From contig NC_133665.1 in NCBI RefSeq assembly GCF_037893015.1, positions 99,433,637 through 99,497,636 of the forward strand: a stretch of 64,000 nucleotides of DNA, in the 5' to 3' direction. The notes beneath the pieces are model-generated. The model saw only the letters and a list, made by a program, of their open reading frames with translations. It ran no database searches and was not told where the DNA came from. Every line of letters begins with the position of its first letter. Positions within the stretch are counted from its first letter, which is position 1. This document shows positions 1 through 64,000 of this stretch, one piece after another. The DNA is from Macrotis lagotis. Its lineage: Eukaryota; Chordata; Mammalia; Peramelemorphia; Peramelidae. The position numbers and the translations under genes were made by a program.

Positions 1-22
1 ACTGCGCCATCTAGCTGCCCCT
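1..22 (-). mobile_element. 5' head of a young tRNA-derived SINE, cut by window edge
   Basis: The first bases are the reverse complement of the GGGGCAGCTAGATGGCGCAGT head seen in full-length copies elsewhere in the window. The body lies beyond the left edge. By comparison with gene C, exon 4 of pseudogene A should lie just past this SINE, outside the window. Confidence 0.7.
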
Positions 23-1261
23 GCTCTCCTTACTCTTAGGTAGAACAGAGGAATTCCTAGACTTAAGACACCAGGAAGGATTTCCCCTCAAATACTTGCC
101 CTTAAAATATTCCTCCTGATCTTTGGAGTCTTGGGGTCCTTACAGGGGGTACATTCTTCAGTCTCCAACAGGAGCTCAGGTTAGCAATGCCAATGACAGA
201 GAAAGGAAACCAAAAACCCAAATGAGAAGAAAGAGGACTGATAGCAGACTTTGCTAAGAGTGGTTTTTATATACTTGTTGAATAAGGGTTAGGGAAAGGA
301 GTGAAAATCTGGGGCTTAAAGTCAAGGGAGGGTATCCTAGGACATTCTGAAAATCACCTGAAAGAGTAGAAAGGGTTTGCTATCCAAGTCCTTTAAGGGA
401 AGCGTCAACATGGTGGCCTATAGCCAGGAAGGATCTTAGGGGAGCTCCTGAGGCAGAACAGTCAGCTCTAGAACAGTCAAGAAGAGAGGAGGAGAAAGGC
501 TCCAGTTGTCAGCAAGAAGCCTCTGGTCAGCCAAGGACAATTCGAAAACTTCATTACCTTTAGCTCAACGAGGAATTTCAGTACCTATTCTATATCAGGA
601 AGGAACTAGATGGCTTTCTTTACTCCTCCGATAGGAGGGATCTGATCACAGGACCCTAGATGGAAATTCCCAGAGGAACAGGAGGATGAGTTCAGAGTTG
701 CAGATTTTTGTGGACTTACTGCCTTTTTTGGTTTCACCTTACTTTGAGGGGGTGGCCTAGCCTTAAGCACGGGCAGAATAGACAAACACTTATGAGATGG
801 GGTTTCAACAGGTCCCACTACCTAAGAGATCTCTTCTCTTCTGTTCACCTTGCACCTCTTCTTTTTTCTTGTAGTGAAAATTCATTACACTGAATCTCAG
901 TGTTGGAAGGGGTCAGAGACATATTCTTCAGCAACAGGGATGGGGAACTCACTGCTTCCTGAAGCAAAAAATCTTCTGTCTTTTGGGGGGTTACTGTTCC
1001 TGGTGTCTAAAGCTGATTCTTAGAAACTTCACCTCATTACCTGGGACGAAGCAAAAGAAACTTAATCCCTTTTCTATGTGGTAGAACTTCAGGGAGTCAT
1101 AGGATGATATCCTAGGAATTTAGAGCTGCACATTCTTCCCAAGACTCCTTCCGGACCCTGTCAGGTAAAGAAGTTGTTTGGGATAAGAGGAAAGTGGAAA
1201 GATCAAGTTCAGGTCCATATTCATCCTTTATATCCAAAAGAACCTATTTTGAAAAACTCGC
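23..1261 (-). other. Intron 3 of cathelicidin pseudogene A (partial)
   Basis: There is no gene of its own here. The stretch aligns by eye with intron 3 of gene C at about 35910-37120, and with its tandem copy near 34300-35460. Shared landmarks include the runs around TTACAGGGGG and the GAATCTCAG block near 890. Open frames in it are chance. Confidence 0.7.
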
Positions 1262-1848
1262 CAGTAAAGCCTTAGAGTCACAAACTATTCCAATCACTAC
1301 ACTTCCATCATAAAGGGAATCGATCCCATGTGTTCTCTCACCTCCTACAAAGACAAAGAACAAAATAAGGTGATACTTGAGGCAATAGTGTCTTTGCCCC
1401 CTCAGGAGTCAGATGCTCCTGACTTTTCCCATCTGGTCTCTTGGTATATTTTCTTAGACTGAATAGCTATTTGGGTTATAGAATTTACTTGGATTGATGC
1501 CTGGGAAGACACATGAACTCATCTGAAGGAAAGTAAGCAGGAAAAAGGGAAAATAAACACCAGGACTACAACAATGGAAAGAAAATGCTGAGTAAATCCT
1601 AAGGATGAAACTTGCCCAAACACTATATGAACTTTCTTCCCTTCATTGAAGTAAAGAACAACTAAGAATGTACAATGAAGACTGCCTTGACTGGTGGAGT
1701 TGTTTAGTTTTGCTAAATTCTGAAAAACTACACTTTTCCCCCTTTCTCTTATAAAAGAGTTGTTCTCTAAGTGGAGGATTGGGAAGGGATATATTGAGAA
1801 ACAAAGGAGATATAAGAATAAAAGACATTTTTTCAAAGAAGAAGATAA

Positions 1849-2016
1849 GGGGGTGTCTAGGTGGTGCAGTGGATAGAGCACTGGCCCTGGAGTCAGGATT
1901 ACCTAAATTCAAATCCAGCCTCAGACACTTAATAATTGTCTAGCTCTGTGACCTCGGCAAATCACTTAACCCCATTGCCTTGCAACGCCCCCCCCCCCCC
2001 CCCCAAAAAGAAAAAG
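1849..2016 (+). mobile_element. WSINE1-like SINE with a C-run before its tail
   Basis: Full-length tRNA-derived SINE: GGCAGCTAGGTGG-type head, GTTCAAATCC-like B-box region, CACTTAATAATT middle, and a CCTTGCAA end followed by about 17 C and an A-rich tail. The C-run replaces the usual AAAACC. Confidence 0.85.
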
Positions 2017-2435
2017 ACAAGTAACAAGAAAGTTCCCTTTCACTCACCGAGGGACTCATGATTGTTGACTTTCAGGCCTGTTTCCCCCAGGTACAATAGG
2101 GAACTGAGCTACTTGGGAAGCAGAAAAAAAGGATTCTGAGCATAACCTCTTTCTGCTCACCAGGGTTGGGGCACCAGTAGTCCACCAATCATCACCCTGT
2201 TGTTCTCTTTCTTTACAAGTACAGATGTATAATAAGAATAAATATGATAAATGAGCAACTGATCAAAATGACCATCACCATCAAAACCTTTGCTGACATT
2301 ATTTAGAGCATCCCCAAATCCCTAGTGCATCTTTAAGCTTTAATAACTTGAATCTCTGAAAACCCTTAATCTTTAATCATTTGAAACAAAACTGAAGCTT
2401 TCAGTATTCTTTTCTAGTCTGTCATATCCAAAAGG

Positions 2436-2690
2436 TGGAGTTAGATGACACAGCAGCTACAGTGTTGGTCCTGAATTAAAAAGATCTGAATTCAAATCCA
2501 GCCTCAGACATGGGTAGAGTCATGTGATCCTGGACCAATCACTTAGCCATTTAGTCTCAGGTTTTCTAATGTGCAAAATAAGGATAATTAGAGAGTCTCT
2601 CTTCCAGGGTTGCTGAGAGGATAAAATGATGTAATATTTGCATAGCACTCTGTAAATCTTAAAGCATCACAACCCTGGGACATAGTTAAT
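2436..2690 (+). mobile_element. Old CORE-SINE (Mar/MIR type)
   Basis: Diverged tRNA-like head followed by a CORE-like part (CAGGTTTTCTAATGTGCAAAATAAGG, here in part) and GATAAAATGATGTAATA. The same insertion is present in gene C intron 2 near 38060-38500 and inverted in gene D intron 2 near 59870-60120, so it predates the gene duplications. Confidence 0.7.
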
Positions 2691-4277
2691 GCAAATATTA
2701 GTTTTTCATTTTACAGAGGAAGGACTAGGGTGATTTGTTTAAGGACCCTCAGTTGGGTCTTAAGAGATTAAGAGATGGAAATTACTTTAGAGATAAGTCA
2801 AGAGACTTCCTCTATCTGGGTCTTTATTTTCCCATCTCTACAATGGGACAGTTGGATTAGATTACCTCTAAGGTCCTCTCCATTGCTAGCCTTCTGTCAC
2901 TCTCTACTTCTTTTTTCATTTTATATGGATAGGGAAAGAGAAGAGACCAAAATGGTGAAGTGACTTAACTGAAGTCATACAAGTAGGAAGTGATAGAGGC
3001 AAAATTCAAATCTAGAACCTCAGACTCCCAATCCTGTTTTCTTTTTATTGTCTTGGGCTGCTTTCTCTAACACAAGAGTTCCAAAGACTCTTCAAAGGCA
3101 ATCTTAGTTAATGAGTAGATTGACTAGGTTCTGAGAACCTGTTTGGAAGTGGGAGAGTATCCTGGTCCAGGGAAATGTGCCCAGGAAATAACATTGAGGG
3201 TAGTGATAGTTTCCTCATTCCTTAATATTATCCTTATTATAAAATAAGGAGAGTTTTAAGTTCCTCTTATTCTTCACTTCCTGTCCTTTTCATGTTGTTG
3301 GTCTGGTGGATGTGGATTCAGAAAGCCTTATGTGCACCAGAGAGAACCACCTTGCAGTAGAAAATAGAAAGCTAGAAACAAAAATAAAATAAAAATTCTT
3401 ACTATAACTTTCAGGCTTCAATTGGCCTCCAATCCAGATATGAAGGGTTCAGCTTCCTTTAAATCCCAAAGTCTCATCTTCCCTAACTCCTATTAAATCC
3501 AGTATTTATATTCTGAGTTCTCATATTATTATTCTCATCCTCTTGACTAGATTTTAACTCTGACTATTTTTGTCCCTTACAATGAAATGAGCCAAACAAA
3601 CAAGTATCACATTAGCCCCTTTGCAGAGTACAACAATCCAGTGAATGGAATCTTGGATGTGGAGTCAGTAGATCCTGTAGGCTTCAGACCCTGACCAGAA
3701 TATTTATCAGTGATGAATAAGTTATTGAATAAGTTATTTCTCCTCTAGGACCCTTAATTTCCTCATCTACAAAATGGAAAGAATTTTTTAAGGAGAAAAT
3801 CCTGTTTGCATCATCTTCCTCATAGGTTTGTTGTGTAGAAATTGAAAAATTTCTAAATGATTGCAAATTTGGGCTACTATTGTCTTGGCCTGCTGTTTTT
3901 CTTGCCAAATAATGTACAAAAGCTAGGGTCTAAATCCTAGATTGTCCTCTGGCTCTGAGTTCTGGCATTCTCGTTGATCAGATTACATTTTAATAAGTTC
4001 TTTTTGAGACTCTAGGAGCTAGAAGCATTGCATGAAAGTCAAGGTTGACCTTTCCTTTGCTGTGTTCCCTTCAAAATCTATTCATTTTGGGAAAAGGAAT
4101 GTGAAGAGGTAGTGTGTATCAGATTCCATCCTTGGTCAGTACAAGTGGTACCAGTCTAACTTCCCTTCCCAAAGTAAAAAGATTAGTAAACTACCTTAAT
4201 ATTTGCTCAAGCCTATATGGATGTTTGGGCTTGAGGTTAGCAGTTTATATACAAGGCTGGGTTAAAACTTGTTTCTG

Positions 4278-4439
4278 GGGGTGGCTAGGTGGCACAGTGG
4301 ATAGAGCACGGGCCCTGAAGTCAGGAGTACCTGAGTTCAAATGAGGCTTCAGACACTTAATAATTACCTAGCTGTGTGGCCTTGGGCAAGCCACTTAACC
4401 CCATTTGCCTTGCAAAAACATAAAAAAAACCCAAAAAAT
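4278..4439 (+). mobile_element. WSINE1-like SINE with target-site duplication
   Basis: Complete young SINE flanked by the 14-base direct repeat AAAACTTGTTTCTG (4264-4277 and 4440-4453). It is also present in copy B at the matching position but absent from gene C, so it inserted after the C/A split and before the A/B duplication. Confidence 0.92.
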
Positions 4440-6255
4440 AAAACTTGTTTCTGAATACCTAGGGGTTGGCATATTTACTTGGAGTTGGAGGAAATATGGT
4501 TGGGTATCTCACAGGAAGGAGTACTCACCCCATATTCCTTGAATTCACATTGGTGAGGGTTCTGGTTCTCCATATTAAGACACTTAGTTTCTTGGATGGT
4601 GAAAATCAGAATGTGGTTCCCATCCTGGAAGGGAGAGAGCTGAAGGAAGCATAAAGGATAAGGGTGAGAGGAGTGAGGATGAGACCGTACAATGAAACAT
4701 AGACAAAGTCTGTCCTTGAAGACTCTCCTTGGATTCAAAACTTTGCCCTCTCCCAGCTTCTAGGATCCAGTATTCGAACAATATGCTTTAGAGTCAGAAG
4801 ACCTGGGTTTGAAGCCTAGCTTTTCTATTTAATTCTTTTGTGACCTTGCACCCACTGTTCAGGCTCCTCCCCTCCTCCATCAAAACTATCCATTGTCTAA
4901 CAGTCTCTTGCTAGAAAATATGAAAGTCCCTTAATTCTTCCTCTCCAATGGAGCAACAGGTACAATTGAGCTAATATGTGATCTTGGGGAGTTTTAGCAG
5001 GAGCTCTCTGAAGACTGTACCCCCACTAAGAAGAGTCATTCTAATAAACCATAGATAGCATAGGAAATGAGGGTGGAATATTTTGGCACCCTGGAACTTT
5101 TTTTTTAAATCACTTGTAGTCAGTCCATTTTCTCTGCCTAAGATCAGCCCCTGTGGGCAATGGTAGTCCAGGAGCACTCTCCCTTCTACAGCATTTATTA
5201 GACTCTATTGCTTTCCCAGGTTAGAATGAGCTCTTTGGGGCTCTGGGCACTCTATTCTGTCTTTCACAGTTATCCTTATTCTCGCTTTTGAACAGATCCT
5301 GCACCTTGTAACCCATCATTCCCTTTGAAAAATAGAATCCCACTTCATCCCTGAGTCCCTTCCCCTTATGTGAAGTCACATTCTTCTTAAAAATTTAACT
5401 CAAAGAAATTCAGAAAAGCAAAGATATGTTTGGTGAATAAAATGAACAGAACCAGAGAACAACAAATATGATTAAAATAATTTTAAATGGAAATTATCCC
5501 AAAATGAAGCATACTATTGTATGAAAATATTGAACAATCTTGGTTTTGGAGAAAGAAATGCATTTCTCTCCTTTACTGGAGAAGTAGAGGCACAGAATTT
5601 TGCAAACACTAGTAGATAGAACTGTCAGCAAGTGGTTTTGCTGAACTGCTTTTCTTTATCATAGGACAAAGGGTAGAGAAGGATGATAAGAATATATTTG
5701 GAAACTGCACTAATTTAAAAACAAAGATATAAAACAACAACAACAAAAACCTGTAGTTTAAGACTTGCCTCTCCCAGGGAGTTTTTCTAGGGGACTCTAG
5801 AGCCACCTTATTCTGCCCTAGATTCTGAGGCCTGCTCTTTCAATGACCAGAATTACTTCCAAATGAACCTCTTTGAAAGGCACTCAGAGGATGCTCCATC
5901 ATGGTTTAGGAATGACCTTAAAGATTAGAGATGGAGCATGGAAGTGTGCATGGAAGCATGCACCTTTAACTTAGAATATATCACCCCAAATTATGTGCTT
6001 GAGGAGATGGAGACAAGTGGGAAGGGGATTCATCCTGCCATCTTCAGCTCTGGCATCAACGAGCCTGTAGATGCCTTTTGTTCTAGTGATTCACTAATCT
6101 GGATATAGCTTTTTGTCACTCAATCTCTTCTTATGCTGAGCAGAAAGTGCTGTAATGGCCAAGGCCACATATAGCAGCAGAAGGCTTCTCCCCAGACTCG
6201 CCATCTTTTCTCAGCTAGTCTGGGGCTCCATGTCTTCCTTTCCTTCCAAGATGTT

Positions 6256-6262
6256 CTTTATA
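6256..6262 (-). promoter_or_regulatory. TATA box of pseudogene A
   Basis: On the minus strand CCCTATAAAGAAC lies about 52-58 bases before the start codon. Genes C and D have TTTAAAA and TTAAAAG at the matching place, so this is the likely core promoter position of the family. Copy B keeps it at 22692-22698. Confidence 0.6.
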
Positions 6263-6269
6263 GGGCCAT

Positions 6270-7453
6270 GGAGGACAGAGGGGAAGGGCAGGTCAGGTGT
6301 TTTAATCTGTGGCTTTCTTTATAATCCCTTGGCAAAGTAGAAGAAGATACCTTTTGCAAAAACCTGAGTTGCTCAAATCCTCTCACCTTGATGGAGTTAC
6401 AGGGCCTGCTGAAAGATTGAAAAAGGGACAAACATTTTATCTATCTTTGGGGACTGAACAAAGACTTGAAATTTATGGAGATAATCCTGTGCTTCTGCAT
6501 CCCCTAACAAATTATTCTATCATAGTTTTAGGATTCACAAGCATCCTAGAACCCAGAGTACCAGCTGCCCTCTGGGGATCCACCATATAAATGTGAATGT
6601 AAGCTGGTGGAATGTCACCTCAGATCCATCTTGTGGGTCATTTTTAAGATCCTTGCTTCTCTTCTTCGCACAAAGATATTCAATGAACTGTTTTTTCTTT
6701 CTCCACATAATTGAAGGCAGGAACAGAGTTTGTAACATATAAGGGGAAAAGGCACTGAACTTGAGGTCAGGAAATCTACGTGGGGCCTGTTCTCAGTTCT
6801 GCCAATCTGTGTGACCATGGACGTTCTCTTCCTTTTGATCTAATATCTTTTGTTCTTTGTACCTGTGTAAAAAACAACAAAAAATGTATTGTGAATCCTC
6901 AGGGTCATTTAGCATACTTCTCATAATATTATTTTAGATTCATTAAGTACAATAATTGCAATGATACCTTTTTCTCCTTAAAGATCCAAATTAAAATTTA
7001 TATTATACAATTATAATAATAAAATCTGAAATTTTCTTTTCTCGTATTTATGAAAATTTTAAATGTAAAGTAGTGAAACTAATGAAGAAAAATTATTATC
7101 TTATAGAAGACCTTCTACAAGATTTTTAAAAGAAGTATCCAAGATACAAGATTTCATATTACTTGCTCACTATTATTTGTAAAATTTCATATTCAATTTT
7201 ATCATTATACAAAATTTTTCATATATCAGTAGCAGTTTTAATGAAATAAATTACAACTTGAAACATATTTAATATAATATAGCAATGCCTGTAAACACAA
7301 TTGATCTTTGATTTTTTTTATTATTTAAACTAAGGCTTCCCACAGGACAAATATGGTTTCAAATGTTGCCAATAGATTTTATTTCTGAATTTTGATTGAG
7401 TAAAACAAAAATAAATTGAAAATGTTTTGCCATCTAAACTGTTTGTCCTTCAT
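6270..7453. other. Upstream flank of pseudogene A
   Basis: No gene. The first 600 bases match the upstream flanks of C (42150-42850) and, inverted, D (56850-57290). The AT-rich part at 7020-7290 matches the reverse complement of 55790-56050 upstream of D, showing that the ancestral duplicated unit reached this far. Confidence 0.65.
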
Positions 7454-7610
7454 TTTTTTTTTTTTTAGGTTTTTGCAAGGCAGACGGGGTTAAATGGGTT
7501 GCCCAAGGCCACACAGCTAGGTAACTATTAAGTGTCTGAGACTGTATTTGAACCTGGGTACTCCTGACTCCAGGGCTGGTGCTTCATCCACTACGCCATC
7601 TAGCCGCCCC
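7454..7610 (-). mobile_element. WSINE1-like SINE
   Basis: Reverse-oriented young SINE starting with a T-run and ending in TAGCCGCCCC, flanked by TGTCCTTCAT repeats. Shared with copy B (23886-24037). Confidence 0.88.
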
Positions 7611-7624
7611 TTGTCCTTCATTCT

Positions 7625-7788
7625 TTTTATTTTTTTATGTTTTTTAGATTTTTGAAGGCAATGGGGTTAAGTGGCTTGCCCAAGGCCACACAGCTAGGTC
7701 ATTATTAAGTGTCTGAGGTCGGATTTGAACCCAGGTACTCCTGACTCCAGGGCCGGTGTTCTATCCACTGCGCCACCTAGCTGCCCCT
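7625..7788 (-). mobile_element. WSINE1-like SINE
   Basis: Second reverse-oriented young SINE immediately beside the previous one, ending in CACCTAGCTGCCCC. Shared with copy B (24058-24216). Confidence 0.88.
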
Positions 7789-8060
7789 TTTTAAAATTTT
7801 TTTATGTTTTTTTTAGATTGTCCTTCATTCTTAATGAGGACATGAAGAGAGTTATATTTTGCCTTGCACATGAATCGCATTTAAGTGATGCAGAGCTGCT
7901 CAAAATCCTTAAACTGACCACTCTTCAACTTGAGTTGATTTAAGAATCTAATTCATTCTTAAGTCAGTTTATCAAAATATGTAGGGCAAAATGGTAGAAT
8001 TTTATGAACTTTCTTTATGGATATTCATTCTTTATTTTTAGCTAAAAATATTTAAGACTG

Positions 8061-8200
8061 ACTGTTTTTTTGTTTTTGTGAGGCAATGGGATTGTGACTG
8101 ACCAAGGTCACACAGCTAGTAAGCATCAAGTATGAGGTCACATTTGAATTCAGATTCTCCAAACTCATACTCTATCCACTGCCCCACCTAGCTGCCCTGT
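8061..8200 (-). mobile_element. Old tRNA-derived SINE fragment
   Basis: Diverged reverse-oriented SINE (AAGGTCACACAGCTAG, CCCACCTAGCTGCCC). Shared with copy B at 24490-24626. Confidence 0.75.
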
Positions 8201-8974
8201 AAGGCAGAATCAATGTCCAGAATCAATGGATATGCTAATTTAGTTTTCTTTTATCATCCTTTGTCAATTCCTCAGTCAGAGATATAAATGACATCAAATA
8301 GTTTACAAATCCAATCTAATTTACTGGAAACTTCAAGAAAATATAAATTAAAAAACAGTTCTAAAATTTTCAGATGATCATCTATGTCTTTCTTGACATA
8401 CTGATCCAAAGATAGCTCATTTTCTAATAAGAAATTATCTAATGTCACCAAGAAATTGTGTAAGGCTACAGAACTCTTCTCAATTTTGTTATTTCAAATT
8501 TAGTTTCTTAATGATACTTTATAGTTTGTCTAGAACAGTCAATTTTTCTTTGCACCTGCATATGATGAGTTTATTAATTTTTGAAAAGATGTTTGCTAAA
8601 GATATTAATCTTATTAGCCACATCACATCCTTTGTACATTCACTCAGGTATAAACATTAGTGAAGAAGATATTTCTCTTAATCAAATGGATTGCCAAAGA
8701 ATAGTCTTTCTACTTGAGATATAAGCAATCAAGAGTTAGTGGTCCTTGATTTTGAAAAAAATCAATTATTTTGACAGCACAGTATAATAGACTTTTATGT
8801 TGCTGAGGCATGTTCTTGATGCTAAATTTGTTTGTGTATGCTGCAGTCTGTCCATGCTGCAGACACATTCATTTTTCTAATGGATGAAACAGGACCCCAA
8901 TATTTCCCACTTATCCCTTTTGCTCCATCCATACAAATTCTACTATATGAGGATCAAATAATTTGTTTTCCTAA

Positions 8975-9040
8975 AAAGCATGAACTAATTAGATTAAATT
9001 AATTAGATTAAAATTAATTACATTAAATTAATTAGATTAA
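8975..9040. repeat. Short AT-rich tandem repeat
   Basis: About three imperfect copies of an ATTAGATTAAATTA unit. Present in both A and B; the D relic has only one ATCTAATTAATT there, so it expanded on the A/B lineage. Confidence 0.75.
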
Positions 9041-9375
9041 AAATGTCTTCCTATTGGTATTCACTGATGACAAAATGGCTTAATCTCTTCCATGTCGATT
9101 TCTTAAAAATATAATAAAATAGCTAGTTTGTATATACATCATTATCTTATCAAATTGTAGAGCAGAAATGTCACTTTTCAAAAATTGTTTCTACAGTCAC
9201 TGATTCAACATCATTGGACATATCATTTATCTATTAAGACTTGATAGTGTTAGATCTGATGCTGTTAAATTTGGGTATTTTTTCTAGCTTCTTAATGGAA
9301 TCATTATCAAACATACACTTGACCATTGATTTGGCACATAGAAAAATTCATTTTTTGTGCAATAATATCAGTTTA

Positions 9376-9560
9376 GGATTGGGTTAATCAGGTGATGCAG
9401 TAGAGTGCTGAGGATCTGAGTTCAAATTCAACTTGATGCTTTCTGGCTGTGTGATTCTGGGCAAGCCACTTAAACCTCTGTTTGCTTCAGTTTCCTTAAC
9501 TGTAAAATGAGCACCATAGAGAATGAAATAACAAACTTCTCTAATATGTTTGCTAATAAA
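9376..9560 (+). mobile_element. Old SINE with RTE-type tail inside the hAT relic
   Basis: Diverged SINE ending in the ACTTCTCTAATATGTTTGC tail part. The same insertion lies at the same point of the relic in B (25805-25990), C (44358-44485) and D (53640-53875, opposite strand), so it entered before the unit multiplied. Confidence 0.75.
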
Positions 9561-9606
9561 ATTCAATAAATATAGGGTCTTAAAGTCAGACTTGTAAATT
9601 CTTCCA

Positions 9607-12600
9607 ATTCCAATTCTTGCTTTCAGCTGCCCATCAACTAATCCCCTGCTGGAGAGAAAATAAAATGATATATGGAAAGCACTTTGTGACCATAAAGTTC
9701 TAATACCAAGGTTAACAAACTATCCTGGCAGTCCTTTTTTATGGCCTTCCAACTATGAATGAATTTTACAAAGATAAATGCCATTCTTAGCCCAAGGACC
9801 ATATAAAAATAGCCATTGGCTAGACTTGACATGTAGGCTATAGTTTTTGTACCCTTATTTTAAGGAAATACTAAGTGTAATTATTATAATAATGATTATA
9901 TTTTATGTTGAGAGGTTTCTATATGTGTGAAGCAATGGAGTTAAGTGACTTGCCCAAGGTCACACAGCAAGTAGAGTGTCTGAGATCATAATTGAACTCA
10001 GGTTCTCCAGGGCTTGGTACTCTATTCACTTCACCACTTAGCTGCTTTTATTTATATTTTATTAAGAGATTAAGAAACTAAAGGCAAGGTAGGTTAAGTA
10101 ACTTGACCAGTTTCATACAGTTTCAGTTGGTACCAGGCCCAGGATTCAAATCCTCAGAACAACAGATTCCCTTCTAATTCTTCCATCTCTAATTCTAGGA
10201 AATGTTTCTGGCCTTTAGCTGGTCTTTAGTTCAGGACTGGGGTAGAATCCATTGAACCCCTGAGGGCTGACTCTATATAGCCCTGGGGATCTTCCTCATG
10301 CCAGAGAGTGAACTGATGTTCTGCTCCCTGGGATACAAACAGCCAAAGTTCTGGGGTAATGTGTTTGCCAGTGTCTTTGCTTCCTAAGTGGGTTCCTTGG
10401 TGAAATGCAAGTATCTGTGGCTTAACTCAATGTCACAATGCAGATAGATGTGGCCATCTCTTCTTTCTCCATCCAATCTTATTCTCATCTTCAGACCAAA
10501 GGATCTTGTGAAAAGGCTAACCAACAGTGTTGTCTGTAGTCATAAGATTGCTAAGGGTATCAATGATAGTGAATTCAATTTACATAGAATTTTAAAATAT
10601 GTGATATCATTTGAATATATGATTTCATCTGAGTCTTATAACAACTCTGTGAGATAGGTACTAGCCATGGTATTTCACCCAATTAAGGAATGAGGAAGCT
10701 AAACCTTTGACTTGCTCAGGGTCATCCAGTAGTTTCATAATGAAGGTCTTTCTGACTCCAAGTCTTGCACTCTACTGATTAGGCTACTCTACTTTTCATT
10801 TTGCCAATAGTCATTCCCAAAGCTGACAATGAGAGATGAGGAAAATTTTCTCCTGTCCTCTCTCTCCCAATCCTTCTCCTTACATCTCAGTATTGGACCT
10901 TCACCCTTTTAGCTTAAGCCAGTGATTCTTGACCCCTTTTGTGTCATGGACCCTTTGACTATTTGATGATACTTTGGGGAACCCTTTGCAGAATCAGGTT
11001 TCTCAATGATTGAGTCACAAGCTAAGTTTCACTCTATTGTTAATGTAGAATCTTTTTAATTGCATCTTCCTCTGATTCATCAATGTCTAAAGATCATGCT
11101 AACTATGCTCAGAACTTTTGGGTCCCTACTAGAGAGATTCTTCTCCCTCCACCTTTCCCATATTCCAATCTCCAAGTTGCTCCTATGATTTCATCTGCTG
11201 GGATAGGAACAAATCTTGAGGGGTTAGGAATGGAGACCTGACCTCAGTTTTTAGTACAGTCTGACTGAAATCTGGCCCATTACCATGATCACTACAGCTA
11301 TTCTAAGGTTAGAGTCTACCAGGCTTTTGGAGACCTGACCCTCCTGCATGAAGGAACCTCTGGGACTCAGTTATCCAGACTACATTATACAGGTTCAAAC
11401 AGAGTCCTGTCCAGGTGCTGGGAACATTGTTCAGATGCCTGGGAACATTGAAAAGGGTCCAGCTAAAGCTGATCTGTAACATAAGACATTTATTGCTGAA
11501 GGACTGCATTAGGTGGACAGCTCTTGCCAACAGGCACTTGTTAAGATCTGAAAATTTTAGTCTGGAACATACTTCCACTCCCAACTCCTAAAATGTAATT
11601 AGCTTTTAGGAAAGGTTCACATCAAGCAGTTAGGCTGCAAAGTGGAAAAGGTACCAGACTTGGAGTTAGGATGATCTGAGTTCAAGTTCTTCCCCAAATA
11701 TTTGCTGTGGGACCCATGCCAAGTCACTGACCAACTCAACCTGTTTCCTCAACTACAAAATGGGGATAAGCCTAGTGCCTACTTCCCAGGATTATGTTGA
11801 TCAAATGAGATCATATATGGGCCACACAGTTCTCACCTGCATCAGTCTCAACCAAAAGAATTTGGTCATATTTGCCACTGTAGTCTGCCTTTCTCTAAAT
11901 CTTAATCCCCAAGTAATGGGTGGGACCCATGTCCTTTCTATCCCTTCCTCCCTCTAATAAAAGTTATATTCTTCTGCTCTGCCCTCAGTCAAGCTTGGCT
12001 TTCAGGAAAGGACTTGACAAATAGAATTACAATGGGATGCTGATGGCCAGTAAGGGTTTAGTGTGCAACTACTTAAAGGGAAATTTGTTAATAGGAGAAA
12101 AAACCTTATGCTAAATGAATTAAGATCTAATATTAAATTTTTAGGCACGATCTTAAGCTATCAGAAGATTTAGGGGATAGAAAGACCCTTTCCTTAGTTT
12201 TCAGAATACAACTTATAGGCGATCACATATTTTAGCCTTCTGTGATGGCAGCCCTAATTAATGTAGTTAATAATGGCTTCCCATTTTCTCTGCCTGTATC
12301 TCTGGTTCTGGCTTTCTCCATCTCTCCATTTCTCTGCCTCTCTTTCTCTTTTTCTCTCTACCTTTAACGTAAGTCCCTTTTGACTTCAGTTTGTGGAGTG
12401 AGGGCAGAGAGAGAAGGAAGTGTTGGTCCCATCCAGCTTGATTAGTACATTTGGGGTTTTCTTGGCAAAGATGCTGCAGTGGTTTGCCATTTCCTTCTCT
12501 ATCTCATTTTACAGATAAAGAAACTGAGGTTACCATAGTTAAATAACTTTAATGTAGATATTTTACTCTTCTGACTTCCTGTTGCATAATTATCAATAAT
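9607..12600. other. Decayed flank shared with 28455-30200
   Basis: No gene. The order of blocks matches the flank of copy B at 28455-30200. It contains old SINE pieces near 9900-10045 (minus), 10570-10800 (minus, MIR/CORE type), 11615-11830 (plus, CORE type) and an RTE-tail fragment near 12450-12550. The small frames at 10448, 11309 and 11760 have no recognisable similarity. Confidence 0.6.
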
Positions 12601-13469
12601 AATAGCAATGAAAATATAATCAGGGTATGCTTAGCAGATTAGTGCTAGATGTGATCCTAAAATTTGCATATAGTGACAAATATGACTCCCTTTCCACCAA
12701 TAGTCTGTTCTCTTGCTAGTTGCCATTCTAGAAAAAAGTTAACATCACTTATCTATTAATTATTTTGTCAACAGGAGGGGAAGACTGTTGTTTGGTCACT
12801 AGACAACTCTCTAGATGGTGGGAGGTAGTTGGAAGAGGGAAGATAGGGTTTAGTACTTGCTTTAAAAAAACTTACCTCAACTTTCAAAATTTTCTCTCTT
12901 TCATTAGTTAGCATTGGCTACCCACTGGCTAATCACTATGTGACTTTTTAAGTTGGTCAGAGAGGTAATAAAATACAAATAAACAATAATATAATTATTC
13001 AAGAGGGGACTGCAACAACATAATAACCACTGTCCTCTCAAACATCCTCCCCCAGCTCATTCTTCTCACTTTTGTGATGGCAAAGAGTTTTTTTCCCTAA
13101 ATTGTGGGAATTTCTCCAAAGTTTCTAATGAAAAAAAGGACAAAAGATTTGGGGACTAAAATTCTGCTCCATCTGATCAATGAAAGCTGCTACTTTTGGT
13201 CTAATTTGTTATGCATTGCTCATCTACTCATTTCCATGAACAGAAAGACTTCTTTGAACAAATTTTACTTCAGTTGTAGGGCTATTATGCCCACTTCTGT
13301 GTGGCAAGAAACTCAGGGACTCTGTCATTTTTTCCACTTCTTGTCCATCTTGCTCTATAAAAAAGTCTGGGTCATATTCTCCAAGGGTAAAGAAAAACCC
13401 AAATCCTAGAATTCTGGGAGATGGATGCCCCATAACTCATTTCTCACTTCACCAAAATCACTATGATTC
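12601..13469. other. No recognised feature
   Basis: AT-rich sequence. A 101-codon open frame at 13104-13409 has no recognisable motif and no splice or neighbour context, so I treat it as chance. Confidence 0.5.
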
Positions 13470-13622
13470 TTTTTTTTTTTTGATTTTGCAAGGCAATGGG
13501 GTTCAATGACTTGCCCAAGGTCACACAGCAATGTATTATTTAGTGTGTGAGGTAGAATTTGAACTCAGGTCCTCTTGACTCCAGGGCCAGTGCTCTATCC
13601 ACTGCACCACCTAGCTGCCCCT
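13470..13622 (-). mobile_element. tRNA-derived SINE
   Basis: Reverse-oriented, moderately diverged copy (GCAAGGCAATGGGGTT to CACCTAGCTGCCCCT). Confidence 0.85.
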
Positions 13623-14984
13623 ATAAGGAATGCCCTGAATAAGTGATAGTCCACACTCCTCCCCCCCCCATTTCCTTAATTCTCCACAGCAACCTTGTGA
13701 GATAGAGAAGTTCAAGAGCCTGCTCAAACTTCTACATCTTTCTATCTCTTTGAACTCTTTGTATTTCTATTTTTTTATGGTATCATCTCATCTTTGATGT
13801 TACACAATTCAAGTATATTTCAATCGTGGATCTAAAGGTTATTTCTAAGGTTTTGTTGTTATGGTGTTTTTTCAAGTCAACTAAGAGCCATTTTTGTATA
13901 AATAGATCTTTTCCCCTTCTTGAACTAATATCCTTAGGATTTCTTTCTTATCTTGCTTTCTTCATTCTTTCCTCTCCCCTTCCCTCTTTCCTTTCCTCCA
14001 AGTAATGAGATTGCTATACCCCTCTCATCTTGCAGATGAGAAAACTAAGACCCATAAAGCTCTTCACAATTTTGAGCTTCCTCTCATGACTCCAGTTTAC
14101 CCATTCTAAGGGAAAGTAAAAATTAAGTCTTATTCCTCCTCTTTTTGGAAAAGTATTTTAAATATTTAAAGACTGTGATCTCATCTTTTTCTAACCATCT
14201 TTTGATGGTAATCTCTGGATGTTGTTTAATTTGTCAGTGGGGTGCCCAGAAATCACCACAAAACTCCAGATGTTGTCTGACTAGGTCTAAGAACAGCTGG
14301 ACAAGTGTCTTCCTCATTAAAACATTTTTCTTCTATTAGTATAGCTAAGGATAGTATGGTATTTTTTTTTTGTCAAAAGATTTTCGAAACACAGCACTGA
14401 CACATTGATCTCTCAGTCCACTAAAACTCCCATAAACATCAAATGGCATGGGACTGCTGAGAAGATAAGTTTAGACTCTCAGCACTTCTTCAACCTTAAA
14501 GAACCATCATTTCATTCTAGAATTACCCCCAAGCTGTCTTCTGTAGGTCTTGTTCCTATCAGAAATTCCCCCCAAAAAGATTTCTTTTTTTTTTCTTACC
14601 TCAACTTCCCCTCTTCTTCATTTCTCAGACCATTATAGTTTGGTTTCTAGCCTCACCCCTCAACTTAAATATTCTCCCAAATTTTCTTCATATTCTTTGT
14701 ATTTGCATTACCTTCAATTCTTTTTAAATTGTATTTTTATTCTTATTTTAATGAATATTCCCCATCCCCCAAAGAAGGGAAGAACAGATAGAAAGTATTA
14801 TAGGTAAAATCACAAATTTCTATTATGTGTGTTTTTATGCATGCCTCCTGTTTGTCTTCTGAATTGTCTTCTCTTCTGTGCATTAAAAACCCCATCAATA
14901 ATCCTTCCTCCATTCCATCCCCTCCCCTCCCCTTCCCCTTCCCTCCCCTTCCCTTCTTCTCTTGATTCATATCTGGTTTTTGAA
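13623..14984. other. Gene-free flank with pyrimidine tract
   Basis: No gene. The part near 14790-14900 matches 30210-30310 in the copy B flank (TGTTTGTCTTCTGAATT). A CCCTCCCCTTCCC-rich tract at 14905-14962 creates the open frames on both strands there. Confidence 0.55.
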
Positions 14985-15120
14985 CCCAAATGGCTGTGGA
15001 GGAGAACGAGAGATTGGTGATTTAGCACAGCAACACCCCCTCACACAATCCAATTCAGTTGTTTGTCATGATGTCATCTCCCTGATGTCATGGTCTTCTT
15101 TGAGAACAAAGGACAAATAT
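14985..15120 (+). mobile_element. 3' fragment of a longer tRNA-derived SINE
   Basis: Matches the 3' half of the complete copy at 56358-56668 (GATTTAGCACAG, CATGATGTCATCTCCCTGATGTC in part, GAACAAAGGACAAA). The 5' half is missing. Confidence 0.75.
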
Positions 15121-16984
15121 CATCATTATACATTAGCTCATGCAAGTCTTCCTAGATTTCTCTGAAACTATTCTTTCTATTAGTTTTTTCTTTTTTATGA
15201 TTAACCATTCTTTCTTATTTTTTAATTGCTTGCAAAGATAGTTTTCAACATTTATCTTTTTGTAAGCTTTTGAATTCCACATTTTTCTACCACCTTCCCT
15301 TCCCTTTCCCCCTCCACCATGGCAGCAAACAATCTAGTATAAGTTGTACATGTACAATTGTGTTTAACATATTTTCATGAGTCATGTTGTAAAAGAGGAG
15401 TTAAAATTAAGGGGGGGAAATCATAAGAAAGATAGAAAAAACATAAAAGAAATTCTAAAAAGTGAACAAAGAACTCCACAGCTTTCTTCTTTGTTTTGTT
15501 TTTCTGAATGTGTGTTTCATTTTCCATAACAGGTTTCTCAGGATTGTCTATGATCCCTGATCTGCTGAGAGGAACCATGTCCTTCATAGTTGATTCGTCT
15601 CTCCATGTTGCCATTAATTTGTTCAATGTTGTCCTGGTTCTGTTTACTTCACTCAACATCAGTTCATGCAAACTTTCCAGGCTTTTCTAAAGTCTGTCCA
15701 TTCATGATTTCTTATAGAATAATTAATCATACTTTATAACATTCATATATGATAATTTGTTCAACCGTTCCCCAATTCATAGGTATACCTTGATTTCTAA
15801 TTCTTTGCCACTGCAAAAAAAGAGCTGTTAGGAATATTTTTTGAACATGTGGGACTTTTCCCATTTTTTTATGATCTCTTTGGTTTACAGATCAAGTAGT
15901 GATATTTATGGGAAAAAAGGGTATGCATAGTTGTGGTTATTTTTGCCTTTTGGGTATAGTTCTAAATTGCTGTCCAGAATAGCTGGATCAGTTCACAATT
16001 CTACCAACTGTACATTAGTTTCATAGTTCCAGTTTTCCCACATCCTCTACAACACTGTTCATTTTCCTTTTTTATTTTAGTTAATATGATAGGAATGAGG
16101 TGGTACCTCAGAGTTATTTTAATTTGCACTTCTCTAATCAGTGATGATTTGGAGCATTTTTTCATCTGACTATATTAATTTCTTTATCTAAAAACTGCCT
16201 TTTCATTTCCTTTGACTATCTGTTAGAGAATGACTTTTATTCTTATAAATTTGACTCAGTTCTCTATTTATTTTAGAAATGAATTATATCAGAGACATTA
16301 GCTGTGAGGGTTGTTTCCTAGCTTTCTGCATTCCTTCTAATCTTGGTTGCATTGGTTTTGTTTGTACAAAACTTTTCAACTTGTAATCAAAGTTATCCAT
16401 TTTGCATTTTACAATGTTCTCTGTCTCTTCTTTGGTCATAAACTACTCTCCTCTTTATAGATCTCACAAAAAACTATTTCTTGTTCTCCTAATTGGCTTA
16501 TGGTATTACCTTTTGTGTCTAAATCCTTGACCCATTTCAGGGTGTGGGAAACTATACCCAGTTTCTACCATCCTATTTTCCAGTTTTCCCAGCAGTTTTT
16601 GTCCCAGAAGCTGGATTCATCTTTGTCTTTCAGTTTATCATAGTCATTTACTATTATTTCTTTTGAACCAAATCTATTCCACTGATCCACTTTTCTATTT
16701 CTTAGCCAGAACAGGTAGTTTGATGATTGCTACTTTATAATCTAGGTTTTTCTGATCTTTTAACATTTTATTTGTTTTCCAATTATATACAATAGCAATA
16801 TGAACCTATCATTTTTTGTAAGGTTTTGAATTTTACAATTCCTTCCCCTCCCTTCCTCCCCAAAGGCTGTCTGATAGTCTCTACATTATTTCCATGCTAT
16901 ACATTGATGTAAATTTAATAAGAGTAAATATGAGTAAACATAAACCCCCTCCCCCCAAGAAGATGAGAAACCTCAAGAATAGAA

Positions 16985-16985
<1 letters not shown>

Positions 16986-17041
<56 letters not shown>
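16986..17041. repeat. (GA)n microsatellite
   Basis: Near-perfect AG dinucleotide run in the HAL1-like 3' part. It produces the arginine/glutamate repeat of the overlapping open frame. Confidence 0.95.
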
Positions 17042-17046
<5 letters not shown>

Positions 17047-17574
17047 TGTGCTTCAGTCTGTGTTCAGATTTCAATGGCTCTTTCTCTGAGGTGAGTTGCT
17101 TTCTTTATCATAACTCCACCAGAGAAGTTGTTTCAATATTTTTCCCACAGTTACAATTACTAGCTGTACCTCCACTCTATTTCTCCCCACTCTCATTTAT
17201 TCTATTCTCTCTCTCCTTTCATCTTGACCCTGTCCAAAAGTGTGTTGAATCTGAGTACCCTCTCCCTCGATCTTCCCTCTCTTCTGTCACCTATTCCCTC
17301 CTTCCCTCCCCCCCATCCCCCTTATCCCATCCCTTTCTTCTTATTTTTCTCTAGGGTAAGATAGATTTCCTCACCCTATTAAATGCGTGTTATTTCCTCT
17401 CTGAGCCATTTCTGATGAGAATGAAAGATCACTCATTCCCCCTTTGCCTTCCCCCTTTACACGCCATTGAAAAAGCTTTTTCTTGAGTCTTATGTGAAAT
17501 TTCTTAGCTTATTCTTCATCTCCTTTTCCTTCCTCCCAGTACTTTCCTTTATCACCCACTGACTCCATCTTTTT

Positions 17575-17670
17575 ACTATATATATGTATACATATGTATA
17601 TATATGTATAGATATGTATATATTCCTATGTCCTATGTACACCCCCCATATATAATATATATATGTATAC

Positions 17671-17701
<31 letters not shown>

Positions 17702-17702
17702 T
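17575..17702. repeat. (TA)n / TATATG microsatellite
   Basis: TATATATG-rich tract ending in a pure TA run, at the place where marsupial L1/HAL1 copies commonly carry such a repeat. Confidence 0.9.
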
Positions 17703-18330
17703 TCCTTCTAACAGCTCTTATAAATGAGAAAGTTCATATGAGTTATTAATATCGTCTTCCTGTGCAGGAATACAAACAGTCCAACATCATTAAGTTCCTC
17801 ATAGTTAGTCCCTCTCTTCCACTCCCTCTGTGGTTCACCAGAGTCCTGTACTTGATGATCAAACTTTCTGTTCAGCTCTGGTTGTTTCAGTAGGAAAGTT
17901 TGAAAGTCCCCTGTTTCATTGAAAGTCCATCTTTTCCCCCTGAAAGAGGATGTTCAGTTTGCTGGGTAGTTGATTATCAGTTGTAAACCAAGATCTTTTG
18001 CCTTCCACAATATCATATTCCAATCCCTATGAGCCCTTAATGTAGATGCTGTCAGATCCTTGTAATCCTGACTATGGAGCCTCGGTAGTTGGATTGTTAT
18101 TTTCTGGCAGCTTTCAGAATTTTCTCTTTGATTTGGGAGTTTTAGAATTTGTCTATACTATTCCTAGAAGTTTTTCATTTGGGATCCCTTTCAGGAGGTG
18201 ACTGGTGAATTCTCCGGATTTCTATTTTTACCCTCTGCTTCTAGGATCTCAGGGCAATTTTGCTGTATTATTTCTTGAAAAATGAAGTCTAGGCTCTTCT
18301 CGTGATTGTAGCTTTCAGATAGCCCAATAA

Positions 18331-18488
18331 TTTTTTTTTTAGTTTTTTGCAAGGCAATGGGATTAAGTGGCTTGCCCAAGGCCATACAGCTAGGTAATTA
18401 TTAAGTGTCTGAGACTGGATTTGAACCCAGGTACTCCTGACTCCAGGGCCAGTGCTTTATCCACTGTGCCACCTAGCCACCCCCCGCC
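18331..18488 (-). mobile_element. WSINE1-like SINE inside the HAL1-like ORF1
   Basis: Reverse-oriented young SINE flanked by CCAATAATTTTT repeats. Third layer of nesting: SINE in HAL1 in L1 in older L1. Confidence 0.88.
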
Positions 18489-20713
18489 CCAATAATTTTT
18501 AAATTATTTCTTCTGGATCTGTTTTTGAGGTTGGTTGTTTTTCCAATGAGATATTTCACATTTTTTTCTAATTTTTGCTTTTTTGGAAGAGTTTTATTTC
18601 TTCCTGCTTTCTTGCAAAGTCATTTGAAGGAGTTATTTTCTTCAGAGAGCTTTTTTATCTCCTTTTCCAGCTGACCAATTCTGCTTTTTAAGGCATTCTT
18701 CTCTTCATTTGCCTTTTGTTTTGCTTTTTCCATTAGGCCTAAATTGGTTTTTAACCTATTATTTTCTTCAGTATTTTTTTGTATATCTTTCACCAAACTT
18801 TTGATTTGATTTTCATGGTTTTTCTGCATCACTTTCATTTCTACTCCCATTTTTTCCCTCCATCTCCCTTAATTGCTTTTCAAAATCTTTTTTGAGCTCA
18901 TTCATAGTCTGAGCCCATTTTCTATTTCTCTTGAAGGTTTTGGGTACAGAAGCTTTGATTTTGTTGTCATCTGAGTATGTGTTTTGATCTTCCATGGGAC
19001 TAAAGTAATTCTCTATGATCAGATTCTTCAAGTAATTCTCTATGATCAGATTCTTCTTTTTCTGTTGTTTACTCATTTCCTCAGCCCAAGACAGCACTTC
19101 CAAGGATTTGGGGTTTTTTTTTTTGAGGGGGACACTCCACTGGGAGTGGTCTTATGCTCTCTTGCCTGTGCTTTGAAATGTAGATGTTCCCCCTCCCCCC
19201 ACACACACACACACTTCCTTCTCCCCTGGGGCTATAAGGAGGAGCCTGCTTTCTTAGTATGTAAGCCCAAACTGCAAGCTGGATCTGAGGTGGAGGCAAA
19301 CAGCAGAGTTCTACCCCAGGGAGAGCAGAGATATCTCTGCAGACTTCTCTTACTGTCTCTGGGGGTGCAGGTTGCTTTCTCCTGATTGTCACTGCAGATT
19401 CTGTTGTCTTTGCTCCTCACTCCACACTGATTCTGGTGCAGCAGTGTTCTTCCCCCCCCCCCAGCTTCAAGCTGTTGCTGGTGATCTCTGGACTGGGCTG
19501 GGCTGGGCTGGGCTGGACTGTGCTATAGCTGAGGCTTTTTCCCCAATCCCTGGTCCTGGTGAAACACACCTTTCCCGTGAAAGTTTCTAAGTTATCTTAG
19601 ACTGGGAAAATGTATCACTCAGTCTTTCTGTGGGTTCTGCCCCTCTAAATTTTGGCTAGAGTCATCATTTGTTTGTTTTTTGGAGTCTGGGGGGTAGGAG
19701 TTCTCAGGAAATGCTGCCTTCATGCCACCATCTTGGCTTTGCCTCCTATGATATATTTTTAAATGTGGCATGGTAGGCCACCTTCCTTTGCGATTTTTTT
19801 TCATGAGTGCCCTAGATATTCTTGACCTTTGCTTCTCCAGATGAATTTTGTTACTATTTTTTCTGTCTGTGTAAAATAATTTTTTTTACTAGTTTGATTG
19901 ATATGGAACTGAATGAGTAATTTAGTTTAGGTAGAATTGTCATTATAGGTCAGCTTATCCATGAGTAATTGACATTTCTCAATTGTTTAGATCTGATTTT
20001 ATTTTTGTGAAAAGTGTTTTGTAATTGTGTTCATATAGTTTCTGGGTTTGTTTTGCCAGGTTGATGCCCAAGAATTTTATGCTGTCTACTGGTACTTTAA
20101 ATTGAATTTCTCTTTTTATCTCTTGCTGCTGGGCTTTGTTGGTAATATATAGAAATACTAATGATTTACATGGATTGATTTTATATCTAGTTACTCCATT
20201 CTTTCTTATGACACTTATGACACAGTAGTATTCCATTACATTCATATACTATAGTGGTTATAATGAAATACTAAGGTATATGTACTATGGTTTAGATGGA
20301 ATGGCATAGTAAATTATATATTATAAATTATATATTATAATAAATTATGATACAAAAGCTAGGGTCTAAATCCTAGATTGTCCTCTGGCTCTGAGTTCTG
20401 GCATTCTCGTTGATCAGATTACATTTTAGTAAGTTCTTTTTGAGAGTCTAGGAGCTAGAAGCATTGCATGAAAGTCAAGGTTGACGTTTCCTTTGCTGTG
20501 TTCCCTTCAAAATCTATTCATTTTGGGAAAAGGAATGTGAAGAGGTAGTGTGTATCAGATTCCATCCTTGGTCAGTACAAGTGGTACCAGTCTAACTTCC
20601 CTTCCCAAAGTAAAAAGATTAGTAAACTACCTTAATATTTGCTCAAGCCTATATGGATGATTGGGCTTGAGGTTAGCAGTTTATATACAAGGCTGGGTTA
20701 AAACTTGTTTCTG

Positions 20714-20875
20714 GGGGTGGCTAGGTGGCACAGTGGATAGAGCACGGGCCCTGAAGTCAGGAGTACCTGAGTTCAAATGAGGCTTCAGACACTTAATAAT
20801 TACCTAGCTGTGTGGCCTTGGGCAAGCCACTTAACCCCATTTGCCTTGCAAAAACATAAAAAAACCCCAAAAAAT
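20714..20875 (+). mobile_element. WSINE1-like SINE (copy of the 4278 insertion)
   Basis: Same insertion and same AAAACTTGTTTCTG flanks as in copy A. Confidence 0.9.
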
Positions 20876-20964
20876 AAAACTTGTTTCTGAATACCTAGGG
20901 GTTGGCATATTTACTTGGAGTTGGAGGAAATATGGTTGGGCATCTCACAGGAAGGAGTACTCAC

Positions 20965-22640
20965 CCCATATTCCTTGAATTCACATTGGTGAGGGTTCTG
21001 GTTCTCCATATTAAGACACTTAGTTTCTTGGATGGTGAAAATCAGAATGTGGTTCCCATCCTGGAAGGGAGAGAGTTGAAGGAAGCATAAAGGATAAGGG
21101 TGAGAGGAGTGAGGATGAGACCGTACAATGAAACATAGACAAAGTCTGTCCTTGAAGACTCTCCTTGGATTCAAAACTTTGCCCTCTCCCAGCTTCTAGG
21201 ATCCAGTATTCGAACAATATGCTTTAGAGTCAGAAGACCTGGGTTTGAAGCCTAGCTTTTCTATTTAATTCTTTTGTGACCTTGCACAAACTGTTCAGGC
21301 TCCTCCCCTCCTCCATCAAAACTATTCATTGTCTAACAGTCTCTTGCTAGAAAATATGAAAGTCCCTTAATTCTTCCTCTCCAATGGAGCAACAGGTACA
21401 ATTGAGCTAATATGTGATCTTGGGGAGTTTTAGCAGGAGCTCTCTGAAGACTGTACCTCCACTAATTAGAGTGATTCTAATAAACCATAGATAGCATAGG
21501 AAGTGAGGGTGGAATATTTTGGCACCCTGGAACTTTTTTTTTAAATCACTTGTAGGCAGTCCATTTTCTCTGCCTAAGATCAGCCCCTGTGGGCAATGGT
21601 AGTCCAGGAGCACTCTCCCTTCTACAGCATTTATTAGACTCTATTGCTTTCCCAGGCTAGAATGAGCTCTTTGGGGCTCTGGGCACTCTATTCTGTCTTT
21701 CACAGTAATCCTTATTCTCGCTTTTGAACAGATCCTGCACCTTGTAACCCATCATTCCCTTTGAAAAATAGAATCCCACTTCATCCCTGAGTCCCTTCCC
21801 CTTATGTGAAGTCACATTCTTCTTAAAAATTTAACTCAAAGAAATTCAGAAAAGCAAAGATATGTTTGGTGAATAAAATGAACAGAACCAGAGAACAACA
21901 AATATGATTAAAATAATTTTAAATGGAAATTATCCCAAAATGAAGCATACTATTGTATGAAAATATTGAACAATCTTGGTTTTGGAGAAAGAAATGCATT
22001 TCTCTCCTTTACTGGAGAAGTAGAGGCACAGAATTTTGCAAACACTAGTAGATAGAACTGTCAGCAAGTGGTTTTGCCGAACTGCTTTTCTTAATCATAG
22101 GACAAAGGGTAGAGAAGGATGATAAGAATATATTTGGAAACTGCACTAATTTAAAAACAAAGATATAAAACAACAACAACAAAAACCTGTAGTTTAAGAC
22201 TTGCCTCTCCCAGGGAGTTTTTCTAGGGGACTCTAGAGCCACCTTATTCTGCCCTAGATTCTGAGACCTGCTCTTTCAATGACCAGAATTACTTCCAAAT
22301 GAACCTCCTTGAAAGGCACTCAGAGGATGCTCCATCATGGTTTAGGAATGACCTTAAAGATTAGAGATGGAGCATGGAAGTGTGCATGGAAGCATGCACC
22401 TTTAACTTAGAATATATCACCCCAAATTATGCGCTTGAGGAGATGGAGACAAGTGGGAAGGGGATTCATCCTGCCATCTTCAGCTCTGGCATCAACGAGC
22501 CTGTAGATGCCTTTTGTTCTAGTGATTCACTAATCTGGATATAGCTTTTTGTCACTCAATCTCTTCTTATGCTGAGCAGAAAGTGCTGTAATGGCCAAGG
22601 CCACATATAGCAGCAGAAGGCTTCTCCCCAGACTCCCCAT
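20965..22640 (-). pseudogene. Cathelicidin pseudogene B (exons 2 and 1 only)
   Basis: Exon 1 is about 22470-22640 (starts MGSLGRSLLLLYVALAITAL) and exon 2 is 20965-21060 (32 open codons, DGNHILIFTIQETKCL start). It shares with copy A the missing base and stop in exon 1 and the lost donor, so the gene was already dead when the block was duplicated. Exons 3 and 4 are absent: 20350 and below is LINE sequence. The 87-codon frame at 20911-21174 is exon 2 with intron read-through. Confidence 0.88.
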
Positions 22641-22691
22641 CTTTTCTCATCTAGTCTGGGGCTCCATGTCTTCCTTTCCTTCCAAGATGTT

Positions 22692-22698
22692 CTTTATA
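22692..22698 (-). promoter_or_regulatory. TATA box of pseudogene B
   Basis: TATAAAG on the minus strand at the same distance from the start codon as in copy A. Confidence 0.55.
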
Positions 22699-23885
22699 GG
22701 GCCATGGAGGACAGAGGGGAAGGGCAGATCAGGTGTTTTAATCTGTGGCTTTCTTTATAATCCCTTGGCAAAGTAGAAGAAGATACCTTTTGCAAAAACC
22801 TGAGTTGCTCAAATCCTCTCACCTTGATGGAGTTACAGGGCCTGCTGAAAGATTGAAAAAGGGACAAACATTTTATCTATCTTTGGGGACTGAACAAAGA
22901 CTTGAAATTTATGGAGATAATCCTGTGCTTCTGCATCCCCTAACAAATTATTCTATCATAGTTTTAGGATTCACAAGCATCCTAGAACCAGGAGTACCAG
23001 CTGCCCTCTGGGGATCCAACATATAAATGTGAATGTAAGCTGGTGGAATGTCACCTCAGATCCATCTTGTGGGTCATTTTTAAGATCCTTGCTTCTCTTC
23101 TTCTCACAAAGATATTCAATGAACTGTTTTTTCTTTCTCCACATAATTGAAGGCAGGAACAGAGTTTGTAACATATAAGGGGAAAAGGCACTGAACTTGA
23201 GGTCAGGAAATCTACGTGGGGTCTGTTCTCAGTTCTGCCAATCTGTGTGACCATGGACATTCTCTTCCTTTTGATCTAATATCTTTTGTTCTTTGTACCT
23301 GTGTAAAAAGCAACAAAAAATGTATTGTGAATCCTCAGGGTCATTTAGCATACTTCTCATAATATTATTTTAGATTCATTAAGTACAATAATTGCAATGA
23401 TACCTTTTTCTCCTTAAAGATCCAAATTAAATTTATATTATACAATTATAATAAAATCTAAAATTTTTTTTCTCGTATTTATGAAAATTTTAAATATAAA
23501 GTAGTGAAACTAATGAAGAAAAATTATTATCTTATAGAAGACCTTCTACAAGATTTTTAAAAGAAGTATCCAAGATACAAGATTTCATATTACTTGCTCA
23601 CTATTATTTGTAAAATTTCATATTCAATTTTATCATTATATAAAATTTTTCATATATCAGTAGCAGTTTTAATGAAATAAATTACAACTTGAAATATATT
23701 TAATATAATATAGCAATGCCTCTAAACACAATTGATCTTTGATTTTTTTTTATTATTTAAACTAAGGCTTCCCACAGGACAAATATGGTTTTAAATGTTG
23801 CCAATAGATTTTATTTCTGAATTTTGATTGAGTAAAACAAAAATAAATTGAAAATGTTTTGCCATCTAAACTGTTTGTCTTTCAT

Positions 23886-24037
23886 TTTTTTTTAAGTTTT
23901 TGCAAGGCAGACGGGGTTAAATGGCTTGCCCAAGGCCACACAGCTAGGTAACTATTAAGTGTCTGAGACCTGATTTGAACCTGGGTACTCCTGACTCCAG
24001 GGCTGGTGCTTTATCCACTACGCCACCTAGCTGCCCC
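23886..24037 (-). mobile_element. WSINE1-like SINE
   Basis: Copy B partner of 7454-7610. Confidence 0.87.
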
Positions 24038-24057
24038 TTGTCCTTCATTCTTTTTAT

Positions 24058-24216
24058 TTTTTTTAGGTTTTTTAGGTTTTTGCAAGGCAGACAGGGTTAA
24101 GTGGCTTGCCCAAGGCCACACAGCTAGGTCATTATTAAGTGTCTGAGGTCGGATTTGAACCCAGGTACTCCTGACTCCAGGGCCAGTGTTCTATCCACTG
24201 CGCCACCTAGCTGTCC
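24058..24216 (-). mobile_element. WSINE1-like SINE
   Basis: Copy B partner of 7625-7788. Its 5' poly-T side differs slightly from copy A (GTTTTTGCAAGGCAGACAGG here), hinting at tail slippage or conversion with the neighbouring SINE. Confidence 0.87.
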
Positions 24217-24489
24217 CTTTTTAAAATTTTTTTATCTTTTTTTTAGATTGTCCTTCATTCTTAATGAGGACACGAAGAGAGTTATATTTTGCCTTGCACA
24301 TGAATCGCATTTAAGTGATGCAGAGCTGCCCAAAATCCTTAAACTGACCACTCTTCAACTTGAGTTGATTTAAGAATCTAATTCATTCTTAAGTCAGTTT
24401 ATCAAAATATGTAGGGCAAAATGGTAGAATTTTACGAACTTTCTTTATGGATATTTATTCTTTATTTTTAACTAAAAATATTTAAGACT

Positions 24490-24626
24490 GACTGTTTTTT
24501 GTTTTTGTGAGGCACTGGGATTGTGACTGACCAAGGTCACACAGCTAGTAAGCATCAAGTATGAGGTCACATTTGAATTCAGATTCTCCAAACTCATACT
24601 CTATCCACTGCCCCACCTAGCTGCCC
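24490..24626 (-). mobile_element. Old SINE fragment
   Basis: Copy B partner of 8061-8200. Confidence 0.72.
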
Positions 24627-25804
24627 TGTAAGGCAGAATCAATGTCCAGAATCAATGGATATGCTAATTTAGTTTTCTTTTATCATCCTTTGTCAATTCC
24701 TCAGTCAGAGATATAAAAGACATCAAATAGTTTACAAATCCAATCTAATTTACTGGAAACTTCAAGAAAATATAAATTAAAAAACAGTTCTAAAATTTTC
24801 AGATGATCATCTATGTCTTTCTTGACATACTGATCCAAAGATAGCTCATTTTCTAATAAGAAATTATCTAATGTCACCAAGAAATTGTGTAAGGCTACAG
24901 AACTCTTCTCAATTTTGTTATTTCAAATTTAGTTTCTTAATGATACTTTATAGTTTGTCTAGAACAGTCAATTTTTCTTTGTACCTGCATATGATGAGTT
25001 CGTTAATTTTTGAAAAGATGCTTGCTAAAGATATTAATCTTATTAGCCACATCACATCCTTTGTACATTCACTCAGGTGAAAACATTAGTGAAAAAGATA
25101 TTTCTCTTAATCAAATGGACTGCCAAAGAATAATCTTTCTACTTGAGATATAAGCAATCAAGAGTTAGTGGTCCTTGATTTTGAAAAAAATCAATTATTT
25201 TGACAGCACAGTATAATAGACTTTTATGTTGCTGAGGCATGTTCTTGATGCTAAATTTGTTTGTGTATGCTGCAGTCTGTCCATGCTGCAGACACATTCA
25301 TTTTTCTAATGGATGAAACAGGACCCCAATATTTCCCACTTATCCCTTTTGCTCCATCCATACAAATTCTACTATATGAGGATCAAATAATTTGTTTTCC
25401 TAAAAAGCATGAACTAATTAGATTAAATTAATTAGATTAAAATTAATTACATTAAATTAATTAGATTAAAAATGTCTTCCTATTGGTATTCACTGATGAC
25501 AAAATGGCTTAATCTCTTCCATGTAGATTTCCTAAAAATATAATAAAATAGCTAGGTTGTATATACATCATTATCTTATCAAATTGTAGAGCATAAATGT
25601 CACTTTTCAAAAATTGTTTCTACAGTCACTGATTCAACATCATTGGACATATCATTTATCTATTAAGACTTGATAGTGTTAGATCTGATGCTGTTAAATT
25701 TGGGTATTTTTTCTAGCTTCTTAATGGAATCATTACCAAACATACACTTGACCATTGATTTGGCACATGGAAAAATTCATTTTTTGTGCAATAATATCAG
25801 TTTA

Positions 25805-25990
25805 GGATTGGGTTAATCAGGTGATGCAGTAGAGTGCTGAGGATCTGAGTTCAAATTCAACTTGATGCTTTCTGGCTGTGTGATTCTGGGCAAGCCACTT
25901 AAACCTCTGTTTGCTTCAGTTTCCTTAACTGTAAAATGAGCACCATAGAGAATGAAATAACAAACTTCTCTAATATCTTTGCTAATAAAA
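25805..25990 (+). mobile_element. Old SINE with RTE-type tail
   Basis: Copy B partner of 9376-9560; the insertion is shared by all four hAT relics. Confidence 0.72.
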
Positions 25991-26918
25991 TTCAATAAAA
26001 ATAGGGTCTTAAAGTCAGACTTGTAAATTCTTCCATATTTTGCAGTTTGTTAAATTATTAAATCTGAACTTTTCATTGTTTTTCTCCTTTCTTGTTAATT
26101 AATAGATATAAATGAATCAACACTGTATGTTTTCAAATTTTGTTCTTTCCAATTAAAAAAATCAACAGGTTTATCCTCATAACATTAATGTTTTGATCAT
26201 AAATATTGAGAGAAAATAAATTTTTAAGCTGCCATTTGCAAGATCTTTTTGACAAATTTTACAACATAATCATGGACATTGATTAATATATCTCCAAGAA
26301 ATCAAAAACTAAATTTAATATCTTCTTCATTAAATTTCTTTTTTGCATTCACTATAATTAAAGTAATCTTGAGTATCTTTTTATATGATATGAAATAACA
26401 TTATTTCTGAATTGTAATTGATTAAATGACTTTTACTATTTTTCTGATGACAGTATGCTGAATCTGAATTAAAATTTTGAGATTGCTCATTAACAAATGT
26501 TTCAACATTAATTTTTTTTATATTTCCATTTTATGCAATGATCCATTGCAGCTCTTATAATGTATAGTTTTTTTTATCTTCACTTGTCCTTAAACATAAA
26601 ACAATATTGTATCCGTACAATTATAACAAACGTGTTTTTCTCCAAGGTGTCTTAAAAACAATTTGGACAGACATTGGGATACTTTTTAAAAAAAAATTGC
26701 CATTACCAACTTACTTGAACTCTGGAAGATATAGTTACCTAATCAAATGATAAAAGTGAACAGTGATGCTATAAAAGTCTACCATTAATTTTTTAGCTAA
26801 AATTTTATTATTTACATAGAAGTTTTAAATTAGGAAACTGGTAGTACAATATATCGATAGAGCCTTGGGACTGGAGTCAGGAAAATCTGAGTTCAAATTC
26901 AATTTTAAAACACTCTCA

Positions 26919-27100
26919 GGGGCAGCTAGGTGACTCAGTGGATAGAGCACTGGCCCTGGAGTCAGGAGTACCTGAGTTCAAATCCGGCCTCAGACACTTA
27001 ATAATTACCTAGCAGTGTGGTCTTGGGCAAGCCACTTAACCTCATTTGCCTTGCCAAAAAAAAAATCTAAAAAAAAAAAAGAAAGAAAAAAAGAAAAAGA
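26919..27100 (+). mobile_element. WSINE1-like SINE inside an older SINE
   Basis: Young SINE with a long A-rich tail, flanked by AAAACACT repeats. It splits an old SINE (about 26840-27300) whose partner in the C flank, at 45262-45500, is uninterrupted. Confidence 0.88.
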
Positions 27101-27577
27101 AAACACTTTAAACTAAGTGACCCTGGGTATCTGCTCACTTAACTTTTGTTTGTCTCAGTTTCCTCAACTATAAAATGGGGATAATGATAGTACCTACCTC
27201 ACTGGTAGGTTATGAGACTCAATTAATATCACATTTGTAAAAATATTTAGTTCAATTCTTCAGACATAGAAGACTCTAAATAAAGGTTTATTCCCTCCCT
27301 GCCCTTTCCTTCCTACTGACTAATATCAATACTGTGTTTAAAAGAATGTACCTAAAATTAGATTTCATGTGTTACTTTAAGCTTTTAGCAATGTTTATGA
27401 ATGAACTAACTCTCTGAAAGTAACTTTCTTCTCTTCTGTCATTGCCCACTGGTACACTTTCATAGAATATGTTTTACTGAAACTCTTCTCAAAGACATAT
27501 GTACAATAATTGGTACATTTTCTCAAGAGTTGGTCAATGATCCCCTGTACTTTTTTGTTTCTACAAAAAGTGCTACA

Positions 27578-27730
27578 AAGGGGTGGCTAGGTGGCGCAGT
27601 GGATAGAACATGACTCTGGAGTCAGGAGTACCTGACAAATCCAGCCTCAGACACTTAATAATTACCTAGCTGTGTGACCTTGGGCAAACCATTTAACCCC
27701 ATTGCCTTGCAACCCCCCCCACCCCTAAAA
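27578..27730 (+). mobile_element. WSINE1-like SINE with target-site duplication
   Basis: Flanked by AAAAAGTGCTACA (27565-27577 and about 27730-27742). The matching empty site is in the C flank near 46885. Confidence 0.88.
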
Positions 27731-27879
27731 AAAAGTGCTACATAAACATTTTGGTGAATATGGCACTTGATTTGTCATCATCCTCCTTCTTGAAGTATTT
27801 ATCTAGCTGTGTCAAAGGATATAGACATTTTAGTCACTTTTTTTCCCACATAATTCTACATTTGGCTGGACAAAGTCCC

Positions 27880-28160
27880 AACAATTGTCATTCTGAGTGT
27901 AACGTGCAAGGCTCTCTGGGATGCAAGTCTTTCCCCACTTTCCCCTGTTCTTCAAACAGCTTCTAAAGTAATTTTCCTGAAATGCAGGTCTGACCAAGTC
28001 ACTTCCTTAGTCGAGAAGTTCTATGGGCTCCCCTGTTGTCTCTAGGATACAACAGAAGTGCTTCTGTTTAGCTTTTGAAGTACTTCACCACCTGGTCCCA
28101 ATCTACATTTTTTTCCTTTGCTTCATTATAAACACTTCCCTTCCCTCACTCCTCCTTCTG
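27880..28160 (+). mobile_element. L2 LINE fragment
   Basis: Typical L2 3' ORF region (CCAAGTCACTTCCTTAG, then GGGCTCCCCTGTTGTCTCTAGGAT in part, then CACCACCTGGTCCCAAT). The same fragment lies in the C flank at 47150-47350. Confidence 0.7.
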
Positions 28161-28454
28161 CCTGTTCCCAGACCTCTATAGACATCATTAGACCTGGAAG
28201 ATGTTTCGGAAAGGTTTCTTCATTGATGTTGGATATAGACTTTTGTGTCTCTGTCTTACCCCTGGAGAGACAATTTCTATCAGAAAGGGCCAACCTGGCA
28301 CATGAAAAGATTCTGATTTTCCTGACCAGGGAGAAACTCTGAAGGAAATGCAATCAATCTATCTTAGGGTATTGGCGTGTTCCCACAGCCCCAGCTAGCT
28401 CCCCAGCTGATCTTTCTCTTCTCCCTCCCATTTGCCACTCAAGACAGCTGCTTC
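28161..28454. other. No recognised feature
   Basis: Short open frames on both strands (28118-28353) start inside the L2 piece and lack any recognisable domain. Confidence 0.5.
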
Positions 28455-30320
28455 AATTTTTGCTTTCAGCTGCCCATGAGCTAATAGTTGCTGAAACTGA
28501 AATAGAATCATAAATGGAAATAACTTTGTGACCATAAAATTCTAAGGCCAAGGTTAGTAACCTAAACTGGCAGCCTACTTTTTGTGACCTTTTAGCTAAG
28601 AATGAATTTTATATTTTGAATCTAATAAAACTATATTTTAAAACATAAACACCATTCTTAGCCCAAGGGTCATGTAAAACTAGGCCACTGGCTAGGTTTG
28701 ACTTGCAGGATGTAGTTTTCGGATTCTTATTTTAAGGAAATATGAAGCACAATTATTATAATAATTGTTATTTATATTTTATTATAAGGCTTAGTTAAGC
28801 AACTTGTCCAGTTTCACACATCCAATTCATACCAGGCCCTGGATTCAAGTCTTCATAACATTATATGACACTTCTTTCACTTTCTCACTGGCTCCCTTTT
28901 AGTCTTCAATTTCTCATTCTAGGAATTGTTTTTGGTCTTTACTGTGAGTCCAGGTCTGGGCTGGGTTCCCTTGAATCCCAGAGGGCTGATTCTATTTAAC
29001 CCTGTAGATATTTCTCTTGTCAAAAAGTGAAGTTGATTTTCTGTTCCCTGGGATACAAAACAGCCTAAATTCTGGGGCAATGTGTTTGCCACTGTTTTTA
29101 TTTCCTGAGAATTGCAGGTATCTATGGCTTAACTCTATGTCCCAATGCAGGTAGGTGTGATCATCTCTTCTTTCTCCAGCCACCCTTATTATCTGCATCA
29201 TCTGACCAAAGGATCTCAGGGAAAAGGCTAACCAACAGTGTGAATGCTACAGGAGACAGCAGTTATTATATTGATAAGAATATGAATGGTAGTGAATTCT
29301 ATTTACATGGAACTTAAAATTTGTGATGTTGTTTGCATATATGATTTTGAGTCATTTAACAACCATGTGAAATATGTATTAGAGATGGTGTTTAACTCAT
29401 TTTAGAGATGAGAAAGCCAAGCCTCTGACTTGGCCAGGGTCACCCAGTAGTGACTGGCTCCAAGTCCTACAACTCTACCCATTAGGCTTCTCTGTTTCTC
29501 ACCCTGCCAATGGTCACTGACAGAGTTGGCTCTGAGAGATCAGGAAATTTCCCTTGTGTCCCTCCTCTTCCAATCCTTCATCAACTTCAATGGGTACATC
29601 TCAGTTTTCTTATCTGTAAAAGGGGGATAAGCATAGTACCTACTCCCAGGGTTATGAGGATCAAATGAGATAATAGAGGTAAGGCACCTAGGAATGGGCC
29701 ACATACTTCTCAACAGCACCAACCTCAACTGAAAGAAATATTTGGCAAAGTTTGTCATTGCAAGTTACCCTCTCTAAGGCTTTTCCCTTTAATGGGTAGA
29801 ACCTATGTTCTTTTCTAACCTTTCTTCCCTCTACCTCAAAGTTATATTCTTTTGCTCTTTTCCCAATCAAGCTTTGCTTTCAAGAAAGGACCTTTTTTTT
29901 TCTGTGCTTTAAAAACAGCTTCAATGATTTTTCCTTCTTCCCTTTTTTCTTTCTTTCATCCTTCCTTTAGTAGGAGAAAAAAAAACTTATGCTAAAGGAA
30001 TGAGGAGCTAATGCTAAAATTTCAGGCTCTATTTTAAGGTATCAGAGAATTTAGGGGTAGAAGGGCACTTTTCTTGGTTTTTAGTATATAGCTTATAGGT
30101 GATCACATACTGTAACCATATATGGTGGCATCCCTAATTATAATAAGTGTGATAGTTTCTCATTTTCTCTGTATCTATCTCTCTCTGCTTCTCTGTTTCT
30201 TTGTCTCTGAACAGATATAGAATGTTGGACATAAAATCACAAATTTATATCATACACACATATATGTATATATCTTGTTTGTCTTCTGAATTCTTTTCTC
30301 ATCTGTATATTAAAAAAGAA
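28455..30320. other. Decayed flank shared with 9607-14900
   Basis: No gene. Blocks match the copy A flank in order, with an old SINE near 29300-29500 and another piece near 29580-29700. The A/B relation here is older and more diverged than inside the 98% block. Confidence 0.6.
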
Positions 30321-30324
30321 GCCT

Positions 30325-30470
30325 CAATATTCTTTCTTTTCTTTCTTTTTTCCTTCTTTTCTTTTTTCTCTTCTTTTCTTTCTTTTTCATTTCTTGTTTT
30401 CTTCATTTTTCCTTCCTTCTTTCCTTCCTCCTTCCCTTCCTTCCATCTCCCTTCCTCCCTTACTGTGTCT
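30325..30470. repeat. Pyrimidine (TTTCTTCC) tract
   Basis: Low-complexity CT-rich stretch; it yields the phenylalanine/serine-rich frames at 30201-30633, which are not genes. Confidence 0.9.
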
Positions 30471-30689
30471 CTCTCTTTCGTTTCATTCGTTCTTTCCTGT
30501 ATTTGCTAACTCATTTCCTATACCCTATACGAAAAAAGGAAAAGTACAATTTTCTCACCATATAAACATAATCAAGCTAAATAAATCCACACATTTTTCT
30601 ATGTCCAAAAATATATCTCATTATGCTCCTTGAGTCCATTCCCTCCACTCCCCTAAGGCAGGGAATACATAGCATAATTCATTTCTATC

Positions 30690-31950
30690 CTCTAGAGTTA
30701 TGGTGGATCAGTATATTGATCAAAGTTTTAAAGTTTTTCGAAGTTCTGTTTTTCTTTTAAAGGTTCTTATATACATTGTTCTTTTGGTTATTCTCACTTT
30801 ACTATGCATTGGTTCATATAAGCCTTCTCAGGTTTTCTGAAACTACTCTTTCCATTTTTTCTCATGGTGCTCATAGCATTCCATTACATTTCTTTACCAC
30901 AGTGGCTGTAATGGAATACTGAGATATACGTGCTATTATACAGATGGTATGGTACATAGATATGATTTATATATACTATTGTATACATGGTATATGAATA
31001 GAAGGAGCCCCTTTCTGTTTATGTACCATAAACTGTTTAAACATTCCCTGATTCATGAAATGTCCCTTATTTCCAGTAGCTGCAAAAAAAAAAAAAAGAT
31101 TTACTATAAATATTTTAGCATATTTGGCTCTTATCTCTCTTTTCTTGATCTCCTTGGGCAATAAGCATAGAAGTGGCATCACTGGGTCAAAGGATTATTG
31201 TTCAGATATTTTTTCAGTTGTGTCCAACTCTTTGTGACCCTATCTGGAGTTTTCTTGGCAAAGCATCTGGAGAAATTTGTCATTTTCTTCTTCAACTCAT
31301 TTTACGAGATGAAGAAACTGAGGCAGACATGTTTAAGTGACCTTCCCAGGGCAACAAAGTTAATAAATGTCTGAGATCATATTTGAGCTCAGGAGGATGA
31401 GTCTTTCTGACTTCAGGTCTGGCACTCTAACTGCTATGCCACCTAGCTGTCTAAATTTGTTTTACCATTCCCCAGTGGATAGGTATCTGCTTGATTTTCA
31501 ATTCTTTGATACCATCAAAAGAGTTGCTATGAATATTTTGGTGTATATGAGAACTTTATAACTTTATCATCCTCCATGGCATATGTCTATAAAGTGGGGC
31601 CAAATTTATGGACATTTTTAGTCACTTCTTTATCAAAATTAGTAATTGCTTTCCAGAATGGTTGACCCAGTTCACAGTTTCCCCCATAGCAAATGAATGC
31701 ACTTGGCTTTCCATAGTTCCTTCAGCACTGACTATGACCATCTTGTGTCATCTTTTCCCAATTTGTCTGGGGTAAAGAAGAACTCAGGATTGTTTTGATT
31801 TGCGTTTCTAATATATTATGGACATCAAGTAATTTTTTTGTATGATCATTAAAAGCTGTAGTTCTTTTGTTTCTTCATATTTTTTCATTACATATGCACT
31901 GGAGAATGATTCTTGGTCTCAAATATTTCTGCCAGTTCCCTATATATCAG
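30690..31950 (-). mobile_element. Old L1 3' fragments, split by a SINE
   Basis: Reverse complement of marsupial L1 3' sequence. The parts at 30690-31195 and 31455-31950 overlap in content (both have the ATTCCCxxATTxAT...GCTGCxATAAATATTTT motif), so two fragments are present rather than one element split once. Confidence 0.65.
31200..31455 (-). mobile_element. SINE with RTE-type (BovB-like) tail
   Basis: Begins with TTGTGTCCAACTCTTTGTGA-like tail sequence and GGAGTTTTCTTGGCAAAG, and ends with the tRNA-derived head (GCCACCTAGCTGTC). Confidence 0.8.
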
Positions 31951-31959
31951 ATGATCAAT

Positions 31960-32160
31960 GACCACAAGATCAAAGATCTAGGCTGGAAGGACCCTCAGGG
32001 ACCATCTAATTTAACTCTCTCATTTAGCATATGGGGAAACTGAAGCCCCAGACAGTTAAATGTCTTGTTTAAGGTTATACAAGTGAACCTCAGAGGCTGG
32101 ATTTAACTAAAATCCCTTGGATCTACAGTCATTGTTCTATCCATTGCACCTGTAATAGCA
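31960..32160 (-). mobile_element. MIR-like old SINE
   Basis: GGGAAACTGAAGCCCCAGA and CTATCCATTGCACC, MIR landmarks in reverse. Confidence 0.6.
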
Positions 32161-32800
32161 CTCCTTTTGAATACTCTCTACTCTCTTTATTTTCATCACA
32201 TGCTTCTCTCTGGGTTCTCTTCCTACCTGCCTAACCTTCCTCCTTCTCAGGTTTCTTAGCTGAATCATCATACATCATGTCCTCTAGCTATGGATGTCTC
32301 CTGAGGCTATGTACTGGGCCTCCTCTTTACTGTCCCTCAGTATTCTCATCAGCTCCTCTGTGTCTAGGTATCAACTTGTGTGCAGTTACCTCACAGATCT
32401 ATTTAACTAACCTTAGTCTACTGAGAGCCAGGTGTGCATCACCAACTACTTTTTTGGGTATTTTGAAATGTAAGCACCCCCAACTCCACATGTCCAAGAT
32501 TTAAAACCCTTTTCTTCCAAACCCAGTCCTCTTCTAAATTGCCCTAGTTCCCTATGAAGAGTGTCACCATTCTTCTGGTCACCTTGGGTTCAAACCTTGG
32601 AGTAATCCTCAACTTCTTCCTCTCCCTTCTCCTACATATTCACTCAGTTGCTAACTCTTGTTGATGGCATCTTTTACATCTATTTCCTTCTCTAATGTCA
32701 TGTTTTCTAGTTTGGACTACTGGAATAACCTCTGAAATGGCCTTCCTGACTCTTCAATTCATTGTGCATTGTCATTCAAAGTGTCTACTTACTATGTGTC
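32160..32800 (+). mobile_element. L2 LINE fragment
   Basis: L2 ORF 3' region: CAAACCCAGTCCTCTTCTAA, GTCACCATTCTTCTGGTCAC, AACCTTGGAGTAATCCTCAA and GACTACTGGAATAACCTC are recognisable L2 blocks. No open frame is kept. Confidence 0.75.
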
Positions 32801-33199
32801 AGACACTCTGCTAGGCTTTAAGGATGGCAAGACAAAACATTAAATAGCTCTCAAGGAACTTACATTCCATTCAGGGAAATGGAATAAATAAATAGGGAAA
32901 TAAATAATAAACACATAAATATGAAAAAGTATAGTTCGGGATAAAGTGAGGAAGGTCTTTAAGATAAAGACTTTGGCTCTGACATAGTCTAGTCAATGGG
33001 GAGTTGAAGTAGGGGAAGAAAGGATCAGATCTGTATGTTCATAAATTTTATATCTAGAAGAGAATTAAGTTATAAATTTTTTGTTTTTACAAGAAAATTT
33101 AGGCTCCAGTAAATGAAGCATCTCAAAGGTTAATTGATTTTCCTAGAGGTAGAGGGTAGAATCTAGACCTTTTGATTTCAAGTCCAATCCCATTTCTTC
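32801..33199. other. No recognised feature
   Basis: AT-rich and possibly old repeat; ends in MIR-like sequence. No gene. Confidence 0.45.
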
Positions 33200-33440
33200 T
33201 ATGATACAGCAATGGGTAGAACCCTGGGGCTTGGATTTTGGGAAGACAAGAATTTAAATCCAGCCTCAGAAACTTAACTAGCTGTGTGACCCTAGACAAG
33301 TCACTTCATTTCTGTTTGCCTCAGTTTCCTCAACTGTAAAATGGGTATAATAAAAGTCCTTACCTCCCTGTAAGGATAAAATGAAATAACATTTGGAAAG
33401 TGCTTATCCCAGCATAGCATAACATATCACCTCCTCATAG
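33200..33440 (+). mobile_element. Old CORE-SINE
   Basis: tRNA-like head, AGCTGTGTGACCCTAGACAA, and a CAGTTTCCTCAACTGTAAAA core. Confidence 0.7.
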
Positions 33441-33447
33441 ATAGTGC

Positions 33448-33453
33448 TTTATT
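33448..33453 (-). terminator. Possible poly(A) signal of gene C
   Basis: AATAAA on the minus strand, 476 bases after the exon 4b stop. I saw no nearer AATAAA or ATTAAA. Between the 4a stop and exon 4b there is none either, so both forms may depend on this or on a weaker site. Confidence 0.35.
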
Positions 33454-33928
33454 CATTCCCTTCTCCTTCCCTATTTTTTCTTTCCCCTCTTTCTTCCCCT
33501 GCCCCCTTCCTTCCCTCCTTCCTTTCCTTCCCATGCCACTTTAGGAAAATTGATTTTCTGTATGGTTAGGATAGATTGGACTCAGGAAGATAAAGGAGAC
33601 AAGAAGACCAGGTAAGAACTTGTTAGAATGTTATTGGAATCACAAAGCCTTTATAAGACAATTCTTGTCTGCCTGGGAAGCTGCAGTAAAGGGCTAATAG
33701 CTCCTGCCCTTGGACCCTCCATAGACTAATCTTTTGTCTTGATTCTTGAATATCTTATTGTATTTCTTCCCTATTTCTATATTTTCTTCTCCTCCTAGAT
33801 CTGTGGGTTCAAATCTTGGAAGTCAATGAAGATTGAAACAGGAATCTAATGGGTAGCTTACTTAAATTAAATTTAAACTAAAAACCAGGCAGAGGGAAGT
33901 CAGGTCCAGTTTGAGGTCAAGGCTGTGG

Positions 33929-34153
33929 TCAGGGTAAATCAGGGTCAGGTTGGGGTCTGGGGAAATCGGGGCCAGGCTGAGGACTAGGGAAGGGTCCAGG
34001 CCCAGGCCGGAAGGGTCTTCCTCGTCTTCCCCCTCTGCCACGGCCACCACGCCCACGCCTACCACGGCCTCGGCCACCATGGCCATGGCCATTGCCACCA
34101 AAACCATGGACTGGGGATAGCTCAGCATCTGACACTTCCTGGGTTTCAGCATC
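33929..34153 (-). CDS. CATH: Gene C exon 4b: Gly/Arg-rich and Pro-rich peptide
   Basis: 74 codons and a stop after a clean TTTCTTTCTCCCACAG acceptor. The acidic linker DAETQEVSDAELSPV ends in a Val that suits elastase cleavage. The rest divides into a Gly/His part (HGFGGNGHGHGG), an RG/RGG part (RGRGRRGRGGRGRGGRRGR) and a Pro-rich part (PFRPGPGPFPSPQPG, later FPRPQP). That gives about 12 Arg against 3 acidic residues in a peptide of about 59. Pro/Arg-rich cathelicidins (Bac7, PR-39, prophenin) are known in artiodactyls; the RGG block followed by a Pro block is unlike those I can recall. The GC-rich base use differs sharply from the surrounding AT-rich DNA. Confidence 0.87.
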   Translation of the reverse strand, partial: DAETQEVSDAELSPVHGFGGNGHGHGGRGRGRRGRGGRGRGGRRGRPFRPGPGPFPSPQPGPDFPRPQPDPDLP

Positions 34154-37100
34154 CTGTGGGAGAAAGAAATATTCATATAGTAGTTAAGTCTTCATGAAGG
34201 TAGAAGGTCTCCCAGGTATGGACTAGGTCTTGGAGACCTTGTTGGAATTCTTGAGTAGTATCAGAGCATGATTGGGACCAGGCCTCATATACTGGATATC
34301 CAGGGCTCTCCTTACTCATACTCCTTAGGTAAGTTGCCTATCTTAAGAAGGTAAAATTTCAAGAAGTCTTACCCCTCAAAAACTTCCTTCCCTTAAAAAT
34401 TCCTCCTGATCTTAAAGTTCTTAGGGGGGCATATTCTTCACTCTCAGGTTAGCAGAATCTCAGGTTAGCAATGCCAATGAGAGGGAAAGGAAACCAAAAC
34501 CATAGTGAGCATATTGAAGGATGAGATCAGCTACTTTGATGAGAGCAGAGTTTTATAAGCTTGTAGAATGAATGAGAGGGTTAGAGGAAGGAGTGAGAAT
34601 CTGGGTCTTGGACTCAAGGGAAGGATCCTAGAAAGAAGTGAAAATGTTAAAGTTTCAAGGGAAGTTTCAACATGGCAGTCCATAGCCAGGAAGGACCCAA
34701 AGAGAGCACCTGAGGTAGAGCAATCAGTCTTAGGATAGTCAAGAGGAGAGGAGGAGAAAGGGTCCAACCATCAGGAAGAAATACTCTGGTCAGCCAAGAA
34801 TGAGTGGAAGCCTTCACTATCTTCAACTAAACAAGGAATTTCAACACCTATTCTATACAAGAAGGTCCTAGATGACTTTCTTTTTTTTTTAAGGCAATGG
34901 GGTTAAGTGACCAAGGTCACACAGCTAGGTGATTAAGTGTCTGAGGCTGGATTTGAACTCAGGTACTCCTGTCCCCAGGGCAGGTATCAGCTGTCCCTAG
35001 ATGGCTTTCTTTACTCCCCAGATAGAGACCTAATCAGAGGACTCTGGATGGAAATTCCCAGAGGAATAGGAGAATGAGTTCAGGATTGGGGCTTTTTGTG
35101 GACTTATCTGTCTTTTTTTTGGTCTCACCTTCCCTTGAAAGGGTAGGCCTGGCCTCAACTGAGCAAAGACAGAACAGGGAAACACTTATGAGATGGGATT
35201 TCAAAAGGTGTCATCTTCTAAGGAAATTCTTTTCCTTCTGCTCACCAGATTATTCTCTTTTCCAACCCTAAATTTTTTTGTTGTAGTGAAAATCTATTAT
35301 ATAGTATTTTAGTGTTGGAAGGGACCAAAGAAATGACTGACAGCACCAGGAATGGGGAGTTCATTGCTTCTTGAAGTGATCTCTTGATACCTTTTTGAGC
35401 TACTGTTCCTGACTTTTTTCTCTTTTCCTGATGCGTAAAGCTGCTTTTGGGATCTTCAACCCATTGGTCAGAATGGGGTCCAGGGAAATTGGGGTCAGGT
35501 CAAGGGCTGAGACATTGAGACCAGGCAGAGAGTCAGGGAAGAAGAATTCAGGCCCTGGCTAAGGCCAAGAAAAGATCAAAGCAGAGATCAAGGCCTTGGG
35601 CTCATGTATAGGATTGAATGGAAAGATATCTCAGAGTTCTCTCTCTACCTCATGTCGTCTTTGCCTTCTTCCTCCTCTGTTGTTGCCACGGCCACTGCTC
35701 TCACTGCCTTGGCCTGGTGATATCTCAGCATTTGACACTTCTTCATTGAACTGTAGGAGAAAGAAGTGCACAAACAGTGGTTAAGTCTTCTTGAAGTCAG
35801 AGGGCCATCCAGGTTTGCAAGTATGTAGGGCTAATGGGATGTTTTAGAGACCTTATTGGAATTCCTAAGCATTATCAGCATATAACTGGGCTCAGGTCTA
35901 GTATCCTAAATATCCAGGGCTCTCTTTCCTCATAAGCAGAACAGGGAAGTTGCCTGGACCTAGGAGGTATAATTTCAGGAAGGTTTCCTCCCAAAATATG
36001 CCCCCTTAGAAATATTTCTCCTGATCTTAGAGGTATTGGGGTCCTTTCAGGGGGCACATTCCTGACACTCCAACAGGAACTCAGCTTGGCAATACCAATG
36101 ACAGGAAGAGGAAACAAAAATCACTATGAGCAGATTGAAGACTGAAAGCAGACTCTTTGCTGAGAGTAGAATTTTTATGTGCTTCTTGAATGACTGCGAG
36201 AGTTAGGGGAAGGTATCAGCATTTGGGGTGTGATGCCAAAGGAGTAGATTGAGTTTCTAATCCAAGTTCTTCAAGGGAAGCACAGCATGGAAACCCATAG
36301 CCAGGAGGGACCTTAGGAAATCATTTGAGACAGAACAACCAACCTTAGGATAGAGAAAAGAAGAAAGGTTGTAGTAATCAGGAAGAAGTCTCTGGTGAGC
36401 TTAGGACAAGTAGAAGTCTTCAGCACCTATTCTTTACCAGCTAGGTCCTTGATGACTTCCTTTTTTCCCCAGAAAGGAATTCTCAGAGGAATAAGCAGAT
36501 GAGTTTGGGGGTGGGACTTTTTGTGAACTTACCTGTTTTGGTTTTTTTTTTTTTGTTCTCACCTTCCCTTGAGGGAGAAGACTTGGCCTTAAGTAAAGGT
36601 GGGACTGACAGAACAGGCAAATATTTATGAGATAGGATTTCAAAAGATCCTCCACCTAACAGATTTCTTCCCTTCTGTTCAAAAAGGCCAGATTATTCCC
36701 CCTCCCCCTCTGTTTTTTTTTCCTGTAGTGAAAATTCATTCCACAGAATCTCAGGGTTGGAAGGGACCAGAGAAGTATCCTACAGCTCCAGGGGTGGGGA
36801 TCTCACTACTTCCTGAAGTCTCCCTCTCTGCTTTTTGAGACCACTGTTTCTGGTGTCTAAAGCTGGTTCTTGGAATCTTTAACTTTATAGTTTCTATTTC
36901 TGACTTCTAGTATGAAGCAAAAGAAACTTAATCTTTTTTTCCTATGTGGTAGAATTTCAGGGAGTCATGGGAACATAGCCTAGGAACTTAAAACTGCACA
37001 CTCTTCCCTAAGACTCCTTCCTGACCTCATGGGAAAGGGAGTTCCTTGGGAAAAAGGCTAAGGTCAAGTTCAGAACCACACTCCTCCTTCATATCTAAAA

Positions 37101-38253
37101 GCATCTGGTTTAAAAAACTCACCAATAAACCCTCTAAGTCACAAAGGGGTCCAAACACCACGCTACCATTGTAGAAGGGAATTTTTCCTCTGCAGAATTT
37201 CCCCCTCTATAAGGACAAAGAAAAAAAAAAGGTGTTACTTGAGGCAATAGGGTCTCTGCTCCCTCAGGAGCCAGATGCCCCTGAGTTTTTCCATCTGGTC
37301 TGCTGGGGCATTTCCTTAGGCTGAACAGCTGTTTGGGTTATAGAATTTATTTGGATCAACACCTTGGAAGACTTATATGAATTGATCTGAAGGAAGATAA
37401 GCAGAAAAAAAGGGAAAAATATATACCAGGACCTCAATATTGGAAAATAAAAGCTAAGTAATTCTAATGACCAAACTTGGTCAGACACAAGACTCCACTA
37501 CAAGTGGAGAATAAAGAATGTGGAGTGAGGCTCAGACTGCCATACTTAAATGAATTGCTTAATTTTGCTAACTGTGAAAAACCTCCCTTTTTTCTTTCTC
37601 TCTTTTAAAGGATTGAGCTCTAGGTAGAGGATTGGGATGAAAAATATTGGGAAACAAAGGGATGTAAAAACAAAAGAGATCAATTACAATTTTTAAAAGA
37701 AAAATAACAAATGATAACAAAATTTCCTCTGATTCACCAAGGGTGACATGAAGCCATCTTGAGGGACTCTTGACTTTCAGGTATAGCTATGTTTCCCAAG
37801 CTATGCTAGGGAGCTGGGCTGGTGGGTGGAAATAGGATGCTAAGAATGACCTTTTTTTGTTCACCAGGATTGAGCACTGATACCTCACCAATTATCAACC
37901 TGATCTTCCCTTGGCTTGCAACTAAACTGAGGCTTTTGATTTCCCTTTATTAGTCCTTCATATATAAAGGTAGGTAGGTGGAGCTAGGATACACAGCTAG
38001 GTGACAAACAATCCTTTATAAGAGAGAAGGAAAAAGGGGAAGTTTTCAGAATTAGCAAAACTAACAGCAGATAAAGTGTTAGACCTGGGTCAAGATCTGA
38101 ATTTGGGGTAGTTAGGTGGTGCAATGGATAGAGAACTGGCCCTGGAGTCAGGAGGACCTGAGTTCAAATCAGACCTCAGACACTATTTACTTAGTTGTGT
38201 GCATCCTTGGACAAGTCACATAACCCCATTGTCTTGCCAAAACAAACCTCTCT

Positions 38254-38303
<50 letters not shown>

Positions 38304-41300
38304 TGGGGGGGAAGATCTGAATTCAATTCCAGTCCCATTCTCTAATGAGCTATATGATCCTGGACCATTCACTAGCCATTTAACCTCCAATTTTCTCAAA
38401 ATGAGAATAAAAAGACCACCTTCCTCCCAGGGTTGTTGTGAAGATAAAATGATGTAATATTTGAATAGTAGTGTGTAAATCTTAAAGTATCACAACTTTG
38501 GGACATAGTACAAATATTAGTTCCTCATTTTACAGGTGAAGAACAAGAGTGATTTGTTCAAGGTCCTCAGCTGGGACATTAAGGGACTCAGAGTTGGAAA
38601 GACCTTAGAGATCCTGCCCTTACCCACTTCTGTAATCTTGGCCAAGTGACTTCTATCTAGGTTTTCAATTTCCCATCTCTACATTGGGACATTGGGATTA
38701 GATTACCTCTAGGGTCCTTTCCATTGCTAGGCTTCTATCATTCCTTTCCTTTCTCCTCATTTTTTATAGATAGTGAAACAGAAGAGACTAAAAAGTTGGA
38801 AGTGACAGAGGCAAGATTCAAATTTCCAACCTCAGACTTCCAGCCCTGTGTTCTTCTTTCCATTGCCTTTTAGGCTGGTTTCTCTATTACAAGAGTCCCA
38901 AAAGTTTCTCAAAGGGAATCTGAGTTAACAAGTAGACTGATTAGCTTCTAAGAACCTGCTTGGAAGTGGGAGAGTTTTCCAGGGTCCAGGGAAATCCCCA
39001 GGGAATAATATTGGCAATCCCAGGAGTCTCTTCATTCCATAGTATTTTCGTTACTATAAATAAGGAGAATTTTAAGTTCCCCTTATTCATTCTGTTTCAC
39101 TCCCCATATTCTCCATATGTCATCTGGTGGATGTGAATTCAGAAAGTGGGATCATGTACAAGGAGAGCTGCCTCTCAGTAGAAAAATGAAAAATGAAAAA
39201 CAAAACGAAATAAAACCTTCTTACTATAACTTTCTGGTTCTGATTGGCCTCCCATCCAGACAAGAAAGGCTCAGCTTCCTTTATGTCTTCATTAAAATCT
39301 CACCTTCTATAGGAAGCCTTCCCTAACTCCTTTTAAATCCTGGACTTTGCTTCTTTGTGTATATTTGCTGGCACATAGTTTCCTCTATCAATTATAAGCA
39401 GGACAGGTACTGGTTAGCTGGTTTTTGGTTTTTTGTTCTTTCACCTCTAAACATCAAATACCTGACCCTTAGTAAGAACTTAACAAATGTTGATTGAATG
39501 ATTGAAGCTGAATACTTCCTGGTAATTAATTTACTCATTATAATCTGACTTCTTGTAGTTCTTATATTTATGTTCTGAATTATTATATTTAGTTGTTATA
39601 TTCTGAGTTATTCTCATATTCTTAATTAGATTTTTAACTCTTGTGACTGCTCTCTCTTTGTACAATGGACCAAACCAACCAAACAAATAACACGTTAGTC
39701 CATTGCAGAGTCCAGTGAAGAGTCTTTGATGTGGAGACAGAAGACCCTGTGGAATTCAACCCCTACTTGTGATATTTATCAGCTTTGAGTCAGTTAATTC
39801 TCCTCTGGGACCCTCAGTTTACTCAACTTTACAATGCAAAGAATTTTTTTTAATAGAATTCTATTCTCATCACTCTCCTCATAGGTTTCTTGTGAACAAC
39901 TGATAAATGATTGCAAATTATGGATATTATTGTTATGGCCTGCTGGGCTTCTCACCATAAAATGGATAATAAACAGAATCTAGATACAAGATTGCCCCCT
40001 GGCTCTGGGGCCTGGCATTCTCATTTTCAAACTATATTTTAATGAGTTCTTTTCAAGCTTCTATGAGCTAGAAATCTGACGTGGAAGGCAAGGTTGACCT
40101 TTCTTTTCCTCTGTACCCTTCAAAATCTACTCATTTTGGAAAATGGGACATGAAAAGGCAGGATCAGATCCTATCATTAATCAGCACAATTGGTACTAAC
40201 CTGACTGCCCGAAATTATTCCTTTCCCTTCCTTTCCCAAAGTAGAAGGATTAGCAGACTACCTTGATCTCTGCATAAGCCTACATGGATGATCAGGCTTG
40301 ACTTTAGCAGCCTCTTTGCAAGGCTGGGTTAAAACTTGCTCCTGAATCATTTTTACTTGGAGTTGGGGTATCCCAGACACAATAAGGAGTACTTACTGGA
40401 GGTACTTTGACTTCACACTGGTTAGGGTTCTGGTTTGATGATTTAAGGCACTTGGTTTCCTGAATGATTAATCTTAGGATCCGACTGTCATCCTGGAAGG
40501 GAGAGAGTTGAAGGAAGGATCAAGAGTAGGGCTGAAAGGAGTGAGGATGATTCTGTACATTGGAGCATAGGCAGTCTATTTAGGATGCAGATCTAAATAC
40601 TCCTTTTTTGCTCTTTCCCAGTTTCCAAGATCCAGTATTTGTATTATAGATTTTAAAGTAAAGAAGACCTGGATTTGAAACCCAGCTTTTCCACATGATT
40701 CTTTTGTGACCTTGTACCCACTGTTTAGGCTTCTTCCCTCTTCCATCAAAACCATTCACTCTAACAGTCCCCTTTTAGAATTTAAGAAAATCCCTCAATT
40801 CCTCCTCTCCAATGGGACAACAGGTACAACTGAGTCAATATGTGACCTAGATTTGTTTTAGCAGGAGCTCTCTGGAGACCCTACCTCTACCAAGAAGGGT
40901 GATTCTAATGGAACAGGGAACTTTTTTTTTTTTACATGACTTGTAGGCAGCCATTTACTCTGCTAATGGACAGGACCTGCCCCTGTGGGCAGTGGATAGT
41001 TCAGGAATATTCTACCTTTACCCAGCATTTATTAAACTCTTTTGTTTTCTGAAGCTAGAATGAGCTCTTTGGGGCTCTGGGCACTCTATCTTACCTTGCA
41101 CAGTGATCCCCATTCTCTTTTTTTGGACAGATCCTGTACCTTGTCACCCACCATTACCTCTGAAAAATAGATTCCCTGCCTCATTCCCCAGTCCAGCCCC
41201 TTTTGTGAACTCATGTTTCCCCTCTCCTTCAAAACACAAAGAAATTCAGGAAAACATAAAGGGTTTTTTTTTGCTGAAAAAAATGAGAAAACCAGGAGAA

Positions 41301-42047
41301 CAACAAATACAATTCTAATAATTTCAATTGGTTATAACCCCAAATGAAGCATAATATTATATAATAGTTATGACCACTCTTGGTCTTGGAGAAGGGATGA
41401 AAAAATACATTTCTCTCCTTTTACTGGAGAGGTAGAAGCACAGAACTTTGCATGTACTAGCAGACAGGTCTGCCAGCAATTGGTTTTGATGAAGACCCAG
41501 GGTGGAGAGAGATGAAGGGAATATTTTTGGAAATTGCTCTCATATAAAAAACAAAGATATAAATAAAACTTTAAAAATGCAATTACAGCTTAAGACTTGC
41601 TTCTCCCAGGAGACTTTTGTAGGGAAGAACAGATCTGACTTATTCTCCCAGACCTGGGAGGAAAACTGCAGCTCTTTCAATGACCAGAACTAATCCCAAT
41701 TGAACCTCCTTCAAGGATACCCTTAGGAATGACTTTAAAAGCCTAGGAATGGAGCTTAAACCTCCCTTCAGGTCTGCATAGAGGTATGCACCTTTGACTT
41801 GGCATCTATCACTCAAAATTCTGTGCTTGGGAAGATGGAGACAAATGGGAAGGGGACTCACCATGTCATTGTAAGCTGTGGCTTCAACAACCTTGAAAAT
41901 GTGCTTATTGTCACTCTTTTGATTGTAGCGATCCAGTAATATGGCCGTAGCATCATCATCCCTCAATCTCTTCCCTTGCTGAGCTGAAAATGTTGCAATG
42001 GTCATGGCCATACAAAGTAGCAGAAGGCTTCTCCTCAGAGTCCCCAT
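33929..42047 (-). CDS. CATH: Cathelicidin gene C (intact; two alternative last exons)
   Basis: Secreted antimicrobial-peptide precursor of the cathelicidin family. Coding exons: 1 at 41862-42047, 2 at 40397-40492, 3 at 37123-37206, then 4b at 33929-34153 or 4a at 35631-35750. All introns are phase 0 with GT-AG ends. The protein has a signal peptide (MGTLRRSLLLLCMAMTIATF), a cathelin domain with the LLDRYN motif and all four cysteines (two in exon 2, KCLKSSNQNPNQC; two in exon 3, FCRGK and PLCDL), and a C-terminal peptide. With 4b the precursor is 196 residues, with 4a 161; the family is usually near 150-200. In the family the peptide is released by proteases, often after Val. The exact paralog name could not be assigned. 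It is the only copy here able to make a full precursor. Confidence 0.9.
34874..34995 (-). mobile_element. Internally deleted young SINE
   Basis: Short reverse-oriented WSINE1-like copy (about 120 bases) between CCTAGATGACTTTCTT and CCTAGATGGCTTTCTT, which serve as target duplications. Present only in the 4b unit. Confidence 0.82.
35631..35750 (-). CDS. CATH: Gene C exon 4a: short Arg-rich alternative tail
   Basis: Open for 39 codons in the phase set by exon 3, after a good CTTTCTCCTACAG acceptor. It reads FNEEVSNAEISPGQGSES and then SGRGNNRGGRRQRR, ending HEVEREL. The start aligns with 4b (EEVSNAEISP with QEVSDAELSP) and the RGG core is kept, but the Pro-rich segment survives only as untranslated sequence past the stop (about 35465-35560). 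It may be a real alternative exon or a decaying duplicate. It lies nearer exon 3 than 4b, yet no poly(A) signal follows it before 4b. Confidence 0.6.
   Translation of the reverse strand, partial: FNEEVSNAEISPGQGSESSGRGNNRGGRRQRRHEVEREL
37123..37206 (-). CDS. CATH: Gene C exon 3
   Basis: 28 codons, phase 0 at both ends, donor GTGAGT. Reads RGKFCRGKIPFYNGS, then VVFGPLCDLEGLL, supplying cathelin cysteines 3 and 4. Confidence 0.9.
38104..38311 (+). mobile_element. SINE with (CA)n tail, in gene C intron 2
   Basis: tRNA-derived SINE, antisense to the gene, flanked by a perfect 12-base duplication AAGATCTGAATT (38092-38103 and 38312-38323). The A-tail has turned into a CA microsatellite (about 38256-38301). 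It landed inside an old CORE-SINE that is uninterrupted in copy A near 2436. Confidence 0.92.
39270..39520 (+). mobile_element. L2 LINE 3' end in gene C intron 2
   Basis: AGGAAGCCTTCCCTAACTCC through AACAAATGTTGATTGAATGA, the usual L2 3' end. Copy A keeps a trace near 3455-3505. Confidence 0.75.
40397..40492 (-). CDS. CATH: Gene C exon 2
   Basis: 32 codons, phase 0, starting DDSRILRLIIQETKCLKSS and ending QCEVKVPP before GTAAGT. Supplies cathelin cysteines 1 and 2. Same length as in A, B and D. Confidence 0.92.
41862..42047 (-). CDS. CATH: Gene C exon 1
   Basis: 62 codons: a leucine-rich signal peptide ending near TFSAQ, then cathelin residues with LLDRYNQKSDNKHIF. The ATG at 42045-42047 aligns with the starts of A, B and D; the donor is GTGAGT at 41861 downward. 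Confidence 0.92.
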
Positions 42048-42097
42048 CTTTTCTTACCTTGACTTCTGTTTCAGGTCTGTCTCTCTTTTGACAATGT

Positions 42098-42106
42098 TTT
42101 TTTAAA
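42098..42106 (-). promoter_or_regulatory. TATA-like box of gene C
   Basis: TTTAAAA on the minus strand about 53 bases before the start codon, in place of TATAAAG of copy A and TTAAAAG of gene D. Confidence 0.45.
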
Positions 42107-42889
42107 GACTCTGAAGGGCTTGTGGGGGCAGGTCAGATATTTAATCTGTGGCTCTCTTTCTCCATAACACATTGCCTAATCCCTTAGCAATGAGGAAGGA
42201 GATACCTTTTGCAAAAAAAAACCGCAGTGATACAAGCCTTTTCACCTGGATGGGGTCACAGGGGCTGCTGAGAGATTGAGACAGGAGCAGTGAAGCTTAT
42301 TTATCATCTTTGACTGGGAGGTGAGCAAAAACCTTAAAGTCTGTGGAGATAATCCTGTGCTTCAGAGTCCCCAAACAAATTACTCCGCCATTTTAGGATC
42401 CACAAGGTTCCTAGAACCAAGAGACCAGCTGCCTTATGGGGATCCAACTGGTTAAGTGAGAATGTAAGCTGATGAAATATCACCTCAGAGGAACTAATTC
42501 ACCTTGAGGGTGATTTTTAAGATTCTTGATTCTCTTCTTCTCCCAAAGACATTCAGTACTCTGACTTTTCTTTATTCACATAATTGAAGGCAGGGACAGG
42601 ATTGGTACCATATGGTGAAAAAGAATTGAATATAAAGTTGGGAAATCCATGTGAGTTCTTTTCCTGGTTCTATTAATATCTATCTGTGCCACCCTGGATA
42701 TTCTCTTCCTCTCTCTCTAGGCACCCTTCTTGGTCCAATGGAGATAAGCTTCTACATTGGTACCCATGTTTTGTTTTTGAACCCATTCCAAAAAGATCAA
42801 AAAATATGTTGTGAACCTTCAGGTTTCTCCTATTCTTTTAGATTTATTAATTAATTGTTTATAATAATTGCAATGATATTTTTTGCCCC

Positions 42890-44075
42890 TTAAAACTCCA
42901 AAAGCTTTTGCACAAATAAAAACCACTGTAACCAAGATCAAAAGAAATGTAGTAAACTGGGAAACAATCTTTACAGCTAATGTTTCTGACAAAGTACTCA
43001 TTTCTAAAATATACAGAGAACTGAGTCATATTTTTAAAAAAAAGCCATTCCCCAGTTGACAAAGATATGCAAAGGCAATTTACAGATGAGGAGATCCAAG
43101 CAATCCATAGTCGTATGAAAAATTGCTTTAAATCATTACTTATTAGAGAAATGTAAATTAAAGCTTCTCCAAGGTACCACCTCACACCTCTCAGACTGGC
43201 CAATATGATCAGAAAGGATAATGATCATTGTTGGAAGGGTTGTGGGAAATCTGGGACACTATTACATTGTTGGTGGAGCTGTGAACTCGTCCAGTCTTTC
43301 TGGAGAGAAATTTGGAACTATTCCCAAAGGATGACGAAAATGTACATACCCTTTGATCCAGCAATACCACTACTACCCTTTGATCCAGCAATACCACTAC
43401 CAGGTCTATACCCTGAAGAGATGATGAAAAAGGGTAAAAACATCACTTGTACAAAAATATTCATAGCAGCCCTGTTTGTGGTGGCAAAGAACTAGAAATC
43501 AAGTAAATGTCCTTCATTTGGGGAATGGCTTAGCAAACTGTGGTTTATATATGTCATGGAACACTATTGTTCTATTAGAAACCAGGAGGGAATGGAATTC
43601 AGGGTAGCCTGGAGGGATTTGCATGTACTGATGCTAAGTGAGATGAGCAGAACCAGAAAAACACTGTACACCCTAACAGCATCATGAGGGTGATGATCAG
43701 CCTTGATGGACACACTTATTTCATCAGTGCAACAATCAGGGACAATTTTGGGCTGTCTGCAATGGAGAATACCATCTGTTTCCAGAGAAAGAACCATGGA
43801 GTTTGAACAAAGTTCAAGGAGTATTCCCTTTAATTTAGGAAAAAAACCCTGATATCTTATTGTCTGATTTTATCTCTTATACATTATGTTTCTTCCTTAA
43901 GGATATGATTTCTCTCTCATCACACTCAATTTGGATCAATGTACAACATGGAAACAATGTGAAGACTGACAAATTGCTTTCTGTGGGGGGGCTGGGGGGA
44001 AGGAAATAAGATTGGGGGAAAATTGTGAAACTCAAAATAAATAAAATATTTAATTAAGGAAAAATAAAAGAAATG
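42890..44075 (+). mobile_element. L1 3' end
   Basis: End of ORF2 and the 3' UTR of a marsupial L1 (blocks AAACTGGGAAACAATCTTTA, GGTACCACCTCACACCTCTC, TTTGATCCAGCAATACCACT), ending in AAAATAAATAAAATA. A 27-base piece around the TTTGATCCAGCAATACC block is tandemly doubled at 43348-43402. With the next element it has replaced the 3' half of the hAT relic of C. Confidence 0.85.
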
Positions 44076-44084
44076 AGTGCTTTA

Positions 44085-44335
44085 TCAGAAATATTAGTTG
44101 TGAAAATTGTTTCCCAGTTTTCTGCATTCCTTCTAATCCTTCTGCCTAGGTTTTGTTTGTGCAAAAATTTTGTAATTTATTGTAGTAAAAATAATTTATT
44201 TTGAAATTTTAATGTTCTCTATCTCTTTTTTGGTCATAAACGTTTCCTCTCTCCTTAGATCCAACAGATAGACTATTTTTTTTGTTCTCTTAAGTGGCCT
44301 ATGGTATCACCCTTTATGTCTAAATCCTCAATTTT
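44085..44335 (-). mobile_element. L1 fragment in opposite orientation
   Basis: Reverse complement of L1 sequence that overlaps 42950-43010 of the neighbouring plus-strand element (AGTGCTTTATCAGAAATATT against its inverse). The order does not fit simple twin-priming inversion of that element, so this is probably an older separate copy. Confidence 0.65.
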
Positions 44336-44489
44336 TCAAAAAAATTAACTATTTTGAGTTGCCTCAACTGTAAAATAAGGACCCTGGAGAAGGAAATGGC
44401 AAACCTCTCTAGTATCTTTGCCAAGAAAACCCCATAAGAAATGATGTCTTTTAAAGAGTCAGACACAACTAATTAACAACAACAAGATG

Positions 44490-45060
44490 TAAGCTCTCCT
44501 AGCTTTTGAAATTTGATAATTCTACCTAACATGAAGTTTTTAATTGCTTTTTTATTCCATATTTAATAATAGACATAAATCAACATTGTGTGTTTTCAAA
44601 TCTTGCATGTCCATCTTAAAAAAATCAGCAGACTCATCCTCATATCTTTCATGTTTTGACTGTAAATGATGAGACAAAGTTTCAAGCTCCCATTTCTAGG
44701 AACTTCTCCACAAATTATATATAGTGGTCATGGGATTCATTATCACATATCCAAGAAATCAAAAAGAAAATTTAATATAGTCTTCATTATATCTCTTTTT
44801 TACACTCATTATAATTCAATTTATCCTGAACATCTTTGTTTATTATTTCAGAATAGTGACCAATTGAACGACTTTTACTTATTTCCTGATTGTAGTCTGC
44901 TGAATCTGAACAAATATTTTGAGATTCCTCTTTAACAACTGTTTCACTAACTTCCATTCTTTATCCAATAATCCATTGCAATTGATAGAATATCAAAAAA
45001 AGTTTTGTATTCAATATTCCTTAAATATATAACAATATTGTATCTATACAATTGTTGCAA
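44490..45060 (-). pseudogene. hAT (ZBED5-like) transposase relic, copy C, 5' part
   Basis: Matches the 5' part of the B relic (26035-26600) and, inverted, 53100-53600. The shared RTE-tail SINE (44358-44485) is cut at 44340 by L1 sequence and the 3' part is gone. It lies upstream of gene C on the same strand. Confidence 0.65.
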
Positions 45061-45261
45061 GTGTGTTTTTTTCTAAGCAACTTTGTTCTTAAAAACAGAC
45101 AAACATTGGGTCGCTTTCCCAAAAATAAACTTTGTCATTGTCAGTGTACTTGAACTCTGGAAGCTATGTTTACCTAAGCAACTGATGAAAATGAATAATA
45201 TTTTGCTATTAAATCTTCATATTTGTTGTTTAATTAAAATTTTGTTATTTAAATATAAGTT

Positions 45262-45500
45262 TGGGCTAGGAAGCTTGTGGTACAGGAGACAAAGCCTTGG
45301 AGTCAGGAAAACTTGAGTTCAAATTCAGCCCCAGACACTTCCTAGTTATGTGACCCTGAGCACTTGCTCTCTTAACCTTTGTTTGTCTCAGTTTCCTCAT
45401 CTGTAAAATGGGGATAATAATAATAGGACTGATCTCATTGAGTTATGAGGATGAGATGAAATCACCTTTGTAAAATGTTTAGCACAGTGCCTTGGACATA
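45262..45500 (+). mobile_element. Old CORE-SINE
   Basis: CAGTTTCCTCATCTGTAAAA and GCACAGTGCCTTGGACATAG. Shared with the B flank near 26840-27300. Confidence 0.7.
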
Positions 45501-45773
45501 GAATATGCTGTATAAATGTTTTTTTTTCTTTTTCCTACTCCCCTACTCTCTTCCCTTCCATACTGACTAATGTCTACACTGTATTAAATTTAAAAATGCA
45601 TCTCAAGTTAAATTGCATATTTTGCTTTAATTTTTAATAATGTTTATGAATAAACTAAGCTTTGTAATAAAATAATCTCTATGGAACTTACTTTCTTCTC
45701 TTTTGACACTGCCACATGGGCTACACTCTCATAGAATGTTTCTACTGAAACTCTATTCAAAAACTGACCAGTA

Positions 45774-45928
45774 GGGGCGGCTAGGTGGCACAGTGGATAA
45801 AGCACCGGCCCTGGAGTCAGGAGTACCTGGGTTCAAATCCAATCTCAGACACTTAATAATGACCTAGCTGTGTGGCCTTGGGCAAGCCACTTAACCCGGT
45901 TTGCCTTGCAAAAACCTAAAAAAAAAAC
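45774..45928 (+). mobile_element. WSINE1-like SINE
   Basis: Young full-length copy flanked by AACTGACCAGTA / AACTAATCAGTA. Confidence 0.9.
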
Positions 45929-46108
45929 TAATCAGTATTGGCAATCAGTTTATTTGAACATCTGCCAGATGGAAAAAAAAATAAAATAAGTGTAGGATAA
46001 GTTCAAATGGAAAAAGCACTAATACTTCAATGTGAGGCAAAATAAATTTGGTTTTTGTGGAACATTTGTAATGTTCTATAATGGTTTTAAGATCCCTTAT
46101 AATGTATA

Positions 46109-46345
46109 TGGGGTAGCTAGGTGGTGCTGGACTTGAAATTAGGAAGACTCATTTTTCCTGAGTTCAAATCTGGTCTCAGACACTTACTAGCTAAGTTACC
46201 CTGGGCAAGTCACTTAACCTTGTTTACCTCAGTTTCTTCATCTGTAAAAAAAAGCTAAAAAGGAAATAGCAAACTTCTCTAGTATCTTTGCCAAAAAAAA
46301 ACAACTCCAAATGGAGTCATGAAGAGTCAGACACAACTAATTTTT
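46109..46345 (+). mobile_element. SINE with RTE-type tail
   Basis: tRNA-like head, CAGTTTCTTCATCTG core and the GAGTCAGACACAACTAAT end. Confidence 0.82.
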
Positions 46346-46589
46346 AGTGATTATGGTTTTTATGTAGCCTGATATTTGCTTTACAAGAATTAAAATATTC
46401 ATAATATTTTGATCTCATACTGTGAAGTATAAATAGAATATCAAAGAGGGAATGAGGGAGTTGGTCTAGAGTGGTATACAAGACAAAAATAAGGGCACAA
46501 ACAGCTAGTTGTTCATCATAAAAATAGCAAGATATCAATATTTTGAAGTTTTATACAATGTTCCATATCTATAAACTTCCAAGTGTGAA

Positions 46590-46990
46590 AAAAAAGAAGG
46601 GAGATTACCTTATTTATACTTCTTTTTTGGAGACAAGCTTGATCATTATAATTTAATTACATTCAGTTTCAATTGTCTAATGCTATTCTTTTCATGTATA
46701 TTGTTGTAATCATGGCATATATTGTTTTCCTGATTCTACTTATCTCATTCTGTATCAGTTTATATAATTCCTTCCTTGCTCTTGTAATTCATCATATTTT
46801 GCACAATTCATTATAATACTATATGATACTGTGATGGGTACATTCCCTCAAGAGATGGTTAATGATCACCTCTAGTTCTACAAAAAGTGTATGTGGCACT
46901 TAGTTTTTCATCATTCTCTTTCTTGGGGTACTTAATCTAGCTGTGGGATATTTCTATCAAAGGATGTAGACATTTTAGTCAGTTTTTTCA
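46590..46990 (-). mobile_element. Old L1 3' fragment
   Basis: Reverse-oriented L1 3' sequence (GTTTTCCTGATTCTACTTAT, ATACTATATGATACTG). The end part is shared with the B flank near 27480-27560. Confidence 0.55.
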
Positions 46991-47760
46991 CAGAATTCTA
47001 TTTTGGCTGGACCAAGTCACAGCTCCACTCCCAATCCAAAGATGTGTCCATCTTCAAATTGGACTGTTTTGATTTTTGCCGATCATTGCCATTTTGCTAA
47101 GTGTGTAAGGTGTAGGGTTTTCTGGAACTCAAGTTTTTCTCCACTCCATCCTGTTCTTCAAACAGCTTCCAAAGTGATTTTCTTTGAATATAGGTCTTAC
47201 CAAGCCACTTCCTTGGCCAGTAAGTTCTATGGGATCCCCTATTGTCTCTAAGATACAATCCAAGCTCCATGTTTAGATTTTAAAGTACTTCATAACCTGG
47301 CCCTAATCTACATTTTTTCTTTCCCTCATATTATATCACTTCCCTTTCCTCACCCCACCTTCTGCTCCTTACCCATAATACTCTATTTTCTGTTTCTGTA
47401 AACCCTTTGCTATGTTCCAGTCTCATTTCACATAGCACCTGTCCAGTTGCTAGTGCCTTCCCTTTCGAAGCACCCTTTCATTTCTTTTGTAGTTATTTAT
47501 TTATTTGATATTTATTTATTTATTTTTGCAAGGCAATGGGGTTAAGTGACTTGCCCACAGCTGCACAGATTATTAAGTATCTGAGGTTTGATTTGAATTC
47601 AGGTCCTGCTACTTCCAGGGCCAGTGCTATGCCACCTAGCTGCCCCTGTATTTATCTTTAATATGTTTTTATATGTACATGTTGTCTCTCGAGATAGAAT
47701 GTATTTCAGGGACTATTTGCATTTTGTATGTAAAGCATGGAGGACTATGGTCTGACAAGT
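46990..47760 (+). mobile_element. L2 LINE 3' end, split by a SINE
   Basis: L2 3' ORF region and tail (CCAAGCCACTTCCTTGG, CATAACCTGGCCCTAATCTA, ATATGTACATGTTGTCTCTC) broken by a reverse SINE at 47510-47648 (GCAAGGCAATGGGGTTAAG to CTAGCTGCCCC). Confidence 0.75.
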
Positions 47761-48003
47761 TTTTGTTGGACAGTCTTTTCACTTGTGTCCCAATCTTCAG
47801 GACCCCATTTGGCATTTTCTTGGCAGAGATATGGGGGCGTTTTGCCATTTCCTTCCCCAGCTCATTTGACAGATGAGGAAACTAAGGTAAACAGGGTCAA
47901 GTGACTTGCCTAGGGTAACTGTCTGAGATCAGCTTTGAACTCATGAAGATGAGCCCTTCTGACTCACAGCTCAGTGTTCTATACACTGCCATTTAGCTGC
48001 CCT
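47755..48003 (-). mobile_element. SINE with RTE-type tail
   Basis: CTTGTGTCCCAATCTTCAGG tail part to the GCCATTTAGCTGCCC head. Confidence 0.8.
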
Positions 48004-48149
48004 GTCTGACAAATAAGAGGCACTCAAGTTTCTTGATTGATTGACAATCTAAGTTCACATAGTTAATAATAGCAGTGACAGAATTTGTAGACATGTCTTC
48101 TGACTTCAAATTCCATATGATCACCTAATTATTGCTGGTTATCGTAAAT

Positions 48150-48240
48150 ATTTCCCCCATCCTCCTCCCCCCCACCTCTCCTCCTCCTCTTCCTCTTCCT
48201 CCTCCTTCATTCTCCTCTTTCTACCTCCTACTCCTCCTAT

Positions 48241-48275
<35 letters not shown>
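48150..48275. repeat. CT-rich tract with (TC)n
   Basis: Low-complexity CCTCCTCCT and TCTCTCTC runs. Confidence 0.9.
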
Positions 48276-48276
<1 letters not shown>

Positions 48277-48639
48277 AACATAGGAGGAAACTAAGACTTA
48301 TGGAAATAGAATAACTTGTTCACAAATGCATCTCTAGGAAATGGCATAGATTGGTCTTGAACTTCTGTCCACACTGCCTTGCCACTCTTCTGTCATTCAT
48401 ACATTGCATTCCAAGTTCCTTCCCTAGATCTGTGCTGACTGGTGAGATCTCATTGTTGGTCCCAGTCATGTCAACTACCATGACATCTCTTCTCTATTCT
48501 TCTTTTTCTCTCCCCTCCTCATATCTCTTGCTTTGGGAACTGCAATCAAATCACTACCATTCACTTTTCCTGAAGCTTCACTATTACATGGTTTCTGATC
48601 CCCTGGGAGTATCAGTTCTCCCATCAGCTCTCCCATAAT

Positions 48640-48765
48640 AATCTTCTTGAAAGAAGAGATAGTCTCTCCCTGGTATTTGTATCCCTAGTACTCAGCATCA
48701 CTCAGCATCATTAATTAGCTAGCACTCAATAAATAAATGCTTTCATTTATTCATTCACTCCAATT
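48640..48765 (+). mobile_element. LINE 3' tail (L2-like)
   Basis: Ends GCACTCAATAAATAAATGC, the common L2-type tail. The open frame at 48351-48638 before it has no recognisable domain. Confidence 0.5.
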
Positions 48766-48904
48766 CTAAGACATTTTTAAAGATTACCTCATAGTTATAG
48801 AATAGTTATTTGGGATCCCCCTGATAACAAAGGCTTCCTAATCCCAAAGGATAGGTAGGAAATGGAGAGACTGTGGTTTGGGCCTGCTCTAGATCTGATA
48901 AGGT

Positions 48905-51290
48905 TAAGTCACCATCTTTTGCACTTTTTTTCATTAAATCCCTGAATATTCTTGACTTTTTGAAAGTAATTTTGTGGAAATTTGATTGTTAAGGCACTAA
49001 ATAAGTAGATTAATTTGGGTAGAATTATCGTTTTTATTATATTAGCTTGGCCTATCCATGAGCAGTTGATATTTGTCCAGTTATTTACATCTGATTTTGT
49101 TTGTGTGAAAAGTATTTTAGGGTTGGTTTTCATAGAGTTTCTGAGTCTGATTTGGCAGGTAGACTCCCAAGTATTTTGCATTGCCTGATGTGACTTTAAA
49201 TGAAATTTCTCTTTCTAGTATCTGCTGCTGTATCTTGATATCAATATATATAGAAATATAGAGGTTTTATGAGGGTTTATTTTATATCCTATGACTTTGC
49301 TAAAGTTGCTAATTGTTTCTAGAAGTTTTTACATGAATTTTTTTAGGATTCTCATGTCATCTGCAAAGAGTGAGAATTTTGTTTCTTCCTTCCCAATTCT
49401 AATTAGTTTAATTTCTTTTTCTTTTCTTATTGCTGAAGCTAACATTTCTAACACAATATTGAATAGTAGTGGTGATAATGGGCATCCTTGTTTCATCTCT
49501 GATCTTATTGGGAATGCCTCTAGCCTATCCCCATTGCATATAATGCTTGTTGATGTTTCAGATAGATACTGCTATTCATTCTAAGGAACAATCTATTTAT
49601 TCCTATGCTCTCTAGTGTTTTTAGTAGGAATGGGTGCTGTATTTTATCAAAAGCTTTTTTAGTATCTATTGAGATAATCATGATTTCTGATAGGTTTGTT
49701 ATTGATATAGTTAATTAAACTAACAGTTTTTTCTAACATTGAATAAACCCTGCATTCCTGGGATAAATCCTGCTTGGTCATAGTGTATTATCCTAGTAAT
49801 AACTTCCTGTAATTGCTTTGTTAAGATTTTATTTAAGATTTTTGCATCTATATTCTTTAGGGAGATAGGTCCATGATTTTCTTTTTCTGTTTTGACTCTT
49901 CCTAGTTTAAGTATCAGCACCATATTGGTGTCATAGGAAGAGTTTGGCAGAGTTCCATCTTCACCTATTTTGCCAAAGAGTTTATATAGAATCAGAATCA
50001 ATTGTTCCTTAAATGTTGGATAGAATTCACTTGTGAATGCATCTGGCCCTGGAGATCTTTCTTAGGGAGTTCAATAATGGCTTGTTTAATTTCTTCAATT
50101 TCCTCTTCATTTAACCTGGGCAATTTATCTGTTTGTACATATTCATCCATTTCACTTGGATTATCAAATTTATTAGTATACAGTTGGGCAAATTTTCTAT
50201 TTAGTTCTGGTCTTTTTGTCAAGAAAAGTTGGAAGTCTCCTATTTTATTAAATGTCCATCTTTTCCCCTGGAAGGGAATGCTTAGTTTTGCAGGATAGTG
50301 AATTCTTTTTTTTTTTAGGTTTTTGCAAGGCAAATGGGGTTAAGTGGCTTGCCCAAGGCCACACAGCTAGGTAATTATTAAGTGTTTGCGACCGGATTTG
50401 AACCCAGGTACTCCTGACTCCAGGGCTGGTGCTTTATCTACTGTGTTACCTAGCCACCCCTGGATAGTGAATTCTTGGCTGCATTCCAAGCTCCCTTGTT
50501 CTTTGGAATATTGCATTCCAGGCCCTTTGATCCCTTAACATTGATGCAGCCAGGTCCTGTGTAATTCTTACTGTGGTTCCTTGGTATCTAAATTATTTCT
50601 TTCTGTCTATTTTCAGCATTTTCTCCTTTATCTGATAGTTCTGAAATTTGACCACAACATTCCTTGGTGTTTTCATTTTGGGATCCCTTTCAGCAGGGGA
50701 TCAATGTATTCTTTTAATAACTATTTTACCCTCTGGTTCCATGATATCAGGGCAGTTTTACATCACTAAATTCTCAAATATTGAGTCCAGGCTTTTTTCA
50801 TTCTCAATGTGTTCAGGAGGCTTAGTGATTCTTAAGTGGTCTCTTCTGAATCTATTTTCTAGGTCAGTAGTTTTGCCAATGAGGTAGCTTATGTTTTCTT
50901 CCTTTTTTTTATTTTTTGGTTTTTTTTTTTACCAGATTCTTGTCTCATGAAATCATTAGTTTCCACGGATTCCATTCTTTTTTTTTTTAAGAGAAGAATA
51001 TTTTTTCATTTACCTTTTCCAGCTCCTTTTTGAAGGAATTTTTCATTTGCCCAATTGTGATTTTGAGAGAATTATTTTCTTTTTGAACTTGTCCAGTTTT
51101 ATTTTCCAAGGACTTTTTTTCTTGTTGCAAGTGTTAATTTTCTCTTGCAAGGTGTTAATTTTCTCTTGACTTTCTTTCCCCAATTTTTCCAATTGAGTTT
51201 TAAACTCCTTCCTGATCTCTTCTAAGAAGTCTTTCTGGACTGGAGACCAATTCATATTCTCAGAAGTTCTAGCTCTTTCTGGGTTAGGGT
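48905..51290 (-). mobile_element. L1 fragment with ORF1 fused to ORF2 in frame
   Basis: Read on the minus strand: ORF1 coiled coil (51043-51255), the ORF1p core and C-terminal domain (50900-50230, with RITQDLAASMLRDQRAWN), then at about 50215-50240 a direct in-frame passage into ORF2 (KRPELN then RKFAQLYTNKFDNPSEMDEY), continuing through the reverse transcriptase (49720-50001, [20 protein letters not shown]) to the post-RT region (48909-49181, WIGQANIIKTIILPKLIYL). The endonuclease domain and inter-ORF region are missing. The piece is also cut at its 3' side near 48905 and has several stops. Confidence 0.82.
50308..50461 (-). mobile_element. WSINE1-like SINE inside the L1 fragment
   Basis: Flanked by the 15-base duplication GGATAGTGAATTCTT (50293-50307 and 50462-50476). 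Confidence 0.93.
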
Positions 51291-53104
51291 CTTAAGAAGA
51301 TAAAGTTTTATATACATATTCACTTATCTCCTAAAACTATTGAAAGAAAAGTAGTTTGTAACTTTGTAACTCTTAGAGAACTATTAAAATATGAATTCTT
51401 TTTCTTATCCTATCAATTAATGAGTGTTTAGGGAATGACTACTAAGAGATCATCTCTTACACTAGTCTGTCCTATTTACAAAGATGGTCTGTTTAAATTA
51501 AAATTATTTAAAGGATATACTGAACTTCAAATAACTGCCCAATTATGTTATAAATATATTTTCCTCTATGGCAACAAATATATGTATATTTGAAATACTA
51601 CAGATTTGTTTTGGCAGTATTTCAAAACCCATATGTAAGCAATAATTCTTGTATTCTTGCAGTAATTACACAAATTCTGACCATTCCTGAGCTAGATAAA
51701 TCTGTTATCAAATTGTTTCCAAATTGCCCTGAGGGCATGGTAGAAAGCAAACAGATTCTCAATGGATGATCAGCTAGATATTCATGTTCTTATTTGTGTC
51801 TTGTATACCACTCTAAAGTAGCTCTCTTATTCCCCATTTGTTATCCTGTAATTCTTCTTCATCAGCTTTAAAACTATGTGATCAAGATGTTATGAATATT
51901 TTCATTCTTATGATACAAATGTCAGGCTACATGAAAGCCATACTCGCTGGACACGTTATTGTTGTATGGTTGTTTCAGTTGTGTCTGACTTTTCATGACC
52001 CCATTAGAGTTTTCTTGGCAAAGATCTTGGAGTGGTTTATCATTTCTTTCTCCATTTTATTTGAAAGACAAAGAAACTGAGGCAAACAAGGTTAAGTGAC
52101 TTGACCAGGGTCATACAGATAATAAGTATCTGAGGTCAGATTTGAATTCAGGAAGATAAGTCTTCTTAACTTCAAGCCTGGTACCAGCTAGTTGCATAAT
52201 AAGTTATCTTAAAACCATCATTTTCCCATCTGAGTTTATTCTACACTTATATTACTATTCTTCGACTTGGCAGATTTTCAAATAAACTGTCTGCTCCTAT
52301 GGGACATTCTTTGAGTAGAATTTCACTTGAAATATTGTGTGAGAATGTAGCCAGTAGGCAGTGGCAGAAGAAAAGAAAGTGATTTCCAGAGTCATTATTT
52401 TATTACAAAGCTCAGTTATTCATAAACATTGTTAAAAACTAAAGCAACATTTATAATTTAACTTTAGATACTTTTTTTTATTTAACACAGCAGGGAAAGG
52501 GAAGAAGGAGGAAAAGGGAGCAAGCATTTATATTGGGTACTATATCTAAGGTACCATAGATTAGGTTTTATATATATATATATGTATATGTATAGATATA
52601 TAGATATAGATATATAGATATACATAAGGCACTATAGATTAGGTATATAAATAAATATGTGTATATATATATACATATATATGATATTATTGTTATCCAC
52701 ATTTTACAGTTGAGAAAACTGAGACAAAGTTTAAGTGAGCAAGTGCCCAGTATCTTATATTTAGGAAGTATCTAAGACTGAATTTAAAATTAGGTTTTCC
52801 TGACTTCCTGACTCCACAGTACCACTAACTTCCTAGGAAAACTTTCTATTTAAAATAACAACATTTTAATTTAAAAATAAATGGTAGATATAGTAAAGCA
52901 AACTATTTATTTTCATCAGTTAATTAGGCAACCCTATCTTCTGGAGTTCAAGAATGTTGATAATACTAACATTTATTTTTGGGAAAGTGTTCCATTGTCT
53001 GTTTTTGAGCACAAATGTTGCCACATTTGTAACAATTGTATTGTTACTGTATTTTATATATTTATGATGTATTAACTACAAAAATATATTTTTAAAAAAT
53101 TATA
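51291..53104. other. AT-rich spacer with old repeats
   Basis: No gene. Contains an RTE-tailed SINE at about 51955-52200 (minus), a TATAGATA microsatellite at 52565-52685 and a MIR-like SINE at about 52690-52830 (minus). The part near 52230-52480 is the inverse of 45560-45740 and 45950-46000 in the C flank, marking the inner part of the inverted duplication. Confidence 0.6.
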
Positions 53105-53639
53105 GCAGCTACAATGGATCATTGGATAAAGATGGAAGTACCAAAAAGTGATGTTGAAAATTTGTTAATAAAGTATGTCAAAATAGTTGGTCAGAGTCAA
53201 CATACTGCATTCAGGAAATTAGTAAAAGTAATTCAGTAATTCACAATTCTGAAATAATTAAAAAAGATATTTAAGATAACAAATTATATTGTGTGCCAAA
53301 AGAGATATAAGGAATACATTAAAATTAGTTTTTGATTTATTAAAGAAATGATAATGGATATCCATGACTGCATTGTATAATTTGTGGTGATCTTGCAAAG
53401 AGCAGTTTAAGACCTTATTTTGTCTCAACATTTGCTTTTTTTTTTAACATTTCCAACAAAAACATGAAAGCTATGAAGATAAGCCTGTTGATTTTTTTTT
53501 TAATGGAAAGAACATTTGAAAACACACAATGTTGATTCTTTTATGTCTGTTAATAAACAGGATAGTAGAAAAATAATTATAACTTCATATTTAGTAAATT
53601 ATCAAATTGCAAAAACTGGGAGAGTTCACATTTTGTTGC

Positions 53640-53875
53640 TAAATCAGTTGTATCTGACTCTTTAAGTCCCCATTTTTATGGGGTTTTCTTGGCAAAGATA
53701 CTAGAGAGGTTTGCTATTTCCTTACCCAGAATCTTAATTTTACCATTGAGGAAACTAAGAGGTTAAGTGGCTTGCTCAAAATCACACAACTAGTAAGTAT
53801 CTGAAGTTGGATTTGAACTCAGGCCCTTATGACTCCAAACCATCACTCTACTCTGACTGACCCCAAGCCAATATT
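53640..53875 (-). mobile_element. SINE with RTE-type tail inside the hAT relic
   Basis: Same insertion as 9376-9560, 25805-25990 and 44358-44485, allowing for strand. Confidence 0.78.
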
Positions 53876-53960
53876 ATTACAGAAAAATTAATTCTACCAT
53901 GTGACAAAACAATGGTTAAGTATATGTTTGGAGATGGTTCCATTAAGAAGTTAGAGAAAA

Positions 53961-54112
53961 GGGGCAGCTAGGTGGTGCAGTGAATAGAGCACTGGCCCTG
54001 GAGTCAGGAGTACCTGAGTTCAAATCCGGCCTCAGGCACTTAGTAATTACCTAGCTGTGTGGCCTTGGACAAGCCACTTAACCCCATTTGCCTTGCAAAA
54101 ACCTTAAAAAAA
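53961..54112 (+). mobile_element. WSINE1-like SINE with target-site duplication
   Basis: Flanked by the 16-base repeat AAGAAGTTAGAGAAAA (53945-53960 and 54113-54128). Absent from the A and B relics. Confidence 0.94.
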
Positions 54113-55299
54113 AAGAAGTTAGAGAAAAAATCCACGTCTAACAATATCAAATCCAACAGTATCAAGTCTTATCAGATATATAATATGTCCAATGATATTG
54201 AATTAGTGATGTTAGAGTTTTTAAAAAGTGACATTGCTGCTTTGTAATTTGATAACTATATATACAACCTAGTCATTTAATTATGTTTGTATAAAATCTA
54301 CACAATGGTAAAGAGGGTGCTATTTTGTCATCAGTTAATACCACTGGGAAAGATATTTTTAATCTAATTAATTCATGCTTTCTAGGAATCATTTGGTCCT
54401 TGTGATATGGAATTTACACAGATGGAGCAAAATAGATGACTACGAAATATTGGAGCCCTGTTTCATCTATTAAACAAATGAATGAGTATATAGTATAAAC
54501 AGAATGTATCATTCCCAATAAGTTTAAGCATCAAGATCATGCCACAACAACCTAAAGGCACAATATACAATGTTAAAATAGTTCATTTTTTTTTCAAAAT
54601 CAAGGTCCACCAACTCTTGATTGCTTACTATCTTATGCAGAAAGATGGACAGGCATGTTTCATTTATTGGCTTTCCTTTGGCAGTGATTACTTGTTCATT
54701 TGATTAAGAGAAAAGTTCACTGTCTTCTTCACAAACTTTTTCACCTGAGTGAATGTATAAGTGATGTGATGTGTCTACTCAGATTAATATGTTTAGCAGA
54801 CTTTTTTAAAAACATTAACAAACTCAGCACATTATTACCAGGTGCAAAGAAAAACATATTGAATGGTCAAGAAAAATATAAAGTATTATTAAGAAATTAA
54901 AATTTGGAAAATACAAAACTGAAAATAGTCCTTTAACATTACATGATTTCTTAGTGATCTACATAATTTCTTATGTCAGATTATTAAGGCAGATATGATA
55001 ATCATCTGAAAATTTTAGACCTGACTTTCAGTGAATATTTACTTGAAATTTCTAATAAATATAATTAGATTCATAAACTATTTGATATGCCTCATATCTC
55101 TGACTGATGAACTGACAAAGGATGAAAAAAACCCTAAATTGGCATATCCATAGATTTTAGACATTTAAAAATGACAGCTTTTAACATTCTTAGTTAAAAA
55201 TAAAAAATGAATATCTATTAGGAGAACTTGTAAAATTCACCTACTATATATCCCCCTACATATTTTGATGTTTTAATTTGTGAATGAATTGGATTTAAG

Positions 55300-55425
55300 A
55301 GTTGCACAACGTTGTCAGTCTCATGACTTTAGTCAACTCTACCTCTCTTAAATCCAGTTCACGTGCAAGTCAAAACATCATTTTCTTGATGTCATTGGTC
55401 CTTTTCAAGAATGAAGGATGAACAA
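55300..55425 (+). mobile_element. 3' fragment of a longer tRNA-derived SINE
   Basis: AAATCCAGTTCACGTGC to AAGAATGAAGGATGAACAAC, as at 56580-56668. Confidence 0.7.
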
Positions 55426-55598
55426 CTTATATGAGAAAGCATTTTCACTTTATTTTTCTTCTAAATAAGAATACAGAAATAAAATCTAGGTGAAAACAGA
55501 TTTAAAACTATTTATCTGCTGGTAAGCTAAATATTACAAGCTTCCTTTGTTTAAAAAAGTTTAATATCAAAAGTAAGTTTGTATGTCATCGCTTTATT

Positions 55599-55760
55599 TT
55601 TTATTTTTATTTTTTTAGGTTTTTGCAAGGCAAATGGGGTCAAGTGGCTTGCCCAAGGCCACACAGCTAGGTAATTATTAAGTGTCTGAGACCAGATTTG
55701 AACCCAGGTACTCCTGACTCCAAGGCCGGTGCTTTATCCACTACACCACCTAGCCGCCCC
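55599..55760 (-). mobile_element. WSINE1-like SINE
   Basis: Flanked by TCATCGCTTTATT / TCATTGCTTTATT. Confidence 0.9.
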
Positions 55761-56357
55761 TCATTGCTTTATTAAGTTAAATATCTTCCAAGTTGTAATT
55801 CATTTCACTAAAAATGCTACTTATATTTGACAATTTTGTATAATAAAGAAATTGTATACAAAATCTTACAATAATCATAAGCATATAATATGAAATCTTG
55901 CAAATAATATCTTGTTGAATTACTTCTAAAAATCTTACTGAATGTCTCCATAAAATATTCATAACCATTCCATTATTTTATATTTAATGTTTTCATAAAT
56001 ATAAGAACAAAATTTCACATTTATAATTGGGATTGTATAATATAAATTTAATTTGGAGCTTTAAGAGCAAAAGAAAAAGAATCACTTAAAAATCTAAAAG
56101 AATGTTATGAGTAGTACATAAATTACCTTGAATCACACATCTTCCCTTGTTTTTTGAAAGGAGTTCAAAGAGCAAAAAATATTGAGTACCATGGTGGAGA
56201 TGATTACCTCCATTTAACCAGGAAGATTGTTCAGGAGAAAAGGAGTAAATGTCCAAGATCTCACAGATAGTCAGTGATAAAACAGGAAAAGAACCCACAT
56301 AGGTTTCCTGACTTCAAGTTCAATACTTTTTCACTGTATTATAAAAACCCTTCCTTC
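55761..56357. other. Upstream flank of gene D
   Basis: No gene. 55790-56050 is the inverse of 7030-7290 upstream of pseudogene A; 56100-56330 contains an old MIR-like SINE. Confidence 0.6.
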
Positions 56358-56830
56358 AGGGCAGCTAGGTAATACAGTGGATAGAGCACTGGTCTTGCAA
56401 TCAGAAGGATGGTAGTTCGAATTTGACCTCAGACACTTACTACTTATTAGCTGTGTGACCTTGGGCAAGGCACTTAACCCTGATTGCATCACATCTAGGG
56501 CCATCTCCAGTTGTCCTGATTCATAACTGGCCACTGGACCCAGGTGGCTCTGGAGGAGAAAGCACAACTGGTGATTTAGCACAGTGCTCCCTCACTCAAA
56601 TCCAGTTCATGTACTTGTCATGGCATCACATCCCTGATTTCAAGGTCTTCTTCAAGAATGAAGGACAAAGGGGAAGCTAGGTGGCGTAGTGTATAGAGCA
56701 CCGGCCCTGGAGTCAGGAGTACCTGAGTTCAAATCCGACCTCAGGCACTTAATAATTATCTAGCTGTGTGGCCTTGGGCAAGCCACTTAACCCCATTTGC
56801 CTTGCAAAAACGAAAAAAAAAAAGGACAAA
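56358..56830 (+). mobile_element. Long tRNA-derived SINE with a young SINE at its 3' end
   Basis: The outer SINE 56358-56669 ends in AAGGACAAA. A WSINE1-like SINE (56670-56821) follows, with the AAGGACAAA target duplication repeated at 56822-56830. Confidence 0.88.
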
Positions 56831-57246
56831 TATCATCCCTACCTCCATTTATGTGGGGGGGAAAGAAAAGTCAGTTTGTTGAACATCTTTGTGAGAAGAA
56901 GAGGCAAGGATCTTAAAAAATGACCCTCAAGGTGCATTAGTCCTTCTGAAATGATATCCCACTAGCTCACATTCACACTTAATAGCTGAATTACCAGAGG
57001 GTTCTAGGATGCTTGTGGATCCTATAACTATGGCACAATAATTTGTTTGGGGACTCTGAAGCTCAGGATTACCACTTCAGACTTCAGGTCTTTGCTCACC
57101 TCATAGTCAAAGATGATAAATTTTTCTGTCCTTTTCTCAACCTCTCAGCAGCCCCTATGACTCCATCAAGGTGAGAGGGCTTGAGTCATTGAGGTTTTTG
57201 CAAAAGGTACCTCCTTCCTCTTTGCCAAGGGATTAGGCAATGTGTT

Positions 57247-57330
57247 ATGGAGAAAGAGAGCCACAGATTAAAACAGCTAACCTACCCTTCCCCTCTATCC
57301 TTCAGGGCCCTTAAAAGAACATCTTGGGAA
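57247..57330 (+). promoter_or_regulatory. Proximal promoter of gene D with TTAAAAG box
   Basis: Conserved block upstream of all four copies: AGAGAGCCACAGATTAAAAC, a CCCTTCCCCTCT tract and CCCTTAAAAGAAC. The TTAAAAG box (57311-57317) sits 52-58 bases before the ATG, where copy A has TATAAAG. Confidence 0.55.
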
Positions 57331-57368
57331 GAGAGAAAGATGTGGAATCCCAGCCAAGGTGTGAAAAG

Positions 57369-57542
57369 ATGGGGAGAAGCCTTCTGCTACTATGTGTGGC
57401 CTTGACTGTTACAACACTTTCTTCTCAATATAGAAATAGACTGAGCGACCAAGAAGCTATATCCAAATTACTGGATCGCTACAACAAAAGGCACAATAAA
57501 TTCATCTTCAGGGCTGCTCGAGTGACACCTGGATATGACAAG
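57369..57542 (+). CDS. CATH: Gene D exon 1
   Basis: 58 codons, signal peptide plus cathelin N-terminus ending TPGYDK before GTGAGT. The extra codons of the longer frame past 57543 are intron. Confidence 0.88.
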
Positions 57543-60500
57543 GTGAGTTCCCTCCCCACTTGTCTCCCTCTCCCCAAGTACAGAATCTTGAGTGATAGAC
57601 CCTGTCAAAGTGTGTGTGGGGTGTGTGTGTGGAGATTTAAGCTCTATCTCAAGGTTTTAAGGTCATTCCTAAGCCTGACAAAATATCCTATGGGTAACTA
57701 TGAGGGAGGTTCAATTGGGAATAGTTCTGGTCACTGGAAGAACTGCAGATTTCCCTCCAGCCCCAGAACAATGGACAGAATAAAGTGGTTCTGGACTCCC
57801 CTAGAAAAGCCTCTTGGGAGAAGCAAGTCTTAAGCTTTGGGGTTTTTTTTTTGTTTATTTGTTTTATATATCTTTATTTTTTATTAGAGCAATTTCCAGA
57901 AAATTTCTCCTCATCTCTCTCCACCCTCTGCCTTGTGGAAAAAGAGAGCCACAAATTAAAACAGCTGACTTGCCCTTTCCCTCTATCCTCCATGACCCTT
58001 AAAAGAACATCTTGGAAAGATGTCTTGTGGTAGAGAAAAAGTTAAGTTAAACCAATTTCTGGCACTCCTTTCTGAGAGTGTATGCAAAGTTCTGTGCCTC
58101 TACCTCTCAAGTGAAAGGAGAGAAATGCATTTCCTCTTCCCTTCTCCAAGGCCAAGATTGATCATTACTGTTATATAATATTATGCTTCATTTTGAGGTT
58201 ATTTTCATTTTAAATTATTTTCATTTTATTTATTGTTTTCTTGGTTCAACTCATTTATTCATTTTATTCATCAAATATCCTTATGTTTCTCTGAATTTCA
58301 TTGAGTTATTTTTTGAAGAAGAGGAGAAACATGATTTCACATAAAGGGAATAGACTATGGGAAGATGTGGGGAACCTATTTTTCAAAGGAATTGGTGGGG
58401 TGATAAGGTGCAGGCAATAGACCAGATCTGTCCAAAAGAGAGAACAGGGATTATTGTGCAAGGTAAGAGAGAGTGCCCAGAGCTCCAAAGAGCTCATTCT
58501 AGCCTGGGAAAAATAATAAAATTTAATAAATGCTGGATGGGGGAGAGTGTTCCTGAAATACCATTGCCCACAAGATTTTTTTTTAAAAATCCTCTTTGCA
58601 TTCTAAATATTCCCCTGTGATTTCATGTATCTGTGGTTTCCATTAGAACACTTTTCTAAGTGAGGTAGGGTCTCCAGAATTCTTGCTAAACACACCTAGG
58701 TCACATATTCCCTCAATAGTACCTGTTGTCCCATTGGAGATGAGGAATTGAGGGATTTTCATATTTTCAAGCAGGGGGTTATTAAACAATGAATGGCTTT
58801 GATGGAGGAGGGGAGAAGCCTGAACAAATGGTGAAGGTCACACAAGAATTAAATAGAAAAACTTTTTTTCCAGCCTAGGTCTTCTCACCCTAAAACATAC
58901 TATATGAATCATGGGTCCTGGAAACCGGAAGGAGGCAAAGGTAGGAGGGGAAAGATTTGCATCCTAGGAAAGTCTTCAAAGACAGACTTTGTCTGTCTTC
59001 CAATGTGTAGGATCATCTTCACTCCTCTCATCCCTGTCTTTGATGCTTCCTTCAACTCTCTCTCTCTCCCAGGATGGGAACCGGATCCTCCGATTCATCC
59101 TCCAGGAAACCAAATGCCTTAAGTCAGAGAATCAGAATCCCGATCAATGTGAAGTCAAAGAAGAAGGGGTAAGAACTCCTTATTATGTCTGGGATAACCC
59201 CACCATAATACTCCAACCCACAATCAAATGTGATAGTAGCATCAAAGGATTAAAGAGTTTTACACCAGTCATATAGGCTGCTAACCTCAAGTCTGATCAT
59301 CCATATAGGTTTGAGTAGACATCAAGGCAGTTTACTAGTCCTTCTGCTTTGGGAAGAGAAAAGAAGTGTTTCAGGCAGTCAGGTTAATACCAATTGTGTT
59401 GACTAATGGTGGGATCTGATATTGCCTTTTCACATCCCATTTTCCAAAATGAATAGATTTTGAAGGGAAAAGAGCAAAGGATTGGGAGGCTGAGGTTTTA
59501 GATTCAATTTTGCCTCTATCATTTCTTACTTATATGACTGTGGCAAAGTCACTTCACCTTTTGGCCTTTTCTCTTTTTCCTATTTATATATAATGAGGAG
59601 AGGGGAGGAGAGTGATAGAATGTTGACACTAGGGAGGATCTTAGAGGTAATCTAATCTAACTGTCCTATTGTCAAGATGGGAAAACAAAGACCCAGATAG
59701 AGGAAATCACTTGAACAAGATTATAGAAGGAGGTAGAAGTATGATCTCTAAGGTTTTTCCATCTCTTATGACCCTTATGACTCTCTACATTTCCCTTATG
59801 ATCCAGTCAAGAGTCCTTGAACAAGTCACTCTTGGTATTTATGAGATACTAATATTTATAGTGTGTCCCAACATTGTGATGCTTTAAGGTTTACACAGTG
59901 CTATACAAATATTACATCATTTTATCCTTACAACAACTCCATAAAGTAGGTGCTCTTATTTTCCTTAATATGAGGCTACCCAAGGCTAAATGGCTAAGTG
60001 GCTGGTCCAGGATCACATAACTCTAAATTAGAGTCTGAGTCTGGATTTAAATTCAGTTCTTTCTGACAGGTTGGATGCTCTATCTGTTTTGCCCTCTAAC
60101 TGCACCTAGTTACCTTTTGGTTATGAAGGACTAGAAAAGGAAAATAAAAACCTCAGTCTAGTTCCAAACTAATACAGATTAAGAGTTTTCAGGGAATCAA
60201 GTTAATAAAGCTTAAAGTTGCACTAAGAATTTTTGGGATGCTCTAAATAATGTCAGCAAAGGTTTTGATGGTGATAGTCACTATGTTTAGTTGGCCATTT
60301 ACTATATTTATTATTATTATTATTATTATTATAATACATCTATACTACAAAATATAGGGAACAGCAGGGTGATCATTGGTGAGCTGTGCCCTAACCCTAG
60401 TAACCAGAAAGAGGTCACACTCAGCATTCTGTTTCCACCTATCAAGTAGCCCAACTCCCTGGCATGACTTGGGATACATACCTAGGTCTAAAGTCAAGAA

Positions 60501-61142
60501 TCTCTCAGGATGAACTCATGACACCCTGGGGAATTTTGTTGTTGTTCTTTTTTTAAATGTATTGACCTCTTTTGTTCTTACATTTCCATTGCTTCCCAAT
60601 ATATTCCTTCCCAATCCTCTACCAAGAGAACAACCCTTTATAAGAAAATTTAAAAAAGTGAATTTTTTCAGAATTAGCAAAACTAAGCAGCTCAACTAAA
60701 AAAAAGCAGTCTATGCCTTTTTCTGCATCCTTAGTCCTTCACTGCTGCAGAGAAGGGAAGGAAGTTCATTCTTGTAGTATCTGACTAAGTTTGGTCATAA
60801 GAATTACTCAGCCTTTGCTTTCCATTGAGGTAGTCAATCTGTATATTCCCTCTCCCTTTTTTTTGCTTACTTCCCTTTGGATCAGTTCATATAGGTCTTC
60901 CTAGGTTTCAATCCTGATAAATTCTATCACTCAAGCAGTCATTCATCCTAAAGAAATAGCCCAGGAGACAAGAGGGGAGAAAAGTCAGGAGCATCTGATT
61001 CCTGAGAGAGCAGAATTACTTAATGGCTCAAATTATTACCTTTTTTTCTTTGTCCTCATAGCTGGTGGAATTCTGTGAAGGAAAGATTCCCTTTGCCAAT
61101 GGTGGAGTGGTGTTTGGACCCTTTTGTGATTATGATGTTTAA
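57369..61142 (+). CDS. CATH: Cathelicidin gene D, cathelin-only product
   Basis: Exons 57369-57542, 59073-59168 and 61062-61145, all phase 0 with GT-AG sites. The 116-residue product has a signal peptide (MGRSLLLLCVALTVTTLSSQ), the LLDRYNKRHNKFIF motif, and all four cathelin cysteines (KCLKSENQNPDQC; FCEGK; PFCDY). It ends at a TAA (61140-61142) two codons before the exon 3 donor, so no antimicrobial tail is made. The stop is within a few bases of the last exon junction, so nonsense-mediated decay is not expected. The start chosen is the ATG at 57369 that aligns with the other copies; the longer frame from 57324 has no ATG. It may be a secreted cathelin domain or a gene in early decay. Confidence 0.8.
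57936..58022 (+). repeat. Copy of the proximal promoter inside gene D intron 1
   Basis: About 85 bases repeat the block at 57247-57330, including ATTAAAACAGCT and CCCTTAAAAGAACATCTTGG. It is bracketed by CTTGTGG at both ends (about 57932 and 58024). Details such as CTCCATG resemble copy A more than the adjacent D promoter. Intron 1 of A and of C lacks it. Confidence 0.75.
59073..59168 (+). CDS. CATH: Gene D exon 2
   Basis: 32 codons, DGNRILRFILQETKCLKSEN onward to KEEG before GTAAGA. Confidence 0.9.
59870..60120 (-). mobile_element. Old CORE-SINE in intron 2 of gene D
   Basis: Inverted partner of 2436-2690 and of the split copy at 38060-38500. Confidence 0.68.
60307..60332. repeat. (TTA)n microsatellite
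   Basis: Eight or so TTA units in intron 2 of gene D. Confidence 0.92.
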
Positions 61143-61145
61143 GTG
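61062..61145 (+). CDS. CATH: Gene D exon 3 with in-frame stop
   Basis: 28 codons long like exon 3 of C, reading LVEFCEGKIPFANGG, then VVFGPFCDYDV and TAA in codon 27. The donor GTGAGT is intact. Confidence 0.85.
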
Positions 61146-62051
61146 GTGAGTTTTACAACCAGAAGATTTTGGATATGAAGGAAGAGTGTGACCCTGAACT
61201 TGACCTTTCTATCTTCCCCTTTTCCCAAAGAATTCCCTTCTCTAGACTTCAGGAAGGAGTCTTGGGGAAGAGTGTGTAACTTTAAGCTACTTTATGTTCC
61301 CATTAACTTGAATTCTTCCATGTAAAAAAAAGGATTAAGTTTCTTTTACTTCATCCCAGAGGTCAGAAATAGAAGCTACAGGTTGAAGATTCCAAGAATC
61401 AGCTTTAGGCATCAGGAACAATAACCCCCCAAAAGAAGACGGCTTTGCTTCAGGAAGCAGTGAGTTCCCCATCCCTGGAACTTTAGGGTACTTCTCTGGT
61501 CCCTTCCAGTGCTGAGATTCTGTGGGATGAATTTTCACTACAAGTGAAAAAAAAGGTGGGCAAGGGAGAATAATCTGGTCTTGGCAGGAAGAAAAGAAGT
61601 TCTGTTAGTTGGTAGGATCTTTTGTAATCCCATGGCATATGCATTTGTTTGTTTTGCCTGTTCTGCCTGTGTTTGAGGACAGGACTTCTTCAAGGGAAAG
61701 TGAAACCAAAAAAGGCAGGTTAGTCTACAAAAAGCCTCCACCTGAACTCATCCTCTTATTCCTCTGGGAATTACCATCTGGTGTCCTATGATCAGACCCC
61801 TTTCTGGGGAGGAAAGAAAGCCATCCAGGACCTCCTGGCATAGAATAGGTGCTGAAATTCCTTATTCAAGTGAAGATACTGAAGACTTCTACTTAGCCTT
61901 AGCTGACCAGAGACTCCTTCCTGACAGCTGGAGTCTTTTCCCTCTCCTCTTCTTGACAGTCCTTGGACTGGCTGTTCTGCCTCAGGTGCTCTTTTTGGGG
62001 CCTTCCTGACTATGAGCTGCCATGGTGATGCTTCCTTTGAAGGTCTTGAAT

Positions 62052-62057
62052 AATAAA
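62052..62057 (+). terminator. AATAAA in intron 3 of gene D
   Basis: A canonical poly(A) hexamer in the last intron, in GAATAATAAACC. Use of it would end the transcript after exon 3 without changing the protein, since the stop lies in exon 3. No similar signal was seen in gene C intron 3. Confidence 0.3.
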
Positions 62058-62551
62058 CCAAATCTCTTTCTGGATCATTTTCACTTCTTCCCAGGACTCT
62101 TCTCTTGACACCAGGCTCCAGGTTCTCATTCCTTTCCTTAACTCTCATTTAACAAGCATTTAAAAACATTTCTAAACCCTGCTCTCAGCCAAGAGCCTAC
62201 TTTTAGTGTTCAATCTGCTCACTGTGTTTTTGACTTCCTCTCCCTGTCATTGGTATTGTTAATTTGAACTCCTGCTGGTGAATGAAGAATATGCCCCTGA
62301 AAGATCCCAAGACCTCTAAGATCAGGAGAAATATTTCTAAGGGGGAGGAGTAGTTTGAGGGGAAGTCTTCCTGAAATTATATCTCCTAAGTGTAGGCAAT
62401 TTCTCTGTTCCATGAGTAAGGAGAGCCCTGTACACTGGGGATACTAGGTGTGAAGGGCTCTAAGACATCCTAATAGTCTTACTGAATTACTGGGCAGCCT
62501 TCTGCCTTCATGAAGACTTAGTCACTGTTTGTGTACTTCTTTTTTCCACAG

Positions 62552-62704
62552 TAGGAAGCTCAGGAAGCATCAGATGGCAAGATATCACCAATCCATGCCT
62601 GGGGAAGCAGTGGCTGTGGTTCCAGTGACTGTGGATTGTGTTTGCTCAAAGGGCAGGCACTGTTAGCCTTTTATTGCAGCATCCCAATTGGTCAGGACTT
62701 GTGA
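62552..62704 (+). pseudogene. Decayed exon 4 of gene D
   Basis: Follows a good CTTTTTTCCACAG acceptor and aligns with exons 4a and 4b (AQEASDGKISP with QEVSNAEISP). The first codon is TAG unless the next AG at 62554 is used. Beyond it, 49 codons stay open but the Arg/Gly codons have turned into Cys and others (GSSGCGSSDCG against ESSGRGNNRGG), mostly CGT to TGT changes at CpG. Because exon 3 already stops, this exon would be 3' UTR. Confidence 0.7.
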
Positions 62705-64000
62705 TTTCAATGTCAATCTAGCAAGCTCTTACCTGGTCTTCTTGTCTCTTGTTTCTTCTTGAATCCAATCTATCCTAGCTACACAGACAAATCAATTTTC
62801 CTAAAGTGACATAGGAAGGAAGGAAGGGAGGGATGAAGGTGGGTAGAGGGAAAGGGGAGAGTCATGAAGAATGGGTTGGAGGGGACAGCGAGGGAAGGAA
62901 TAAGCCTTTATACAGGACCTAATGTGCATCACACACTATGCTAAGCACTTTACAAATATTGTCTCAGTTGATTCTTATAGGGAGGTAGGGGTTTTTATTA
63001 TGCCCATTTTAATTTGAGGAAACCTAAGGCAAATAGAGGTTAAGTGACTTGTCTAAGGTCACACAGCTAATTAAGTGACTGAGGTTTCCTGCCTCCCTGC
63101 CTCTAAGGCCCAGAGTTCAATCCACTGTTGCACTATGGAAGGAATAGGGATTGGACCTAAAATCAAATGTTCTGGATGCTAATACCAACTCTGCTCTTGT
63201 GTAACCTTAAGGAAGTCCATCAACCTATGAGGATTTTTGTTTTCTAAAACCCAAGTTTTCTTGTAAAGACTAAAGATTTATCTCTAAATTCTCTTCCATA
63301 TGTAAAAAATCTATGAACATACAGACCTGATCCTGCTTTTCCCCTGCTCAAACTCCTCTATCGACTAGGTTATGTCAAATCCAAAGATTTTATCCTTATT
63401 AAAGACCCTCCTTACTTTATCTCTCACTATACTTTTTCATATTTATGAATATATTATTTATTTTCCTGAATGGAATAGAAGCTCCTTGAGAGAAGAGACT
63501 ATATAATGTTTTGTTTTGCTCTCCCTAATATCTAGTAGAGTAGACACTAGTAGATACTTAAACATAGACAGACTAACATAGTATTCACTTAAAAAGAGGA
63601 TACATGATGAATTGGAGAGTCAGAAGACCATTTCAGAGGTTATTTCAGTTGTCTAGGCTGGAACTTGTGACATTAGAGAAGGAAATAGATATGAGAGATT
63701 CATTCAACAAAAGTTGGCAACTGAGTGAACATATAGGAGAAGGGAGAGGAAGAAGTTGAGGAAGTTGCCAAGGTTTGAACCCATGGTGACTAGAAGTATG
63801 GTGATACTCATAACATAAATAGGGAAATTTTCAAGGACTTTCCATCTTAAATCTCACCATCCTATGATTTCACAAAAGGTTCATTGGTCCAGAACCCATG
63901 AAAGGCAACACATGTCATAAGGCACCAAGGACCCAAACTTCCCTTTGGGGGGACCCTATCTATTGCTTTCTGTCTCAGATAAACTTGCCTGACTACACTC
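62705..64000. other. 3' flank of gene D
   Basis: 62705-62815 is the inverse of 33530-33650 beyond exon 4b of C (CTTACCTGGTCTTCTTGTCT, CAATTTTCCTAAAGTG). A GGAA-rich tract follows at 62812-62850 and an old CORE-SINE at about 62905-63140 (minus). No gene is recognised up to the edge. Confidence 0.6.

Follow-up and report, generated by a model that had tools for sequence, protein, structure and literature searches.

A cathelicidin gene with two last exons lies on the minus strand of the stretch analysed here (the window, 64,000 bases, C8:99433637-99497636). With moderate confidence, we regard the second of these, exon 4b, as a true terminal exon that tandem duplication of exon 4 created in a marsupial cathelicidin gene of cluster B, with a cationic host-defence peptide as its predicted product. 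The gene, referred to as gene c, follows the four-exon plan of cathelicidins, in which exon 4 encodes the mature peptide, yet two exons 4 are found here, 4a and 4b (Table 1), in agreement with an earlier note on this DNA that had already read the locus as a cathelicidin gene with a second exon 4. Exon 4b occupies exactly the interval which that note had assigned to it.

Gene c and its genomic setting

Exons 1-3 of gene c and exon 4b fuse in phase with AG/GT borders. Exon 2 comprises 96 bases and exon 3 84 bases; for bat cathelicidins, the text of PMC12483743 gives 108 and 72 bases, respectively. The joined precursor in its 4b form matched the Pfam cathelicidin profile PF00666 with 36.1 bits (8.6e-9, cut-off 21), and the 4a form reached 36.7 bits. 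The Cystatin profile PF00031 was also above its cut-off of 22.2 bits, with 24.2 bits for the 4b form and 24.7 bits for the 4a form, and PF00666 leads this rival model by only about 12 bits; cathelin domains resemble cystatins. In addition, three cathelin chains in the PDB matched the joined precursor (1.4e-4 to 0.0068), and a search of NCBIfam, a prokaryote library, gave no match for the precursor. The four cysteines of the joined protein, counted by eye, are spaced by 10, 10 and 16 residues, which is the cathelicidin spacing given in the text of PMC12483743; in the text of PMC12006171 it is printed as X10, X5, X16. The N-terminus of the precursor is hydrophobic, as judged by eye.

The Pfam cathelicidin profile was searched against the whole genome (3,655,600,598 bases in 607 contigs) and yielded at least 12 matches, all above the cut-off, at least five of them at C8:97.99-98.05 Mb and at least five at C8:99.44-99.58 Mb. 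These counts are lower bounds, exon 2 of gene c and of paralogue e being missing from the list. As is characteristic of cluster B, there are two groups on one chromosome, both within 1.2-1.6 Mb. Marsupial cathelicidins form clusters A and B according to the text of PMC12006171, and the separation of the two C8 groups by about 1.4 Mb matches these clusters. The cathelicidin match at window +93.5 kb could not be assigned an exon 4. Lone cathelicidin-domain matches outside both clusters occurred on C6 (28.3 bits) and C5 (24.6 bits). A GC-rich open frame about 77.0 kb left of the window resembles the first exon of PTPN23; as the 29 residues of this candidate exon had no Pfam match, PTPN23 was dropped as a flanking gene. 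Frames at window -38.6 to -38.9 kb and at 82.4-82.6 kb, seen in weak tblastn alignments, resemble fragments of LINE-1 ORF1.

Table 1. Features of gene c and of the cathelicidin paralogues within the window (positions are those of the window).
Feature	Position	Strand	Remarks
Exon 1, coding part, 62 codons	41862..42047	-	signal-like N-terminus, start of cathelin domain; donor GTGAGT
Exon 2, 32 codons, phase 0	40397..40492	-	QETKC...NQC
Exon 3, 28 codons, phase 0	37123..37206	-	last two cathelin cysteines, spaced by 16 residues
Tandem duplication unit 1	35466..36819	-	end of intron 3, exon 4a, 34-base piece past its stop
Exon 4a, alternative last exon	35631..35750	-	39 codons and stop
Tandem duplication unit 2	33943..35377	-	part of the intron, exon 4b
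Exon 4b	33929..34153	-	acceptor ...TTTCTCCCACAG, then 222 coding bases and TGA (read 34153-33929); linker, predicted 59-residue peptide after SPV, stop
15-bp repeat array	34037..34091	-	most of the Gly/Arg block; Tandem Repeats Finder, 3.7 copies, 75% matches
AATAAA	33448..33453	-	sole one on the gene's strand in 1.4 kb past 4b
Paralogue a	1224..6211	-	exons 1 and 3 interrupted by in-frame stops
Paralogue b	20944..22647	-	exons 1-2 nearly identical to those of a
Paralogue d	57369..62619	+	in-frame stop in exon 3, another in phase at the start of exon 4

Tandem copies of exon 4 and the paralogues

Exons 4a and 4b each possess an AG acceptor with a pyrimidine tract, are in phase and have their own stop. 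The two units in which they lie align as four pieces of 771, 345, 43 and 34 bases with identities of 67.7, 71.3, 86.0 and 82.4%, respectively, which indicates that 4a and 4b are tandem copies; judged by this alignment, the duplicated segment that includes 4b is old and measures about 1.4 kb. In exon 4a the Gly/Arg part is short and the Pro tail is missing before the stop; the 34-base piece downstream of that stop resembles the Pro tail of 4b. The position of the Val of SPV in 4b is taken by Gly in 4a, which has no SP(V/A) site. Exon-4 homologues occupy the corresponding position in paralogues e, a and d, and the 21 pairwise identities among the seven exon-4 units all fall between 71.4 and 77.9%, so that we claim for the duplication just that it is old. 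Dating by a tree of these units was rejected: on about 745 bases only e1 and e2 grouped with support (100/99), and on about 1110 bases 4b grouped with e3 (72/93, marked as weak by the tool) and the grouping of e1 and e2 was no longer drawn.

Paralogue e, at window -24.7 to -33.7 kb and about 59 kb left of gene c, carries three exon-4 copies that run for 66 (e1), 54 (e2) and 77 (e3) codons to the stop. Among matches outside exon 4b itself, copy e3, near window -33.3 to -33.7 kb (C8:99.400 Mb), is the closest to it (tblastn 1.85e-20). Its 15-bp Gly/Arg repeat is far longer than that of 4b, and an in-frame stop lies ahead of a still recognisable Pro tail. The exon-4 relic of paralogue a, just left of the window, has a Pro-rich tail and almost no Gly/Arg block. 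The comparison of e3 and paralogue a thus indicates that the Pro tail is common to the copies and that the length of the Gly/Arg block varies. Residues after which elastase may cleave are V, A and I, and one of them precedes His in five of the seven exon-4 copies (4b, e1, e2, e3 and d); of the other two, copy a is without a clear equivalent.

Three of the five genes of the group (a, b and d) look degraded, and paralogue d is probably dead. For paralogue b, no exon 3 or 4 was matched within 15000-22800. Through a recent duplication in this region (3843-8365 and 20279-24794, 16.4 kb apart, with blocks of 97-99% identity), a segment of a degraded cathelicidin gene is present twice, and the exon-2 translations of the two copies are identical despite the in-frame stops in exon 1 of copy a.

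Evidence on the use of exon 4b

The open frame of 4b is of little help in deciding whether the exon is used. When composition-matched sequences were resampled with a first-order Markov model, 1497 of 20000 stayed open across all 74 codons, and the length of the frame was therefore rejected as evidence for 4b. This result fits the most serious alternative, which we think possible rather than probable, namely that the duplication left 4b behind as an unused relic in a gene that uses 4a or is decaying, and that its frame is open since GC-rich sequence yields few stops. What nevertheless sets 4b above chance is that it connects in phase to exons 1-3, whose cathelicidin domain exceeds the Pfam cut-off, and that homologous exon-4 copies lie at the corresponding position in paralogues. 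In contrast to what would be expected of a relic, the acceptor, the phase, the SPV site and the stop of 4b are all intact, and it is 4a rather than 4b that has lost its Pro tail along with the cleavable residue. The acceptors scored 8.0 for 4b and 7.0 for 4a with an approximate matrix, and in the span from 4a to 1.4 kb past 4b the sole AATAAA found lies downstream of 4b; this placement and the V, A or I ahead of His in most exon-4 copies also speak for use of 4b.

The tests for selection speak on both sides. Exons 1-3 of gene c are open and, compared with paralogue d, carry amino-acid changes at a lower per-site frequency than silent ones (p 0.0011), which also argues against a decaying gene; compared with paralogue e, the constraint is not clear (p 0.0879). 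In the parts of 4b outside the repeat, purifying selection was not detected, as the relic explanation would predict: Fisher tests gave p 1.0 for the linker and p 0.064 for the tail against e3, and p 0.79 with dN above dS for the tail against copy a. The control for these codon tests, the two other frames of one stretch, gave p 0.3 and 0.088. For the whole exon against e3, dN was 0.286 and dS 0.846 (p 0.0003), a value that depends on an untrustworthy alignment of the repeat. The degradation of paralogues a, b and d and the stop in e3 are likewise consistent with an unused 4b.

Alternatively, 4a and 4b might serve as alternative last exons whose choice depends on tissue or state, with a single promoter for two different C-terminal peptides. 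The intact acceptors and phase of both exons and the three open exon-4 copies of paralogue e would be in line with such an arrangement. However, 4a has neither an AATAAA or ATTAAA of its own nor a cleavage site of the type found in 4b: between 4a and 4b, no AATAAA or ATTAAA occurs, and the variant signals AGTAAA and TATAAA are present at 35015 and 34557, respectively. Furthermore, 4a showed no constraint against e2 (dN 0.343, dS 0.320, p 1.0), and in the text of PMC12483743 a bat cathelicidin gene for which two exons 4 are proposed counts as non-functional, exon 2 being missing. We therefore regard two products from gene c as unlikely. A similarly low probability is given to a broader reading, in which cluster-B cathelicidin genes of this marsupial would employ their tandemly duplicated last exons (two in gene c, three in paralogue e) as a cassette and one promoter and cathelin domain would lead to several unlike peptides, including a Gly/Arg-plus-Pro hybrid tuned by the length of the minisatellite.

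The predicted peptide and its relation to known cathelicidins

The translation of exon 4b comprises an acidic linker and a Gly/His stretch, both as described before, followed by a 21-residue Gly/Arg block and a Pro-rich tail. The RG/RGG block of the earlier note is thus present, although it consists mostly of RG with few RGG (7 RG, 2 RGG in the exon). An elastase-type residue, the Val that had been pointed out ahead of the basic block, precedes the predicted cationic peptide (SPV-H), as is typical of cathelicidins, and the count of 59 residues after SPV proved exact; were cleavage to fall at the exon's first Val instead, the peptide would have 67 residues. The 59 residues include 19 Gly, 13 Pro and 12 Arg, and a charge of +9.0 at pH 7 was computed for the SPV-H peptide. 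This charge is unevenly distributed: with His excluded, the first 31 residues carry +10 and the last 28, whose Pro-rich tail holds three Asp, carry -1. A PDB search returned no match for the 59-residue peptide. The Gly/Arg block of 4b is largely a 15-bp coding minisatellite, the length of which is unequal between copies.

Starting from the preferred explanation, splicing of exon 3 to 4b would produce a 196-residue precursor consisting of a signal-like start, the cathelin domain, the acidic linker and the peptide. An elastase-type cut after SPV would then free the 59-residue peptide, which is expected to be disordered. Its Gly/Arg block would attach to polyanions of the bacterial surface such as LPS and teichoic acid, with looser binding to nucleic acid, and the Pro tail, uncharged to acidic, may act as a spacer that keeps the peptide extended and soluble. 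Binding to surface polyanions is favoured by the split of the charge, the absence of both the ribosome-binding consensus and FPPP, and the parallels to the Gly-rich cathelicidins of cod, and we infer that a disordered cationic peptide binding to bacterial surface polyanions is the most likely form of action.

The 4b peptide shares with the Pro-rich cathelicidins Bac7, PR-39, VicBac and prophenin that part of it is high in Pro. Prophenin consists of cationic repeats with FPPP, a motif absent from the 59 residues; the earlier description of the tail as prophenin-like is overstated, given this absence and the net charge of this part. Bac7- and oncocin-type peptides bind the ribosome by an N-terminal part with the consensus (R/K)XX(R/Y)LPRPR (text of PMC9146984). 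In contrast to Bac7-like peptides, this consensus has no match within the 59 residues of the 4b peptide, and the Pro part is C-terminal and without net positive charge. With RGG-box proteins, the peptide has in common a low-complexity stretch rich in RG. These proteins are mostly intracellular, whereas the 4b precursor has a signal-like hydrophobic start and only 2 RGG. The two-part intracellular action that had been proposed earlier, in which the Pro part would enter bacteria and hit ribosomes while the RGG part binds nucleic acid, draws on composition only, in that RNA binding by RG repeats is known from other proteins (text of PMC12502372) and a block of protein synthesis in bacteria is described for some Pro-rich cathelicidins (text of PMC9146984), and is very improbable in our judgement, since the missing ribosome consensus and the position and charge of the Pro part do not support it and the unstable length of a block that is largely minisatellite makes a designed nucleic-acid-binding box less likely.

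Among marsupial cluster-B cathelicidins (for example the non-classical AnstCath2, MyfaCath3 and SmcrCath12), the text of PMC12006171 provides a close setting: a second group on the same chromosome, four exons and a variable cationic exon 4. Cluster-B peptides described there include Pro/Arg-rich or Arg-rich ones active on E. coli. That survey lists nine bilby cathelicidins, three of them partial, and across its species 83 predicted mature peptides of 10-50 residues, 81 of which have helical parts. With 59 residues rich in Gly and Pro, the 4b peptide falls outside this description, a distinction drawn from the main text of the survey; the string 'splic' does not occur in that main text. The literature search for 'GRGRGG' together with 'cathelicidin' gave 0 papers, and no paper among the matches listed dealt, in title or start of the abstract, with duplication of exon 4 in cathelicidin genes of marsupials. 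In the parts of the literature covered, the combination of Gly/Arg and Pro was not found described, in line with the earlier note.

Atlantic cod cathelicidins resemble the 4b peptide in their Gly/Arg-rich exon-4 part; to our knowledge they have no Pro-rich tail, and, the lineage being distant, the likeness may be convergent. Their exon-4 part is rich in Gly, Ser and Arg and mostly predicted to form linear Gly-rich rods (text of PMC4451034), and codCath is active on Gram-negatives and Candida with little activity on Gram-positives (text of PMC3978493).

If 4b is unused, it would be an ordinary remnant of a fast-turning gene cluster. If it is used, mammalian cathelicidins would gain peptide diversity by the choice of exons besides gene copies, and gene surveys ending at the first exon 4 would overlook peptides. 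The copies also provide a natural series in which the Gly/Arg block next to a common Pro tail is short, medium or long, and which is suited to testing how such blocks act on bacteria.
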